Shown here one piece after another: positions 1 to 64,000 of a DNA stretch of 64,000 nt. A program made the position numbers and the translations under genes. Source of the DNA: Sthenelais limicola (lineage: Eukaryota > Annelida > Polychaeta > Phyllodocida > Sigalionidae); assembly GCA_942159475.1 (NCBI GenBank), contig OW804098.1, forward strand, positions 6,238,383-6,302,382, in the 5' to 3' direction. Positions within the stretch are counted from its first letter, which is position 1. Every line of letters starts with the position of its first letter. The notes under the pieces were generated by a model. It searched no databases. It worked only from the letters and a program-made list of their open reading frames with translations, and was not told the origin of the DNA.

Positions 1-55
1 TTCTGAGAATCAGACATAAACGCAGAGTGATAGTCAATCAATGTAAGCTACTGAC

Positions 56-3000
56 CTTGGTCCTGCTGCTGGAGTGCCCGACGGGAGCGCTCTGTGGTGC
101 CCTGGGGCATTATGATCTTGTAGCGACCCTCGTGCTCGGGCAGCACCCGGCGTATCTTAGGCACGGACGGGGGTGGCAGCAGCAGCGGCTGGGGCAGATG
201 GTGCAGGCTTGGTGGTCAGGCGGATCTTCTGTGGTTTTGGAGGCTCTGCAGGGCCAGAAATAGTTACCATTAGAGTAAACAGCAGGAGTGGAGTGTAAAT
301 TGGCAGCTCTACACATTTAGAAAATTCTCCAAAAATAGGCTGAAAAATTAGGAATATCGGGTATATCTGAGTATATTTGGTATCGCATTGATTTAAAGTA
401 TCAGTTCTGTTATGTTAAACTGCATTTTGAAGCTCATTTTTGTCTTAAATGTGGGTTATTTGAGGGAATTGGTGAAGGTGAATTGTACATTTTCTGAAAA
501 TCTGACCCATTTATGCCTTCAGCCAATTCAAGGGTGGTCTCCACTGGCTGCGGTAAGCTCTGTGGTAAGCCTTGCGATGGTTTGTGCTGGTTCTGTAGGT
601 GGAGAGGAATGATGAGGTCCTTGCCCACATGGATCACTGGCCATGTAGGCAGGAGCTTGCCGTTCCTCACGATCCCAACACCATCACAAGGCTTACTGCA
701 GAGCTTACCGCAGCCAGTGGAGACCACCCTTAACTGTCATTATATTATGTCTTTCTCATATTATAATATTATTTATAAGGAATACCAGGAAGATCTCAGC
801 GTAGACAGTACATTGAGAGGGACTATTCCTTTTCAGTATTTCATTATAACAGAAATGTATATGTTTATTGAATAAAAATTGTTATATATATAAACAGATA
901 AGAAGCCCACTGGCCGTTGGGTTGCTACGTACCCATGTGAATAGCGCGTCCATACGGACTCTCTCATAGATTTATTAAAAAAATGGAATTCAACGGTGTA
1001 CACGGATACCATATATATGACAAATGGGTCAAGTCTGAAAATCTGACCCAAATGTAGATGATACCTTGATATCTCTTAAAATATGTCATCAAATAGAATA
1101 TGTAAATGAGGGGACCCCGAGTGGTATATGACAAAATACAAATATAATCATCTTTACTACGTCAAGTGGTGGGGGAAAGAGTAGGTGTCAACTAAAGGTA
1201 GGGTTATTATTTTTAACTAATGATGCTAGACAAGACTATACTGGTGTTGTATTATTATTTTAATAATTATTATTATTAGGTATAGTAATCGACATCAGAG
1301 ATGTTAGTGGAGACATGGCAAATACTGAAATATTTCTGGCAAGGATAAAAGGTGCGGTGGGGTGGGGGGGGGGGGGGGGGGTAATTGAAAAATGTCTCCA
1401 TGCAAGTGTAATATTATATATAAGTTTGGCGAAAGATGTATTTTGATGTACTTTTAATATTATATGACTACAAAAAAAATAGCATAACGAGAAAGGTAAG
1501 GTACATACCTGGAGTAGGACCCAGTCGTGCTGCCAGTTCCTTGGACATCTTAGGCCCGGGTTTAGCCAGAGCGTTCATGGGCTGTGCCTCGGGGTCGGTC
1601 CCCAGGTAGTGGTTCACTGTCCTGCTAGCGGCTGTAGCAACATTGGGTTCAAGAAATAGAATTCAGGTGACATTTTATATGTGATGTGTTTCAGGAAAAT
1701 GAGTCATAAGTCGCAAAATTGATATTTTTCAAAGTGTTTTTTTTCACAAGTTCAGATTATTGGAATGTTATATTTTTTGGTGGGTTGATCACTTATAGCT
1801 ATATCAATCGGTGTATCAGATTTCAGGACAATCTATGTAATATATCCTTTCGTTTTGAAGGTCCTCATATGGACTACATTTACTTATTTTACTGTTTATT
1901 GACCCCCAGGAATATTGGAAACATTTTTTTCAAAAACGAAAATATCAAACTTAAAATCTAGAAATATTTATTAGATTATTAGACTGTTTACTATCATTAG
2001 AATCAGCTTGATCTCATCTTTTCAAATATGGTGATATCTCAAAATATATTTTTTCCTAAAACACATCTCATATATCATAATGTATTATATGCGATATTCT
2101 CAGAGATATAACGAAGAAAATGTACACGAGATAATCAATGTTTTAATCTCTTAGAATTTGTCATCAAATAATTCCAATTCATAATCTGCTAATCTTATCT
2201 AATCTTATCTGGGTGAAGTCGCCAGAAAATGTACAATTCGCCTTCACCAATCCTCTCAAATATTCTAAATTTAAGACAAAAATGAAGTTCAAAAAACAGT
2301 CCAACATAACCGATCAGACCTTTTGAATCAACGCAATACCACATATACCCAGTGGCTATCCCCTTTCAGCCTAATTTAGCAGAATTTACTAAATGTGTAG
2401 ACTTGCCGATTGTACAATTTTCTGACTATCAGACCCACATACATCTTAGAAATGAATAACGTCTGCTATCATATTACAAACAGTATTATACAGCCTCACA
2501 AAACCCAGATCATGTGATGCATAAATTTTTTTTTTTTTCAGTTTAAAGAAAGAGGAGGTGTCTAGTCTCCTACCATCAGATTCATGAACTAATTGACATT
2601 TATACCGTATTGCCTTCCTGAAGAAAAAAATTCTAATTTTGAAAGAACCGACCAAATCCAGGTTGCAACAACAATCTAGATGCGGTCACAATCGGGTGTT
2701 ACCAAGCTCACATAGCAACAACAAACGTTGCCCAGGTGAGTTCGGGTAGATGGTTCTATCTGAGGAGAGATCCTCAGTCGTGGTAGCGCTTTCAGGACCA
2801 TCACACGTCTTACCTAGTAATTTTTAAAGGAAACTATCTGAAATGTGTTGAATTGGGTTTCGGGAGATAGTGTGATGATGCATGGCAACTAGTATACTGT
2901 GTGGACCTACAGTGTCCAACATAGTGAATTTGGAAATGAGAGACCGTCGGTCTCTGCCAAATTGTAACAGTGGAGACCGAAAAGATTTTACAGAGACCAA

Positions 3001-4007
3001 AAGAATCTGGGTCATAGATAGGGTTCCCGTGGTCCAAAGCAGTTTGAACATTTTATCACTTGGATATTTCATTGGAGACCGTCGGGCCCTGACAATTATC
3101 AATTTCAGAGACCGACGAAAATTCAATGGAGACCTGGGCGTCGGTCTCTGGGTTATGTTGCACACTGGACCTAGAGTCGTGCCATCTGTCAGATGTTTTC
3201 CTTTTATTTATATGAAAACTCCAAAAATATGTTTATTTTATTCTGGAACTATGGTGTAACCCTGCGTTGGGTCCTTCCAATATCTATGTCTATGTATGAC
3301 AGGTACATCGAACAGTTGGCCAGTCGATACATTGTCATTATAAGTTCCCCAATAGGACAATGTCCTCTGACTGTCTTTTACCCATTTTTCATATTGTTAT
3401 TATTACTATCTCAATGATAGAAATGTTAAATAATTCAATGTATTTGTGAAACTTAAAAGGATCCGTTTTGTAACTTCGATTTTGATTGGAATGCTGCGAA
3501 AAGTATTTGTACGATAAAATGCAACCAATAATAAAACAATTTACAAAAAAACATTTTACAAAAAAAAACATTTTAAAAGACTTACGTGTTGATCTCCTAG
3601 GTGCAGGACTGACGTCAGCAGCAGACGCTGCTCGCAGTGCCCTTTGTTTGGCAGTATCCTAAACACAGCAAGTAACACACATTAGACAAACAGACGCTCA
3701 ACTATCATTTACATACATGGAATTTATTTATTTAGAATATTTATACAGCGTATCAACAATTACAATAATGATTATAACTAGTCATATAACCGGTATAATG
3801 TCTGGTTGGTAAAACATGTTGTTCTAGGGTTCTTTAGGTTTAAAGAGTAATATGAGTATCATGAGATTGAAGAATTGTGGGTCATTCTCAATGAAAACAC
3901 AAAAATATGACAACTTTCACCTCATATTTTACAAGATTATCATGTACCATGAAAATGTGCTCAATATAATTTATTTTAAAAAATATATAATTGAAGACTT
4001 GCATCCC

Positions 4008-4046
<39 letters not shown>

Positions 4047-6132
4047 GTTTTTATTTCCATAATAACATGACAGAAATATGGCTAGCACCGTCTGGAAACC
4101 AGATCTTCCGGGTGTGCCCTTATAATTATGATACAGTAAAAGTCATAGGAAGAATATGACATAACAAGTCGCTGGAAAAACAAAGGTTATACCGTTCAGT
4201 TTGAAATTACTGTAGCTGAGTTTAACATGATAAATCATGGCTTTTGGCTTTGTATGCCTTGTGATGAGAGAATACATAGTTATACATTATGTGCCCTGTG
4301 ACAGACACCCATACATTGTACAATAAGCAAGTGTATATAAAACAAGAATAGGATAAGGAAAATCTTTGCAATTCTGACGCTTGTGGCTGGTTTTAACCAA
4401 TTAAATCATTTAAGCCCGTCCCAGACCCCTTGAAGAAATACGGTTCTTAGGAAGGTTCTAAACTCCTTCCTATTTTTGCATTTGTGGCCTCTGATTTCAA
4501 GGTTGTTCCAGGCCTCCGGAATTCTGTATGTAAGAGATTTTTTCACTTTATCAGTTCTCGGTGTGATAGTTTTTAGTATTTTTTTCCCCACGTGGCTTCT
4601 TAAAGATAAATTTTTGTCTTCGAGGTGCTGATCTCTAAGACTTAGCGGGTATGCTAAGTCCAAAAGATGGGCTTCCCTTCGAATGTATAATGGGGCTAAT
4701 TTTAAATCTCTTTGTTGTTTGTCAACATTGGTGTATTTATTAAGTTTTAAGATAATTCTAACAGCAGAATTCTGCAGAGTCTGGACCTTTTTCAACAAAT
4801 CTTCCGAGGCCACCATGTAAATGATGTCACCGTATTCAAGGATGGGGCGGATAGCCACCTTATAGACCATAAGGAGCATTTCCTTAGGCACACTGTGACT
4901 TAACCTAGCAAGAGACTTTAGTTTTGTTTTTGCAAGATTGATTTTCGATTTTATGTGATCCGCAAACGTCAGTTTGTCATCGATCCTTAATCCCAAGTAA
5001 GTATACGAATTTGTCCTCTCTAGAACCTGATCTCCTATATTAAAGGCGATCGTTAAAGGGGTTTTCTTTTGAGTCACAACCATAGTTTTGCTTTTTTTAA
5101 CATTAAGCGATATCTTATTCCTTCTACACCAGATATGAACATTATCTAAACTATGTTGTAACTCTTCTAAACCATTAGACCCGTTTTTACAAGAAAGGCG
5201 ATTGTAAATAATAGTATCATCTGCAAATAGTTGCATACTGGATGATGTAATAACTTCGTGAAGATCATTTATATAGGCCAGAAATAAAAGCGGCCCTACT
5301 ACTGGTACTAATTACTACTAATAATGATTTTTTTTTTATTATCATTATTCATTTAGGGCATAAACATCTACTGTTACATCAAAATTGAAAAAAAAAAACC
5401 CATATCCACCATGGATGTGTTTCGAACGTTGCCACATTAAAAAATAAAGCAATTTATATTCATCAAGTAAAACCCTCAATTACTTCAAACCAATATTAAC
5501 ACAAATTACTAATAACTTTGTATCAACCACTACTAGTGTTTCAAAACACTCCTCCATCTGTCCTACCGTCCAATGCCTTATGAGAACATATAATTTATTA
5601 TCTGTCATTTTTCGATTTACATACAGTCCAGAGAGGTCTCGATATAGTTTGAACCACAAAAACAAATACTCTTATAAAAACTAAGTACTAGTATGATATT
5701 AAGGGAAAGGTGGGCTTTACCTGTGCATGAACTGTCTTGGCGTGTTTAAGGATGGCAATAACATCTCCCAGCACAGCAATGCCCATGTCAGACAGATACT
5801 CCTTGGTTAAGTCTAACATCATACCCTCTGAGATGCGGTTATCAGTGAATGTAATGGCGTAGTTGGTCGCCTCGCCAGCAGGGATTCCTGCATCCTTGAA
5901 GAACCTGATCCAGTAGGAGGTCATCGACCCGCTTGCACTCACTGTTAAAAGGATGATGGCAAGAAAGATTCATAAAGAAGTCACTTTCGAAGGTAAAACC
6001 TTCAAGAGGAACTTAAAGGTCAGTACAGTAGAAAATCCTTTATTTGTATGTGTACACTATATTCAGACCGGGTCGGAGAGACTAAAAGACTGACTGAGAG
6101 AAAAAAAGAGAGAGGGGGGGGGGGGGGGGGGG

Positions 6133-6193
<61 letters not shown>

Positions 6194-7478
6194 CGAGATA
6201 TAGAGAGAGAGATAGATAGATAGAGAGAGAGCAGCCCAGAGGCAGAGAGGGACAGAGCTAATTATAGCCTAGTCCTAGAGTAGCCTAGGCTAGCCTGGGT
6301 GCCTATCTCCGCGAAGCGGAGCTAGGTGGCCTTCTATAAGAGCTTCCCATAGGCGACCGTTATCAACCAATATCATGCATGTTATGCACAAACAAACTTC
6401 CGAATTTATGTCCTAGCTTTCAGTAATGATAAAACTTACTTTATTGACACTCCATGTTGCTCATACTCCAATAGTAAATAAACTAGGGATGTAAATGCTA
6501 ATGAAGCGATGGGATCGCCGCCATCTATATTTGAATGGATGGCGCTACATTGCAAAAGCCAGAATGTTATTCCAGTCATAGAGGCTGGCAGAATGAAGCC
6601 ACGCCTATATAAGCTGGCTCAGCCAATCCGCTTAACAGACAGCGAAAATGGTAAAACATGTTTGCCGCCTTGTAACTGGTTACTCTCCAATATTGAGGGT
6701 AAGTTGCAACCCCTTGCAGTCACGTGACTCCAGTGTAAGATGGCGGATGGAGAATCGGAGGAAGTTTTTCCCATTCAACTTATTGAACAGGCCCAAAACA
6801 ACACTTAAACTCACCGGCGCATTACGAAATTGCGGCGAAATATTGCTAGAGACAACATGTTAAAGGTGAACAACTTTGCATGTACCCATTGATTTTTGCC
6901 TTCCCACATCATCCACGCCCTCGTTATACGTATGAAATTGTATCTAACCCTGTCTGGAATAACAGGGGGAGAAATTCTAACTAGCCTAGGCTAGAGTAGC
7001 CCATACTAGGCCTCAATTTCCCGCTCGGGAGAAGTCGCCTTAGTCGGGGAGGGTCCTCTGTCTAAGGCTAGAGCAGAGGCAGAGCCTGTCTGAATGAGAC
7101 AGAGAGAGATTGAGAGACAGAGTGGGACGGGGCGGGGGAAGGGAACCCTTGGGCTAACCTACGGTACTCAAGTCTCAACTAACGCGATCTCAGTTGGGGC
7201 ACGTTTGCTGACTCGGCAAACAGGTTCTGTGGGCAGTGGAGATTGGGCACACGGCCACGATTCAAGACTATAGTCTATAGTAGTAGCCAGACAAGAAATG
7301 GAAGTGGCCGAAAAATGAACCAATGTTTTCCCAAATTTAGTAGCATAGTGATTAGTCTATATATATCAGATGTAACTTACTGATAATGAACACATAAGTT
7401 ATCAATCATATCTGTAAAATCAACTAAAACGGCAAATAAACTCAGAAAACAAACAACGCACTTACCGGAAGTCGCCAT
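56..7478 (-). CDS. C19orf47: C19orf47-like SAM-domain protein, 5 exons seen, 3' end beyond window
   Basis: Coding exons on the minus strand: 7466-7478, 5721-5941, 3586-3658, 1509-1631 and 56-245. All introns are GT-AG and the phases agree across the first four junctions. The ATG in exon 1 gives MATS and joins in frame to VSASGSMTSYW. Exon 2 holds a SAM-like domain (about residues 8-75, ending AILKHAKTVHAQ), which strongly resembles vertebrate C19orf47. Exon 5 carries a second conserved block, EGRYKIIMPQGTTERSR, also like the vertebrate protein. The protein is poorly characterised; a SAM domain suggests protein-protein interaction. Oddity: exon 5 is out of frame with exon 4. The frame entering exon 5 meets a TAA at 159-157, just after a run of five C at 173-169 (minus sense). 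The conserved block lies in the frame one base away. Introns hold a LINE fragment and MITEs. The last exon ends on a GTCAG donor, so the gene continues to the left. Confidence 0.85.
293..509 (-). repeat. Family A inverted-repeat MITE, core variant 1
   Basis: Family A elements run 220-245 bp with about 28-bp ends that read GGGTCAGATTTTCAGAAAAT then GTACAATT inwards from both sides. One end continues into TCGCCTTCACCAATCCTCTC (called the F end; F at left is given as plus strand), the other into GGCAGCTCTACACATTTAG. Variant 1 has a core near GCAATACCAAATATACTCAG. This copy lacks most of its left terminal repeat. It lies in intron 4 of the C19orf47-like gene. Confidence 0.75.
530..731. repeat. 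Foldback element, about 50-bp arms (family C copy 1)
   Basis: The left arm begins AAGGGTGGTCTCCACTGGCT and the right end is its reverse complement. Arms match for about 50 bp with few mismatches and continue GCGGTAAGCTCTG on both sides. The centre contains a second palindrome around CACTGGCCATGTAGG. Open reading frames here on both strands are products of the symmetry. Confidence 0.75.
1366..1381. repeat. Poly-G tract
   Basis: A run of about sixteen G follows GGTGCGGTGGGGT. It is simple sequence inside intron 4 of the C19orf47-like gene, and its length is likely to be unreliable in an assembly. Confidence 0.8.
1870..2115 (+). repeat. Dispersed repeat, copy 1 (pair with 19905-20140)
   Basis: It shares TTTACTATCATT, CTTGATCTCATCTTTTCAAA and several other blocks with 19905-20140, in the same orientation. 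AT-rich, no coding potential. Family unknown. Confidence 0.55.
2211..2436 (+). repeat. Family A MITE, diverged variant 1
   Basis: Ends are GGGTGAAGTCGCCAGAAAAT and a diverged right repeat ending CAGACCCA. Inside, TTCGCCTTCACCAATCCTCT and CAATACCACATATACCCAG identify variant 1 with several changes from the other copies. It lies in intron 3 of the C19orf47-like gene. Confidence 0.7.
2909..3168. repeat. MITE-like element with repeated GAGACCGACG motifs
   Basis: Ends are imperfect inverted repeats: CAGTGTCCAACATAGTGAAT at left and the reverse complement of CAGTGTGCAACATAACC at right. Inside are at least five copies of a GGAGACCGTCGG or AGAGACCGACG motif in both orientations (for example at 2940, 2972, 3073, 3108 and 3140). 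No known family is recognised. Confidence 0.6.
4012..4045. repeat. (AT)n microsatellite
   Basis: About 17 AT dinucleotides in the intron between exons 3 and 2 of the C19orf47-like gene. Confidence 0.85.
4406..5310 (-). mobile_element. 5'-truncated LINE fragment (reverse transcriptase C-terminal part)
   Basis: An uninterrupted minus-strand frame begins near 5305 with PVVGPLLFLAYINDLHEV and continues through the catalytic FADDT motif (residues 4-8 of the 276-residue stretch starting at Met 5236), then SYTYLGLRIDDKLTF and LEYGDIIYMVASEDLLKKVQ. This is the palm, thumb and post-RT region of a non-LTR retrotransposon, jockey/CR1-like in style, with the clade uncertain. Fingers, endonuclease and ORF1 are missing, as expected from 5' truncation on insertion. 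The lack of stops suggests a fairly young insertion. It sits in the same orientation as the host gene, in the intron between coding exons 2 and 3. Confidence 0.85.
6105..6235. repeat. Poly-G plus (GA)n microsatellite
   Basis: About twenty G are followed by a long purine run of GA repeats with GATA interruptions. It lies in intron 1 of the C19orf47-like gene. The length is likely to vary between individuals and assemblies. Confidence 0.85.
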
Positions 7479-7730
7479 CTTGAGTGAATGGAGAAAATGC
7501 GCGACCTAAGTAGAGTATACTTTCATCATTCGAATGCTACACAAAAGATGTGTAATACAATTTAAACACATAGAATCAAATATCTAATTAATTATCCATA
7601 TGAAAATGTGTTTCAAATTGTAACAAAACATTTTAACTTACGGTCATTGCGTCTACCGCTGAGTAAGTTTTTATTTTATGTAAGTCGCGCACCTGTCTAT
7701 GTTGCAGTCTGCTACTTCCGGTGATGGAGG
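7479..7730. promoter_or_regulatory. Shared bidirectional promoter region
   Basis: The ATG of the C19orf47-like gene (7478, minus) and the ATG of the profilin-like gene (7731, plus) are about 250 bp apart and diverge. No coding sequence lies between them, so both promoters and 5'UTRs must share this gap or overlap. I see no clear TATA box. The arrangement is seen; shared regulation is inferred. Confidence 0.5.
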
Positions 7731-10700
7731 ATGGGGACTAACTCTTCGTGGGACAATTTTATCCAAGGTGAGTAAAATATAGATAATATCGCATGATTTC
7801 GTGTAACTGTAGTGAGAAAAGAAGCGCCTTCGATTGAAGTGATGAAACTCTGTGTGCTTCTTTTTACGTTTTTAGTCAAAAACGGTCGATTTAGTTTCCA
7901 CCATAGCGATAATGTGATCACTTTCCGTACGGTGTAGACTGTAGTAATAAGACTAATTTAAAGTTAAACACCTTCCACTAAACCGTCCCTCACACATCCC
8001 TTGTGTCGATTGGGCTTAATGAAGCTATGCCTACAAGCTACTGGGGAAAAGCTGTCAAAACAAACCAAAAGAGTTGGCATTCGCACTACAAAATTACGAT
8101 TTCCCGTCCCAACATTGTTGTACCAACTTAAGCCTTTACTTTAGGGACTGTTTTCTTTAATTACTGGAGGGAGGGGAGAATTTCGGGGGGGGGGGGATCT
8201 TTTTTTTTGCATAGACTCTTAAAGTGTGTGTGTAGGAGGGTGAGCCATCTTTTTTTGCACAGACTAAGAACTATGATGGAGGGGTGGGGGTAGGGGGTCA
8301 TGAGATTTTGAGTACCCAGACGCTTCGGCCCAAAACCGTGTCGGCCCAGGCACTTGGGCCTCGTCGGTAGACCACGTCGGCCCACTAGTTAAATATAAAG
8401 GTATCAACTAAAAACTAGGCGTCAGGATGCTAGTGGGGTATAACTACTGCCTATACTGACCTAGGCTACTGCCTATACTGACCTAGGCTACTGCCTATAC
8501 TGACCTAGGACTACACATTTAAGGTTAGGTTTAGGGTTATAGTTAGCATCGGTATCTTGCGGGTGGGCGGATACAGTTTTGGAGGTGGGCCGACAGGGTG
8601 CACAGGTGGGCCGACGGGGCTTGGGCCGACGCGGTGTTGGGCCGACGTGTCTATGATTTGAAATTTTGCACAAACTTCCATTGGGGGGGGGGGGGCAAAA
8701 CATTTTGCACAAGACTTTAAGGGGGGGACATACAATTTTGCACAAGAATCTTTTAGTTTGTTTAGTTATTCACAACCATGCATGTGCAGCCCCCGCTAAT
8801 GGCTTTCCCCACCCTGATGAGATTCTAATAGCATTTTCCGGTTTGGAGCGAAATGCTTTCCCTGAGTTTGGAGGGGCTCTCTCAACTCTGAGCCTGGACT
8901 GAACGTTTTAAAAGGAAGATTATAAGTCTAGATTTTACACAGAGGCTTTAGTTTACAATTGATCTTTTTAGATTGATGTTATCATCAATCTAAATGGATT
9001 GGGGTGAGATCTGTCAATCATTGATAGCATCTTGGCTCCGCCCATCCTGGATATCAGTGTGAAGAATCTGTTGATTCTGATATCAGCAGATGGGATCAGA
9101 ATCATGCTGGTAATGGCTGGGAGGGGGAGGGGATGGCGTTTAGGTGTGAATTAAAGGGTAGACCATGTGTGAATTAAAGTGGCAAGTTGCGAAATAAGAT
9201 GCCTCATATGCAAAGGTGTTAAAGGGACCAACAGAATCACATGGAATGACCAGTCATATATGGGATAGGGATTTCATGTTTTCTGTCTCCACTTCCTCTC
9301 CCTCCTACTATCCCTCCCTCTCGAGCTTTACATTTAACTGACATCAATCTCCGTTTCCCTTGGAAACGCAATCTTCTACATGAACTGGAAATAAATAAAT
9401 AAATGTAAACTGATCACTGTTAACTATTTCTTTTTTATTTATTTTCTCACCAACAGGGGAGCTGTTGTGCACGGGGCTAGTGTCAGGCGTTGCTCTGCTC
9501 ACACATCAGGGACAATGCGTCTACACTTATGGCGTCATCCCAAGCGATGCGCCATCTGTAAGTACAGTCAATTTTACTAATGATACAAAATGTTTGTCAC
9601 TTATAAAACTTCAAAATAATGTTAGACACGCATTTTCCTGGATATTGATGCGATATGTGTGATTTCCCTTTGTCTGGTGTACGTTCTTTAGAAAAGTCTT
9701 AATTGTGAGTTAGATTTCCGTATCTTTTGGGGGCAGCACTTATTACGAAAGTAATACTAAAAATAGGCGTTTGTTGCCAAGCTATAATATATATACCATA
9801 TTATGGTTTCTAAGTGGGAATGAATATAAATGTCAATATGCTCCAACTCTATATAGGTATATATTTGTCCCATAAGAAACTCCTCTTATTATCTACCTCT
9901 AAAATTAAAATTGGTGAAGGCGAATTGTAGTTGTAGTGTAACATTTTCTGGCCACTTCACTCACAATTGGACCCCTCTTCCCTCCCAGTCATTAGACTGA
10001 AAGAAGAACTCGTTATGAGCCGAAGTAGAAATAGTCTGGCGAAATAAAATAATAAACAAGATTTTCAACCTTTCTCTGGCAGGACACATGGCACCAGTTT
10101 CGGGGTGTGTTTGAGCGAGCTACAGAGAGACACAATAAGAAGGTGTGCAATGCAGGGTTCTCCCTCCCCCACACTGACTCCAGCCCCCAACACTACACAG
10201 TAGTGCGCAAAAACCTCTCCAGGTTAGTCTCACTCACTGGTCGAGATTTCAGACAATTTTTGTTTTGGATTCTTATTTGGGTCAAGTTTTCAGAAGATGT
10301 ACAATTGACATTCACCAATCCCCTCAAATAACCCAAATTTAGGATGAAACTTAGGTTCAAAATACAGTTCCACATAACCAGAAAGATTTATTGAATGAAT
10401 GAATACAATACGGAATACACTCTGATATTGTCAGTATTTATCATTTTTCACCCTAATTTAGCGGAATTTGAGAGATGTGTAAAATTTTAAATTGTGCATT
10501 TTCTGAAAATCTGACCCCTTTGGACCTGCAGGGCCTTGAAGTACGTGTTCGAAATTTGGATTCATTAACAAAAAATTCTTGCACTTTTGCCCTCAGTGTC
10601 TCTAGTCTAACTTAAACTTTGAAGTTCTGTTCTGGTAAGCGGCCATTTTGGTCAAGGGGTCTTGAAAATCGCCAAATGGGCCTTGAGAATCCAGTTAGAA

Positions 10701-11252
10701 TCTATTAAATGGCCTTGAAATATTCCAAGATTCTTTTTAAATTTCTTACATTGTATACACTTTCCGCAGTGTTATTCCTCATACCTTCCTCCATACATTT
10801 ACGTGGAAATGTGCAATTGTCTGCGATCTCAGTTTCTTTCAGGAATATCTAAAAATTGAACAAAAGTTTTGAAACCATTATTTGAACTTTTGAACGTATC
10901 GATGAAAATTTGTAGTTGCCGGATTCCTTACAAATAAAGTGAGAGGATCGGGCGCTTAACCTTTGGAAAAATGTTAATTTAAGATAAATTATTACATGTC
11001 GATTCTAGATAATTTGGACGATGCTTTTGTAAAGAATTTTCTTCGTTTTGTATTTTTTGTTCATGGTTTTCAGCATTATTTGAACCTTGCCATGTTTTCA
11101 GCCTGTACTGCACGGGAGGAGGCGGGGGCGGGGAAGGCCTGGTGGTGTGTAACATAGCCTACGGCCTGCTGGTGTGTGTCCACCGTAGGCCTGACTGTGC
11201 AGGCCGCATCATCACCGCTGTCGAGAACTTCGCCAACCTTCTGCGTGCCTGA
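7731..11252 (+). CDS. Profilin-like actin-binding protein, 4 exons
   Basis: Exons 7731-7767, 9457-9557, 10083-10222 and 11102-11252 join in frame with GT-AG borders to give 142 residues, within the usual profilin range of about 125-140. The N-terminus MGTNSSWDNFIQ runs into GELLCTGLVSGVALLTHQG and follows the profilin pattern of a first helix with a conserved Trp, then a Gly-rich turn and strand. The C-terminal block LVVCNIAYGLLVCVHRRP followed by the helix AVENFANLLRA fits the last strands and C-terminal helix. Profilins bind monomeric actin and proline-rich ligands in the cytoplasm. A Gly-rich run (CTGGGGGGEG) sits in the loop before the last strands. I chose ATG 7731 because the nearby ATG at 7724 meets a stop after four codons and because this exon's phase fits exon 2. 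Assignment rests on pattern recognition; binding residues were not checked against an alignment. Confidence 0.8.
8160..8760. repeat. Low-complexity region with inverted GTCGGCCCA blocks and TTTTGCACA motifs
   Basis: The left half carries GTGTCGGCCCAGGCAC and CGTCGGCCCACTAG, and the right half carries the reverse motif GGGCCGAC four times. Both flanks hold poly-G runs next to TTTTGCA motifs. The centre (about 8443-8512) has three 22-bp tandem copies of CTGCCTATACTGACCTAGGC. The symmetry suggests an inverted-repeat element, but the borders are unclear. It lies in intron 1 of the profilin-like gene. Confidence 0.5.
8955..9432 (+). repeat. Family B element, copy 1 (inverted partner at 22335-22812)
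   Basis: About 475 bp, near-identical in reverse orientation to 22335-22812. Shared blocks include GTGAATTAAAGTGGCAAGTT, GCCTCATATGCAAAGGTGTT and CACTGATATCCAGG (reverse). It ends 25 bp before exon 2 of the profilin-like gene. No protein coding is seen; it is probably a non-autonomous DNA transposon. Confidence 0.7.
10279..10517 (+). repeat. Family A MITE, core variant 3
   Basis: Ends GGGTCAAGTTTTCAGAAGAT and ATTTTCTGAAAATCTGACCC. The core has AGATTTATTGAATGAATG and GAATACACTC, shared with the copy at 20157 but not with variants 1 or 2. It lies 57 bp after exon 3 of the profilin-like gene. Confidence 0.75.
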
Positions 11253-11405
11253 CTTTGGATTTTTTTTTAATTTCTTTTAAAGCCTGGGTTCAACTAGCAT
11301 GTTTGAGGGGAAAACTTGATAACGTTTCTAAACAGAAAAAAGTCTTATGTGAAACAAAGCTAGAGATCTCCATGGATTATTCTATCAAAGTACAACTGTC
11401 TTCAT

Positions 11406-11628
11406 GCGTTAAAGGATGGGTTCCACTACCCTGCTACTTCTCCCACTACTACTCCCATTTCTTTGGTCTCGCTACTTTTAGAAGCGGGAGCAAGTAGCAG
11501 GTAAGTAGCCGCTTTAATTCAAACATGTTTGATTTGAAACGGCTACTTCCAGTTACTTCTAAAGTAGCGGGACTAAAGAAACGTGAGTAGTAGCGGGAGA
11601 AGTAGCGTGACAGTGGAATCCAGGCTTA
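11406..11628. repeat. Inverted-repeat (MITE-like) element in presumed 3'UTR of profilin-like gene
   Basis: The two ends are imperfect reverse complements: GGGTTCCACTACCCTGCTAC on the left, and GGGAGAAGTAGCGTGACAGT then GGAATCC on the right. The centre carries the palindrome CAAACATGTTTG, and further GTAGC/GCTAC motifs pair across it. In a transcript this would fold into a long hairpin. Confidence 0.6.
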
Positions 11629-12214
11629 AGGCCGATATGATATTTAACAATTACAAAATAAATGCAGTCCTTCAAGGACGTTTTCAGGCGTTGCCTGAAT
11701 TGTTACACCGCCTTGTAATATATGCTTTTCTTAAACACATTTATTCTAATGATATCTCATTATAATTTATAATATATATATATATAATTTCCATAATAGC
11801 ACCCTGTTTAACTCAATGTAGATGAAGATGGCTATTCGAAAATATAGTTGTAATATTGAAATCCTATTCCTCTTGAGTACTGATTGTAATAAATATGAGT
11901 TGAGTGGGTTTGTAGCCTCTCTGAGACGGAGGAATACCCTTTCATTAAATTGATCTCCCATAACTAAAGCATTATGAAAGTCGCAAATATTAATGAACTG
12001 TAAATGTAATATTAAAATGCAAAGGATGTAAATATGTTATATATACGAACAGCGATGTAAATATGTCTTATAGCATACAAAGTCGAGTCGAGATGGCAAT
12101 TCATTTTCTCCTTTTTTTAACCTTGTGAGTTTCTATGTAACACATTGTGTTTATCAAACGTGTACATGTGTATGGAAATCCCTCATTCCAAATACAGTTG
12201 CTTCAGTGAATGTA

Positions 12215-12220
12215 AATAAA
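12215..12220 (+). terminator. Candidate poly(A) signal of profilin-like gene
   Basis: An AATAAA hexamer lies about 960 bp after the profilin stop codon, downstream of an inverted-repeat element in the presumed 3'UTR. Other AATAAA copies exist nearby, so the choice is tentative. Confidence 0.3.
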
Positions 12221-12299
12221 ACTAGAAGAAGTCTATACTGTTGTCTTTCTTGTCTATCTTCTTTCCAATAAGTGAGTAATAAGCCAGCGTTGCACTTGT

Positions 12300-12531
12300 G
12301 GGTCAGGTTTTCAGAAAATGTACAAATGGCAGCTCTACACATTTAGGGAATTCTCCTAAATTAGGCTGAAAAATGAAGAATACGTATATCTGAGTATATT
12401 TGGTATTGCATTGATTTAAAGTATCAGTTCGGTTATGTTAAACAGCATTTTGAAGCTCATTTCTGTCCTAAATGTGGCTTATTTGAGAGGATTGGTGAAG
12501 GCGAATTGTACATTTTCTGAAAATCTGACCC
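12300..12531 (-). repeat. Family A MITE, core variant 1
   Basis: Both terminal repeats are present (GGGTCAGGTTTTCAGAAAAT on the left). It lies just beyond the candidate poly(A) signal of the profilin-like gene. Confidence 0.8.
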
Positions 12532-15200
12532 TTGTGTGTCGCTGGATCTCTTCCAGGCTTAAAATGCTAGTAGAGTTGTAATAATGATATGATTGTGATC
12601 GTATACGTTACTTCTGCAGGAATTAACTATGCTTCTCCGGAGTAGACAAGTAATAGGGAAATACTTTATGAGTTCCCTTGGTCGTCCTCCTCATGTCATG
12701 AGGCTGGGGTCCTTACTTCCCCAGCCTGGCATGCACGGGACATGTTATAAAAAAATGTTTTTAACATTTTTTTATAAAATTTCTTTAATAACTTGTTAAG
12801 GTTAAAACCTAAAAAACCGAAATGGCTGAATTAGAAAAGATACCTCTCCGCATTGTATAAATAGCATAATAAGTCAGGACATGATGAAAATCACAATTAT
12901 ATCAGTATTTTTGTGAATATTGTAACTGTCTGTTTACCTGAATAAATCTGTCCAAAAAAAAATATAAACTTCGAGAGATACATCGAAGTGTTTGTATTAC
13001 AAAACAGGAATATATAAATAAATATAATGAGTAAATAATTATAACCCTCTTCATAAATTAGAGTAGTATATGATAAGTAAGATGGTCGAACTCCGGAATG
13101 TGTAACATAAACTGATAATTAGTTATAAAATAATGAATAATATAATATAGAGAGAAAATGGAACGAGCCGGCAATAATCAAAGATTTATTGGACGAGATT
13201 CGTCCGCATAAGCAGTTCATATAGTACGCATACTATATGAATATTTTCATAGCACCTCTATGGAATTCGCATATAATAAAATATAATATAAGCTGTGAAT
13301 AGCAGCACTCCTGGGCATGCTCTACCACTAAATTATTGTAAAATTATACTTAGATATCTATAAATTGGCAATAAATAACGGAGATTGACCGACACAAACT
13401 CTTACTAAAGTGTTTCTGATTTTATCAAGCAAATTCCCCCGCCCAGGCCATAGTTGGGCCTGGCGCATAGAGCGTATAATAGAGACTGAGAGAGTCGATA
13501 GCTCTCTGCCTGCCGCTAACTCTCGCGCCACCTGGTGTGTGTTTATGTTACCAGTGACTCCACCTGGTGAGCGTTCATCGTTCTACCTCACGACATACCA
13601 GGCGTTGTGTCAACTCTTAAAAGTAAATAGTGTAATAAAAAGCATTTTGTCTTAGGTTGTGTATTCTCCTCCAAACAGATCATCATGATTGCCATTGTTT
13701 ATTATTTTTAAGGATTTTCTACTTGTAAAATTGCATGTGCTGTATTGCTCAATTTAAGTAGTAATACCCACGAGACTTTTTTTATACTACTCACTTATAT
13801 GTTTTTGTTTTGCTTTTATTTATCTCATTTCATTTCCTAACTTACCTAGATTATATATGCTGCTTGTAAGATTATGTATTCCTGCTCATTTTCTAGAAAT
13901 AATGTATTTTATTTCGACTCTCTTATTCCGATGTTGTGTTATATATCTCTATGCTATTTATTTCCCATTCACTACGCTGTACTTTATTTCGACCCTTTTA
14001 TTAAATATTATATCTTTTATTTACTGGGTCTTGTCAAAGTTTAAAAAATGAGAAAAATAATGGACAACTCTACGTCATATCAAAATGTAATTATCAGTTG
14101 ATATGTGAGTGCATGATGTATTGCCTGAACAGGTTGCTCACAACCTTGCCTCTTGTTTATTTCCATTGATGTCGTAATGTCAACTTGGGCTGTACTGCTC
14201 AAGTCACATAGAAATGCACATAAGAGCTCTCTATATTATTCACCCACATGTTCTATTTACTTGTGTTTATCTTTGATTTTTCTTCTTTTTTTTTTCTAAT
14301 CCACTTACATTATATATTTAACATATCTTCCAAATTTTGGTAACAACCGGAAGAAATGGTACCTCGCTGTATCATAAAGGCATGTCGACCAATTTGTCAA
14401 TTTATGTAGTTACTCGTTTATACTCTTCTGTACTCATCGAAAATGGCAAATAAAAAACAACTTATCTTATGTTGAATGTAGCCCCGTTATGGAATGAATA
14501 CGGAATTTGTCTGATTATTTACGAATCTTTAGGAAACTATGGAAAGCTATGGAATATGCGCACAGCATATGTGCCGGGTTTCAGGGAAATTATCTATGTT
14601 TTCACTAAATTATCATGGATCGAGTGTTTTACTTATAAAACAGAAATCATAACAATATTATGTTAATGTTCGGTTGTTTACGATTTTTAAATTTAACAAC
14701 GAAACTAAAAGACCAGGACATGTCTAATGATTACAAGTTTCGACATTAGAAATCAAAGTTTTATAACTGATAAGGTATATAGAGCTATCAGTCAGGGGTC
14801 AGGGCGTTGTTAGGCGATATCAAATTTACTCTCTGACTGACCTGATTGTGATAATGCAACTTGTAAATACATAACCACAATGAACCGTGAACCAGTTGTC
14901 CACCACCGCTACGCAGACATTAAATAAATCAGGTCTTTCCGTGGTTATAGTCCAAGCGTTCCGTGGTTATACATAATCCACGCTCAATATCATTAAGCAA
15001 TGCGGAATTTCGGGAGGAAGGAGAAAATTCAGACGGAGTAAGACAGGGAAGGAAGAGCAGCCGATCAAAAAAGTGTATCGTAGAGTGAAAGAGGTCGAGG
15101 AGGAGGTTTGTATAACGTTTCTGAGCATTCTGATGTCACTGTGTACACGTATAGGCTATATCTGTACCCGTCTGTATGAACAGACTTATAACTTATTCAG
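12532..15200. other. AT-rich intergenic stretch, no gene supported
   Basis: I see only short open frames. The region holds a half copy of the 23483 palindrome (13155-13245) and a GC-richer patch at 13430-13590 with CCACCTGGTG repeated. An exon-like stretch at about 14999-15107 is noted under rejected items. It may contain the missing 5' exon of the J-domain/NACHT gene, but no candidate has matching splice phase. Confidence 0.5.
13155..13245. repeat. Half copy of palindromic element seen at 23383-23617
   Basis: ATGGAACGAGCC, CAATAATCAAAGATTTATTG and GATTCGTCC match one arm of the palindrome at 23483-23617. It is followed by the palindrome TTCATATAGTACGCATACTA then TATGAA, which also occurs near 23386. 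Confidence 0.6.
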
Positions 15201-15209
15201 GGGGTATAT

Positions 15210-15452
15210 GAGTCAGACTTTCAGAAAATGTATAATTGGGAGCTCTACAGTGTAACACATTTAGGAAATTCTGCTAAATTAGGCTGAAAAATGATGAATA
15301 CCAGGTATATTTGAGTATAATTGGTATCAGGTTGATTCAAAATATCCGTTCTGTTGTGTTAAACTCCATTTTAAAGCTCATTTTTGTCTTAAATGTGGGT
15401 TATTTGAGAGGATTGGTGAAGGAGAATTGTACATTCTCTGAAAATCTGACCC
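15210..15452 (-). repeat. Family A MITE, core variant 1
   Basis: First of three closely spaced copies. It is followed by a unique block (GCTACCACTTTGCTAAACAC) that recurs after the copy ending at 16097, so this cluster arose by segmental duplication of MITE plus flank. Confidence 0.8.
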
Positions 15453-15655
15453 ATATAAGACCCGTTTTCGTGCTGCTACCACTTTGCTAAACACTAATGG
15501 GCGTTTTCGCAGAGCGGGTCACATATATATTGGGGTCAGGTCAGTCACATATATTGGGGTCATGTCGGAATGTGTATTAAATTCTGCTACGGTACTAGAA
15601 TAGGCTGACAAAATGATAAATAATGTATAGGCAGAATATGTATCTGTATAATTAT

Positions 15656-15898
15656 GGGTCAGATTTTCGGAAAATGTACAATTCAACTTCGTCAATCTTC
15701 TCAAATAACCCAAATTTCAGACGAAAATAAAGTTCAAAATACAGTTCAACCTAACCAAACCTAACCAAACATTGCTAGAATCAATGCAATGCCGAATATA
15801 CTTGAATTTACCTAGTATTGACCAAATTGCAGCCTGATTTAGCAGAACTTACTAAAAGTGTAGAGCTGCCAATTGTACATTTTCTGAAAATCTGACCC
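15656..15898 (+). repeat. Family A MITE, core variant 2
   Basis: Variant 2 core: AAACATTGCTAGAATCAATG and GCCGAATATACTTG, with ATTGACCAAATTGCAGCC. Two copies of CCTAACCAAA lie side by side inside. Both terminal repeats are present. Confidence 0.8.
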
Positions 15899-16097
15899 AT
15901 TTAGGAAATTCTGCTAAATTAGGCTGAAAAATGATAAATACCAGGTATATTTGAGTATATTTGGTATTAAGTTGATACAAAGCATCCGTTCTGTTATGTT
16001 AAACTGCATTTTGAAGCTCATTTTTGTCTTATAATAAATGTGGGTTATTTGTGAGAATTGGTGAAGATGAATTGTACATTCTCTGAAAATCTGACCC
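15899..16097 (-). repeat. Family A MITE, variant 1, left end missing
   Basis: It begins directly at ATTTAGGAAATTCTGC, where the preceding copy ends, so the two share or lost one terminal repeat. The right terminal repeat is intact (CTCTGAAAATCTGACCC). Confidence 0.75.
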
Positions 16098-16243
16098 ATT
16101 TTTTAGCTGCTACCACTTTGCTAAACACTAATGGGTGTTTTCGCAGAGCGGGTCACATATATTGGGGTCAGGTCGGCAGCTCTAAATATGTATTTAATTC
16201 TGCTACGGTACTAGAACAGGCTGACAAATGATAAATAATATAT

Positions 16244-16482
16244 GGGTCAGATTTTCAGAAAATGTACAATTGGCGATTCTACACATTTAGTAAATTCTGC
16301 AAAATTAGGCTGCAATTTGGTCAATACTAGGTAAATTCAAGTATATTTTGGCATTGCATTGATTCTAGCAATCTCTTTGGTTAGGTTAAACATCATTTTA
16401 AACAACTTTATTTTTGTCTGAAATGTGGGTTATTTGAGAGGATAGGTGAATATGAATTGTACTTTTTCTGTAAATCTGACCC
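16244..16482 (-). repeat. Family A MITE, core variant 2
   Basis: The core matches variant 2 in reverse (GCATTGATTCTAGCAATCTC). Both terminal repeats are present. The preceding flank repeats the block found before 15656. Confidence 0.8.
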
Positions 16483-17205
16483 ATAGAGGCAGAATATGTA
16501 TCCGTATATTTGACATACGTGTGGAGCGCGGTATGGTAAATTATTTCTAGAAGCATTTTTGGTAGTTGGTACTTTTTATATGTTGGCTGGAACTACATAA
16601 AAGGGTACGTACTGTACCATACACAATCTTTATCAATTTCATGTATCAATTTTATTTCCAATATTCACGGTTACATCATTCTTTTTGGAAAAAGGGAGAA
16701 GCACTCCACAAATCACTTCATTATACATCCTTCTGAGAAAGGCTATGTTTCTCAGGTCTTCCAGGCATCCCTGAGTTTGTGTTTACATTAATCTTCATTT
16801 GATAACCCATCTCTATTTCATGAATATAGTGTCAAGAATTAGGATTTCTCCAAAAACCTACCCTCCATTATATCCTCCTTGTGGCCTAGACATTCCTTCT
16901 TTCTCAATTTGTTTCTTAATTATATAATACTCCCTATTTCTTTGGTTATTTTGGAATGAAATCATTTTTTATATTAAGGGAGAGCTGTTTTTGAGAGGTA
17001 ATAGGTAAGGGTTCTTAACAAAATTAGATATGCTGGGACAACCAACCTGCAGTTCAGCATTATTTCATGCAGTTGAGATTGATTTATTGGTAAAATGTTG
17101 TATTGTCATAGCAAACAGTTTTATATCGATATATTATTTTTATTCATTTTTTGGAGAGTGATCTGATTACTTTACGTTCTGCTATACATGTACACTGATG
17201 ACTGG

Positions 17206-17238
17206 TTCCGGCTCTGATCCTACATCCCGACAAGAATC
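17206..17238 (+). pseudogene. Fragment of the J-domain exon
   Basis: CTCTGATCCTACATCCCGAC followed by AAGAA is identical to the J-domain exon around 20996-21022. GTTCCGG lies on its left, as in the exon but with 7 bp missing between. A stop follows soon after. It is too short to function and looks like a partial duplicate or a paralogue remnant 3.8 kb upstream of the real exon. Confidence 0.6.
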
Positions 17239-17431
17239 TCTCTAGAACAGGGAAATTTCTTAATTTCTAAATTCACTGGAAAAATCATTTTCATCAAGAG
17301 GTTGATTAATGTCTAGAACTATCTATTTATATACTATACTTTTGCCTATATGATATGCATGATACTGTGCAAACTAAGTACTTGTTTTATTTAGTATCAT
17401 TTCTGTGTGACCAAGTTGTATATAGTATATG

Positions 17432-17490
17432 TAAATGTGGGTTATTTGAGGGTATTGGTGAAGGAGTATTGTACATTTTCTGAAAACTTG
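17432..17490 (-). repeat. Family A fragment (right end only)
   Basis: About 60 bp of the F-end half: GTGGGTTATTTGAGGGTATT, then GGTGAAGG and the start of the terminal repeat. Confidence 0.6.
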
Positions 17491-17603
17491 ATCTTGATTC
17501 CACAATCATTCTTGAGGCTTTTTGCCATCTGAAGTTAGAGTCTAACGGTTCTGACATAGGACCCATAATACATAATTATCCCACCAATATTTCTTTGAAA
17601 GTA

Positions 17604-17829
17604 AAGGGTGGTCTCCAATGGCTGCGGTAAGCTCTGCGGTAAGCTCTGCGGTAAGCTCTGCGGTAAGCCTTGCGATGGTTTGTGCTGGTTCTGTAGCTGG
17701 AGAGGAATGACGAGGTCCTGCCTACATGGTTCACTGGCCATGTAGGCAGGACCTCATCACTTCTCACCATCACAACACCATCACAAGGCTTACCGCAGAA
17801 CTTACAGCAGCCAGTGGAGACCACACTTA
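17604..17829. repeat. Foldback element (family C copy 2) with expanded 12-bp repeat
   Basis: Ends AAGGGTGGTCTCCAATGGCT and its reverse complement. The left arm has four tandem copies of GGTAAGCTCTGC or close variants; the right arm and copy 1 have one or two. The inner palindrome CTACATGGTTCACTGGCCAT then GTAGG forms the hairpin tip. Confidence 0.7.
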
Positions 17830-18169
17830 TGTCTACATTCTGGCATTTACTATTGCAGCTAAATGGCGAGCAAGGATCCCTTTGCAGGGAAAAGACAAGT
17901 AGAAAGTAGGGTTGAGCGGCAGAAATCCGAGATACAGCGGTAAGAGTTTTAACATTTAATTCAGCTTTAATACATGAAGGCACTAGATAGTGTCAAGGTG
18001 GTCAATGTCATGTTCAATGAGTTCTTGTGTTTTATTCTATTGCCTGAATTATCCTGTATAATGTGCCATGACCAGGATGAGTGAGTAAGTGAGTTTGGTT
18101 GATTTATGCCCTTATCAACACATTTAAGATGGTTATATCAAGGGCGGGAGTGCTAAGAGGGAGGCAGTT

Positions 18170-18550
18170 TATGATCATACCCAGGAAATAGAGACAGCTA
18201 GAGAAAAAGGAAGAGAGGGTGGCACTTTATTGTCATACCCAGGAAATAGAGATAGAGAAGAATGGAGAGAGAGACAGAGAAAAAGAGACAGAAAGGCACT
18301 TTATTGTCATACCCAGGAAATAGAGATAGAGAAGAAGGGAGAGAGAGACAGAGAAAAAGAGAGAGAAAGGCACTTTATGGTCATACCCAGGAAATAGAGA
18401 TAGAGAAGAAGGGAGAGAGAGACAGAGAAAAGAGACAGAAAGGCACTTTATGGTCATACCCAGGAAATAGAGATAGAGAAGAAGCGAGAGAGAGAGAGAC
18501 AGAGAAAAAGAGACAGAAAGGCACTTCATGGTCATACCCAGAACCATGAC
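18170..18550 (+). repeat. Minisatellite, about 74-bp unit, about five copies
   Basis: Units begin GGCACTTTAT at 18221, 18295, 18369 and 18442 and GGCACTTCAT at 18520. Each continues TGTCATACCCAGGAAATAGA (or a G variant) and then a GA-rich stretch. The long open frames on both strands are a by-product of the repeat. Confidence 0.85.
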
Positions 18551-18650
18551 CAGGATGAGGTTGTGGTACTAAGATAGTTAGACAATGCAGCCTGGAGAGC
18601 TTAGTTAGTAGAGCACCAGAGATGTAATGAATGATGCATTTGTACATATA

Positions 18651-18871
18651 AGTCAGATTTTCGGAAAATGTACAATTGGCAGCTGTACACCTTTAGTAAA
18701 TTCTGCAAACTTGGTCAATACTAGATAAATTCAAGTATATTTGGCATTGCATTGATTCTAGCAATCTTTTTGGTTAGGTTCAACTGCATTTGGACTTTAT
18801 TTTCGTCTGAAATTTGGGTTATTTGAGAGGATTGGTGAAGTTGAATTGTACATTTTCTGAAAATTTTACCC
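18651..18871 (-). repeat. Family A MITE, core variant 2
   Basis: Variant 2 core in reverse (GCATTGATTCTAGCAATCTT). The right terminal repeat has decayed to AAAATTTTACCC. Confidence 0.75.
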
Positions 18872-19904
18872 TTATGTTTGCACTAGCAACAGGTTCAAAC
18901 TCATTATTTCTTCGGGGATGTTGCAATATCACACGTTTTTATTTCATCGGAGGACCGATTGTGAGTTGTTTCCGCACAACTGCAAAACTGCACAATCAGC
19001 AGGCAGTTCAGCATTGTTTCATGCAGTAGGAGTCAAATATGCTAAAAACCAAGTATACTTGAAACTAACATATCACTGATATTTGGGTTTCTCCTCTATC
19101 CAAAGTCATCTCTAAAGACGAATTATCTCTAAATATGAGTTTTGCAGGTTTTTGTATGTGTTTTTAACAATTTCAGTGATTTTGGTGGAGGTTGCATTAT
19201 ATACCGTTACAACTGAAATAGTTCCCATTTCTGTCAATTTTATATTCATTGCATTAGGTTCAACAGTGCTGAGTGCCTAGCTGTGTCCATTTGCCTTCAA
19301 TTTGTAGTCTTTTTTTATGTTTTCGTTCGTCTGACTTTGATCTAATATTTGTTCTATTGGATAAATCACCATTATTTATTTAACAAAATATTTTTTTAAC
19401 AAAATTTTATTGACAAATATTTCACAGTTTGTGATACATTTCAATTCGCCAACTATGAGATTCAAACAAAACAATTTCTTTACATTACCGTCACGTTTAC
19501 AATATACTTTGTCCTCTTCATGATAAGACCCAGTTTTTAATTTGTATCGAAGTAAGGTGGGTCGCTTGCATATCTTTTGCCCGGGTTGTTGAATCAAAGA
19601 TATGGTAAAGGATTGGAAAAAAACCCTTACTATTAGTTTGGTTATTTGTATTAATCACTAGCTCTCGGGCTATGGTGTGCCCTTCATCAGTTTATAATTT
19701 GTTCCTATTAATACATAAACTAATATCTATTTCTATAATTTGTATCGACTCCCGTTTTTTACAGGATTTTTGAGTGATTTATGCAAAAGACCTGTTTGTT
19801 ATAATGTTCTCTTCATTTGGCTGCTTAGCGCTGATTGTAGCATAAATACAATGAACTAAATTTCAAGACAGTGTATTAAATATATGCATGCATTTCTGTG
19901 GCCA
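18872..19904. other. AT-rich intergenic stretch, no gene supported
   Basis: No exon with recognisable coding content. GCAGTTCAGCATTGTTTCAT at about 19003 also occurs with one change at about 17051, again hinting at duplication between this segment and 17.0-17.3 kb. Confidence 0.45.
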
Positions 19905-20140
19905 TGCTATAGAGTAAATTTAGCTAATTTACCACCCAGAAATATTGCTAACTTCTTTTTTTTTTCAAAAATAAAAATTTCAAACGTAAAATATAGAAAT
20001 ACTCACTAGATATCCTAATGTTTACTATCATTGGAATCCACTTGATCTCATCTTTTCAAATATGATGATATGACAAAATCCATTTTTTGCTATTTGTGAC
20101 CCATTCTCCTGTAACACATCACATATATCATTGAAATGAC
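19905..20140 (+). repeat. Dispersed repeat, copy 2 (pair with 1870-2115)
   Basis: Same order of blocks as copy 1, including CTTGATCTCATCTTTTCAAA then TATGATGATAT. It lies directly before a family A copy. Confidence 0.55.
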
Positions 20141-20156
20141 ATGTTCAGCAATATGT

Positions 20157-20371
20157 GGGTCAGATTTTCAGAAAATGTAGCATTCACCTTCACCAATCAT
20201 CTCAAATAACCCAAATTTAAACAAAAATCAGGTTCAAAATACAGTTCAACATAACCAGAGAGATTTATTCAATGAATACAATACAGAATACACTCAAATA
20301 TACTCAGTATATATACTCTTCTTGAGAGATGTGTAGAACTGTAGATTTTGCATTTTCTGAAAATCTGACCC
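20157..20371 (+). repeat. Family A MITE, core variant 3
   Basis: Shares the variant 3 core (AGAGATTTATTCAATGAATA) with the copy at 10279. First of three family A copies in 740 bp. Confidence 0.8.
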
Positions 20372-20407
20372 ATGTAAAGGGTCAGATTTTTTAAAAATTA
20401 ATGTACT

Positions 20408-20646
20408 GGGTCAGATCTTCAGAAAATGTACAATTCGCCTTCTTTAATTCTCTCAAATAACCAACATTTAAAGCAGAAATGAGCTTCAAAATGCAGTTTA
20501 ACATAACAGAACAAATAATTATTATGAATCAACACGACACCAAATATACTCAGATATTCCAGGTATCCATCATTTTTCAACCTAATTGAGCAAGATTTCC
20601 TAAATTTGTAGAGCTGCCAATTGTGCATTTCCCGAAAATCTGACCC
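20408..20646 (+). repeat. Family A MITE, core variant 1
   Basis: Complete, with left end GGGTCAGATCTTCAGAAAAT and right end ATTTCCCGAAAATCTGACCC. Confidence 0.8.
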
Positions 20647-20667
20647 CTGTACAGTGTGTATGTAAAT

Positions 20668-20893
20668 GGGTCAGATTTTCAGAAAATGTACAATTGGCAG
20701 CTGTACACATTTAGTAAATTAGGCTGCAATTTGGTCAATACTAGGTAAATTCGAGTATATTTCGGCATTGCATTGATTCTAGCAATCTGTTTAGTTAGGT
20801 TGAACTGTATTTTGAACTTTATTTTCGTTTGAAATTTGGGTTATTTGAGAGGATTGGTGAAGGCGAATTGTACATTTTCTGAAAATCTGACCC
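20668..20893 (-). repeat. Family A MITE, core variant 2
   Basis: Complete. Its right end lies 15 bp before the splice acceptor of the J-domain exon, so the acceptor's upstream sequence was supplied partly by the element. Confidence 0.8.
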
Positions 20894-20908
20894 AATAACG
20901 TGTTGCAG

Positions 20909-23900
20909 CATCCTCACGTCCCGCAGTGACTCCGATATTCTCGCGTTACCATACGGCGCCACCGAGAAACAGCTGAGACGCCAGTTCCGGAGACTGGCTC
21001 TGATCCTACATCCCGACAAGAACAAACACCCGGGGGCAGAGCAAGCATTCAAGGGTCAGTTTGTATTTCTTCTATTTATAACTGCATTCCTTGCTCAAAT
21101 CATCCAAGAGTTATGTATAGGGGATGCTTTCTTATGAAGTGGGTGAGTTCGCTAGATAATGTACAATTTGCCTTCACCACATCTTCTCAAATAACCCAGA
21201 TTAAAATGAAAATAAGATTAAAAGCTATACTATGATATAACCAAACAGATGTTTTAAATCATTTTGTAATTGACATGTATCAATAATTTTATCAGGATTT
21301 AATTGTTGTTTCTCTCATTGTTAATCGTTTAATAATGTAACCATCTATTCCGTAAAAAAAACTCCATTTGTCTATGAATTTCTGATAGGAAGCATGCTGA
21401 TGGACAGGTTGTTTGGGAAATCACAGTTTATGCTTGGTTCATGCTTGGTTCATGCTTTACTGATACAAGACAAAACCTTTAACAAAACTTTAAAACAATG
21501 CAAAGTTATAATGAAAAACACCAAAGCTGTAATAAAGACAAATAGAGGATAAGATTATGCTTTAGGATGGTTTATTCAATAGAATACCAACGTTTCGGAG
21601 CTTACATTACTCCTTCTTCAGAATATAATTTTAAGACTTTAAAAACATGAATGTTGTCCGATGGACATTGTTGAAATAAGTGTGAAATTGGTCTTTTCCA
21701 GCTCTAGCCAATGCCTTCCAACACCTCACAAGTGGTACAGCAACAGGTGGGTTTATCCATATTTCATGGAAATCAATCTTCATTTGGGTCAGATGTTCAG
21801 AAAATGTACAATTAGTAGCTCTACATATTTGGGAAATTCTGCTAAAAGAATTATTAATTATCGGTACATCTGAGTATATTTGGTATTGCATTGATTTAAA
21901 GTATCAGTTCTGTTATGTTAAACTGCATTTTGGAGCTCATTTCTGGCTTAAATGCGGGTTATTTGAGAGGATTGGTGAAGGCGAATTGTACATTTTCTGA
22001 AAATCTGACACATTTACTTCAAGGGACATAAATAGTTTACCTTACCGAATCAATTATTTCCTATCAATACACAGAGACAATGTATGGGAATTATTTAAAA
22101 TACTTTGGGGAAAATGATTATTTTCAATTTCAGCAAAAATGATACTTCATTCATGTTTCTGTTACCTTTGGTAAAACTCTTTAAAATGCTATTAAAATGT
22201 TTCTAACATATACCATATTTCTAATACATAACAAGCAAAGTTGTAAACTCTGATCGAATGCTTTAACAGTTGCAAAAGAAACCGTGAATAAATCGGTTAG
22301 AAGATGTGTAATGATAACACCCAAACTTGTAATATAACAAGAATTAGTTAACAGTGATTAGTTTACATTTATTTATTTCCGGTTCATACAGAAGTTTGCG
22401 TTTCTAAGGGAAACGAATATTGATGTCAGTTAAATGTAAAGTTCGAGTGGGAGGGATAGTAGGAGGGAGAGGAAGGGGAGACAGAAAACATGAAATCCCT
22501 ATCCCATATATGACTGGTCACTCCCCTGTAATTCTGTTGGTCCCTTTAACACCTTTGCATATGAGGCATCTTACTTCTCAACTTGCCACTTTAATTCACA
22601 CATGGTCTACCCTTTAATTCACACCTAAACGCCATCCCCTCCCCCCCCCCCCCCAGCCATTACCAGCATGTTTCTGATCCCATCTGTTGATATCAGAATC
22701 AACAGATTCTTCACACTGATATCCAGGATGGGAGGAACCAAGATGCTATCAATGATTGACAGACATCACCCCAATCTATTCAGATTAATGTTATCTCATC
22801 AATCTAAAAAACAAAAATGACCTAGGACTTGAATTTGAGTGGGGCTTTTATTTGAGTCCAATGAGGTTTGGTACATTTTCACTCCAGGTGAAATTTAGTC
22901 TAAAAAAGAATATTAGCCAAACATACTTTTGCTAGGAAATGAATGAGACTAAAGGTAACAATATCGTTTGCCCTGGAAGAGACTTGCGGGAGACATTGAC
23001 GAGTTTATAGAGATGTAACAATAGTATTGTATTCTTCCACTGGTCATCCTTAATGTTTTTAAATCCTTTTGTTGCATCTAATCATACTTCTTTTAATTAT
23101 GTCTTAAAATTGTAAGAGCGCAGATGGCAGGTATTTGAATAAAGTCTGTTGCAAAAAAAAAAAAAAAAAAAAGAAAAAAGGTAACAATACTTGCACAACT
23201 TATTTCAGAATACTCGGTGCCTGGAAGCTATGGTGACGATGATGATTGGGAGGATTACTGGCCTGGTGAAGACATACTTGAAGGTACACATTGTGGTTAA
23301 CATTCTTATTCTCATTAAACATAAAACATCATTATTATATGTGCATTCCATATAAGATGTGCTATAAGTGGGGTGCTATAAAGATATTCATATAGTACCC
23401 ATACTATATGAACTACTTTGTCACCAACTCCACATTTGTTGCCACATTTATGCACAAGTTTCATGCCCATGTACTAAATATAGAATGGAACTCGCCTGCA
23501 ATAATCGAAAGATTTATTGGACTTGATTCGTCCACATAAGCACTCTGCCTAGGCATTGTGCTTATGTGGACGAATCTTGTCCAATAAATTTTTGATTATT
23601 GCCAGCTCGTTCCATTCTCTCTATTTATATCAGTCTATGCATCACAACATGTACAATTCGCCTCCATCAATGCTCGTAAATAGCCAAATTGCGAGAATCC
23701 AACGTATACTTTCATATCCCTATTCAGTATTTACTGATTAACAGAATGCCTCTTCTATTTCAGCTGTAGAAAGGCACCATCAACTGCTGTCTAGAAACAT
23801 CATGCAAGTCTTCATTCCATACATAGGCAATGGAGTCCATATAGACCTGGCCCACAATTTCGTTACTACTTCAATCCTAGTGAACCCTATAGATTGCTTC

Positions 23901-26900
23901 AGACCGTGAGTGATGTTAATCCCTCTTTAGGTGAAACATATGGTACTAAAGTATAACTAAAGAACATATTATAGGTGAGACAGTCATTATGGCCCTACCT
24001 GTGATTGGACAGGTGCGAGCCAATGAGCAACCCACACCTGGTCAGTTGGTAAAGAACTGCCTTAAAGGTAACATATTCTGGTATAGAAAAATGAAAAATG
24101 AATAATATAAGCTAGTATAGGCATACATATATATGACATAATAAGGTATAACAATATCGAACAGATTAGAATGCTGATTAATGTCTCATATCAGAATGAA
24201 TTTCCTTTTTTTCAGGGTGCGACTTGTGATAGCCAATTCAGACATGTTCGCCCCATTTAGGGATTATAGATGCACCACATTCCTGATATCTGGCCCAGTA
24301 GGTAGTGGAAAGAGTTGCCTCATCCGAGGATTCATTTACAATAAATGCCAAGAACCCTGGAAAATCAGGGACAAACTCCACGTGTTCCTAGAAGCAAGGG
24401 ACATCACTACAGATGGTGTATGGAAGGCTATAGAAAGAAGCTTGATGGGTCCACGCAAACAAATACTTTACAAACATTTGGAAAGAGTTGACAAAATAAT
24501 CAAAAAAATATATGTCTTTATTGATGGTGTAGAGGAAGTGAAAGACGAAGCAATAAATAAAACAATAGACAACTTTGTCTCTGAAGCGCGAAGGTATACT
24601 CACCCAACGGTACTTGTTACCACGCGAGTGAAGTTGGGTGAAATATCAAAGATGAATTTTGACAAATTTATGGAAACTGCTGGATATTCTGTAGAAGAAG
24701 GTCTGGCATATGTCAAGAAATACTGTGAGAAACACAAGGAAAAGCATGAAGTTGAGAAGTTTGTTGAGTACTTGGAGTCCAAGAGTGTGAGCAGTGAGAA
24801 CATGCAAGCCATAGTAAAGGACCCCATGAGGCTATATATACTATGCTCTCTTGTTTTCATGCACACTGGAGAGGAAGGCATTGAGATCAGCAACATAGAA
24901 AAGATGTCCTTGACCAGCATTTACAAGAAATTGGACATTACCATATGCAGAAGAGGATTCAGGCTATCACAAGAAGAACAACTAGCTGATGATGTCCATG
25001 AAAGGATCAATTCCTTCTGTAAAATGCTTGTTGTGCCAGGCTTAACGAGGGAAATATCTATCACCGATTCTCTGTTCACAAAGTTTGGACTCACTCTCGA
25101 ATTTCCTCTTGTTCAACTTATCGATAGAGATATAGAGAATTATTTTGCCCCTGTATTTGAATGGTTTTACGATCGTCCAAAGAAGCATTTTCATCACCAA
25201 TGGATGGCAAGAGGTGTGTTCTGCATGACAGCTCCTGTACAAATACTAGTGCTGTTTTTTATGTGTTCTGATGCAAAGTTCCACAATCCTAACCTACTGT
25301 TCTTTGGATGTGTGTCTGACGATGATGCAGTTTTAGACAAAGAAGCCAAGATTTCCTTACTAACAGATATGGTGAGATGGCAACTGATCATGTGGCCACA
25401 CAAGGATAAGTCCCCCACAGATGAACCCTATAAATCATTGAGGAAAGCATGTTTTGCTCTTGCAGCAAAAATAAACGATTCGTTGTTCTCACTCTCGTAT
25501 TTTTCTAATAAAGGGATAACTGACCTGGCAAATGGCAAATGTTCTGAAGCATTGACAAAGGAGGCAGAAAGTCTGTTTGAACAAATCCAGCAGATGTTTG
25601 GTGAAGTGGATACCACAGGGGATAAAACAACATGGTTCAAAGGCACCATCGTAGAGCTGGATGGTTCCTTGGATGGTGTTGGGAAGCTTGTACATGACTG
25701 CCTGCAGGAACTGGCTGAGGACATCCGGGCAACAGTGGCCAACAGAACAATCGGTGCACTCACACCTTGTTGTTCTGTGAACCCAAGGTAAGCTATCCTG
25801 GGTGTCAAAGTAGAATCAAAGTGTGTCAAAGTCCTCCTGGGTGTCCAAGTAGAATAAGAATAAGGTAATGAAAGCATTTTTGTGGATCCTCAAAATAATT
25901 GAATTATTTTGTGTTGCTTCATGTTATTTTGTGCTCCTGGGAAGGGAAATGTGTATACCATATATACCCGTGTATAAGCCAGACCCCGTTTATAAGCCCA
26001 CCCCGTTTATAAGCCGGGGGTTCAGCACTTCATAACGTTAATATAAGCCGGGTCCCGTTTATAAGCCGGGTGCCTGTAGGGAAATGTAAGATAGTCTTAA
26101 AATGATGAAGAGATTGACCAGAATTAGCACTTACTGGACGATGAATAATAGTTTAAATGATAGAAATAAGTTGTCGTTGATTGATTGTGAATTTTGGTAG
26201 TTTGTTTCCATTCAATTGAAGTTTAAAACATGAAAAAAAAGCACTGAATGAACGTCACAATAAAAATGAGTTTCAGCTAAATCAGTTATTGAAATATAAG
26301 CCAGGCCCCGAATATAAGCCCACCCCAAATATAAGCCGGGTCAATTCACCATTTGAAATTAATATAAGCCGGGGCTTATACACGGGTATATACGGTATAC
26401 CAGCAAAGGCCAACACTATTATTTTGCATCCTGGAGCGTTTTAATTGGGTTTCCTCAAATAAATGAAACGGAATGGATCATTTTATGTTCATTATGCGGT
26501 TTCCCCAAATATGATTTAATATATTTATTGTATGTAAGGGTGACTAAAAACCTTTTTTCAGCAGTTGTAGGAGGTTGGTGGTTCCAACCACGTTCACTAT
26601 ATGCGTCAGATCTTCCGAAAATGTACAATTCGCCTTCACCAATCCTCTCAAATAATCCAAATTTAAGAGAAAAATGAGGCTTCAAAATTCAGTTTAACAT
26701 AACAGAACAGATACTTTAAATCAATACAATTCCAAATATACTCAGATATACCCGGTATTCAACATTTTTCAGTCCAAATTACCAAAATTTCCTAATTGTG
26801 TAGAGCTGCCAATTGTACATTTTCTGAAAGTCTGACCCATATATATGTTCTGTATCCTTATGCTGTTTTTTCGCACTTTTATTGCAGGAAAGAGAAATGT

Positions 26901-27536
26901 ACTTACTACCACATACCAGATACAGCACGTTGGGGGCATGTGGTATACCCGACAGGTGGCGATGAGGTGCTTATCTCTTCATGGCATCCTACTGATGCTG
27001 TTTACCTACTGGAGCGGTACCAAGCAGCCGGTGCACTCCGGGTACCTAAAGACAAAATTACACTCTCCCATCAGGAATACACTCCTGTCTATGGTTGTGC
27101 ACCTTTGGCATGCTGGAGACAGGAGGAGTATAAGAAGGCCTTGGACCTGCTACCAGCATGTAGGCAACTGTACATGAAGTTAGAGAATACCTGCCCACCA
27201 CACCACACAGAAGCAGGACATGTGCTAGCTGCACTGGAAGCGATTGACTCATACATACAAACCACAGGCCAGGGTAAAGTAAAAGAGAGGGTTGACTTGT
27301 GTGATGGTCATATGTATGTCACAGAGATGAAGCAGCAAAAGGAGCTGCTCAATTCACAGCACATACATGGAGGTACTCGCGTCTGTTTGTGTAACTGCAA
27401 GATTATAGTGGACCAGGAACCTGATGAGGACTCGTTGAGAATGATAAGAGGTTGGGTGAATGGTGGAATCCTGAACATAAGTGCATGGTGGTTGCCTGAC
27501 GGTAGGGAGGTCAGTGATGCCTATAGAGATAAGTGA
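20909..27536 (+). CDS. J-domain plus NACHT-type STAND NTPase fusion, 6 exons seen, 5' end not found
   Basis: Exons 20909-21054, 21702-21746, 23209-23283, 23764-23905, 24216-25787 and 26888-27536 join in frame with GT-AG borders; stop TGA at 27534. This gives about 875 residues without the missing N-terminus. Residues 8-62 (counted from ATC 20910) form a J-domain: ATEKQLRRQFRRLALILHPD with the HPD motif at 34-36. J-domains recruit and stimulate Hsp70. Residues about 155-400 form a NACHT-like NTPase: Walker A GPVGSGKS (162-169), second strand VFLEARD, Walker B VFIDGVEEV (235-243), sensor LVTTR (270-273), then TAGYSVEEGLAYVKKY and DPMRLYILCSLVF, as in NACHT helical regions. The linker is acidic (GDDDDWEDYWPGEDILE). 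About 470 further residues match no family I know, and I see no leucine-rich repeats, WD40 or ankyrin repeats. A STAND-type sensor or switch is a reasonable inference; the role is unknown. The first exon must end in phase 2. Confidence 0.85.
21141..21300 (+). repeat. Family A fragment, F end retained
   Basis: GGGTGAGTTCGCTAGATAAT, then ACAATTTGCCTTCACC and decayed core; the right terminal repeat is lost. It lies in the intron after the J-domain exon. Confidence 0.55.
21786..22011 (-). repeat. Family A MITE, core variant 1
   Basis: Complete, 40 bp after the 45-bp exon at 21702-21746. The right end reads CTGAAAATCTGACAC. Confidence 0.8.
22335..22812 (-). repeat. Family B element, copy 2 (inverted relative to 8955-9432)
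   Basis: Reverse-orientation copy of the 8955-9432 element. It contains the poly-C/G tract at 22637-22655 where copy 1 has a shorter G-rich tract. It lies in an intron of the J-domain/NACHT gene. Confidence 0.7.
22951..23189 (+). mobile_element. Short retroposed insertion with poly(A) tail and 13-bp target duplication
   Basis: The direct repeat AAAGGTAACAATA flanks the insert at 22951-22963 and 23177-23189. The insert (about 210 bp) ends GAATAAAGTCTG and then about twenty A, a poly(A) signal plus tail. The first 50 bp read in one frame as RLPWKRLAGDIDEFIEM then stop, so it may be the 3' end of a LINE or a processed transcript. It ends 20 bp before the acceptor of the 23209 exon. Confidence 0.75.
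23383..23617. repeat. Long palindrome, about 59-bp arms (foldback element)
   Basis: GAATGGAACTCGCCTGCAAT at 23483 pairs with the reverse complement ending at 23617, continuing through ATTTATTGGAC, GATTCGTCCACATAAGCAC and its complement, around a loop of about 17 nt near CTGCCTAGGCATT. Upstream at 23386 is a second palindrome, TTCATATAGTACCCATACTA then TATGAA. The same pair of motifs recurs at 13155-13245. It lies in an intron of the J-domain/NACHT gene. Confidence 0.75.
23645..23692 (+). repeat. Family A fragment
   Basis: ATGTACAATTCGCCTCCATC and the following 20 bp match the F end; the rest is lost. Confidence 0.45.
25955..26400. repeat. TIR element with TATAAGCC repeats
   Basis: The ends are inverted repeats: TATACCATATATACCCGTGT then ATAAGCC on the left, and the reverse complement GGCTTATACACGGGTATATA then CGGTATA on the right. 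About nine TATAAGCC motifs, often followed by GGG or CACCCC, cluster inside both ends. No transposase is seen, so it is non-autonomous. It lies in the last intron of the J-domain/NACHT gene. Confidence 0.8.
26603..26838 (+). repeat. Family A MITE, core variant 1
   Basis: Complete. It ends 50 bp before the last exon of the J-domain/NACHT gene; the open frame read through it into the exon is an artefact of the element lacking stops in that frame. Confidence 0.8.
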
Positions 27537-27575
27537 GAGAAAGTGGATCCAGGAAGATTAGGAACGATTAGATGA

Positions 27576-27581
27576 AATAAA
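27576..27581 (+). terminator. Candidate poly(A) signal of the J-domain/NACHT gene
   Basis: AATAAA 40 bp after the stop codon. A family D element starts immediately after it, so the transcript end may lie in or be formed by the element. Confidence 0.45.
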
Positions 27582-27583
27582 CA

Positions 27584-27931
27584 ATAGGGGAGTTTCATAG
27601 CCGCCATTTTGAATCTTGATTCGCCTGGAATTATGGGACTAGTGGTACAGTTTAAAATCTATATAGATAGAAGACATGCCATGTTCAGCATGGAACATTT
27701 ATGGAAATGCTATAATGTCAATATCCATGTGTTATACATGGTTCCACAACACAAGTTCCCATCTTTCCCATCATGCATTCGGTTTTCACATATTGTTTAT
27801 ACAAGCTAGGATATTGGTGACAAATTCTTGCAACTTTAGATGAGAAAGTATGTCAGATTTCATCAGAATCCATCCCAGAATGCAATGTGACAGACATGCG
27901 CAGTGAGATATGCAACTCCGCTATTATCAAG
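27584..27931 (+). repeat. Family D MITE, copy 1
   Basis: Ends ATAGGGGAGTTTCATAGCCG and GATATGCAACTCCGCTATTA. Shared blocks with 49822-50184: CATAGCCGCCATTTTGAATC, AATGTCAATATCCATGTGTT and GACATGCGCAGTGAGA. Confidence 0.75.
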
Positions 27932-28288
27932 CCAGGGTAGCAGGAACCAGGGTTAGTTTGCGATGAACCAACCACACAATGGATAGTAGTCGGCTATGCC
28001 AAAAATGATACCTGCCATAATTTCTGACCAACCAGGTTCATTAACTCAGTGATGAAGTAGTGAGACCCTTGCAAGGACAACTTCAGAATTATATAGACCA
28101 TGTCAAGAAGGAAACGTTCATCTAAGAAATAAACCACGAATTGGAGCCATGATCACATGTCTAAACATAAATTCGCAAAAGAATTCAACACATCAGTGTA
28201 CTCAGACTGTCCTAAAGTTAAGAACATACTGAGTCTGAAAGATGTCCTGAAGCTAAACTGCAAGATTTGATGGCAATTTGGAGTGGTC

Positions 28289-29110
28289 TTAGGATATTAT
28301 TCTGTATAAATATGGATTGTTTTTCTCATTTTCAATGACACTGCCACACTTGATTGGAATTGATTGATTGATTGATTGATTGGAATTGTTACCTTTATCC
28401 TGTCTAAAGTATCCATACTTAGTTTTTTGAATGCTCTTCATATGAAGGACACTCAAAACCCTTATGCCCCTTCTTACCACATCGGAAACAGTTGGGTGTT
28501 CCATCCTTATTATTCCATACTGGTTTCCCAAACTTAGTACCCTAGGCTTTTGACCCTTTGAACTTGAGCTACTACCTGCCTTATTTGCTTGTTCTCTGGT
28601 TTTGTTTATCTTATATTCCAAAGAGCTCAACCTTTTCAGAATCTTTTCCATTATATCCTCATCTGCTTTGATATTTTCTGGCTGCTTTTGTCCTACTGCC
28701 TCTAAGACTTTCATTACCCCAATTTCCATAGGTTCCTCTTGCCTAATCCCTGCTAGTTGCTTAGACTTGTACAAGTCTTAGAATTTTCTTTGTTTAAAAA
28801 ACTAAAAGTATCATGTTATGGTCACTCCCCCCTTGACTGAGGAATTCCATGGATGGGGAGTCCCAGACCTGCAGTATAGGGCCCTACAAACAACACCAGT
28901 CTTAGGGATGAGGGCTAGTCTACTAGTTGCTCTGCTCTATCTGCATTCTTAGCAGCCTCATATGCAGCATTACGGTTTGCTGGCCTTGCCTGATATACCC
29001 CTTACTCTTACTTCCCTATTAGAAATTCCATCAATGAAAGTACACTCTAGCCTTTCCATTACTAATGACACTGCCTTTTCTGCAGCAGTATAGGCTTTGG
29101 TTACCTTCAC
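28289..29110 (-). pseudogene. Degenerate retrotransposon gag-like fragment with CCHC zinc knuckle
   Basis: Minus-strand reading of 28495-28445 gives CFRCGKKGHKGFEC, a perfect CX2CX4HX4C knuckle, in a different frame from the helical, charged stretch just upstream. Another gag-like stretch (VTKAYTAAEKAV, with VMERLEC) is readable near 29100-29030 with stops after it. Frameshifts and stops show it is dead. The left flank carries a short (TGAT)n run at 28360. Confidence 0.65.
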
Positions 29111-29464
29111 ATTATAACATCACATTATTTATGACAATTTGCTAATTTGGAAGAAATAAACACTATTGAAACAACGCTCCATTTTATTACTATTGGGAAT
29201 ATACTATGTTCACTAATAAAATGACGCACTGACCCAGTTACGTCACTGATAAGGTCGTTAACTCCAAACCATAGATGTAACAACAAACAGGAATGTCCCT
29301 TAAATCAACATGTCCCTGCATGAACTCAAAATAGTGTATAGTTAAATACAATTTAAACTAAACATTTGCCAGGTAATTACAGAACAACATGTTATCTAAA
29401 ATTCTTTCAGACTTACAAATATAATCTTGGAGTGCATGTCACCTTACCAGTTTCAAGCTATGAG

Positions 29465-30300
29465 CTAATGTATGAATTTAAAACTATTACATTTAATATA
29501 TATGGCAATATATATTTCTAACAAGCTATACACCACAGCTAACATTTCCTTTTCTATCTGCGCATAGCGCTGCTCAGTTGGAGTTAGAGCTCTTGAGGCA
29601 TAGGCGACTATGGCTCCATCTTGGATTGTGGCTGCCCCTAATCCCTTACAGCTTGCGTCAGTCAGTAATGGCTTCCAGATGTCAAAGTATCTGAGAACTC
29701 TGTTGGATGACAGTTCTTGCTTTATCATGCTGAATGCTGTCTGATGCTCTAGACCCCAATGCCATTCATCTTGTATTTTCAGCTCTCATAGTGGCACTGT
29801 CAGTTCGCTTAGTTGAGGGATAAATTTTGCGACATAAGCTACCATCCCGAGTATGGTCTCCAGCTCCTTAAACGTCTCTGGGAGGTCTCATGCTTGTTAT
29901 TGCCTTTACTCTGTCCTCTGTTGGTTGGAGACCCTCTCCGCTCCGCATTCTCAGGTTAAGATACCAACGAAACGGTGTGTTAAAGGTTGTTAGGTACAAA
30001 CTCTTCTCCATCAACATAATTTGGAAATAGCCCATGTTAGCACTGAGGGTGGTAAAGTGCTTGCTTCCATGAAGTCACAATATCATCAATATTGCTCATC
30101 GGGAAGTGTTCATGGCGAATGGCTTTATTCAGATCTGTGGGGTCTATAGATATGTGCACTTTGTCTTTGTCCTTCTTACTGACGACAACCATACTGTTGA
30201 CCCATGGCGTTAGCTCTGTCACCTTCTTTATGATTCCGAGCTTCTCCAGCCAGTGGAGCTCTGCCGGGGAGTTCTGCTTTGACTTTGGGCTGAAAATGCC
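29465..30300 (-). pseudogene. Ty3/gypsy-like pol remnant (RT N-terminal part and RNase H, catalytic core deleted)
   Basis: Going down the minus strand: WLEKLGIIKKVTELTPWVNS with DLNKAIRHEHFPM (start of RT), then after a gap EGLQPTEDRVKAI and ELETILGMVAYVAKF (RT thumb), then LLTDASCKGLGAATIQDGAI and SRALTPTEQRYAQIEKEM (RNase H). The palm segment that should hold the YxDD motif is absent, and there are frameshifts and a stop. Order and motifs are those of Ty3/gypsy elements. It is an old, non-functional copy. Confidence 0.8.
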
Positions 30301-31075
30301 CCTTTGACCCACAAGCCCCACAGAACTCATTATCAGTTTTACAATAACCTGGGTTGTGATTTCTACAACACTTGTTGCACTTAGAGTTACTATTATGTCC
30401 TGCACCACTGTTGTGGTATCCTGTACCACTGTTGTGGTATCCTGTACCACGTCCTCCTCCCCTTCCTTGACTTCTGTTACCTGAGTAGTGGACCTGTGCT
30501 GCCTTTGGTTTTGGGCTTCTAGAGATTTCACATGGGCTTTAGTAAGTTCTACCTGTCTGCAGATCCTACTGACATTATTCATAGTCAGCTGATCATCTGA
30601 AAGTTCTATTAGCTTTTCAGTACACTTAGAATCATTGACCTATTTATTATCATGTCAATGATAAGACTGTCTTCCAAGGCCCCATAGTTGCAATATTTGA
30701 CTTTAGCCCTCAAGTCAGAAATGAAACCCATGATGGTTTGAGTCTTAACGTTTCTAGTTATGCCAAGGAAGTCCTGCCTTTTAATACTATGGTATTGGTG
30801 TAACCCAGAATATGCGTCAAACTTAGCAAATACAGTGTCTAAATTATACTTCTCTTCAACAGCAACCCCTATTACTCCTTAATTGGATGCCATTATCTGG
30901 GTCACATGCTCCTCACCCATGTGTTTAGTAGCTGTCCTACCTGTACAGTCCTTCAATGGTAGGGTTGTCCTTTCAATAACCTCCAGCTTGTGACAAGCTA
31001 CCAAGTCCTGTATTCAGTTATTGGTTTCCCTCCTTGCTGCATATCCCTCTTTAGATACTTCCTGAGACTCTGGAG
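30300..31075 (-). pseudogene. Degenerate gag region with two zinc-knuckle-like motifs, upstream of the pol remnant
   Basis: CNKCCRNHNPGYC and FCGACGSKGHFQ are readable at about 30380-30295 (minus) and run directly into the pol remnant in the same frame. Three tandem copies of an 18-bp unit coding for VVQDTT lie at about 30400-30460. The region beyond to 31075 is gag-like but full of stops. Confidence 0.6.
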
Positions 31076-31077
31076 CT

Positions 31078-31546
31078 GGGGCCCGTTTCATAACTAGTAG
31101 CGATGCCTAACAATGACTAACGATAACGAACGATCGTTAAGCTGTTGCATAACTAGTAACGATAGCGATATATCGCTATTTCATGACTAAATCTATGTCA
31201 AAATAGCGGAGATTTTTTTGGGCTCCGCTAAATTTTTTCATTAATAATTTCTTCACTTTTGGTCATTAAGTCAGGGGAAAACATAGACTACTGTTGTCAA
31301 GTGGCTTCAACATGATGCTTCATGGCCGACATGGTGTATTCAATGCAGGGGGAAGGGAAGATTGCAAAAATAATTAGGGCTTACTGTCATGAAAATATTG
31401 ATTGGAAAAATGACTAGCGCTATATCGCTATATTTTTAACGATGTGTCGCAATTCTTAACGATATATCGCTAATTTTTAATTAGTGAATGATTAGCGAAT
31501 ATTAGCGATATATCGTTACTAGTTATGAAACGACCCCCTGTTTCTC
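31078..31546. repeat. MITE with long TIRs, about 470 bp
   Basis: Ends GGGGCCCGTTTCATAACTAG then TAGCGAT on the left, and the reverse complement of GGGGTCGTTTCATAACTAGT then AACGATATATCG on the right. The inside is rich in TATCGCTA motifs. No coding capacity and no clear target duplication. Confidence 0.8.
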
Positions 31547-32036
31547 CACTCCTTTGACAGACTTCTTTAGGGAATGCACCTCTCCACACATCATGAGTTT
31601 TCCTGGGCTCTACCCCCTGCCTCCACTTGCATCTCCAGTGTGTGGGCTAAAGGCACCAACACCAGCTGTTTCCATGGGTGTCTCCATGTACATAGGCTGC
31701 ATGAACTGGACCTCCAAAGTTCTGGGTAGCCAGAGAGCTCATCTTATAGAGGCGCTCACCAGATCTTGTCTTCTTTGAATGGACCCTCCAAGGTCTATTG
31801 CTAAGGGCCATGAATCTGATTCTTGTCCAGATTCATTAGGCCATTAATAAAGTGACATGTCAGTTGCTCAGTGACTATATATTGTTTACTTGACCTGGTT
31901 GATACACTGTTAAACTGAGTGTATTCCAGCAGTATCATACTGGTGCTGCCTCTCATACCTGATCTCTAGTCTTTGGCCGAGATACTCTTTTTCTTCCTCT
32001 ACCTCCATCTTTATTCTTGCCCATGGCAATGCAGCT

Positions 32037-32078
32037 ACCTGACCCCCTTAAAGTGTCAATAATTTAAGGGGGTCAGGT
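32037..32078. repeat. Perfect 16-bp hairpin
   Basis: ACCTGACCCCCTTAAA and its exact reverse complement are separated by 10 nt. A related CCTGACACCCC...GGGGGCCAGG pair occurs at about 45247. It may be a remnant of a foldback element. Confidence 0.6.
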
Positions 32079-32196
32079 ACTATTTCTTACCATTATAACG
32101 TTATTGAGTTTATAATATTTCCATAATAAACAATGGAATTATTGATCCTCACAAAGTGGGGAAAATGTTTTATATTGGAACAAAATACCGTAATTC

Positions 32197-32405
32197 ATCA
32201 TAGGCCTACTAGTCAAGTGCCTTAAGGGAAAAACCGTTATTTTTTGGATAAAAGTATCAAATTTGGTACACATGTAGGCAAGCATATACCTTTGAATATT
32301 TTTTCTTGCAACAAGAATTAAAATCACTGGAACACCAATTTTTGACATTTTTTTCAAAATGGCTACCAAAATAGTCCAGTTCCAATCTGGGACTTTGGGG
32401 CCGAG
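32197..32405 (-). repeat. Diverged inverted repeat, left arm (partner 35365-35545)
   Basis: CCTTAAGGGAAAAACCGTTA, TTTTTTGGATAAAAGTATCA, TTTCTTGCAACAAGAATT and CACTGGAACACC match the reverse complement of 35365-35545 at moderate identity. Confidence 0.6.
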
Positions 32406-33162
32406 CATGTTTTATGGTATGAATGATGTGTTATGGTGGATTCTGGTAGTATAACATGTCCTGAGCAAGAATAAGCCAGGTGCCACTTTGGAACTCTTGG
32501 GGATAAGCCTTTCTGGGCCAAAAACAAAATGGCTGCTGACTGAATATGTCACCAATTATAGATAACCCATAACTTCCTTATTATTGGTGCTAGAAACTTG
32601 ATCTTGGTGTCTACACCTATGTTTTCAGGGTGTAGAAAGTCATTAATGTGCCAAGATTACCTGTATCTATACTAGAAATTATTAAATTTGAACCTGAGAT
32701 AAAAATATTGTGGGAAAAATGTGTAATGATTTCAACAATTGTTATAGTTCTTATTATGAGCACATATGGATACTCATCACAGATTATATAAATGCATCTA
32801 CCATATTTAATTCCTTTAACACATTAATTTGTGGTGCTTAATTTTATAGTATTTATCTTATATGGCTGCCAAAACTACAATTACAGAAGCATTTTGATCA
32901 TTGTGGTAAGTGCAAGTATAAGCCTGAGACAAAACCCCAGTTTTTACATAAAGGTATCATGGTCTTCTTAAAACATTACTCCTGAAATGCCTTGTAGGGT
33001 TTCCAAATTTTCTAAACCAATTCAACCTTGAGACAGTCAAGTCCTGTATGGGTTTTAAGTTACTTTTTCACATCTGCAGCGACAGTTCTTTACATCGTAG
33101 GCTGTAGGTCTTCCCACAAATGCAGGATACATATCCACAATCTGAATTGTAGCAGCATTTCA

Positions 33163-33615
33163 TCAGCTGAGACAGTGACAGTTGCAGCGGTCAAGGGCAA
33201 AGAGGAAAAGCATAAGTGCCTGCAAGGATTCTACTGACAGTTGTAGGTTTCTGTCCTTATGTTCTTTGATGAACACCAGTTCTGCTGGATGAGATCTCAG
33301 AATTGGAATGTGGCTCTGTTGTCTGCAACTTACAAAGTCATCAGCTTGATTATTTCTAGATGCTAAGACAACCATCTGCAATTTTGACAATGTCAGGTCA
33401 GTGACTTGATGGATATGGCAGGTCTTTGTAATATTGGTTGCTTTCAGACAGGAGTCAGCAGTACCAAATGTGGCTAGATTTGCATCTATAATAGCAGCTG
33501 TCCAGCCAGATTGTTTAAGTAGGTCACCAAGACAATTCCACAAATGTTTCTCTAGGTGTAGCCCCCAGAAATGATAACAAGTTTGTCTTTGCCATACAGA
33601 TCTAGTCAGTTCCAT
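33163..33615 (-). CDS. Unrecognised 150-residue ORF, possibly a fragment of an invertebrate repeat-borne protein
   Basis: Open frame ending at the TGA by 33165. The C-terminal half (HPAELVFIKEHKDRNLQLSV then ESLQALMLFLFALDRCNC) recalls a motif common in large multi-copy invertebrate proteins, where a 'GDW-LHL---R-MLPWF-A-D' stretch precedes a Tyr-rich segment. That likeness is from memory and weak. It lies between two diverged inverted arms, so it may be cargo or a remnant of a mobile element. It could also be chance. Confidence 0.3.
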   Translation of the reverse strand: MELTRSVWQRQTCYHFWGLHLEKHLWNCLGDLLKQSGWTAAIIDANLATFGTADSCLKATNITKTCHIHQVTDLTLSKLQMVVLASRNNQADDFVSCRQQSHIPILRSHPAELVFIKEHKDRNLQLSVESLQALMLFLFALDRCNCHCLS

Positions 33616-34384
33616 TGAATGTATTTACTGATAGCAAAGTTGGGCACAATCACAATCAAGAAGAGGAATCTGTTCTAGGTTTAGATAGTTTGTGGTTTCT
33701 TTAAGAATATCTAATTTAAGAATATCTAAAACAAAAAAATGAGTAACTAATCCATGCTTGATCATAGCTGGTGAGTTTGCCTCTCAAAATAAAGTGGTAA
33801 CATTACTATCATAGAAGGTGAATCAGAAGTTTGAGGCTGGGTTGATGCCTGGTAAGCTGCCCATGATATTGCCTGACCATTCTCAAGTTCTGTCACTGAT
33901 AGCAGTGCCATCTCCTATTCAACCCAGCAATTTTCTTTCATTATCTCAGTAGTCAGGTTTCCAACAAGAGGATAGGTTATTGCCTTGTGGGCTGCTGATG
34001 ATGACAGCTTTAGGTAGACATCAGGTACTGCGGTATAAGGGGATGGTAGAAACTGAATAAGCCTTATACCAGTTCCATGGAAGGACACTTGTGCTGTGGT
34101 TGAGGAATAATTATGGTCTATGCTATCCAATGCTCCAGCTACAAAGTATATCATTCTTCAGACTAAAAGGGCACACAATTTTATCTATCTCAAACTGGTT
34201 GCTATAATAATGTATTCCACTCAACATGCATTAGTGGAGTTCCTGACTAATGCAAAATTTGATTTTCACTTCAAGTTTGAGCAAAAGTTCAGTTTTATGG
34301 TATCAAATGATAGCTTAGGGTCTAGATACCCATTCCCTCCTGCTGGACAATAAGTATCAATATTATTTCATCCCTTGATCCCAA

Positions 34385-35130
34385 ACTTAATGACACCAGA
34401 TTAAACATGTATTCCCAAAGTTATAACAGTTTAAACATTTCCGCCTTATCTGTAATAATGGATCAGTCCCCCATCCCCAGGAAATAGGGGGGGGGGGGGT
34501 CTCCCCCCCCCCCACCACCACCATAATATTACTAGCAAATATATTATAATGTGGCATTATTACAATTACAATAACAAAATATAAGTTCAAATTAATTATT
34601 ACCAATGTTCTAATAGTTTGACCATTTACACTTTACCTGTTGATGTGGGTTAAGCCCCCTCCCCCAAACTGAGGGTACCTAAGAACCCACTTAGCTAAAC
34701 AATACTTACTAATGTGGTTATGTCTCTTTATTTCAAAAGTGATGACACCAGTTATGCTCAGATCAGACATTTATTCCAAAAGTTAAAACAGTTTAAAAAT
34801 TTCTGGTCTATCGGTGATAATGGATCAGTCCCCCATCCCCAGGAAATAGGGGGTCCAGACACCTCACCCCCCCTTACCAAAGTGTTACATGCAGATATAT
34901 TATATGGTGGCTTCATTGAAAATATAATCACACAAGAATTATTCAAGTAGATTATTATTATCAATGTTCTATAGTACTTAGAATATTTACACCTTACCTG
35001 ATAAGGTGCGTTGAGCTTCCTCCCCCCCCCCCCCCCCCCACACACACACAAAAAAAAAATAAGGGGTTCAGCCCCCCTAGCTAAAGAATACTTACTATAT
35101 GGTTGTGTCTCTTCATTCCAAAATTAATGA
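34385..35130 (+). repeat. Tandem duplication, about 350-385 bp unit, two to three copies
   Basis: GATCAGTCCCCCATCCCCAG then GAAATAGG occurs at 34460 and 34824, each followed by a G/C-run variant, TATATTATA and TTACCTG. GTGACACCAG or a close variant starts units near 34390, 34742 and 35127. Poly-G and poly-C tracts within vary in length. Confidence 0.65.
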
Positions 35131-35364
35131 CAACAATTATGTTCAGATCAGACTAGTATTTAAAAAGTTATAACATTTTCCTTTAATTATTGAAAGTGGG
35201 GTTAGCCCCCTATAATAATAGCCCCTCAGAGACCCCCCAGTCAGATGATAGGTGGACACTTGGACCAAAATTGTTATTTAGACCCTAAGCTTTCATTTGA
35301 TACAACACTTTAGGACAAATCTGAAGTGACTGTCCCTCCTTGCACCTTACTTATATGGTCATAT

Positions 35365-35545
35365 TCTGCATTTGGTAGGCCATCTTGAAAAATGGCCGAA
35401 TGAGGGTGTTCCAGTGGGTTTTTTTCTTGTTGCAAGGGAAAATATTGAAAGGCATACCCTTGTCTACATGTATACCAAATTTGGCACTTTTATCCAAAAA
35501 ATAACGGTTTCATGTTTTTTTGACCTTAAGGCACCTGACTATACA
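35365..35545 (+). repeat. Diverged inverted repeat, right arm (partner 32197-32405)
   Basis: GTTCCAGTGGG, TTTTTCTTGTTGCAAGG, ACCAAATTTGGCACTTTTAT and AAAAAATAACGGTTTCATG mirror the left arm. The two arms enclose about 3.0 kb. Confidence 0.6.
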
Positions 35546-35779
35546 GCAGATGAAGAGAAAAGGCTGCTTTTCCTCACCCAGGTATGATCTTGTTTTTTTA
35601 TCTCAGGGGTTTTGTCATCATTGAATCATTGATTGTTTGGAACCATGCACCATTTCCTTCCACTTTTCAATCTTTTGACTGCATGGCATCTGTTGTCCTT
35701 TGATGCATACTTGAGCCCAGTGACCAACTAAGCTAACTGCAAATGTTACATGTATTATCTGCAGTTGAACATATATGTT

Positions 35780-37645
35780 CTATCCTTCGATAAGTCTGCT
35801 CTTCCTTGCTTGGATGGGTGAATCTGTTGTCGGGGTCACATGATCCATAAACTTCCGTGATCTTAGGGCCCCTTGTCTCTAAAGATTATACTTGCCTGAT
35901 GTTAGGGCTCCTGGTCTCTTAAGATAATACTTACACAACAAGAATGGAGAAATCACAGGGAACTCCTCTTGTAAACTATCTCTGTTTTCTGCACTTCATC
36001 AGGGACGTCCTCTTGAATATTCTGAGGCACCTTCATATAAATCCAGAACCTAATAGTCACAATGAAGCTCCTCCTTGCTTGGATGGGTGAATCTTGATGG
36101 GTCAAGTCATCCATAAGCTTCCATAAATATACCTAATGCTGGGTACATTGTCTGTTAGGGCCCCTTGGTTCTAATTGAGAAGTCACCTAGAATTCCTCTT
36201 GTAGAATCTATTTTTAGATGTCCTGTTCTATTCTTGCAATCTATTCCGTAGGCTCCTCCCTGCTTGGATGAGTGAATCTCTTGTGGGGGTCAAGTGATCC
36301 ATGAACTTGCCTGATGTTAGGGCTCCTTGTCTCTAAAGATCATACTTACACAACAAGAATGGAGCAGTCATATATCTTGTACAACTAGCTCAGTTTTCTG
36401 CACCTCATCACCTTGAGACCTCAAAGGCTCTCATTTTAGTCTCACTCTTAGGGCTCCTTGTCTATAAAGATTATACTTACACAACAAGTCTGGAGAAGTT
36501 ACTCCTCTTGTACAACTAGTTCAGTTTTCTGCACCTCATCAGGGCTAGCCCCACCCTGAGACCTCAAAGGCTCTCATTTTAGTCTCATTCTTAGGGCCCC
36601 TTGTCTCTAAAGATTATACTTACACAACAAGAATGGAGAAGTCACATAGAACTCCTCTTGTACAACTATCTCAGTCTTCTGTGGTTCATCAGGTCCAGTC
36701 CCATGTTGAGACCTGTACTGTGTTGTCATATTCTATTGATCTCAAGTATATCTTTATCTCGTTATAATTTCATTCTCATAAACATAAATTCATGTTGCTC
36801 TCAATGAATGTAACTCTTTATTGCCATACACAACCAGTTCATGAATTGTTCAAGCTTACCCACTCCCACAAATTCCATCATTATATTACTTTTATTAATA
36901 ATGATCCATGAACTTGCCTGATGTTAGGGCTCATTGTCTCTAAAGATTATACTTACACAACAAGTCTGGAGAAGTTACTCCTCTTGTACAACTAGTTCAG
37001 TTTTCTGCACTTCATTAGGGCTAGCCCCACCCTGAGACCTCAAAGGCTCTCATTTTAGTCTTACTCATAGGGCTCCTTGTCTCTAAAGATTATACTTACA
37101 CAACAAGAATGGAGAAGTCACATAGAACTCCTCTTGTACAACTATCTCAGTCTTCTGTGGTTCATCAGGTACAGCCCCACTTTGAGACCTGTACTGTGTT
37201 GTCATATTCTATTGATCTCAAGCATATCTAATGAAAATGAAATTATAATGAGATAAATATTCTTATTATATCTCATTATAATTTCATTTTCATGAACTTA
37301 ATTGCTGTCGATGAATGTAACTCTTTATTCCCATTCACAACCAGTTCATGAATTGTTCAAGCTTACCCACTCCCACAAATTCCATCATTATATTACTTTG
37401 GTTAATAATGATCCATGAACTTGCCTGATGTGATGCCCACTGTTCCTTGTCTCTAAAGATTATACTTACACAACAAGAATGGAGAAGTTACTCCTCTTGT
37501 ACAACTAGCTCAGTTTTCTGCACCTCATCAGGGCTAGCCCCACCTTGAGACCTCAAAGGCCCTCATTTTAGTCTCAGTCTTAGGGCTCCTTGTCTCTAAA
37601 GATTATACTTACACAACAAGTCTGGAGCAGTCACAGGGAACTCCT
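35780..37645 (+). repeat. Complex tandem repeat field, about 150-bp units in about 480-bp higher-order units
   Basis: CCTTGTCTCTAAAGATTATA then CTTACACAACAAG recurs at least eight times (for example near 36471, 36600, 36941, 37078, 37447 and 37589). Each is followed by variants of TGGAGAAGTCACATAGAACT, CCTCTTGTACAACTA and TCAGTTTTCTGCACCTCATC. A larger block including TTCATGAATTGTTCAAGCTT and CCACTCCCACAAATTCCATC occurs twice, at about 36840 and 37345. No coding frame spans it. Confidence 0.8.
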
Positions 37646-37885
37646 GCAGCAGAATATTGATAAATCCAGTCCTATAAGTCATAATATGAGTAACTCTTGT
37701 ATAAACATATAACAGCAGCAGAATATTGATAAATCCAGTCCTATAAGTCATAATATGAGTAACTCTTGTATAAACATATAACAGCAGCAGAATATTGATA
37801 AATCCAGTCCTATAAGTCATAATATGAGTAACTCTTGTATTTATATAAACATATAACAGCAGCACAGAATATTGATGAATCCAGT
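37646..37885 (+). repeat. Tandem repeat, 69-bp unit, 3.3 copies
   Basis: Units beginning GCAGCAGAATATTGATAAAT start at 37646, 37715 and 37784; the next, at 37856, follows a 6-bp insertion. A diverged single unit (ATACTTGTATAAACATTTAA, CAGCAAAATATTGGTAAAT) occurs 2.6 kb away at 40440-40500. Confidence 0.85.
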
Positions 37886-38220
37886 CTAATGAAACATAAT
37901 ATCATTTAACTTATAAGTCTAGTGTCAAGCACAATGGAGACTGGTCCATTAAATTAATTTGCCTTTAGCTTGCGCCTCATTTCATCCAATCTATTTATTC
38001 ATCCACACACCCACTACCAATTTGTTGTGGCCATTTGTATACAAATACATTTCTAGTAGCTCCATGCTACAAAAGGGCAGTTTATTTGGTTCACTAAACT
38101 GTGAGGGGCAGTGATAAGTCAGATTATCTATTTCCTAGACTAATTAGAATGGACATAATTAAATTTGATGAATTGCTTCCTATGTATAGTTTTCTACTAA
38201 TGTGGAAATTAGTCATACAT

Positions 38221-38455
38221 GGGTCAGATTTTCAGAAAATGTACAATTGGCAGCTCTACACATTTAGGACATTTTGCAAAATTAGACTGAAAAATGATTA
38301 GTACCGGGTATATCTGGGTATATTTGGTATCGTATTGAGTTAGAGTATCTGTTTTGCTATGTTAAACTATGTTTTGAAGCTAATTTTAGTCTTAAATGTG
38401 GGTTATTTGAGAGGATTGGTAGAGGTGAATTGTACATTTTCTGAAAATCTGACCC
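38221..38455 (-). repeat. Family A MITE, core variant 1, flanked by a 40-bp direct repeat
   Basis: Complete element. On its left is ATGTATAGTTTTCTACTAAT then GTGGAAATTAGTCATACAT; on its right is nearly the same 40 bp. The flanking repeat is much longer than a transposase-made duplication. Confidence 0.8.
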
Positions 38456-38787
38456 ATGTATAGTGTTCTACTAATGTGGAAACTGGTCATACATAATGTT
38501 GTGTTGTTTTGTAATGAAGTAGTGCTCCGTTCACACATCAAGTATGCGCACTGCCCCATGATCAGAGAAAAGCTTTCATGATACATTTACCATTTACCAT
38601 TAAACTTTTGCCCCTGGGTCATCACACATGTTTGTTAACTTTTTAGAGAACGATTTTGCAATGGGAATGAATGCATGTCCTGTCTATTAATTGTGTTTAA
38701 GGTATCAAGTGATACTAAAGTCAAAGATTGGGTTCCCATACGGCCACTGTTCCTGCACAATGGAGTGGGGGACCATATCATCAATTA

Positions 38788-39000
38788 GGTTCAGATTTTC
38801 TGAAAATGTACAATTAGCAGCTGTACACATTTAGTAAATTCTGCTAAATCAGTCTGCAATTTGGTCAATACTTGGTAAATTCGAGTATATTCGGCATTGC
38901 ATTGATTCTGGCAATCTGGTTGGTTAGATTGAACTGCATTTTGAAATGTATTTTCGTCTGAAATTTGGGTTATTTGAGAGGATTGGTGAAGGTGAATTGC
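38788..39000 (-). repeat. Family A MITE, core variant 2, right end truncated
   Basis: Left end GGTTCAGATTTTCTGAAAAT; the right side stops at GGTGAATTGC, where a different AT-rich sequence begins. That sequence ends in GAAATAAAATATG and an A run at 39238, so a retroposed insertion may have cut the copy. Confidence 0.7.
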
Positions 39001-40805
39001 AGATGGTTACAACTGTTATAACCAACTGGTAAAGAAAGGTTTTATTTTGTACGGATAGCTCCGATGTATTATGTTTTAATTAGCAGCGGAAAAAAATCCA
39101 AAAACATGTATGTAGTTATAGTGTATCGTGGTAGTATATATTTGTATTTAGTAATCATGTATTTTTCTTCATTTAACATTCATGAGCATGAAACGTACCA
39201 ACTTGTTGGAATTGTCTCTTGAAATAAAATATGTTTTAAAAAAAAATTATTTTAACACTGAGCAATTTTGAGGAAAGAACTAACAATAATGATCAGGATT
39301 GTGATAGCCATGTGTACATGCAATATTCACATGATACACTAATCGGACATTCATAATTCTTAATTATTGGTAATTAGGAAAATAGGAATCTCTGGTCGGT
39401 AATAGGAAAAGATGTCTTAGTAATAATATTTCTCGCATGCGTGATATTTGCTCAAACAGAGGAAAAGTGTAATATTATATATAGTGTACAGATTACCACT
39501 ATTGGACGCAACAAGGTTTTATTAGGCAAAGGGCGACCAGAAACAGAACTATTTTCTTTTTAAAAATCCTTTATTCAGGTACCTGCCGACTTGGCGTCTA
39601 CAATACAATGCTAAACATGTGGCAATAGAGTTTAATGAATGGTGGTCGCCCGGGGGTGGTCGACTGAAAAAGAAGCAATGTATCTTGACTTAATATTGAT
39701 GCTCACTATGAATGGGAATTACTAGGCCTATATTTAATATATATTTTTTTTATTTATTTTTTTTTATTTCATTTCGGGCCAATATACAATATTTAAACAA
39801 TTTTTTTGAAAAAAAAAAAAACGCAACTATCCCTCAGGGAAGTTTTCATACGTTGCCCATTTTTGTCTTATTAAATTAAAGTGACTTCGTCTCCATACTA
39901 CTACGCTAACAGAATCTACTACTATTCTTGGAAACGGTTACAACAAGGACGGAAAGTTTCTACTACGCTTAAGTCCTATTAAGAATTCATCTTCACAATG
40001 TTCCAATAACAATAGGTCATATTTAGCATCAAATCAAATGTAGACAATAATACTCGATCAATCAATTAAATCAAATCAAATCAAATGAAAATAATAATAC
40101 TCGATCAATCAATCAAATAGACACAAGGAAGGACATATTCAGTGTTTTCACACCACCTATTATATTCATAGGGGAACAACATGAATGTGGACAAGTTGTG
40201 TTTAAAACTAAAGCTGCATTTTCAGCTAACATCAGTCAAAAACTAAAGATTTTCTAATTTCTGTTCTGCTCTTTTCCAAAACATTATTTGATAAAACTTT
40301 TGAGTATTTTGTCTCTGAGATGTTTTTGCCACAAGGCTTCATAAAACTCCACATTAATACTTTGGAGCTTCACTGAAATCCTTCCCCGCCCCTTTCGCCA
40401 GTTATTTATCGCTCACCGACGGCCATTTTTGATCAGTTCAAATACTTGTATAAACATTTAACACCAGCAAAATATTGGTAAATTCAGTTCTATCAGACAA
40501 TAAGTTACTTAAGTGTTAAAATTTCAGGTCACTGCATTTCAATTCATGTCAAATGAAGTCTTGAAACACAATAATTTAAAAGAATGGATAACATAATCGT
40601 ATATATATTGTAAAATAACATAATCGTATATATATTGTAAAATAACATAATCGTATATATATTGTAAAATAGGGGAGAATCACCCAGTAATTCAGGCACT
40701 AAATTAAATGAAGAACTCAGAAGGAGACGATGTTGGTTGTTTAGCTCAGCCAGGCCAAATGAATGATTCATAGCCTTGCTTCAGTTTATGGGAAATCCTG
40801 ATTAT
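39001..40805. other. AT-rich intergenic stretch with simple repeats, no gene supported
   Basis: It holds a possible retroposed tail at 39220-39246, T- and A-rich tracts at 39745-39835, and ATCAAATCAAATCAAATGAA repeats near 40070. Three 27-bp tandem copies of AACATAATCGTATATATATT then GTAAAAT lie at 40590-40670. Confidence 0.5.
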
Positions 40806-41040
40806 GGGTCAGATTTTCAGAAAATGTACAATTCAACTTCGCCAATCTTCTCAAATAACCCAAATTTCAGACGTAAATAAAGTTCAAAATACAGTTCACC
40901 CTAACCAAACAGATTGCTAGAATCAATGCAATGCCGAATGTACTCGAATGAACCTAGTATTGACCAAATTGCAGCCTAATTTAGCAAAAGTTACTGAATG
41001 TGTACAGCTGTCAATTGTACATTTTCTGAAAATCTGACCC
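40806..41040 (+). repeat. Family A MITE, core variant 2
   Basis: Complete, 107 bp downstream of the stop codon of the GT31-like gene, so probably within its 3'UTR or just past it. Confidence 0.8.
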
Positions 41041-41147
41041 ACGTACTGTGGTCAGATGGATATAACATTGTTGACCACCATTTTCCTGACAACAGAAAAG
41101 CTCAATAATAATGATAATTATAAACTATAATTATTTGTCTCAGTTGT

Positions 41148-42317
41148 TTAATGCTGTTTGACAGAAAAACTGCAATTCTTTGCCAACCATCGCATGTGTT
41201 CAGCTCCAGATACGTCATGGAAGCTTAGCCAGTCTTCAGATAGGTCACATTTATGTCCCAAACGCGGGGATGTAAGTTCAAAGCCTCGCCGAGTAAATGT
41301 GTACCTTTTGTTATCTGATACATTCTTTAGCACCATTCCAAAGTAAGAGTCTTCAAGCACAAAATATGGAATATCTGGTGAGTGTTTTATAATTATATTC
41401 ATAGTTTGAGCTGTTATCACGAAGGTTATGCCAATACAATATGGATAGAGTCTATACCGAGGATGTTCCAATCTACTCAGATACCATTTGCTTCTATGGC
41501 CTCGATATGCAGGTGCTTTGTCATTACATTCGCCAATTAGACCAATGGGCCATTTAGATTTAGACATCATGAGCTTCAAGATCCCATCAATGTTATTATA
41601 GTTATCCCCTGCTGTTCTGATTACATATTTCACATCTGGGCAGTATCTTGCTGTCCAACGAAATCCACTGAGCACTTTAAGTGAGAGGTTGAAATAAGAG
41701 TCAATATAACTCTCCTGTAAGATATCCCCATGAAGAATACTTTCTGCATGCAATGCTGTCTGGTCTTGGTATGAATATCCTGTTCCGAAGAGAAATATGG
41801 TCCTAAAATGTAGATGCTTTCTTCCCCATGTTTCCCTTATTGCCTGTCTTATTTCTTTCTCTTGTGGAATGGTTGTCACTAAGCTTATTAACTTGATGTC
41901 AGAAGTACATCCCTCTGGGTTTATGATAGTATGGTAAATGAAGGGAAAACATCCATTACACGTTTCTACTCTGGGCTCTGTAGGGTATGTCCTTTGCTCC
42001 AAGTAAGGGTGGTGTTTTGGGGGTAAATGTGGTGAAAAATCGTAACCCTTAGGTGGTTTCTGAGCAATAAAGCACATTCCTGGGACTGGATCTTCAGAAG
42101 CTAAATTCAGTATTTTAGCAATAAAGCTCATTCCAGTAAATAGCCCTTCTGGAGTTGAATCTGCCCTGTGAAGACTGTGGATAGGTTTCAGTTTAATTAT
42201 CATTGCATGAATCAAGTAGGGGTATATTCCATTGATACAAATCAAGATGATCATGGGGGATATACAGCAAATCAAAAGCACTGCCTTTCTGCCCATAATT
42301 GTGTTCTTGTAAAGCAT
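41148..42317 (-). CDS. GT31 family (beta-1,3-galactosyltransferase-like) type II membrane protein with degenerate DxD
   Basis: A 389-residue single-exon frame. Residues 11-36 are a hydrophobic signal anchor (AVLLICCISPMIILICING), fitting a Golgi type II protein. GT31 motifs follow: SLVTTIPQEKEIRQAIRETW (145-164), FLFGTG (175-180), YIDSYFNLSLKVLSGFRW (204-221), YPYCIG (291-296) and LEDSYFGMVL (321-330). These match the family's ARxAIRxTW, DxYxNLTxK, YPxYxxG and EDVYVGxxL blocks. Where active members have K-T-D-D-D-x-F, this protein has RTAGDNYN (234-241), so two of the three acidic residues are gone. Such enzymes transfer galactose or GlcNAc from UDP-sugar using Mn2+ held by DxD; loss of it suggests low or no activity, or an altered donor site. 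A TIR transposon begins three bases before this ATG; an in-frame Met at residue 8 is an alternative start. Confidence 0.85.
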   Translation of the reverse strand: MLYKNTIMGRKAVLLICCISPMIILICINGIYPYLIHAMIIKLKPIHSLHRADSTPEGLFTGMSFIAKILNLASEDPVPGMCFIAQKPPKGYDFSPHLPPKHHPYLEQRTYPTEPRVETCNGCFPFIYHTIINPEGCTSDIKLISLVTTIPQEKEIRQAIRETWGRKHLHFRTIFLFGTGYSYQDQTALHAESILHGDILQESYIDSYFNLSLKVLSGFRWTARYCPDVKYVIRTAGDNYNNIDGILKLMMSKSKWPIGLIGECNDKAPAYRGHRSKWYLSRLEHPRYRLYPYCIGITFVITAQTMNIIIKHSPDIPYFVLEDSYFGMVLKNVSDNKRYTFTRRGFELTSPRLGHKCDLSEDWLSFHDVSGAEHMRWLAKNCSFSVKQH

Positions 42318-42319
42318 GG

Positions 42320-43272
42320 TACACTCTAAGAAAAAAGGGTTCTTTTGGGTTCTAGATAGAACCCCATGGTTCTACCAAGAATCCTAGGGTTCTTTGACAC
42401 CTAAAAGGGTTCTTCGGGACCACCGGGGGTTCCATCTAGAACCATAGGGGTTCTTCATAGATTTCTCACCAGGTGGCAGTACCGTGGAACTTGGCTTTCA
42501 CTAGGTGCCCTCACAGGTTACTACATGCTATTTACAATTTCTATTAAAACAAAAGTCTCACTAGTAATACTTATATGAGGCATTTATACCTTATAGATAT
42601 TACACTTTATAAACTTGGGAATATTGAAAGCAATGAAATCAATACTTTATTTGTATAACTTATCTGCTTGATGTTGAAAAATGTTGTGAAGAAAGCACCC
42701 TTATAATTCTAATATTATTACTATGAGTACTACTGAAGTACCAAAATTGTCAAACACCAAGTTGCAATGGATACCTATGTCAGCTGTAGGAGAGGATTAT
42801 ATTAAGGGTAAGTTTAAGTGATGGAAATGGATGAGGAACTCTGAAAAAGTCAAGCAAAGGGACTGCATATAATATGCAGTCTCTCCTTGAATGCTCTTGG
42901 GCAAAATGCTTCTGTGGAGAAACATGCTGCCTTAGCACTGAGCACAAATCTGCTATTATAAGGACCAGTCTAGATTCAACAGGGAATAATGAATTCATTA
43001 CTTTATTCAGAATTAACATTGTAAATTACAAGCAATTTTAGGGATGCCAAATCAGGGTTCTATGTAAAACCCTACCTATTTTGGCCAGAGGGTTCTTCAA
43101 AGGGTTCTTCAAATCGAGGGTTCTATGTAGAACCCTGCCTATTGCCGAAACGGGGGTTGTACTTAGAACCCTCAAAAAAGGGTTCTAAGTAGAACCCTTA
43201 GGGGTTCTGCCATGTCGACAAGCTGAAGAACCCTTAAGGGTTCTTGTTAGAACCCTTTCTTCTTAGAGTGTA
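42320..43272. mobile_element. Non-autonomous TIR transposon, 0.95 kb, GGTTCT-rich ends
   Basis: Ends TACACTCTAAGAAAAAAGGG then TTCT and the reverse complement of TACACTCTAAGAAGAAAGGG then TTCT. Both subterminal regions (about 200 bp each) are packed with GGGTTCT and AGAACCC motifs in both orientations. The middle has no transposase frame. I see no clear target duplication. The left end abuts the start codon of the GT31-like gene. Confidence 0.85.
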
Positions 43273-43535
43273 GACTTGCTGCATCAGACCATATTGTAAA
43301 ATCCCAGAGTAAATATATATATATACATGAATATATATCATTGAAATATCAATTGTCATCCAAGCTGAGATAATTCAGTGATGAATAAACACTTTTCTAA
43401 TCTAATCTAATCTAAGGTTGATGTTAGTCCTTTATCCCTCAACTCCTCCTAGCATAGCATCCACAGTGTGTGTGGTGCCCCGGGCTGGGTCTCCCACACA
43501 CCAAGGCTAAGGGGGCTATCATTATTTACCTCATG

Positions 43536-43660
43536 GGGGGGGGGGGTATAAGAATTATTGGGGGGGCACAAAAACATTGCACCCTCTGAAGGGGGGGGGG
43601 GGTCACAAAAACATGGCACCCTCTGATGGGGGGGGGGGGGGGGGGGGGTCACAAAAACAC
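43536..43660 (+). repeat. Poly-G tracts with 46-bp repeat units
   Basis: GGTCACAAAAACATGGCACC then CTCTGATGG, and close copies, are separated by runs of 7 to 20 G. Frames rich in Gly or Pro across it are artefacts. The G runs make exact lengths unreliable. Confidence 0.75.
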
Positions 43661-44171
43661 ACCAACTTCAGGGTTGATAAAATCCTTGCACTGGCTAAAG
43701 TACCACAAATTCCGCAAAATATCTTCTGCCACCACAATTTGTTTCTCAATGAATTCAGTGTTTCACATATCATTTCTATGGTGTGGAGGCATTCAACCGC
43801 AAACAGTTTACTCCACAAAATTGTTTAGAATTGGAGAAGGGTTGGGGCAGACATCTAAGAATTCATTAATATGTTAATGTCCATTATGGATTTAACATAT
43901 CTCATTACCCTAATCGATTTTTAATGTATGGTTAATTACAGAGTTATTAATGTGTTACAACCCTAATGTTAAAAACATGCATTTGTTAATGAATATATGT
44001 ATTACTGTGAAATGTATCATTTGGATGTGTAAATTGTATTTGAGTAGTCTGGTGCAATGATTTATGCTGACGCGATGTTCTAAGCTGAAGCAATGATTTA
44101 TATTGTGAAACATGTAGGAGCTATTGCTCACAGAGAAACACAGCAGGGTTCCCAGGAATTGCACCTAAGGG

Positions 44172-44700
44172 TGTAACCAGGTTATAAAAGGTATTATTTC
44201 ACCATGTACTCTCACAATCCTGTAATATGTCAGCACTTATTCTGCTATCCATGCAAACGTTTTCTGAACGAATTTATGTGAATCCAGTCAGGAATTCATG
44301 GTATAAAAGGGTCCTCCTTCCAGTCAGTCAGTACCATCTACTACCTGGACCTGGAAGCTGTACCACCACTATCTACTAAGGAGGACTGACTGGAACCTAT
44401 ACAAACTGAAACCCTGGGGAACCTATGCTCTACTAAGGATATATTGTAACTACTAAGGATTTATTGTAAACCTACCACTTGTTACTCTACAACATTGAAT
44501 AAAAGACCAGCTATTCAGCACATCTCCAAGATCCCTCTCTACTTGAGTTATTCTTACAACTTGACTAGCTCATCTAAGATAACTACACAACACTCCCATT
44601 TGGACTTAGCCAGCTATTGAATCTCACGAATCTCCTAACAGCTATTCAATTATCTTAGAGTAATTATCATTAAGTGTCCCCGCTCCCCAGACACTTACAA
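44172..44700 (+). mobile_element. Possible solo LTR
   Basis: A 529-bp stretch begins TGTAACC and ends CTTACA, with a TATA box (TATAAAAGG at 44302) and a poly(A) signal (AATAAA at 44499) spaced as in the U3-R region of an LTR. GGACTGACTGGAA and TTCCAGTCAGTC form an inverted pair between them. No flanking target duplication is evident and no pol sequence adjoins it, so it could instead be an unrelated promoter-like sequence. Confidence 0.35.
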
Positions 44701-47365
44701 ATATAATAAAACAACCAGTTTTCTTTTTTCAAGGTGCGCTGTTGAGTAGTCCAGTGGGGATGAGAACAGAAGGTAGCATATGATATTTTGTTAATTTGTG
44801 GGATATGACCTCTAATAAAAGTGTAGCAAATCTAAATTAATTTGAACTGGACATTTTTTTATTATTCCATGTTCATTGAGATTTTACTTTTTTTATATCA
44901 AGCATCAACTGTGATAAGTCTGACCTGCAATTAGGTCCTTAGGTTATAACAATTATTCCTTCATGTGTGTCCATCATTGTATTTTCATAAAGACTGGGAG
45001 ATCATTTATGTACATTAAGAATAGGGGGTAGTTCAGCTTTCAGGGACAGTGGAGTTAATGCCTTATTCATCTGACAGCAATTTATTCATTTATAAATACC
45101 TTTAGGTGTCTATTTAAGGTTGTAAACCAGGCGAGTTCATTACTTCAAATCCTCAAAGTGTACATTTTCCCAAGCAAGATATTAATTGCCAAACCAGAGA
45201 ACCATTTCTCTGGGAAGAGGGAATTATATAAAATTATTAAATACCTGACACCCCACAAAGGGGGCCAGGCAATTTTTTAATCATAATTCCTTGTCATTCA
45301 CACCAATATTACCATCGTTGGTGCCTATGACACACGCTGGAGACATATCCAGGTGACAAGAGCACCCCTTGTTGATGTTGTGATGACATCACCAAGGGCA
45401 CGACAGAGGTCTTAGTAACCCACGTCTGGAAAATGTGACGTTCTCCAGTTACATGGTAGCTTGTGAAGGGGGAAGGAGGTGCGTCGTTTCGTTTACATAC
45501 AAGATATTACTTACAGTAGCAAACAGTTTGGAAATTTGGAGTTTGGTTGTTGACCAATGTAAACACTTGCTTCTGGGGTGCTCAAGTAACGAGGACGTTT
45601 TCCATCATGATGTAATATTTCAAAATTTGCAACATCATCTTTTGCTATTGGCCTGAATACATCGCAACTCATATAGTACTGTTGAAGTATATGCATACAC
45701 CATTCAAAAACCAAATGGCTCATGTACAAATGGTTGTATAAGCAATGAATAGGTGGAGAAATATGTGAAGTAAAATATTCTGGAGATGTCAGTTGATGAA
45801 GTGTTAGAACTGAAGAATTTTAACATTATCCCATACAGAAGTACTAGGATGATATAAAAAGACATACATTATATATAACAATACTGTATACTGTTTTTAT
45901 TAGGCCACAAAAAAATGTAGAAATGTGAAAGATGTATGAGACAAGGTTAATTGTAATAAGGGTATATTATAATTCAAGGGATAAATACTTAATAATAATT
46001 TGGCTGTGAAATTGTCACACCGAATGAATGAAAGAACGAAAGTATAAAGAGCTATAACGATATATAACAAGATTGTAGAGCACGAGATATATAATAGGAA
46101 TAAGATCCACTGGTGATAATTGATTAATAATAATATGTAGAGTAACAGTGAGTTATACGAATTAATGTTTAAGTAGGTACCAAGGTATGACTAGATTTTT
46201 CAGATTGGCAAATGAGAATTATTGCATTTGATGTGAAACTTTGACCAATAAAATTTTATTAAAAAAAATATATATATATAAAATATATGTTAAAAATATT
46301 AGTTCATGGTTTTAAAGACTGATCATTCTGATGTGTGTACGGTATATACAAATATGTCATCACTGTGATCATCGAAGATGACCAACTGTTGACCTATTTG
46401 TTGTTACTTTTTGAAAATAAAAGAGTTTGCTTAGACTTGTGCAAGTTTTTTGTCATTGTTTAATAACCAAATCTTCCCCAAAAAATAATTATCCCTATTA
46501 GAGTAACTATTGCTTACATTGGCGGAATCAAAGACCAGCCAGGTCTCAGCATGTTAAGCCCAGTTGACCACCCCTTGATTCATTTCAAATTAATCAAATC
46601 AAGACAGAATTACTTCAATAGAAGACTTTATTATTCCCTAGTTCCTTTCTAACATTATAACAGAAGATGCTGTGGTCCTCATCTACCCTACACTAAACCA
46701 TGTAAACCATGTTAACATGACACTCACATTTAACATGTGCAACTCTCACTTCCTTACTGGAGTGTTTTCGCAATATGACAGTTTAGAGCTCCCATGAAGG
46801 CATTTCGCAGCCTTTGGTACCTGGCTAGAATTAAAAAGCTTTTTCAAAAGTATTTGTCCATGTCTCAAGCTTTAGGGGACCGGAGTTCTGAAAGGGTAAA
46901 GCTATAAGTATGGTTTTATTGAAGTAGAATTGATTTGTTCATGGGAAGATATTGATCCTACAAAGAGTCTTGCAGCCTTTTATAATGATTATAAATCTGA
47001 AAGTAAAGATTAGCAGAGTGCCAATTGGTGAAAGCAATGAATTAGAAAACACTGCTTTCTGGATAAATGTATAATATCTATACACAATATAGTTTACTTA
47101 AAATATGGAGTAGCGTTTAAGAGGCTGTTGAATAAAAATGATATATTTTGGATTGTAAGAGTTCAAATACAGTCACAAATTAAATGGACCCTGCATAATT
47201 TGGCGCTTTTCGCCAAAAATGAGTTGTAGGAACATTTATAATAACAGACCGAACAAATGCCTGGGGACCATAATTTTGTTCGCCAAAAACATCAAGATAT
47301 CATGGTTGGATACTCATGTAAAGATCTAAATAATTCATTAACCTCCTTCAATATATGAATAAACA
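44701..47365. other. Intergenic stretch, no gene supported
   Basis: AT-rich, with only short random frames. Noted inside are an inverted CCTGACACCCC pair at about 45247, a palindrome GTGATGACATCAC at about 45380, and an A-rich tail after AATAAAATTTTATT at about 46248 that may end an old retroposon. Confidence 0.45.
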
Positions 47366-47368
47366 AAA

Positions 47369-47678
47369 TTGAACAGGACTGCAGCAAACCGCCATGGTGT
47401 AGGTACGCAGTAAATGAATACGACAGAAGTGATGGTTGGCTAATTGAACAGGACTGCAGCAAATATATCCATGGTGTAGGTACGCAGTGAATGAATACGA
47501 CAGAACTGATGGTTGGCTAATTGAACAGGACTGCAGCAAACATAGTCATAGTGTAGGTACGCAGTGAATGAATACGACAGAACTTATGGTTGGCTAATTG
47601 AACAGGACTGCAGCAAATATATCCATGGTGTAGGTACGCAGTGAATGAATACGACAGAACTTATGGTTGGCTAATTGA
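47369..47678 (+). repeat. Minisatellite, about 76-bp unit, four copies
   Basis: Units beginning TTGAACAGGACTGCAGCAAA start at 47369, 47444, 47521 and 47598. Each continues with CATGGTGTAGGTACGCAGT or a close variant and GAATGAATACGACAGAA. The third unit carries CATAGTCATAG in place of CCATGG. No spacers, so not a CRISPR array. Confidence 0.85.
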
Positions 47679-49820
47679 AATGTTCATATTGACCCTAAAT
47701 GTTACTGGTTCATCACACATTCAGCAAATATAATTCAAGTTTATCTACTCTAACATTAATTATGTCAATAAATTCGTTCAAAAAGTTGTTTCTAAGGGAA
47801 AGAAATACACACATAGCAACAATTGTAGATGTCCTAAAGACACATTTTCCAAATATCAAATAGAAAAATTAGTCTTCGACATGGGTGGGAGCTAAACAGT
47901 ACAATCATCAAACCTTATAGCTAAAAATCTAATAATCAAAAAGGATGAAATTCATCGCAGAAGAGGAGATTCCACACAACCGGAAAAACTGAGTCACCAG
48001 GGGTATAAGTATGCCCTACTTACAAGGTCAAAGTCAGGTCACTTAATTAGATCTTGTTCTTAAAAATGTTATAATTGTCTTCTGGAATTTACATTTTAAA
48101 TAATCCCAAAGATATTTCCAATTGAAGAAACATTGACAGGTCAAGGAAAATATCAATAATTTTGACAGGAATAAAATTTAAAATATTTAGTTCATTTAGT
48201 TTTATGCACACCTGACACTTTTATAAATTTACTCGAAATTCACCACCTACAGAAGTGCAATATTGTACTATTTTTGGAAGAGTTTTAAAGCAGAGAGAAT
48301 CTCCCCTATGTAAATTAATATACAATACGTGTATTAGATACCTCAGTTGAAATGATAATTTCTGCTGTTTTTCTTACTGTTTGCTTTGGCTGCCAGACAC
48401 ATATCGATAAAGTCGTCATGATATATGCATTCTGGCACTTTAATCAATTTTAAAATCTTGTAGAATCTGCAAAAATAAACTGAATCATTGGAAATTATAT
48501 AACATGATATTTTGAATAGCATATAAAGTGAGACCATGTTGCCATACAGAAAACAATGTTGTGAACCTCTGCTGCTTCTATAAACTTTGCTAAATGAACA
48601 GCAATTGTACACACTTGGTCCATATACAAACTTTACAGTTAATACTGGTGGGTCCAACACATATGCACCAGGACGTTCACTCTCATATATATACCTTCTG
48701 TGGAATCTCCTCCCTTAGATCTCCATTAGATAAAATGCACCTATCATCTAACAAAACAATTAAAGCTAGAGGCATGACCGGGTCCGCCAAATCTTAAGAT
48801 TATTTGAATAGGTGAATATACAATGAATTAGAGGCACAATATTCAATACATCATTATGAATTATTTTCATAATTTAAACAATTCATTATTGGGTGTCGTG
48901 ACATCAGTTTGTATTAGCAAGACTGCATTCTCAGTTAAATCGACAACAAAATATGTTGATATTGAAAGCGACTGGGGCCAATATCATCACCTTTTCACAT
49001 ACATATTTGGAGGTTTTACCAAAATTTCCATTATTTATATATTTCATTGTGCCATACTTGCTATTTGTATCAGAAAGAAGGACATTTATCTAGTCAGGAC
49101 TCTCCCAATTTTCTAAATTTCTACAGTTTTCCCTATATTACTATGATTAGTAGGGAAGGACAGAACCATTTGAAAGTTTGATTTTGGATTTTGGCCTACA
49201 ATTAAATAAATAATTTAGAAAATTACTTGGTTTTACACCAAGAAAAACAGGCCAAAATCCTTTAATATTCCATTTTGGTGACATTTAGATGGGTTGTGAA
49301 TGAATAGACCAGAAAATAGAAAAATGTCCTTTTCTCACTGAAGTTAGCAGGCACTGAAGCTTTAAACCGATTTTTTCCCAATTCCTCAATTCGACGGACC
49401 CTGTATAGATTACACATATATCACAGTAGATAAACACACTACTACCTTAGCTTCTCATCTACCTTCTACCACAAACAATGCTGTATGTTATTGTTGAAAT
49501 AACAAATATTTAAACTAAAAAAAACAATGCTGCTGTAAAAAGCCAATGTACAAATCAACAAATAACTTAATTAAAGTTGTATGTATCATATAATATTAAA
49601 TCACCATAGGGTAATATATGGAATATTACTTTCAAGTGGAGTACAACAGAGATGCTTAGAATAGCCACAAGTATAAAGTCTTGATGAGGTCGATAAAGCA
49701 GTATAATTAATAATTGCATAAAATCTAATTAGAAACATTCAATTGATTGGATACAAAAATAGCTGTCAGTCGCCATTGACAAAATAAAGATTAGCAAGAT
49801 TAATTAATGTTTACGTCTAC
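47679..49820. other. Intergenic stretch, no gene supported
   Basis: AT-rich and without recognisable exons, inverted repeats or tandem arrays. The frames present are short and have no familiar motif. Confidence 0.45.
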
Positions 49821-49821
49821 A

Positions 49822-50184
49822 ACAGGGGATTTGCATAGCCGCCATTTTGAATCTTTAATTGCATGGAATTATGGGACTAATGGTACAGTATAAAATCTAT
49901 AGAAAACATGTTATGTTAAGCATGGACTATTTATCACTGCTCTAATGTCAATATCCATGTGTTATACATGTTTCCATAACACAAGTCCCCATCCTTCCCA
50001 TCATGCATTTGGTTTTCATAGATCAGTGATACGTACAAGCTATGATATTGGTGAAAACATTCTTGCAATTTTCGATCAAAATCTAGCCAAATATTTGTAG
50101 GTGACCTGGTCAGATTTCAACTGAATCCATCCCATGATGCACTGTAACAGACATGCGCAGTGAGACATGCAAATCCCCTATTAT
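49822..50184 (+). repeat. Family D MITE, copy 2
   Basis: Best-preserved copy: TIRs AGGGGATTTGCAT and ATGCAAATCCCCT are exact inverted repeats. The inside matches 27584-27931 block for block. Confidence 0.8.
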
Positions 50185-51852
50185 CGCGCAGACGCAGCAA
50201 AGATTCACCTAAGGAAAATTCAAGGACCTGTGTGCCACAACCCTAGGGTTCTTACCCTCCGCTCCAAATCTTTAGACCATTTTGCATTGATTGCCAATTC
50301 ATTTCGATGCAGTAAATCTTACGCAATAATATTAATGGTGTAATAGCTTCATCATTGTTAGACCTCAAACATAGAATAATCAAATAACAAAAAATAGTGT
50401 GAAGGCAAGGGATTACAGACTCTTATTAAAAAATCTTGGAGTCAAAAACCCGAGACACTCATTAACAAAAATATAAGAGCGAGTTAATTGTCACATTTGA
50501 AGGACATGAGGGTCAGAGCACAACCAATATTTAGATGTTAAAATCTAAAGTTATTTGTGTTTTCTTTCTAAATGTTATTATTGCAGAATATTTTCATTTT
50601 TCATACCAGAAATACTCAAATATTCTCGATTTTCTGACTAATTTGCAACAAAACTGTTATGAAACATCAACCTGATCCATATATTTCCCCCTTACTTGAC
50701 TTTTACACCCAAGCCTGACAAATTGCTTGATATAAATAAAACTATGTCTGCATGGGAACCACTTTTCAAAGGGCATGAGAAATGAACAGTCAAGAATTAT
50801 AGGGGATTATGATAAAAATTAATCGTTGCAAAGGCAACCCAATTTAGGAAATTATGATAACAATCAAATCAAATTAAAGATTAAAAATAATAATAAAAAA
50901 AATTCTCAAGGCTTCCCGAAACAGTGGGACAAGTAATAAAAATGCACCCATATCCAAATGATAATGGTGACTGGCTTTCACAGCAAGAAGAGAGCAACTG
51001 AGATCTTATATGAGTCATATGACTGTAAAAGACGAAGCGGAAAAAAGAGTTACGTATGGAAATAGATTCATACAATTAAATTTACATTTAAACGAATAGA
51101 GAAAATTTACATCTAAAAATTCCAGGAAGCCTGACACCTTGAATCCTCCTATCAATTAAAAATTTCTTATGTCACATGGGTTAATTTATTAAGTGAGAAA
51201 CTAGTTCTAAAAATCTCGTTAGACTATATAATATTATACGATATTCATCACGCTTGAAATGCCATTATGCAAATGATAAAGTAACGGCAAAGTTCCCATA
51301 CATTCAATACTAATATAGAAGCAAACATATCCCAACCTTACAAGGAAGCAACTGCATTTAAATATACCTTTAATTCAGGAAAAGATGCAGAAACAAAAGG
51401 GCTAGCGAATAATTCTATATTGGTTTCAAACATTTCCCCACCAAATAAAGACCATATGCAAGTATTTATTCACATACGACAAATAAAAATAGGGTTTTGT
51501 ATAGACCATTGTGCATTGTGCAAACGCTCATGGGATACATTGGGAGGAAATTTCCAGGAGAATCAACCCCTTAGAAAGTTGCACGTTATTTCTGGATCAA
51601 AATAAAAATCAAAGAGATCAAATCTCAGAGATAAGGCATGCTATCCCCAAACATACATGAACAACTTTGGATTTTCAACATCCACATTTAACAAGCAATC
51701 GACCACTTTGAACTCTTTAGCAAGAAACTTTGTACCACGAAATTAGTCTACTGACAAAATATTGATATAAATATGATAGAAGCAATGATTAAATAGACAC
51801 TTCCTATAAATGTCGGGAGAAATCAGAAATAAATTTGGTTATACATTGGTTC
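50185..51852. other. Stretch downstream of the TRIM-NHL stop, no separate gene seen
   Basis: Its right part is probably the 3'UTR of the TRIM-NHL gene, read right to left. The end of that transcript cannot be fixed because TTTATT (reverse poly(A) signal) occurs repeatedly. Confidence 0.4.
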
Positions 51853-54231
51853 TCATAGTTGGTACAACTTCACAGCATTATGTGGCTCCTTTGTAAGGAA
51901 ACCATTATGACATTCTACCACAGCAACTTGGTCATTTGGTCCCGAGCGAACATCAATAGGATACTTCACCCCATTAATCCTTGATACAATATGTCTGATG
52001 AATTGTCCATCTATTGTAAACATAGAAATACGATGGTTCTCCCTGTCAGCTAGTAGGATATTGCCTTGATTATCCACACAAACACCCTGAGGTCTCCTTA
52101 AATGGTCAGACACCATGTGACTGCTACAAGAGCTGAATTTTCTTATGAATGTCCCCTTCTTGTCAAAGATCTTCACATAGCCATTGCAGGAGTCAGAGAC
52201 GATGATGAGTTCATCTTTGGATACAGCTAGGTAGGTAGGGGAGTTGAACTGGTAGTCCCCACTACCCCAGCACCCAAACTGGGTAAGGAGGGCACCATCA
52301 GACCCATGGACTGACACCACATGCCTGTCAACATCAGCCACCACAAAGTTTCCGCTGGGTGTTGAAGCTATTCCTGCAGGAAAACTGAACAGGCCAGAAC
52401 CCCAAATTGCCCTGCATTCTCCTTCAGGTGAGAAGACCTTGACACATTTATCTTTCTTGTCAGTGATAGCAATCTGCCCTCCTGGGGTGATGGTCACACC
52501 TTGTGGTTTGATCTTACCCCAGCCGATGATACGCAGTGACTGACCATTCGCATCAAATACTTGCAGTCGGTTATCACATTCAGCAACTACAATACTGCCA
52601 TCTGGTAGAAAATCTACACTGCTGGGGGACATGATCTTGCCAGGCCATCCACCAACTTGATCTATTTTATAGACAAGGGTTACATGGTCCCTTCTGTACC
52701 GGTTCTTCTCAGCACCGGTCGGGGATGAAGGCGGCGAGGCGGTTTCCCCAGCAGCAGCGGAAGTGGAGGGAACAGGATCATTATGGTCTGCAGCAGATGA
52801 AGAGGTAGAGTTGGAGGCAGTGTCCCCAGAAGGTCCTGCATCCAACAGATCATCTGCATTGATAGCATTCATCTTGGTCTTTTCTTGCTGGTTAGAGAAG
52901 GCCTTCACTTTGCCTATCTTGACCTCTCCTTTCTTGGAGGCCAGAGCATTTAGAATGGATGTCATTCTCTTTGGTACAGAAGACTTTCCTCTGGAGAGAC
53001 TGGTAAAGGCAGAACCACCATATGGACTGTTAGGAGGAGAGCCTGGACTTGATGCATGCTCATCTACCAAGCTGGTCTCTGACACAGGACATTCTTTGAA
53101 AGTACCCAAGTGCACATTCAAACTTTCTGTTCTTGGCACAAACTGTAAAATGATGGGGTTGGTTTTAGAGCCTCCTTGGAGAGAGGGAAGGGTGAGATCG
53201 GCAGTGCTTCCCATCCTATTCATCAGATCTTCATACATGATGAGATAATTCTGAGGAGAATCCTTCATGGCACTATGTACCTCAGCGTGCAAGCTCTCTA
53301 TATTGGTTTTGTGGAAGTTCAATTCAACAATGTTCTCCAAGCCTAGATTCTTCATCCGGGTCTCAATTTCTTCCTGAGCTTTGGCAAGTAAAGACTTCTC
53401 CTCCTCCCTGATTTCCACAACTGCTTCAGACGCCCTCTGGTGGATTGCTTTCTGGGCATCATAAAGTGCCTTCTTGTAGGTCTGCTTGAAGGTTTCCAAA
53501 TACTTGATGTGGCTCTTAATATCACTCAGCTTCCCATTGCTCACTTTCAGCATATCAATCATATTATGGTGGTACTGCTCTATAATACTCTTGTCCAAGG
53601 TGACAGTAGTGTGAGAGGAATCATGCTCCATTGTACAGATGGTACATAACATTACATTGCACGTACGGCAGAAATAGCGCAGTGCATAGCAGGAGTGAAG
53701 TCGACAGAAGAGTACATCATCAGCATTGCCTGTGGAGATATCTATGACATGATGGCTGGAGAAAAGGGTATTTTTCTGATGTTTCTCATTACAAACCTTG
53801 CAGAAGAACATGCAGCATTGAACACAGTGGTTGGAGGCAGTAGTCTGACGAGTCTGTGCTTTGCACAAGTCACAGTCTTTAGTACCTGCTGAAGAAGACG
53901 CGGGAGAGTCTGGCGGGGACTCCTCCATCTTGACAGGGGAGACATGTTGATTCTGCAGGATATCCTTTATTTGCTGGATCCGGAAGTCATTCTGAAGTCC
54001 CTGAATACCAGTAGGTGGCAGGCCAGTTGGTTTTTTACAGACTGGACATGTGATCTCTCGGCGGTACGGTCTGCGGCACTGTTCCAAGCAGGTTGCACAA
54101 AAGGTGTGGAGACAGCTAAGGGTTCTGGGATCGTGGAAGGATTCCAGACATACTGGACACATTAACAAGTCATCTATTGCCTGTTTGGGACTGTGAGGAG
54201 AGCCAGGACTCAATGACCCTGGGGAAGCCAT
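51853..54231 (-). CDS. TRIM-NHL protein (RING, two B-boxes, coiled coil, NHL propeller)
   Basis: A 792-residue frame in one exon. The RING finger (residues 25-66) reads CPVCLESF, then CLHTFCATCLEQC and CPVCKKPT, the C3HC4 pattern of an E3 ubiquitin ligase. B-box 1 is at about 119-165 (CDLCKAQ, CVQCCMFFCKVCNEKH) and B-box 2 at about 175-210 (CRLHSCYALRYFCRTCNVML). A coiled coil spans about 215-325, a Ser/Pro-rich linker about 385-520, and six NHL-type repeats about 525-792 (for example PQGVCVDNQGNILLADRENH). I see no filamin domain, so the layout is nearer TRIM32, Mei-P26 or NHL-1 than TRIM2/3/71. NHL propellers bind RNA or proteins. I chose Met 54231, not 54291, because a splice acceptor (TTTGCAG then GTTAATAAG, exon start 54255) lies between them and the earlier residues read through intron. 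The 5'UTR is therefore spliced. Confidence 0.93.
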   Translation of the reverse strand: MASPGSLSPGSPHSPKQAIDDLLMCPVCLESFHDPRTLSCLHTFCATCLEQCRRPYRREITCPVCKKPTGLPPTGIQGLQNDFRIQQIKDILQNQHVSPVKMEESPPDSPASSSAGTKDCDLCKAQTRQTTASNHCVQCCMFFCKVCNEKHQKNTLFSSHHVIDISTGNADDVLFCRLHSCYALRYFCRTCNVMLCTICTMEHDSSHTTVTLDKSIIEQYHHNMIDMLKVSNGKLSDIKSHIKYLETFKQTYKKALYDAQKAIHQRASEAVVEIREEEKSLLAKAQEEIETRMKNLGLENIVELNFHKTNIESLHAEVHSAMKDSPQNYLIMYEDLMNRMGSTADLTLPSLQGGSKTNPIILQFVPRTESLNVHLGTFKECPVSETSLVDEHASSPGSPPNSPYGGSAFTSLSRGKSSVPKRMTSILNALASKKGEVKIGKVKAFSNQQEKTKMNAINADDLLDAGPSGDTASNSTSSSAADHNDPVPSTSAAAGETASPPSSPTGAEKNRYRRDHVTLVYKIDQVGGWPGKIMSPSSVDFLPDGSIVVAECDNRLQVFDANGQSLRIIGWGKIKPQGVTITPGGQIAITDKKDKCVKVFSPEGECRAIWGSGLFSFPAGIASTPSGNFVVADVDRHVVSVHGSDGALLTQFGCWGSGDYQFNSPTYLAVSKDELIIVSDSCNGYVKIFDKKGTFIRKFSSCSSHMVSDHLRRPQGVCVDNQGNILLADRENHRISMFTIDGQFIRHIVSRINGVKYPIDVRSGPNDQVAVVECHNGFLTKEPHNAVKLYQL

Positions 54232-54255
54232 GCTGATGAAGGTTTTCTTATTAAC

Positions 54256-55225
54256 CTGCAAATAGATAAGGAATATATTGTTTACGATCAAGACAAAGAT
54301 AAAAGATAGAGATTTAAAGACATTTCAACACATTATATCACAACTTAGCTTGTTATTAACTCCACAACTAACTGATTGGCGCAATGCATTTTTGTTTGGG
54401 CCATGGGCTTGCCCACCTGAGCAAGCTATAATAACAGCAACAGTCCTGGCTCTGACGTCAATTTCACGCCCGATGTTGGCCGTTTCAGAAGCACATCACC
54501 GCGTGGACCAACAGCCCTAACCACAATTATGTGTGGCATCAGTGAGGCCTCCGACAATGTATAGTCCAGGCAATATAAGCCCTCACACACACACATAAAA
54601 ATAACAAAAAAAAACATGTTTTAGCTTCTAGAGCCCTGTTCTCTGAAACCTTAGCAATTTTGGTCACATCCACACCTTTTATGTAAAACCATTGTGGCAT
54701 TGCTCAAGGCAACCAGAAATTCTGGCGGGCAACCTAATTTTGTCAATAGCTTGCTAGGTGGGACGTACATTTATACTCCTTGTGTCTGATACGCTAATTC
54801 AGAACAACCACTTGGTGCATTCCATCTGAGAAACCCAAAATATTAGTGTGTGAAATAGTACATTGGAAGGCGATAGACATCAGTCTATGACAAATGTCAA
54901 TATCATAGACCAAGTTCCTTTATTTATAGACCTGGGCAGTCAAAGGACTGTATCAGTGTATGTTGTACACTTATAAGTGATATATTCAGTCACAAGAGTG
55001 CGTAGGTGGGACATTCTACAAACTAGAGCAAGACCATGTCATGCACTACAAGAGGCCAATTCCAGAATAAAAGGAAATAATCCCCCGAGTCTTAGGCCAC
55101 AACACAAAGTCACTTAATTGTTCTATCAATAAGTGCAAGCAATGGTACAACGTACCGTGACTATATGGATAGAACAGAATAGCCTCAACCCCCCCCCCCC
55201 CCCCCCTAACCCCGCAGTGATATAT
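54256..55225. other. Upstream of the TRIM-NHL coding exon, no gene supported
   Basis: Likely 5'UTR intron. It contains a poly-C run at 55188-55206 and no recognisable repeat family or exon. Confidence 0.45.
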
Positions 55226-55995
55226 GGGTCCGATTTTTAGAAAATGTACAATTGGCAGATCTACACATTTAGCAATTTCTTCTAAATTAGGCTGAAAAAT
55301 GAAGAATACCGAGTATATCTGAGTATATTTGGTATAGCGTTGATTTAAAGTATTATTTCTGTTATGTTAAAGTGGCTATGGACACTGTTTGACTATATAT
55401 CATTTAGAAATATGTTTGTAGTTTTCGATGACATGCATAAGTAGGAACATTTGTGTGGAATACCAACGCTATATATTCCTTAGATTAATTGATATTTGTT
55501 AATGAAGAATGTGGCAGAGGTTCCATTGGGGAATTCAAATCTGAGAGAGCAGTAACTAGACCATAAGGTGCTGACCTCAGTGTATGGTAAAGGGATGTGA
55601 ACTAAGAGCGAGGCAGGAGGTACATAGTGACATATATACCCTGTCCCATCCAGCTGGTATCACTCAACTAATTAAGATAAGAGGCATACAGGCGGCGAGA
55701 CCTCTTCCAACTGCCATGTCTGAGAGACTATAGTGTGATGGAGGCACCCCATGAAATTTGAAGTTTTAAACTCTTATATATTCCAAATACTTGTATTTTA
55801 TACATTAATGCTCCCAGGTATTGGTTAATGGCATAATGATCTAGAACATTGTTGAAATTCAAGCATATGTCAAAAAAATCAGCTGCTCAGCGGCAAGTGT
55901 CACTTTAAACTGCTTGATAACATAAACAATCTTAAATGTGGGATATTTGAGAGGATTGGTGAAGGCGAATTGTACGTTTTCTGAAAATCTTACCC
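55226..55995 (-). repeat. Family A MITE, variant 1, split by a nested insertion
   Basis: The left half is 55226-55370 and the right half 55909-55995. Removing 55371-55908 restores the normal variant 1 order (GTTATGTTAAACTGC), so the insertion is younger than the MITE. Confidence 0.8.
55371..55904. mobile_element. 534-bp insertion flanked by TTAA duplication, inside a family A MITE
   Basis: TTAA at 55367-55370 and again at 55905-55908 bracket the insert. Its ends are AGTGGCTATGGACACTG and the reverse complement of AGTGACACTTGCC, sharing the first four bases and an internal ACACT. A TTAA target is typical of piggyBac-type transposition. No transposase frame is present. Confidence 0.7.
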
Positions 55996-56459
55996 ATATG
56001 TTGATATCGATTTACAAGGTACTTAAGTAGAGGTTGATAAAAGGGGATGAGTGCGTTGTAATATAGGCGGCTGCCCCCCCCCCCCGCATCCCCCACAATC
56101 GATCAAGGCGGGGCCAGCAGTTATTACGAAACAGCTTAAACCTTCAGATATCAAATTATCTTTTAGTTATTTACAGGGTTTTGGTTTGAGAAAAGAACCG
56201 TATGAGATCTGAACGTTTGTCAAAGATTCCTTCACGTGCCATATATGATTAATTCATTATACGTACATTATTAGGGCAAGAATATGTAAACATGTACAAT
56301 TAAAACGTCAAGGTAACTAACAGCTAGGTTTAATAAGATCAATATAAGACAATCAACTCAAGACAAAAATTAGGTTTGTTTGAAATTATAATATAAATAC
56401 CCTTCATCTTGACCAAACAGATTTTTCTGTTTTTCAATACCAAATATACTCAGATATAT

Positions 56460-56691
56460 GGGTCAGATTTTCAGAAAATGTACAATTCGCCTTCACCAAT
56501 CTTCTGAAATAACTCAAATTTCAGACAAAAATAAAGTTCAATATATAATTCAACCTAACCAAACAGATTGCTAGAATCAATGCAATGCTGAGTATATTCG
56601 AATTTACCTACTGGCCAAAGTGCAGCCTAATTTAGCAAAAGTTACTAAATGTGTACAGCTCCCAATTGTACATTTTCTGAAAATCTGACCC
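56460..56691 (+). repeat. Family A MITE, core variant 2
   Basis: Complete, with both terminal repeats. A 50-bp fragment of another copy (AGCTGCCAATTGTATATTTC) follows at about 56758. Confidence 0.8.
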
Positions 56692-56948
56692 ATATACACA
56701 TAAATTTGTCAGCCTATATAATTTAGCAGAATTAACTAAATATGTTAGTGTGTATATAGCTGCCAATTGTATATTTCTGTGGTATATTTCTGACGTCCTA
56801 ATGTACCAATACACATGTATGATTTAGTGGCCTGCTCACCTCTATGCCTAATTAAGCAAGAGGTCTGGAGGGATTTATCTACTCGCCCTCCACTTGATCA
56901 ATAATCTGGAGGTTTGCGTTCCCAACAGCCTGCCACCATAGTGCCTAT

Positions 56949-57183
56949 GGGTCTGATTTTCAGGAAATGTACAATTGGCAGCTGTACACATTTGGGAAAT
57001 TCTGCTAAATTAAGCTGGAAAATGAAGAATAACGGGTATATCTGTGTATATTTGGTGTCACATTGATTTAAAGTATCAGTCCTGTTATGTTAAACTGCAT
57101 TTTGAAGCTCATTTTTGTCTTAAATGTGGGTTATTTGAGAGGATTGGTGAAGGCGAATTGTGCATTTTCTGACAATCTGACCC
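56949..57183 (-). repeat. Family A MITE, core variant 1
   Basis: Left end GGGTCTGATTTTCAGGAAAT; right end ATTTTCTGACAATCTGACCC. Complete. Confidence 0.8.
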
Positions 57184-57228
57184 ATTAACATATATGCAAC
57201 AGCTAGAAGCCCTGGCCTGGGTTTTCAT

Positions 57229-57573
57229 AGGGGATTTGCATGTATCAGTGGGCATGTTTATTAAAGTGCATACTGGGATGGATCATACAAATATTTAGCA
57301 ACATTTTTATATAAAAAAAAAAATCAAGGATCTTTCCCCCAATGTCATGGGTTGAATAAATGATGAATAAAAATTAAATGCATGATGTGAAAGATGAACT
57401 CTTGTTTTATGGAAACATGCAATACACATATGGTTATTTTGATATGGTAGAGCACTGCTGAATATCCCATGCTGCACAGAACACGTACGAGTTCTATAGC
57501 TTTCACAATGACATAATATGATACAACTCCCATAAGATTCAACATATGGCGGCTGTACAAATCTCCTATTTAC
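57229..57573 (-). repeat. Family D MITE, copy 3 (reverse orientation)
   Basis: It begins ATAGGGGATTTGCATGTATC and ends GGCGGCTGTACAAATCTCCT, the reverse of copies 1 and 2. The interior is more diverged. Confidence 0.7.
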
Positions 57574-58046
57574 AACCTAGATCTAATTAACATAACATGT
57601 TTCTACTACTATGATTATGATTTACTATTTTGCATGCTCTAGACATAATTGCGACCTCGATACACGACTTATATATTGATCATTAAAGGAAACGCTAATT
57701 CACTATTTATTTATTTTGATCAATTATTTTATCGGTTATTTGAAATAAATATTAATCAGTAGACGGGTTTGTGTGTCAGTGCTAGCCCTCAAATTGATAT
57801 GCAGTTAATAGAGTAAAAAATCACAAAAAAAAACGATAATGCAAATTTTCTTAACACATAGTCAGCAACAATTTAAACAAAATGACCGTAATTATTCTAT
57901 GAATATAACTTAGAGGGATTATATAGAAGGGAATACAATAATTACAAAATATTACAAAACAGGAAAGCACATATATTATTGTGAAATTTAAATCAATAAT
58001 AAATTAATAGTCTATTAAGAGCTACTAGCTGTTGTTATATTTGACA
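57574..58046. other. AT-rich intergenic stretch
   Basis: No exon or repeat family recognised. It is the left flank of the Ngaro-type element. Confidence 0.4.
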
Positions 58047-58170
58047 GTTAAGGGAGGTTTAAACTAGTTTAAACAGTTTTAACTCAACACGACGCCACCA
58101 GGGCCAGCGTCCTCCTGTGTGTGGCCATGACCACATGTTAACCAGCACTTGTAAGCAAGGCAGCGCAAGG
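58047..58170 (+). repeat. Split direct repeat A1
   Basis: GTTAAGGGAGGTTTAAACTA to GCAGCGCAAGG. It is the same as A2 at 62029-62153 except near the inner end, and contains the palindrome GTTTAAACTAGTTTAAAC. Confidence 0.85.
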
Positions 58171-58194
58171 TAAAGACCTCACCCTACACGCAGC

Positions 58195-59226
58195 ATGGCA
58201 ATCGCTAAGGAGGACTTTGAGTATGAGGCCTGGGCCGGAGGCATTGGGCTCAATGACAAGACAGTAAAGAAACTTGCTAAGGAGGACTGTGCTCATTACG
58301 AAGTCCTGCAAAAACTCACCAAAGAAGCTATTGTGCAGCTGGGCCTTACAATAGGACAGACCTCCGTGTTGATCAACTCTCTGCATGCATTCGGTAATCC
58401 ACACATGCCCGCCAAGCCCACACCTGTAGAAGATCCGACGAAACCAGGAGATCAGGGGGGAAACGGAGATGGAGAGGGGAGCCAGAATCATCACGAGCCG
58501 TTAGAGGAAGATGATCTGGATAAAGATCTCGACAAAATCATTAATGCGGTCGCCCATGGGCCAGGGGGAGAGGCCGAGACAACCAACAAGCCACGACCGG
58601 CCGTGGGGGGAGCCATGTTCGGGGCAGACCCACGCATAAACCTCACCCTCCGGGCGGTGAGAAAGAAGGCACTCAAGATCTCAAGCTTTGTACCGGAGAA
58701 AGTAGCCTTACGACTGGCTGCTAAGAGGAAAGAGAAAATGGCTCTCGTGGAAGGGAAGGAAGGTACCTTCACCCTTAAGACAGATGATTCTCACCAAGCC
58801 TATCTCACCTTGGCTGAGTGGGGGGCCGCTAATCTGCGCTTGTTGCATCAACTTTTAGAGACAGGAGACCTGAAGCGATCAGAGGTGGATTATTACCATT
58901 CATACACAGTCACTATCTTCGAGCTACTGGAGCATTATGAGTGGAGCTCTATACTGGAATATGATACCCGCTATAGAGAGCTCCAAGCCCATTACGACTT
59001 CTCTTGGGGAACTCCTGTGATGTCCTTAAATGCCTCCCTACTGGTGGCGAGGAAGCCGCATGTTAAGGAGAAGGGAGGAGACCGCAGTAAAGGACAAAAG
59101 GAACACAGAGGAAAGAAGTCAGAGCCCTGCAGGCTTTTCCGCACCAAGGATGGGTGCCCTTATGGTGAAAAATGCATATATCAGCATATCAAGGGATCTG
59201 CTGAGGGTTCAAAAAACGGGGAGTAG
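58195..59226 (+). CDS. Ngaro ORF1: Gag-like protein with SAM-like N-terminus and CCCH zinc finger
   Basis: 343 residues. Residues 20-65 (DKTVKKLAKEDCAHYEVLQK, then LTKEAIVQLGLTIGQTSVLI) have the helical pattern of a SAM-type domain. The middle is acidic and low in complexity (residues 80-140), followed by a basic region. The C-terminus has a C-X8-C-X5-C-X3-H finger (CRLFRTKDGC, CPYGEKC, IYQH; residues 316-334). Such an ORF1 probably packages the element RNA. It ends at TAG 59224, just after the heptamer AAAAAAC at 59211-59217, which sits in the correct phase for -1 frameshifting into ORF2. The ATG follows A1 by 24 bp. No homology beyond these motifs is recognised. Confidence 0.85.
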   Translation: MAIAKEDFEYEAWAGGIGLNDKTVKKLAKEDCAHYEVLQKLTKEAIVQLGLTIGQTSVLINSLHAFGNPHMPAKPTPVEDPTKPGDQGGNGDGEGSQNHHEPLEEDDLDKDLDKIINAVAHGPGGEAETTNKPRPAVGGAMFGADPRINLTLRAVRKKALKISSFVPEKVALRLAAKRKEKMALVEGKEGTFTLKTDDSHQAYLTLAEWGAANLRLLHQLLETGDLKRSEVDYYHSYTVTIFELLEHYEWSSILEYDTRYRELQAHYDFSWGTPVMSLNASLLVARKPHVKEKGGDRSKGQKEHRGKKSEPCRLFRTKDGCPYGEKCIYQHIKGSAEGSKNGE

Positions 59227-60869
59227 CTAGTGGCGGTGGGGCATTGGTATATGAGGCCTGGGAGCGCCTCTTGGCTCCAGACGACAAAGATCGGAGGTTT
59301 ATATTGAATGGAGTTAAAGATGGGTTTCGTATAACCAATTCCGCCATACCCCCAGAAAGAGCGTTCATGGAGAACTATCTCTCATGTACACAGGAGAATG
59401 CTTCTCCTATTGTGGAAAAACAGATAGCAGTAGAACTAGATAATGAGCGTTATGTGCGTGTGAATCATCCTATGACTATAACATCAGCTTTGGGTGCAAT
59501 CCCAAAGCCTGACAGCCACAAAGTGCGATTAATACATGACTGCAGCAGGCCTCTAGGTAAAGCGGTAAATGACCTTGCAACACACAAACCTTTTAGTTAT
59601 CAGAGCTTTGATGAAGCCCTAGATATGCTCACCCCTGGCTGTTGGTTGAGTAAAATGGACTTACAGGGAGCGTATAGGTCGGTGAAAGTTCATCCATTAG
59701 ACTACCCAGTGTTGGGCCTGAGCTGGCACTTTGCCAACCAGAACTCTTTAAGTTACATGTATGACTCTAGACTCCCCTTTGGAGCTAGGTTGTCACCAGG
59801 CATTTTCAACACACTCACACAAGCCATCAAACGCATAATGGCGCGAATGGGACATCCAAAAATTGTGGTATATTGCGATGACTTCATGTGCATAGGAGAA
59901 AGTCAGCAAGAATGTAAAAACACCCTCAATGCACTAATGAAGCTCTGCCGCCAACTAGGGTTCAGCATTAATTATGATAAAGTGCTTGGTCCTGCCAAGC
60001 AACTGACATTCCTAGGAATAATGGTGAACACAGAAAGCATGTGCATAGGATTACCACCCGATAAACTAAGAGATCTGATATCCCTGCTGAGAGAGACAGG
60101 AGCAAAGAGGAACATATCAAAGAGGGCTCTTCAACGCCTGGCTGGTAAGCTTAACTGGGCGAGAAGAGTATTCCATGGAGGAAAACATTATGTGCACCAT
60201 ATCTACGATCGCATTAAATCACTAACCACCCCTTGGCACAGATGCCGGGTAACACAAGCTTTGAAGTCAGATATCGCATGGTGGATCGATACAGCCACAC
60301 ATACCAATGGCTCTCTACCACTGATTGACACTCGCAGCTACACCCCCGTGACCATTGATGCTTGCCAGACAGGGGGAGGTGGATACCACATGGGGGAATG
60401 GTTTTATCTTCGGTGGGCCGATTGGGAGGGCATGAATGTGAAGCATATTAATTACAAGGAGGTGCTCACCCTGGAGCCGGCCTGTGCCATTTTCGGTCCT
60501 CGGTGGAGAGATAAAAATGTCATCGTGCACTGTGATTCCCGTGCAGCTGTCGGCATGATAAATAAGGGCCGTTCACCCGATGAGGACATCAACAGGTCAC
60601 TGCGGAGGATTTTTAAAATGACCATGATGTATAACTGCCGTCTCACGGCCGTGCACTACCCGGGCCGGTGTAATGTGATAGCAGACTCAATTTCTAGACT
60701 GGAAGAGCCGGGAGGTGTGCAGAGAATGCTGCAGACACTAGAGGGAGTGGGCTCCAGGTATGGAGGAGGCCCTGCAAGTGGAGGTACTACATTACCAGGA
60801 CCAAGCCTGGGCCCCAAATACCAAGAGAGCATACTCCACTCACCGAAGAGCATACCTGAGGTTTTGTAA
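59205..60869 (+). CDS. Ngaro ORF2: reverse transcriptase-RNase H
   Basis: The frame is open from 59205, overlaps ORF1 by 22 bp in the -1 frame, and has no ATG near its start; the first long stretch begins at TTG 59244. Residues are counted from there (541). RT: RLIHDCSRPL (95-104), KMDLQGAYRSV with catalytic Asp 139, LPFGARLSPGIF (177-188), and YCDDF (210-214). The connection is AGKLNWARRVF. RNase H: IDACQTGGGGYHMG (Asp 372), INYKEVLTLEP (Glu 406), HCDSRAAV (Asp 431) and ADSISR (Asp 481). These are the features of DIRS/Ngaro polymerases. All catalytic residues are present, so it may be active. Expression as an ORF1-ORF2 fusion by frameshift is inferred. Confidence 0.92.
   Translation, partial: GFKKRGVASGGGALVYEAWERLLAPDDKDRRFILNGVKDGFRITNSAIPPERAFMENYLSCTQENASPIVEKQIAVELDNERYVRVNHPMTITSALGAIPKPDSHKVRLIHDCSRPLGKAVNDLATHKPFSYQSFDEALDMLTPGCWLSKMDLQGAYRSVKVHPLDYPVLGLSWHFANQNSLSYMYDSRLPFGARLSPGIFNTLTQAIKRIMARMGHPKIVVYCDDFMCIGESQQECKNTLNALMKLCRQLGFSINYDKVLGPAKQLTFLGIMVNTESMCIGLPPDKLRDLISLLRETGAKRNISKRALQRLAGKLNWARRVFHGGKHYVHHIYDRIKSLTTPWHRCRVTQALKSDIAWWIDTATHTNGSLPLIDTRSYTPVTIDACQTGGGGYHMGEWFYLRWADWEGMNVKHINYKEVLTLEPACAIFGPRWRDKNVIVHCDSRAAVGMINKGRSPDEDINRSLRRIFKMTMMYNCRLTAVHYPGRCNVIADSISRLEEPGGVQRMLQTLEGVGSRYGGGPASGGTTLPGPSLGPKYQESILHSPKSIPEVL
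59211..59217 (+). promoter_or_regulatory. -1 ribosomal frameshift slippery heptamer A AAA AAC
   Basis: In the ORF1 frame the codons are TCA AAA AAC GGG GAG TAG, so the heptamer has the X XXY YYZ phase. Slipping back one base continues as CGG GGA GTA into ORF2. The stop of ORF1 lies 6 nt after the heptamer. A GC-rich stretch downstream could form a stem (GGAGC with GCTCC near 59260-59278), but no pseudoknot was established. Confidence 0.7.
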
Positions 60870-61725
60870 TACATATGGAAAACAGCCTGTGCCTGCTTCA
60901 TCCCGGACTCTGTGCTTATTTGTGGCATGGTTAGCACGCAAATTAGCTTATAACAGCATAAAGCAGTATCTAAATATCGTGCGAGTGATGCATGAGGAGT
61001 TGGGGCACACAAACCCTCTTGCGTCAGATTACCACTTGAGAGCCACCTTAAAAGGGGTTCATCGCACATTGGGCTCAAAAGTCACCAGCAAGGCCCCTAT
61101 TACCCCTGACATGCTGCTGATCATTAGAGCAGGATTAGTGTCCACCAACGACAAGGATAAAGCTGTGTGGGCAGCCTGTTTAATAATGTTTTTTGGTTTC
61201 CTAAGGAAATCAAACGTGTTCTGTGACTCAACACAGCCTGAAAACATCACCCCTTTAACGAGAGGGGACTTTAGTTATGCTCCCGCAGGAATGTGCTTAA
61301 AAATAAGCTGGTCAAAAACTAACCAGTATGGGGACAGAGGCCATGTGGTTACCCTCCCTAGAATACGGGGACATGCGCTATGCCCAGTCAGAGCGGTGCA
61401 CGCTCTCTTCAGGACAACACCAACCACGCCCCCTTCTTCCCCTGCTCTGAGTTTCATAGCAGGCACACACTCGACCAACCTGTCATCTCAGGATTTCATC
61501 TTACGTGTAAGACAGACTTTGCAAAATACAGTGCAGGACATTAACTCCATCAGTTGTCATGGGTTTCGCAGAGGTGCCGCCACTTGGGCACATAAATCAG
61601 GACTAGATGCTAATTCAATAAAATTACTGGGACACTGGAGATCCGAAAGTTATCAAAAATATCTAGCCCCTGATACACAGGACAGAATGAACTTCTCCAA
61701 GGTTATGACGCAAGGACTCCCCTAA
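60760..61725 (+). CDS. Ngaro ORF3: tyrosine recombinase
   Basis: 321 residues, overlapping the end of ORF2 by 110 bp in another frame. The N-terminal part (residues 15-105: NTKRAYSTHRRAYLRFCNTY) is a core-binding helical domain. The catalytic domain shows FFGFLRKSN (Arg 149), CHGFRRGAATWAHKSG (His 267 and Arg 270), LLGHWRS (His 292) and a tyrosine in ESYQKYL (Tyr 298 or 301). This is the R-H-R-H-Y set of tyrosine recombinases. It would integrate a circular DNA copy at the GTTAA-bearing junction. All active residues look intact. Confidence 0.92.
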   Translation: MEEALQVEVLHYQDQAWAPNTKRAYSTHRRAYLRFCNTYGKQPVPASSRTLCLFVAWLARKLAYNSIKQYLNIVRVMHEELGHTNPLASDYHLRATLKGVHRTLGSKVTSKAPITPDMLLIIRAGLVSTNDKDKAVWAACLIMFFGFLRKSNVFCDSTQPENITPLTRGDFSYAPAGMCLKISWSKTNQYGDRGHVVTLPRIRGHALCPVRAVHALFRTTPTTPPSSPALSFIAGTHSTNLSSQDFILRVRQTLQNTVQDINSISCHGFRRGAATWAHKSGLDANSIKLLGHWRSESYQKYLAPDTQDRMNFSKVMTQGLP

Positions 61726-61750
61726 ACTTTTTCTACTACTCTAGGGTTTT

Positions 61751-62033
61751 GGGGTCACGAGGAGTCTGAGGCACCACTCAGAGATCATTACTCGGACATT
61801 GGGTTAATTAATTATGCTGATTGATATTTACTTCTGTAATTGATTTCTACTTCTGTAATTGATTATACCGATTGTTTCACTAATTAATTCTGTAATTGAT
61901 TTCTGTATGTTCATGACTTCTGTACAACTTGAAAAGATTACCATTATGTAATTGTGTACCTGGCGCGCGCAAACAAATTAGTCTAGTTGAGTTGAATAAA
62001 ACTCCCTTTTCCCACAACACGTTTTTGAGTTAA
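61751..62033 (+). repeat. Split direct repeat B1
   Basis: GGGGTCACGAGGAGTCTGAG to TTTTTGAGTTAA, 283 bp, same length and sequence as B2 by eye. It contains GAATAAAACTCC, a likely poly(A) signal for the element transcript. It starts 25 bp after the ORF3 stop codon. Confidence 0.9.
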
Positions 62034-62153
62034 GGGAGGTTTAAACTAGTTTAAACAGTTTTAACTCAACACGACGCCACCAGGGCCAGCGTCCTCCTGT
62101 GTGTGGCCATGACCACATGTTAACCAGCACTTGTAAGCAAGGCAGCGCGAGGT
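62029..62153 (+). repeat. Split direct repeat A2
   Basis: Starts at the GTTAA shared with the end of B1 and matches A1. A CT-rich 50-bp spacer (CCACCACCTCCCCGACCTCC) with the pair CTCCACGGAG then separates it from B2. Confidence 0.88.
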
Positions 62154-62203
62154 CCACCACCTCCCCGACCTCCTCCCATCATCTCAGCTCCACGGAGCGG
62201 TAG

Positions 62204-62486
62204 GGGGTCACGAGGAGTCTGAGGCACCACTCAGAGATCATTACTCGGACATTGGGTTAATTAATTATGCTGATTGATATTTACTTCTGTAATTGATTTC
62301 TACTTCTGTAATTGATTATACCGATTGTTTCACTAATTAATTCTGTAATTGATTTCTGTATGTTCATGACTTCTGTACAACTTGAAAAGATTACCATTAT
62401 GTAATTGTGTACCTGGCGCGCGCAAACAAATTAGTCTAGTTGAGTTGAATAAAACTCCCTTTTCCCACAACACGTTTTTGAGTTAA
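62204..62486 (+). repeat. Split direct repeat B2
   Basis: Second copy of B, ending GAGTTAA and followed by host sequence AGAGAAGAAAATAAATTTAT. It forms the right border of the element. Confidence 0.9.
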
Positions 62487-62492
62487 AGAGAA

Positions 62493-63125
62493 GAAAATAA
62501 ATTTATTATTAAATCATAACCCTAGGCTATCTATCAATTAATCAATTTTAACAAATTACGTACATAAATTATAATTGATACGTGAACGTTATAAAAAAAA
62601 ATATTAAACAAATATAAAGCACAATTTTTCCTGAAAAAATATATATTGAGCCACTCACAATTTTGAATCAGGTCAGTTGGGATATTCGGATGAATAATTA
62701 GGAATTATAGTGGATCATGTCCATGGTGAACGCTCCACTAAATGATACAATGTCAATGTACATAATTCCAAAACATTATCATTTCAAGAGCAATTAGCCC
62801 ACACGAAAATAAGTTTATTATTAAATCATAATCTATCAATTAATCAGTTTTAACAAATTACGTAGTTAAATTATAATTGATACGTGAACGTTATAAAAAA
62901 AAATTAAACAAATATAAAGCACAATTTTTCCTGAAAAAATATATTGAGCAACTCACACAATTTTGAATCAGGTCAGTTGGAATATTCGAATGGAAATATA
63001 CCTTCTGAATAATTATGAATTATGGAATATGGTGGATCATGTGTAATGCCATGGACCATGGTGAACGCTCCACTAAATAATACAATGTACATAATTCCAA
63101 AACATTATCATTTCAAGAGCCCACA
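62493..63125 (+). repeat. Tandem duplication, about 310-bp unit, two copies
   Basis: TTATTATTAAATCATAA, TTGATACGTGAACGTTATAA, TAAAGCACAATTTTTCCTGA, TTTTGAATCAGGTCAGTTGG and TGGTGAACGCTCCACTAAAT occur in order in both 62493-62805 and 62806-63125, with small indels. It lies directly right of the Ngaro element, so the insertion point is at the edge of this duplicated host sequence. Confidence 0.8.
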
Positions 63126-63720
63126 CATACCTTTTAGGTTTTACACGCGACACCCATACATAAATCCAGTTATGAGACAACAGAATATATTTGTGCATAC
63201 ATAAGCAATAAGAGAACCCGATTCTGGTGAAGCAACCTTAGTATTGTTTATACACGCACAGAGAAATGGCTCATGAAACGACACCACAACAATACCTTAG
63301 TCCTCGTTATGCCTAGCCTCAGTTTTGTTTACCTTCTTTCCCCAAGGCCAAGCTTGGCAAGAGTGAGTCACCTAGCCATGGTTCATAAATATGTTTCCGT
63401 CCCAATCCAGGGCCTGATTATAATTACGCGTAAGGATCGCTTCAAATAAAAACATGCATGAACACGCCTTTCCCTAGTGAAGTTTGCTTTGGGGATCTGA
63501 CTAGGCCAAGCTTACCACAGCCTCGATTTAGTCAGCTGGTATCAGAGGGAGCGAAGCTTTTCCCTTCGCAGCCATTACAGTACTTGTTGGGTGGGTGTGC
63601 TTACATTTTGCATACCGAGGTTTAGTTCGCAGCGAATTCCTCCCCTTAATCTTCCTTATTGCTCGCCATCCTTACACATAACACGAGCAAACATATGTGG
63701 CAATATATTCCAGTACTTAC
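63126..63720. other. Non-repetitive stretch at right, no gene supported
   Basis: It contains CCAAGGCCAAGCTTGGC and similar GC-richer words, and several CCAAGCTT motifs. It could be promoter-proximal sequence for the candidate exon at 63721. No coding frame is convincing. Confidence 0.35.
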
Positions 63721-63900
63721 CTGTGAAAACTCGGCGGTTATCTTTTATATTTAGCCTTCCATTTGGAGCTGTTGTTGGTAGCGTCACCGACCCAGTTGAC
63801 CCACTGACTCGGTCGTGTTTATGTTTGTGTAAAGTTCAAGGTTACGGGGATTGCCTTCGTGGGGAGATGATGTCATCGGCGGGGAAAGGAATTCCTCCGG
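63721..63900 (-). other. Possible non-coding first exon of the TRIM-NHL gene
   Basis: Minus-strand sequence GCCGAGTTTTCACAG is followed by the strong donor GTAAGTAC (63720-63713). The stretch upstream to about 63900 has CpG-bearing sequence unlike the surrounding AT-rich DNA. It is the best 5'UTR exon candidate for the acceptor at 54255, which would make a 9.4-kb intron. The upstream border is a guess, and another gene to the right could own this exon. Confidence 0.25.
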
Positions 63901-64000
63901 GAGACACCCCTCAGAAATTGATGACGTTTCACGCACGAAATTAATGACGTTTTAGGAGGATTACACAAGGCGGTTCGGATCAAATGAGAGGAATTTGTAT

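Follow-up and report, generated by a model that had tools for sequence, protein, structure and literature searches.

The 64,000-nucleotide stretch of Sthenelais limicola DNA analyzed here (the window) contains a gene predicted to encode a J-domain fused to a NACHT-type STAND NTPase. This fusion, proposed in the initial annotation, was confirmed at the level of gene models, and the layout recurs elsewhere in the same genome. We read the gene as probably belonging to a multi-copy family whose members are NLR-type receptors equipped with their own arm for recruiting Hsp70; the architecture of the family, in which the predicted layout usual among relatives is J - Death1 - Death2 - NACHT - 216-aa C-terminal domain, is close to certain. 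The annotation had known of no described family with such a layout, and this holds for animals: searches of the literature and of protein databases yielded no animal family combining a J-domain with NACHT.

The gene model is an open frame of 901 codons in seven predicted coding exons (17863-27536, + strand):

Exon 0: 17863..17939, + strand; begins with the ATG, 25 codons and 2 nt long, donor CG/GTAAGAG
Exon 1: 20909..21054, + strand; J-domain helices I-II, HPD (21009-21017) and start of helix III; Pfam DnaJ
Exon 2: 21702..21746, + strand; remainder of J-domain helix III, into which the DnaJ match extends
Exon 3: 23209..23283, + strand; acidic linker, divergent in sequence from its paralogue counterpart (GNLSxDVDAHKVFEEN...)
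Exon 4: 23764..23905, + strand; linker preceding NACHT, matching L033, L038, L039 and L047
Exon 5: 24216..25787, + strand; NACHT-type STAND NTPase and helical part, with Walker A (24292-24315) and Walker B (24514-24540)
Exon 6: 26888..27536, + strand; 216-aa C-terminal domain and stop codon, without known family

Exons 1 to 6 splice into a single joint frame, as had been annotated, and each of the five intervening introns is GT-AG. The J exon as first exon was rejected, since an ATG exon was found upstream at 17863-17939, in frame with exon 1. Its peptide is MASKDPFAGKRQVESRVERQKSEIQ, plus an R spanning the junction; its start resembles that of L039 (MASK) and its end that of exon 0 in nine paralogues (EI-x-R, CG/GT). 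Among the seven phase-2 ATG exons in 1-20908, it alone has a CG/GTRAG donor. The exon 1 acceptor position is kept in eight of nine paralogues compared (the L047 exon is longer), exon 2 is present in 10 of 20 fetched loci, and exon 3 has a counterpart at the equivalent place in eight of the 20, with the phase verified in four. Because paralogues share exon order, phases and splice positions, exons 0-6 are assigned to one gene. Judged by eye, a short retrocopy lies between the J and NACHT parts, flanked by repeats of AAAGGTAACAATA at 22951 and 23177 and terminated by AATAAA and an A-run at ~23138-23173; the poly(A) signal belongs to this element, and was rejected as the end of a separate gene.

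The spliced protein passed the Pfam DnaJ cut-off (46.8 bits vs 27.8), and the HPD motif lies between J helices II and III, so that the HPD-bearing J-domain of the annotation is borne out and the protein fits among J-domain proteins (Hsp40, class C) by profile and motif. The closest solved J-domains by sequence are of the DNAJB9/DNAJB1/DNAJB12 type, with which it has the HPD in common; these are classical co-chaperones that lack an NTPase, whereas the J-domain here is fused to one. HPDK is intact in 20 of 20 aligned family J exons (a count that excludes L048, a broken array), and the Hsp70 client switch that had been envisaged could operate through this motif.

The annotated NTPase motifs were all located in exon 5: Walker A GPVGSGKS, Walker B VFIDGVEEV and a VTTR sensor. 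In alignment A1, G29, S30, G31, K32, D103 and E107 are invariant in all six rows. The NACHT profile reached 14.2 bits on the window protein (cut-off 26.7), so that the proposed profile search of the spliced product succeeded for DnaJ and failed for NACHT, and the NTPase alone fell below every Pfam cut-off (AAA_22, 8.8e-4; NPHP3_N, 1.9e-3; NACHT, 0.04). Because of this shortfall, the NACHT identity of the window copy is drawn from its relatives, to which its NACHT exon is 42-45% identical in the nearest cases. Exon 5 has homologues at 82 places in the same 1.13 Gb genome, window copy included, of which five pass PF05729, as do the spliced paralogues L033 (29.1 bits), L047 (30.7 bits) and L039 (30.4 bits, from a model without either Death exon); L038 scored 24.1 bits for NACHT, under the cut-off, and 29.2 bits for NB-ARC, over its own. 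Against the PDB, the NACHT profile gave weak and mixed matches (KaiC best at 0.0024, NLRP5 0.0028, Avs2 0.0072, NLRP9 0.1), and a structure predicted from the window protein by itself had a pLDDT of 35.9.

Four paralogues were assembled exon by exon, and in two of them a single open frame encodes J, Death and STAND NTPase domains that each exceed a Pfam cut-off: L033 (DnaJ 50.0, Death 23.8, NACHT 29.1 bits) and L038 (DnaJ 42.9, Death 30.9, NB-ARC 29.2 bits). L039 was the sole paralogue assembled from ATG to stop. Of 63 DnaJ exons, seven are followed on their own strand by a NACHT exon no more than 12 kb away, whereas 2000 random placements gave 0.03 on average and never more than 1; this excess, together with the repetition of exon order, phase and splice positions in paralogues, indicates that the association exceeds chance. 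Counting against a J-NACHT family, just 11 NACHT places out of 82 have a J exon within 60 kb upstream; among the ten closest relatives, eight have one and two (C5:1064665 and C5:851784) have none. The J exons might instead form a separate J-domain gene that merely sits upstream of NACHT genes. The models rest on genomic sequence, five of the 11 J-NACHT pairs are 12-41 kb apart with the intervening sequence read in part, and 12 of 22 J-Death1 places have none of the 82 NACHT places within 60 kb (another NACHT exon is known for two). Against this, exon 2 completes J helix III, exons 0-6 run in phase without a stop both in the window and in L039, and order and strand are common to all ten other pairs, which makes two separate genes extremely improbable.

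In the relatives, a Death domain stands behind J in 19 of 20 fetched J loci, in most of them as two neighboring exons, Death1 and Death2, and the start exon bears acidic repeats in some family members. A genome search with Death1 found 22 places, all 22 preceded by a J exon of matching strand, and Death1 lies between J and NACHT in all ten other J-NACHT pairs of the survey. Scores varied (L047 Death reached 21.9 bits and missed the cut-off); Death1 of the closest type had no Pfam match, and the Death1 profile had no PDB match reaching 0.001. No Death profile match was found in window positions 15001-30000, and both exons, expected between exon 3 and exon 4, are absent from the window copy, in which a Pfam scan detected no N-terminal death-fold, TIR or similar effector either; Death precedes NACHT, both over cut-off, in L033 and not in the window copy. 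Because each Death exon in the spliced relatives is 264 nt with phase 1-1, their loss keeps the frame, and it is this loss that places J directly before NACHT in the window.

The annotation had put the J-domain in the effector position. That holds for the window copy, where J adjoins the NACHT part, and not for the family, where J precedes the Death domains; a J-domain replacing the death-fold effector across the family was therefore rejected. Along the same line, the J-domain might be the output, with oligomerized receptors clustering J-domains to recruit Hsp70 as effector. J is the only recognized domain ahead of NACHT in the window copy, but with the usual output, a Death domain, behind J in 19 of 20 loci, J appears as an addition in the relatives, and we regard an output role as quite improbable.

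J exons swap between NACHT clades: those of L034 and L033 are 98% identical, and their NACHT exons 34%. Plant NLRs bear integrated domains, and we know of no Death domains in plant NB-ARC-LRR proteins. Such exchange would suit an integrated decoy, in which invaders that bind or alter the host Hsp40/Hsp70 machinery hit the receptor's J-domain and trip the NACHT switch. Among plants, one survey lists a DnaJ conserved site, along with further DnaJ domains, for the InterPro domains of Fabaceae NLR proteins (PMC11734081). A co-chaperone domain listed in NLR-type proteins is the feature in common with the present family, which differs in being multi-copy with a fixed domain order. The invariant HPDK and low J exon dN/dS (mostly 0.15-0.45 among paralogues) are what a functional module would show, not a bait under diversification, and J and Death1 occur together in 22 of 22 places; a decoy is accordingly unlikely.

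Database searches with the whole window protein and with its NACHT region returned no match, a family alignment without Death2 (A4) matched J-domain proteins only (10 matches among 7999 scored candidates), and scans of viral and prokaryote contigs gave nothing informative. A Death domain ahead of NACHT and many NACHT genes per genome are features common to amphioxus DD-NACHT (PMC2575513) and sponge NLRD proteins (PMC12909245); in our family, J precedes Death and the C-terminal domain has no known family. The main texts of these two papers contain no occurrence of DnaJ or J domain (the amphioxus NACHT partner table is supplementary). The sacsin family, as portrayed in the relevant section of PMC3710099, is likewise an animal family with a DnaJ domain and, in some members, a Death domain; it differs in its Hsp90-like chaperone modules and HEPN, and that section mentions no NACHT. 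Bacterial conflict systems with DnaJ fused to a component and HSP70 encoded alongside, according to a passage in PMC7159879, involve an FNIII-repeat protein and are GTPase-centered, which makes them an analogy only.

The 216-aa C-terminal domain found no significant PDB relative in a profile search, and a Pfam scan of the window protein detected no LRR or other known C-terminal repeat; exon 6 has homologues at 58 places in the genome, window copy included. In pairwise comparisons among L038, L039 and L047 (three pairs), evolution is faster in the C-terminal exon (dN/dS 0.56-0.80) than in the NACHT exon (0.23-0.25). The J, Death1 and NACHT exons are under purifying selection (Death1 dN/dS 0.155-0.383, 15 pairs). 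As the C-terminal domain lacks a known relative, its designation as a sensor derives solely from this rate.

Hsp70 and Hsp90 with their co-chaperones aid the folding and inactive state of NLRs as separate proteins. In the receptor reading that we prefer, the C-terminal domain would sense a ligand or damage, nucleotide exchange would lead to NACHT oligomerization, and full members would engage death or immune adaptors through their Death domains. The J-domain would bring in Hsp70 in cis, its HPD motif stimulating the Hsp70 ATPase, and Hsp70 might keep the receptor ready but inactive, setting its threshold or disassembling the complex. We give self-chaperoning somewhat less than an even chance of being what the J-domain chiefly does. 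More tentatively, a shuffling J module may have wired Hsp70 into the Death-NACHT switches of several NACHT clades across an animal lineage as self-chaperoned death receptors, with Death-less members serving in trans as chaperone-only regulators. With a co-chaperone domain inside the receptor, the effect of Hsp70 on an NLR would become testable in cis by one HPD point mutation, and the family supplies a natural Death-less member for comparison.

The Death-less window copy would bear the chaperone-recruiting part and regulate full members or sense alongside them, a role we consider possible but doubtful. It could also be a relic with its frame still open: loss of the Death exons would have stopped signaling, and the open frame would be accidental. 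Both Death exons are missing, introns 0-1, 2-3, 3-4 and 5-6 hold repeat copies, and linker exon 3 is strongly diverged. The dS between the window copy and its paralogues is close to saturation. However, the frame is open over 901 codons with all introns GT-AG despite a dS of 1.5-1.8 against relatives in the NACHT exon, and dN/dS against paralogues falls within 0.26-0.31 for the NACHT exon and within 0.36-0.52 for the C-terminal exon, which makes decay rather unlikely.

Seven coding exons on the + strand of the window splice into a single open frame of 901 codons from ATG to TGA, with GT-AG borders in all six introns.

Coding exons of the window gene (window positions; exon/intron border marked by a slash)
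17863-17939, +: exon 0, ATG start exon, donor CG/GTAAGAG
20909-21054, +: exon 1, the J exon, with the DnaJ match
21702-21746, +: exon 2, in frame, GT-AG
23209-23283, +: exon 3, in frame, GT-AG
23764-23905, +: exon 4, in frame, GT-AG
24216-25787, +: exon 5, the NTPase exon, in frame, GT-AG
26888-27536, +: exon 6, C-terminal exon with TGA, in frame, GT-AG

The six exons named in the initial annotation are real and all lie inside this frame; its placement of the J exon as first exon was not borne out, as the ATG exon lies upstream. We regard the J exon as internal because its acceptor position is conserved in eight of the nine paralogues listed and because the start exons of nine paralogues end in EI(A/E)-R with a CG/GT donor. 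The window contains one exon of this type, MASKDPFAGKRQVESRVERQKSEIQ, with donor CG/GTAAGAG; among the seven phase-2 ATG exons in window bases 1-20908 (at least 15 codons, one of four common donors), exon 0 alone has CG before the donor. Approximately 630 bases upstream of exon 0, 27 bases at 17210-17236 (+) are identical to the J-exon segment encoding ALILHPDKN and form a fragment copy, which no open J frame of greater length surrounds.

The J-domain of the predicted protein scores 46.8 bits against Pfam DnaJ (cut-off 27.8), and the NTPase contains Walker A, acidic Walker B, and TTR sensor motifs. The earlier assignment to the NACHT type stands through relatives that pass PF05729 and not through the window NTPase itself, which alone fell under all cut-offs in a Pfam scan. 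The window is G000:C5:6238383-6302382 of a genome (1.13 Gb, 161 contigs) that is probably an animal's, given its Death, NACHT, and TRIM-NHL genes. Exon 5 homologues were identified in this genome at at least 82 places, window included (82 scored of 131 candidates), with identities to exon 5 of 43-45% for 10 other places and 23-35% for the remainder. Five of the more distant homologues (contig positions C5:127018233, C6:10933469, C5:3649453, C5:16654303, and C5:126377050) overlap PF05729 matches above cut-off; Pfam NACHT is passed by the paralogue loci L033, L039, and L047, and L038 has NB-ARC above cut-off but not NACHT. The C-terminal 216 residues have 58 homologous places in the genome and no significant relative in the PDB. 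Their exon follows each of the 11 closest NACHT exons, counting that of the window, and 44 of the 82 scored NACHT places, within 15 kb. The genome has at least 93 NACHT matches above the PF05729 cut-off (93 scored of 366 candidates), a very large repertoire, many in frames of 1000-3000 residues and some with stops.

Of 63 J exons, 11 (that of the window being one) have a same-strand exon 5-type NACHT exon no more than 60 kb downstream, and seven have one within 12 kb. For 12 kb, 2000 random placements, in which contig C3 was given an assumed length of 150 Mb, averaged 0.03 such pairs and never exceeded 1. Most NACHT places are without J, which is found upstream of 11 of the 82 scored; eight of the ten closest NACHT relatives have a J exon within 60 kb upstream, the other two being C5:1064665 and C5:851784. 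We fetched 10 kb around each of 20 J exons, 19 from 23 J-exon matches and the twentieth from the genome's 63 DnaJ matches. J is followed by NACHT inside the fetched DNA at five loci (L033, L034, L038, L039, and L047), and L050 contains a J exon, a Death exon, and a NACHT exon of another type; exons 2, 3, and 4 were recognised in 10, 8, and 4 of the 20 loci, respectively. At L033, L038, L039, and L047, where exon phases were compared, they agree with those of the window gene. In a single hmmscan, DnaJ, Death, and NACHT were all above cut-offs in L033, as were DnaJ, Death, and NB-ARC in L038, and DnaJ and NACHT in L047, where Death was just under. L039 (1345 residues) is the sole paralogue built from ATG to stop; the L033 and L047 models begin at the J exon, and that of L038 stops at the edge of the fetched DNA. 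Exon 0 of L034, L039, and L040, upstream of the J exon, contains an open in-frame array of a 35-residue acidic repeat (105-bp unit), which is a coding minisatellite. L048 (G000:C5:95920141-95930140) is not a gene; it consists of broken J-exon fragments with stops, repeated in tandem (units of ~125-181 bases).

Relatives usually carry two neighbouring Death exons, Death1 and Death2. In L033, L038, L039, and L047, the paralogues that were spliced, each is 264 nt long with phase 1-1. By tblastn, a Death-like exon follows exon 3 at 14 of the 20 fetched loci; with the genome search included, Death1 is present at 19, the exception being L048. Searching with the Death1 exon identified 22 places in the genome (24 candidates), every one with a same-strand J exon within 44 kb upstream. 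Ten have an exon 5-type NACHT exon within 60 kb downstream, two further places (L050 and C6:116856796) have another NACHT exon, and no NACHT exon was found downstream of the remaining ten. Death2 comes next at L033, L034, L036, L038-L042, L046, and L047, 10 of the 20 fetched loci, and is split in two pieces in L046. Pfam Death mostly recognises Death2 (29.9 bits for one such exon by itself) rather than Death1; 17 of its 35 matches in the genome follow a J exon at a distance of up to 50 kb, and at least one of the 17 (C4:32229742) is a Death1 exon. Death1 is weaker: with E values of 10 or less allowed, Pfam Death matches 7 of 12 members, at best with 6.3e-8, and none of the closest type. The Death1 profile has seven PDB matches (E up to 10), none below 0.015, to chains of THOC1, PIDD/LRDD, and TNFRSF16, which contain death domains.

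The window copy is an exception among J-NACHT pairs within 60 kb, since all ten others retain Death1 between J and NACHT; its exons 3 and 4 are separated by just 480 bases. In a six-frame profile search of window positions 15001-30000 with filters off, Death1 reached at best 2.1 bits, in the wrong frame of the NACHT exon, and Death2 had no match. Because these exons are phase 1-1, the window frame is intact without them; because it lacks a Death domain, we do not class the copy as a Death-NACHT member. The gene is predicted to belong among NLR-type receptors, as a variant. A Death-less copy might regulate the full members, a suggestion we make with some doubt. The missing exons could also mark a decaying gene on its way out, which we consider improbable; the frame is open, and comparison with paralogues gave dN/dS (Nei-Gojobori) of 0.26-0.31 for the NACHT exon, at a near-saturated dS of 1.5-1.8, and 0.36-0.52 for the C-terminal exon.

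In pairwise Nei-Gojobori comparisons among L038, L039, and L047 (three pairs), dN/dS was 0.23-0.25 for the NACHT exon (dN 0.12-0.16; amino acid identity 73-78%) and 0.56-0.80 for the C-terminal exon, incomplete in L038 (dN 0.38-0.43; identity 46-52%). Death1 gave 0.155-0.383 (15 pairs) and the J exon mostly 0.15-0.45 among paralogues, the value of 1.5 for the close pair L050/L051 carrying little meaning at a dS of 0.03. The J exons of L034 and L033 are 98% identical (dS 0.06) versus 51% for Death1 and 34% for NACHT, and the J module therefore moves between receptors. HPDK is invariant in all 20 J exons compared (the window and 19 fetched loci, leaving out L048). From the anatomy we propose an arrangement in which the fast-changing C-terminal domain would be the sensor and NACHT the nucleotide switch; the Death domains would carry the output of full members, and the J-domain would serve as an unchanging arm that engages Hsp70. 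Constraint on HPD points to a role with Hsp70 rather than to a passive tag. The reading we rank highest, though tentatively, is that Hsp70 may act on the receptor itself, keeping it ready and undoing its assemblies; below it we place the J-domain as bait, which seems unlikely, and output via clustered J-domains, which seems less likely still.

Among the titles and abstract openings listed by literature searches, we found no animal J-NACHT or J-Death-NACHT family. Protein-database searches, in which proteins sharing exact five-residue words were detectable (7994 and 7999 candidates scored in two of them), returned no relative carrying both J and NACHT among such matches. Amphioxus Death-NACHT (PMC2575513) and sponge NLRD (PMC12909245) proteins are the nearest animal layouts among the papers listed, DnaJ domains are listed for Fabaceae NLRs (PMC11734081), and sacsin has a DnaJ domain, with Death in some sacsin paralogues (PMC3710099).

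A short interspersed element family of ~230-250 bases occurs at 20152-20898, 21785-22014, 26598-26844, and elsewhere in the window, the element at 20667-20898 stopping 10 bases short of the J exon. Between exons 2 and 3, the intron contains a short poly(A)-tailed retrocopy (~22951-23189) with AAAGGTAACAATA repeated at both flanks, and 480 bases (22331-22810) with 91% identity to an inverted copy at 8965-9439. Further features of the window are as follows.

4406-5308, -: second reverse-transcriptase fragment
41148-42368, -: Galactosyl_T family protein, single open frame
51853-54321, -: RING/B-box/NHL (TRIM-type) protein, single open frame
58174-61725, +: reverse-transcriptase frame, then a tyrosine-recombinase-like frame slightly under the Pfam cut-off; DIRS-like
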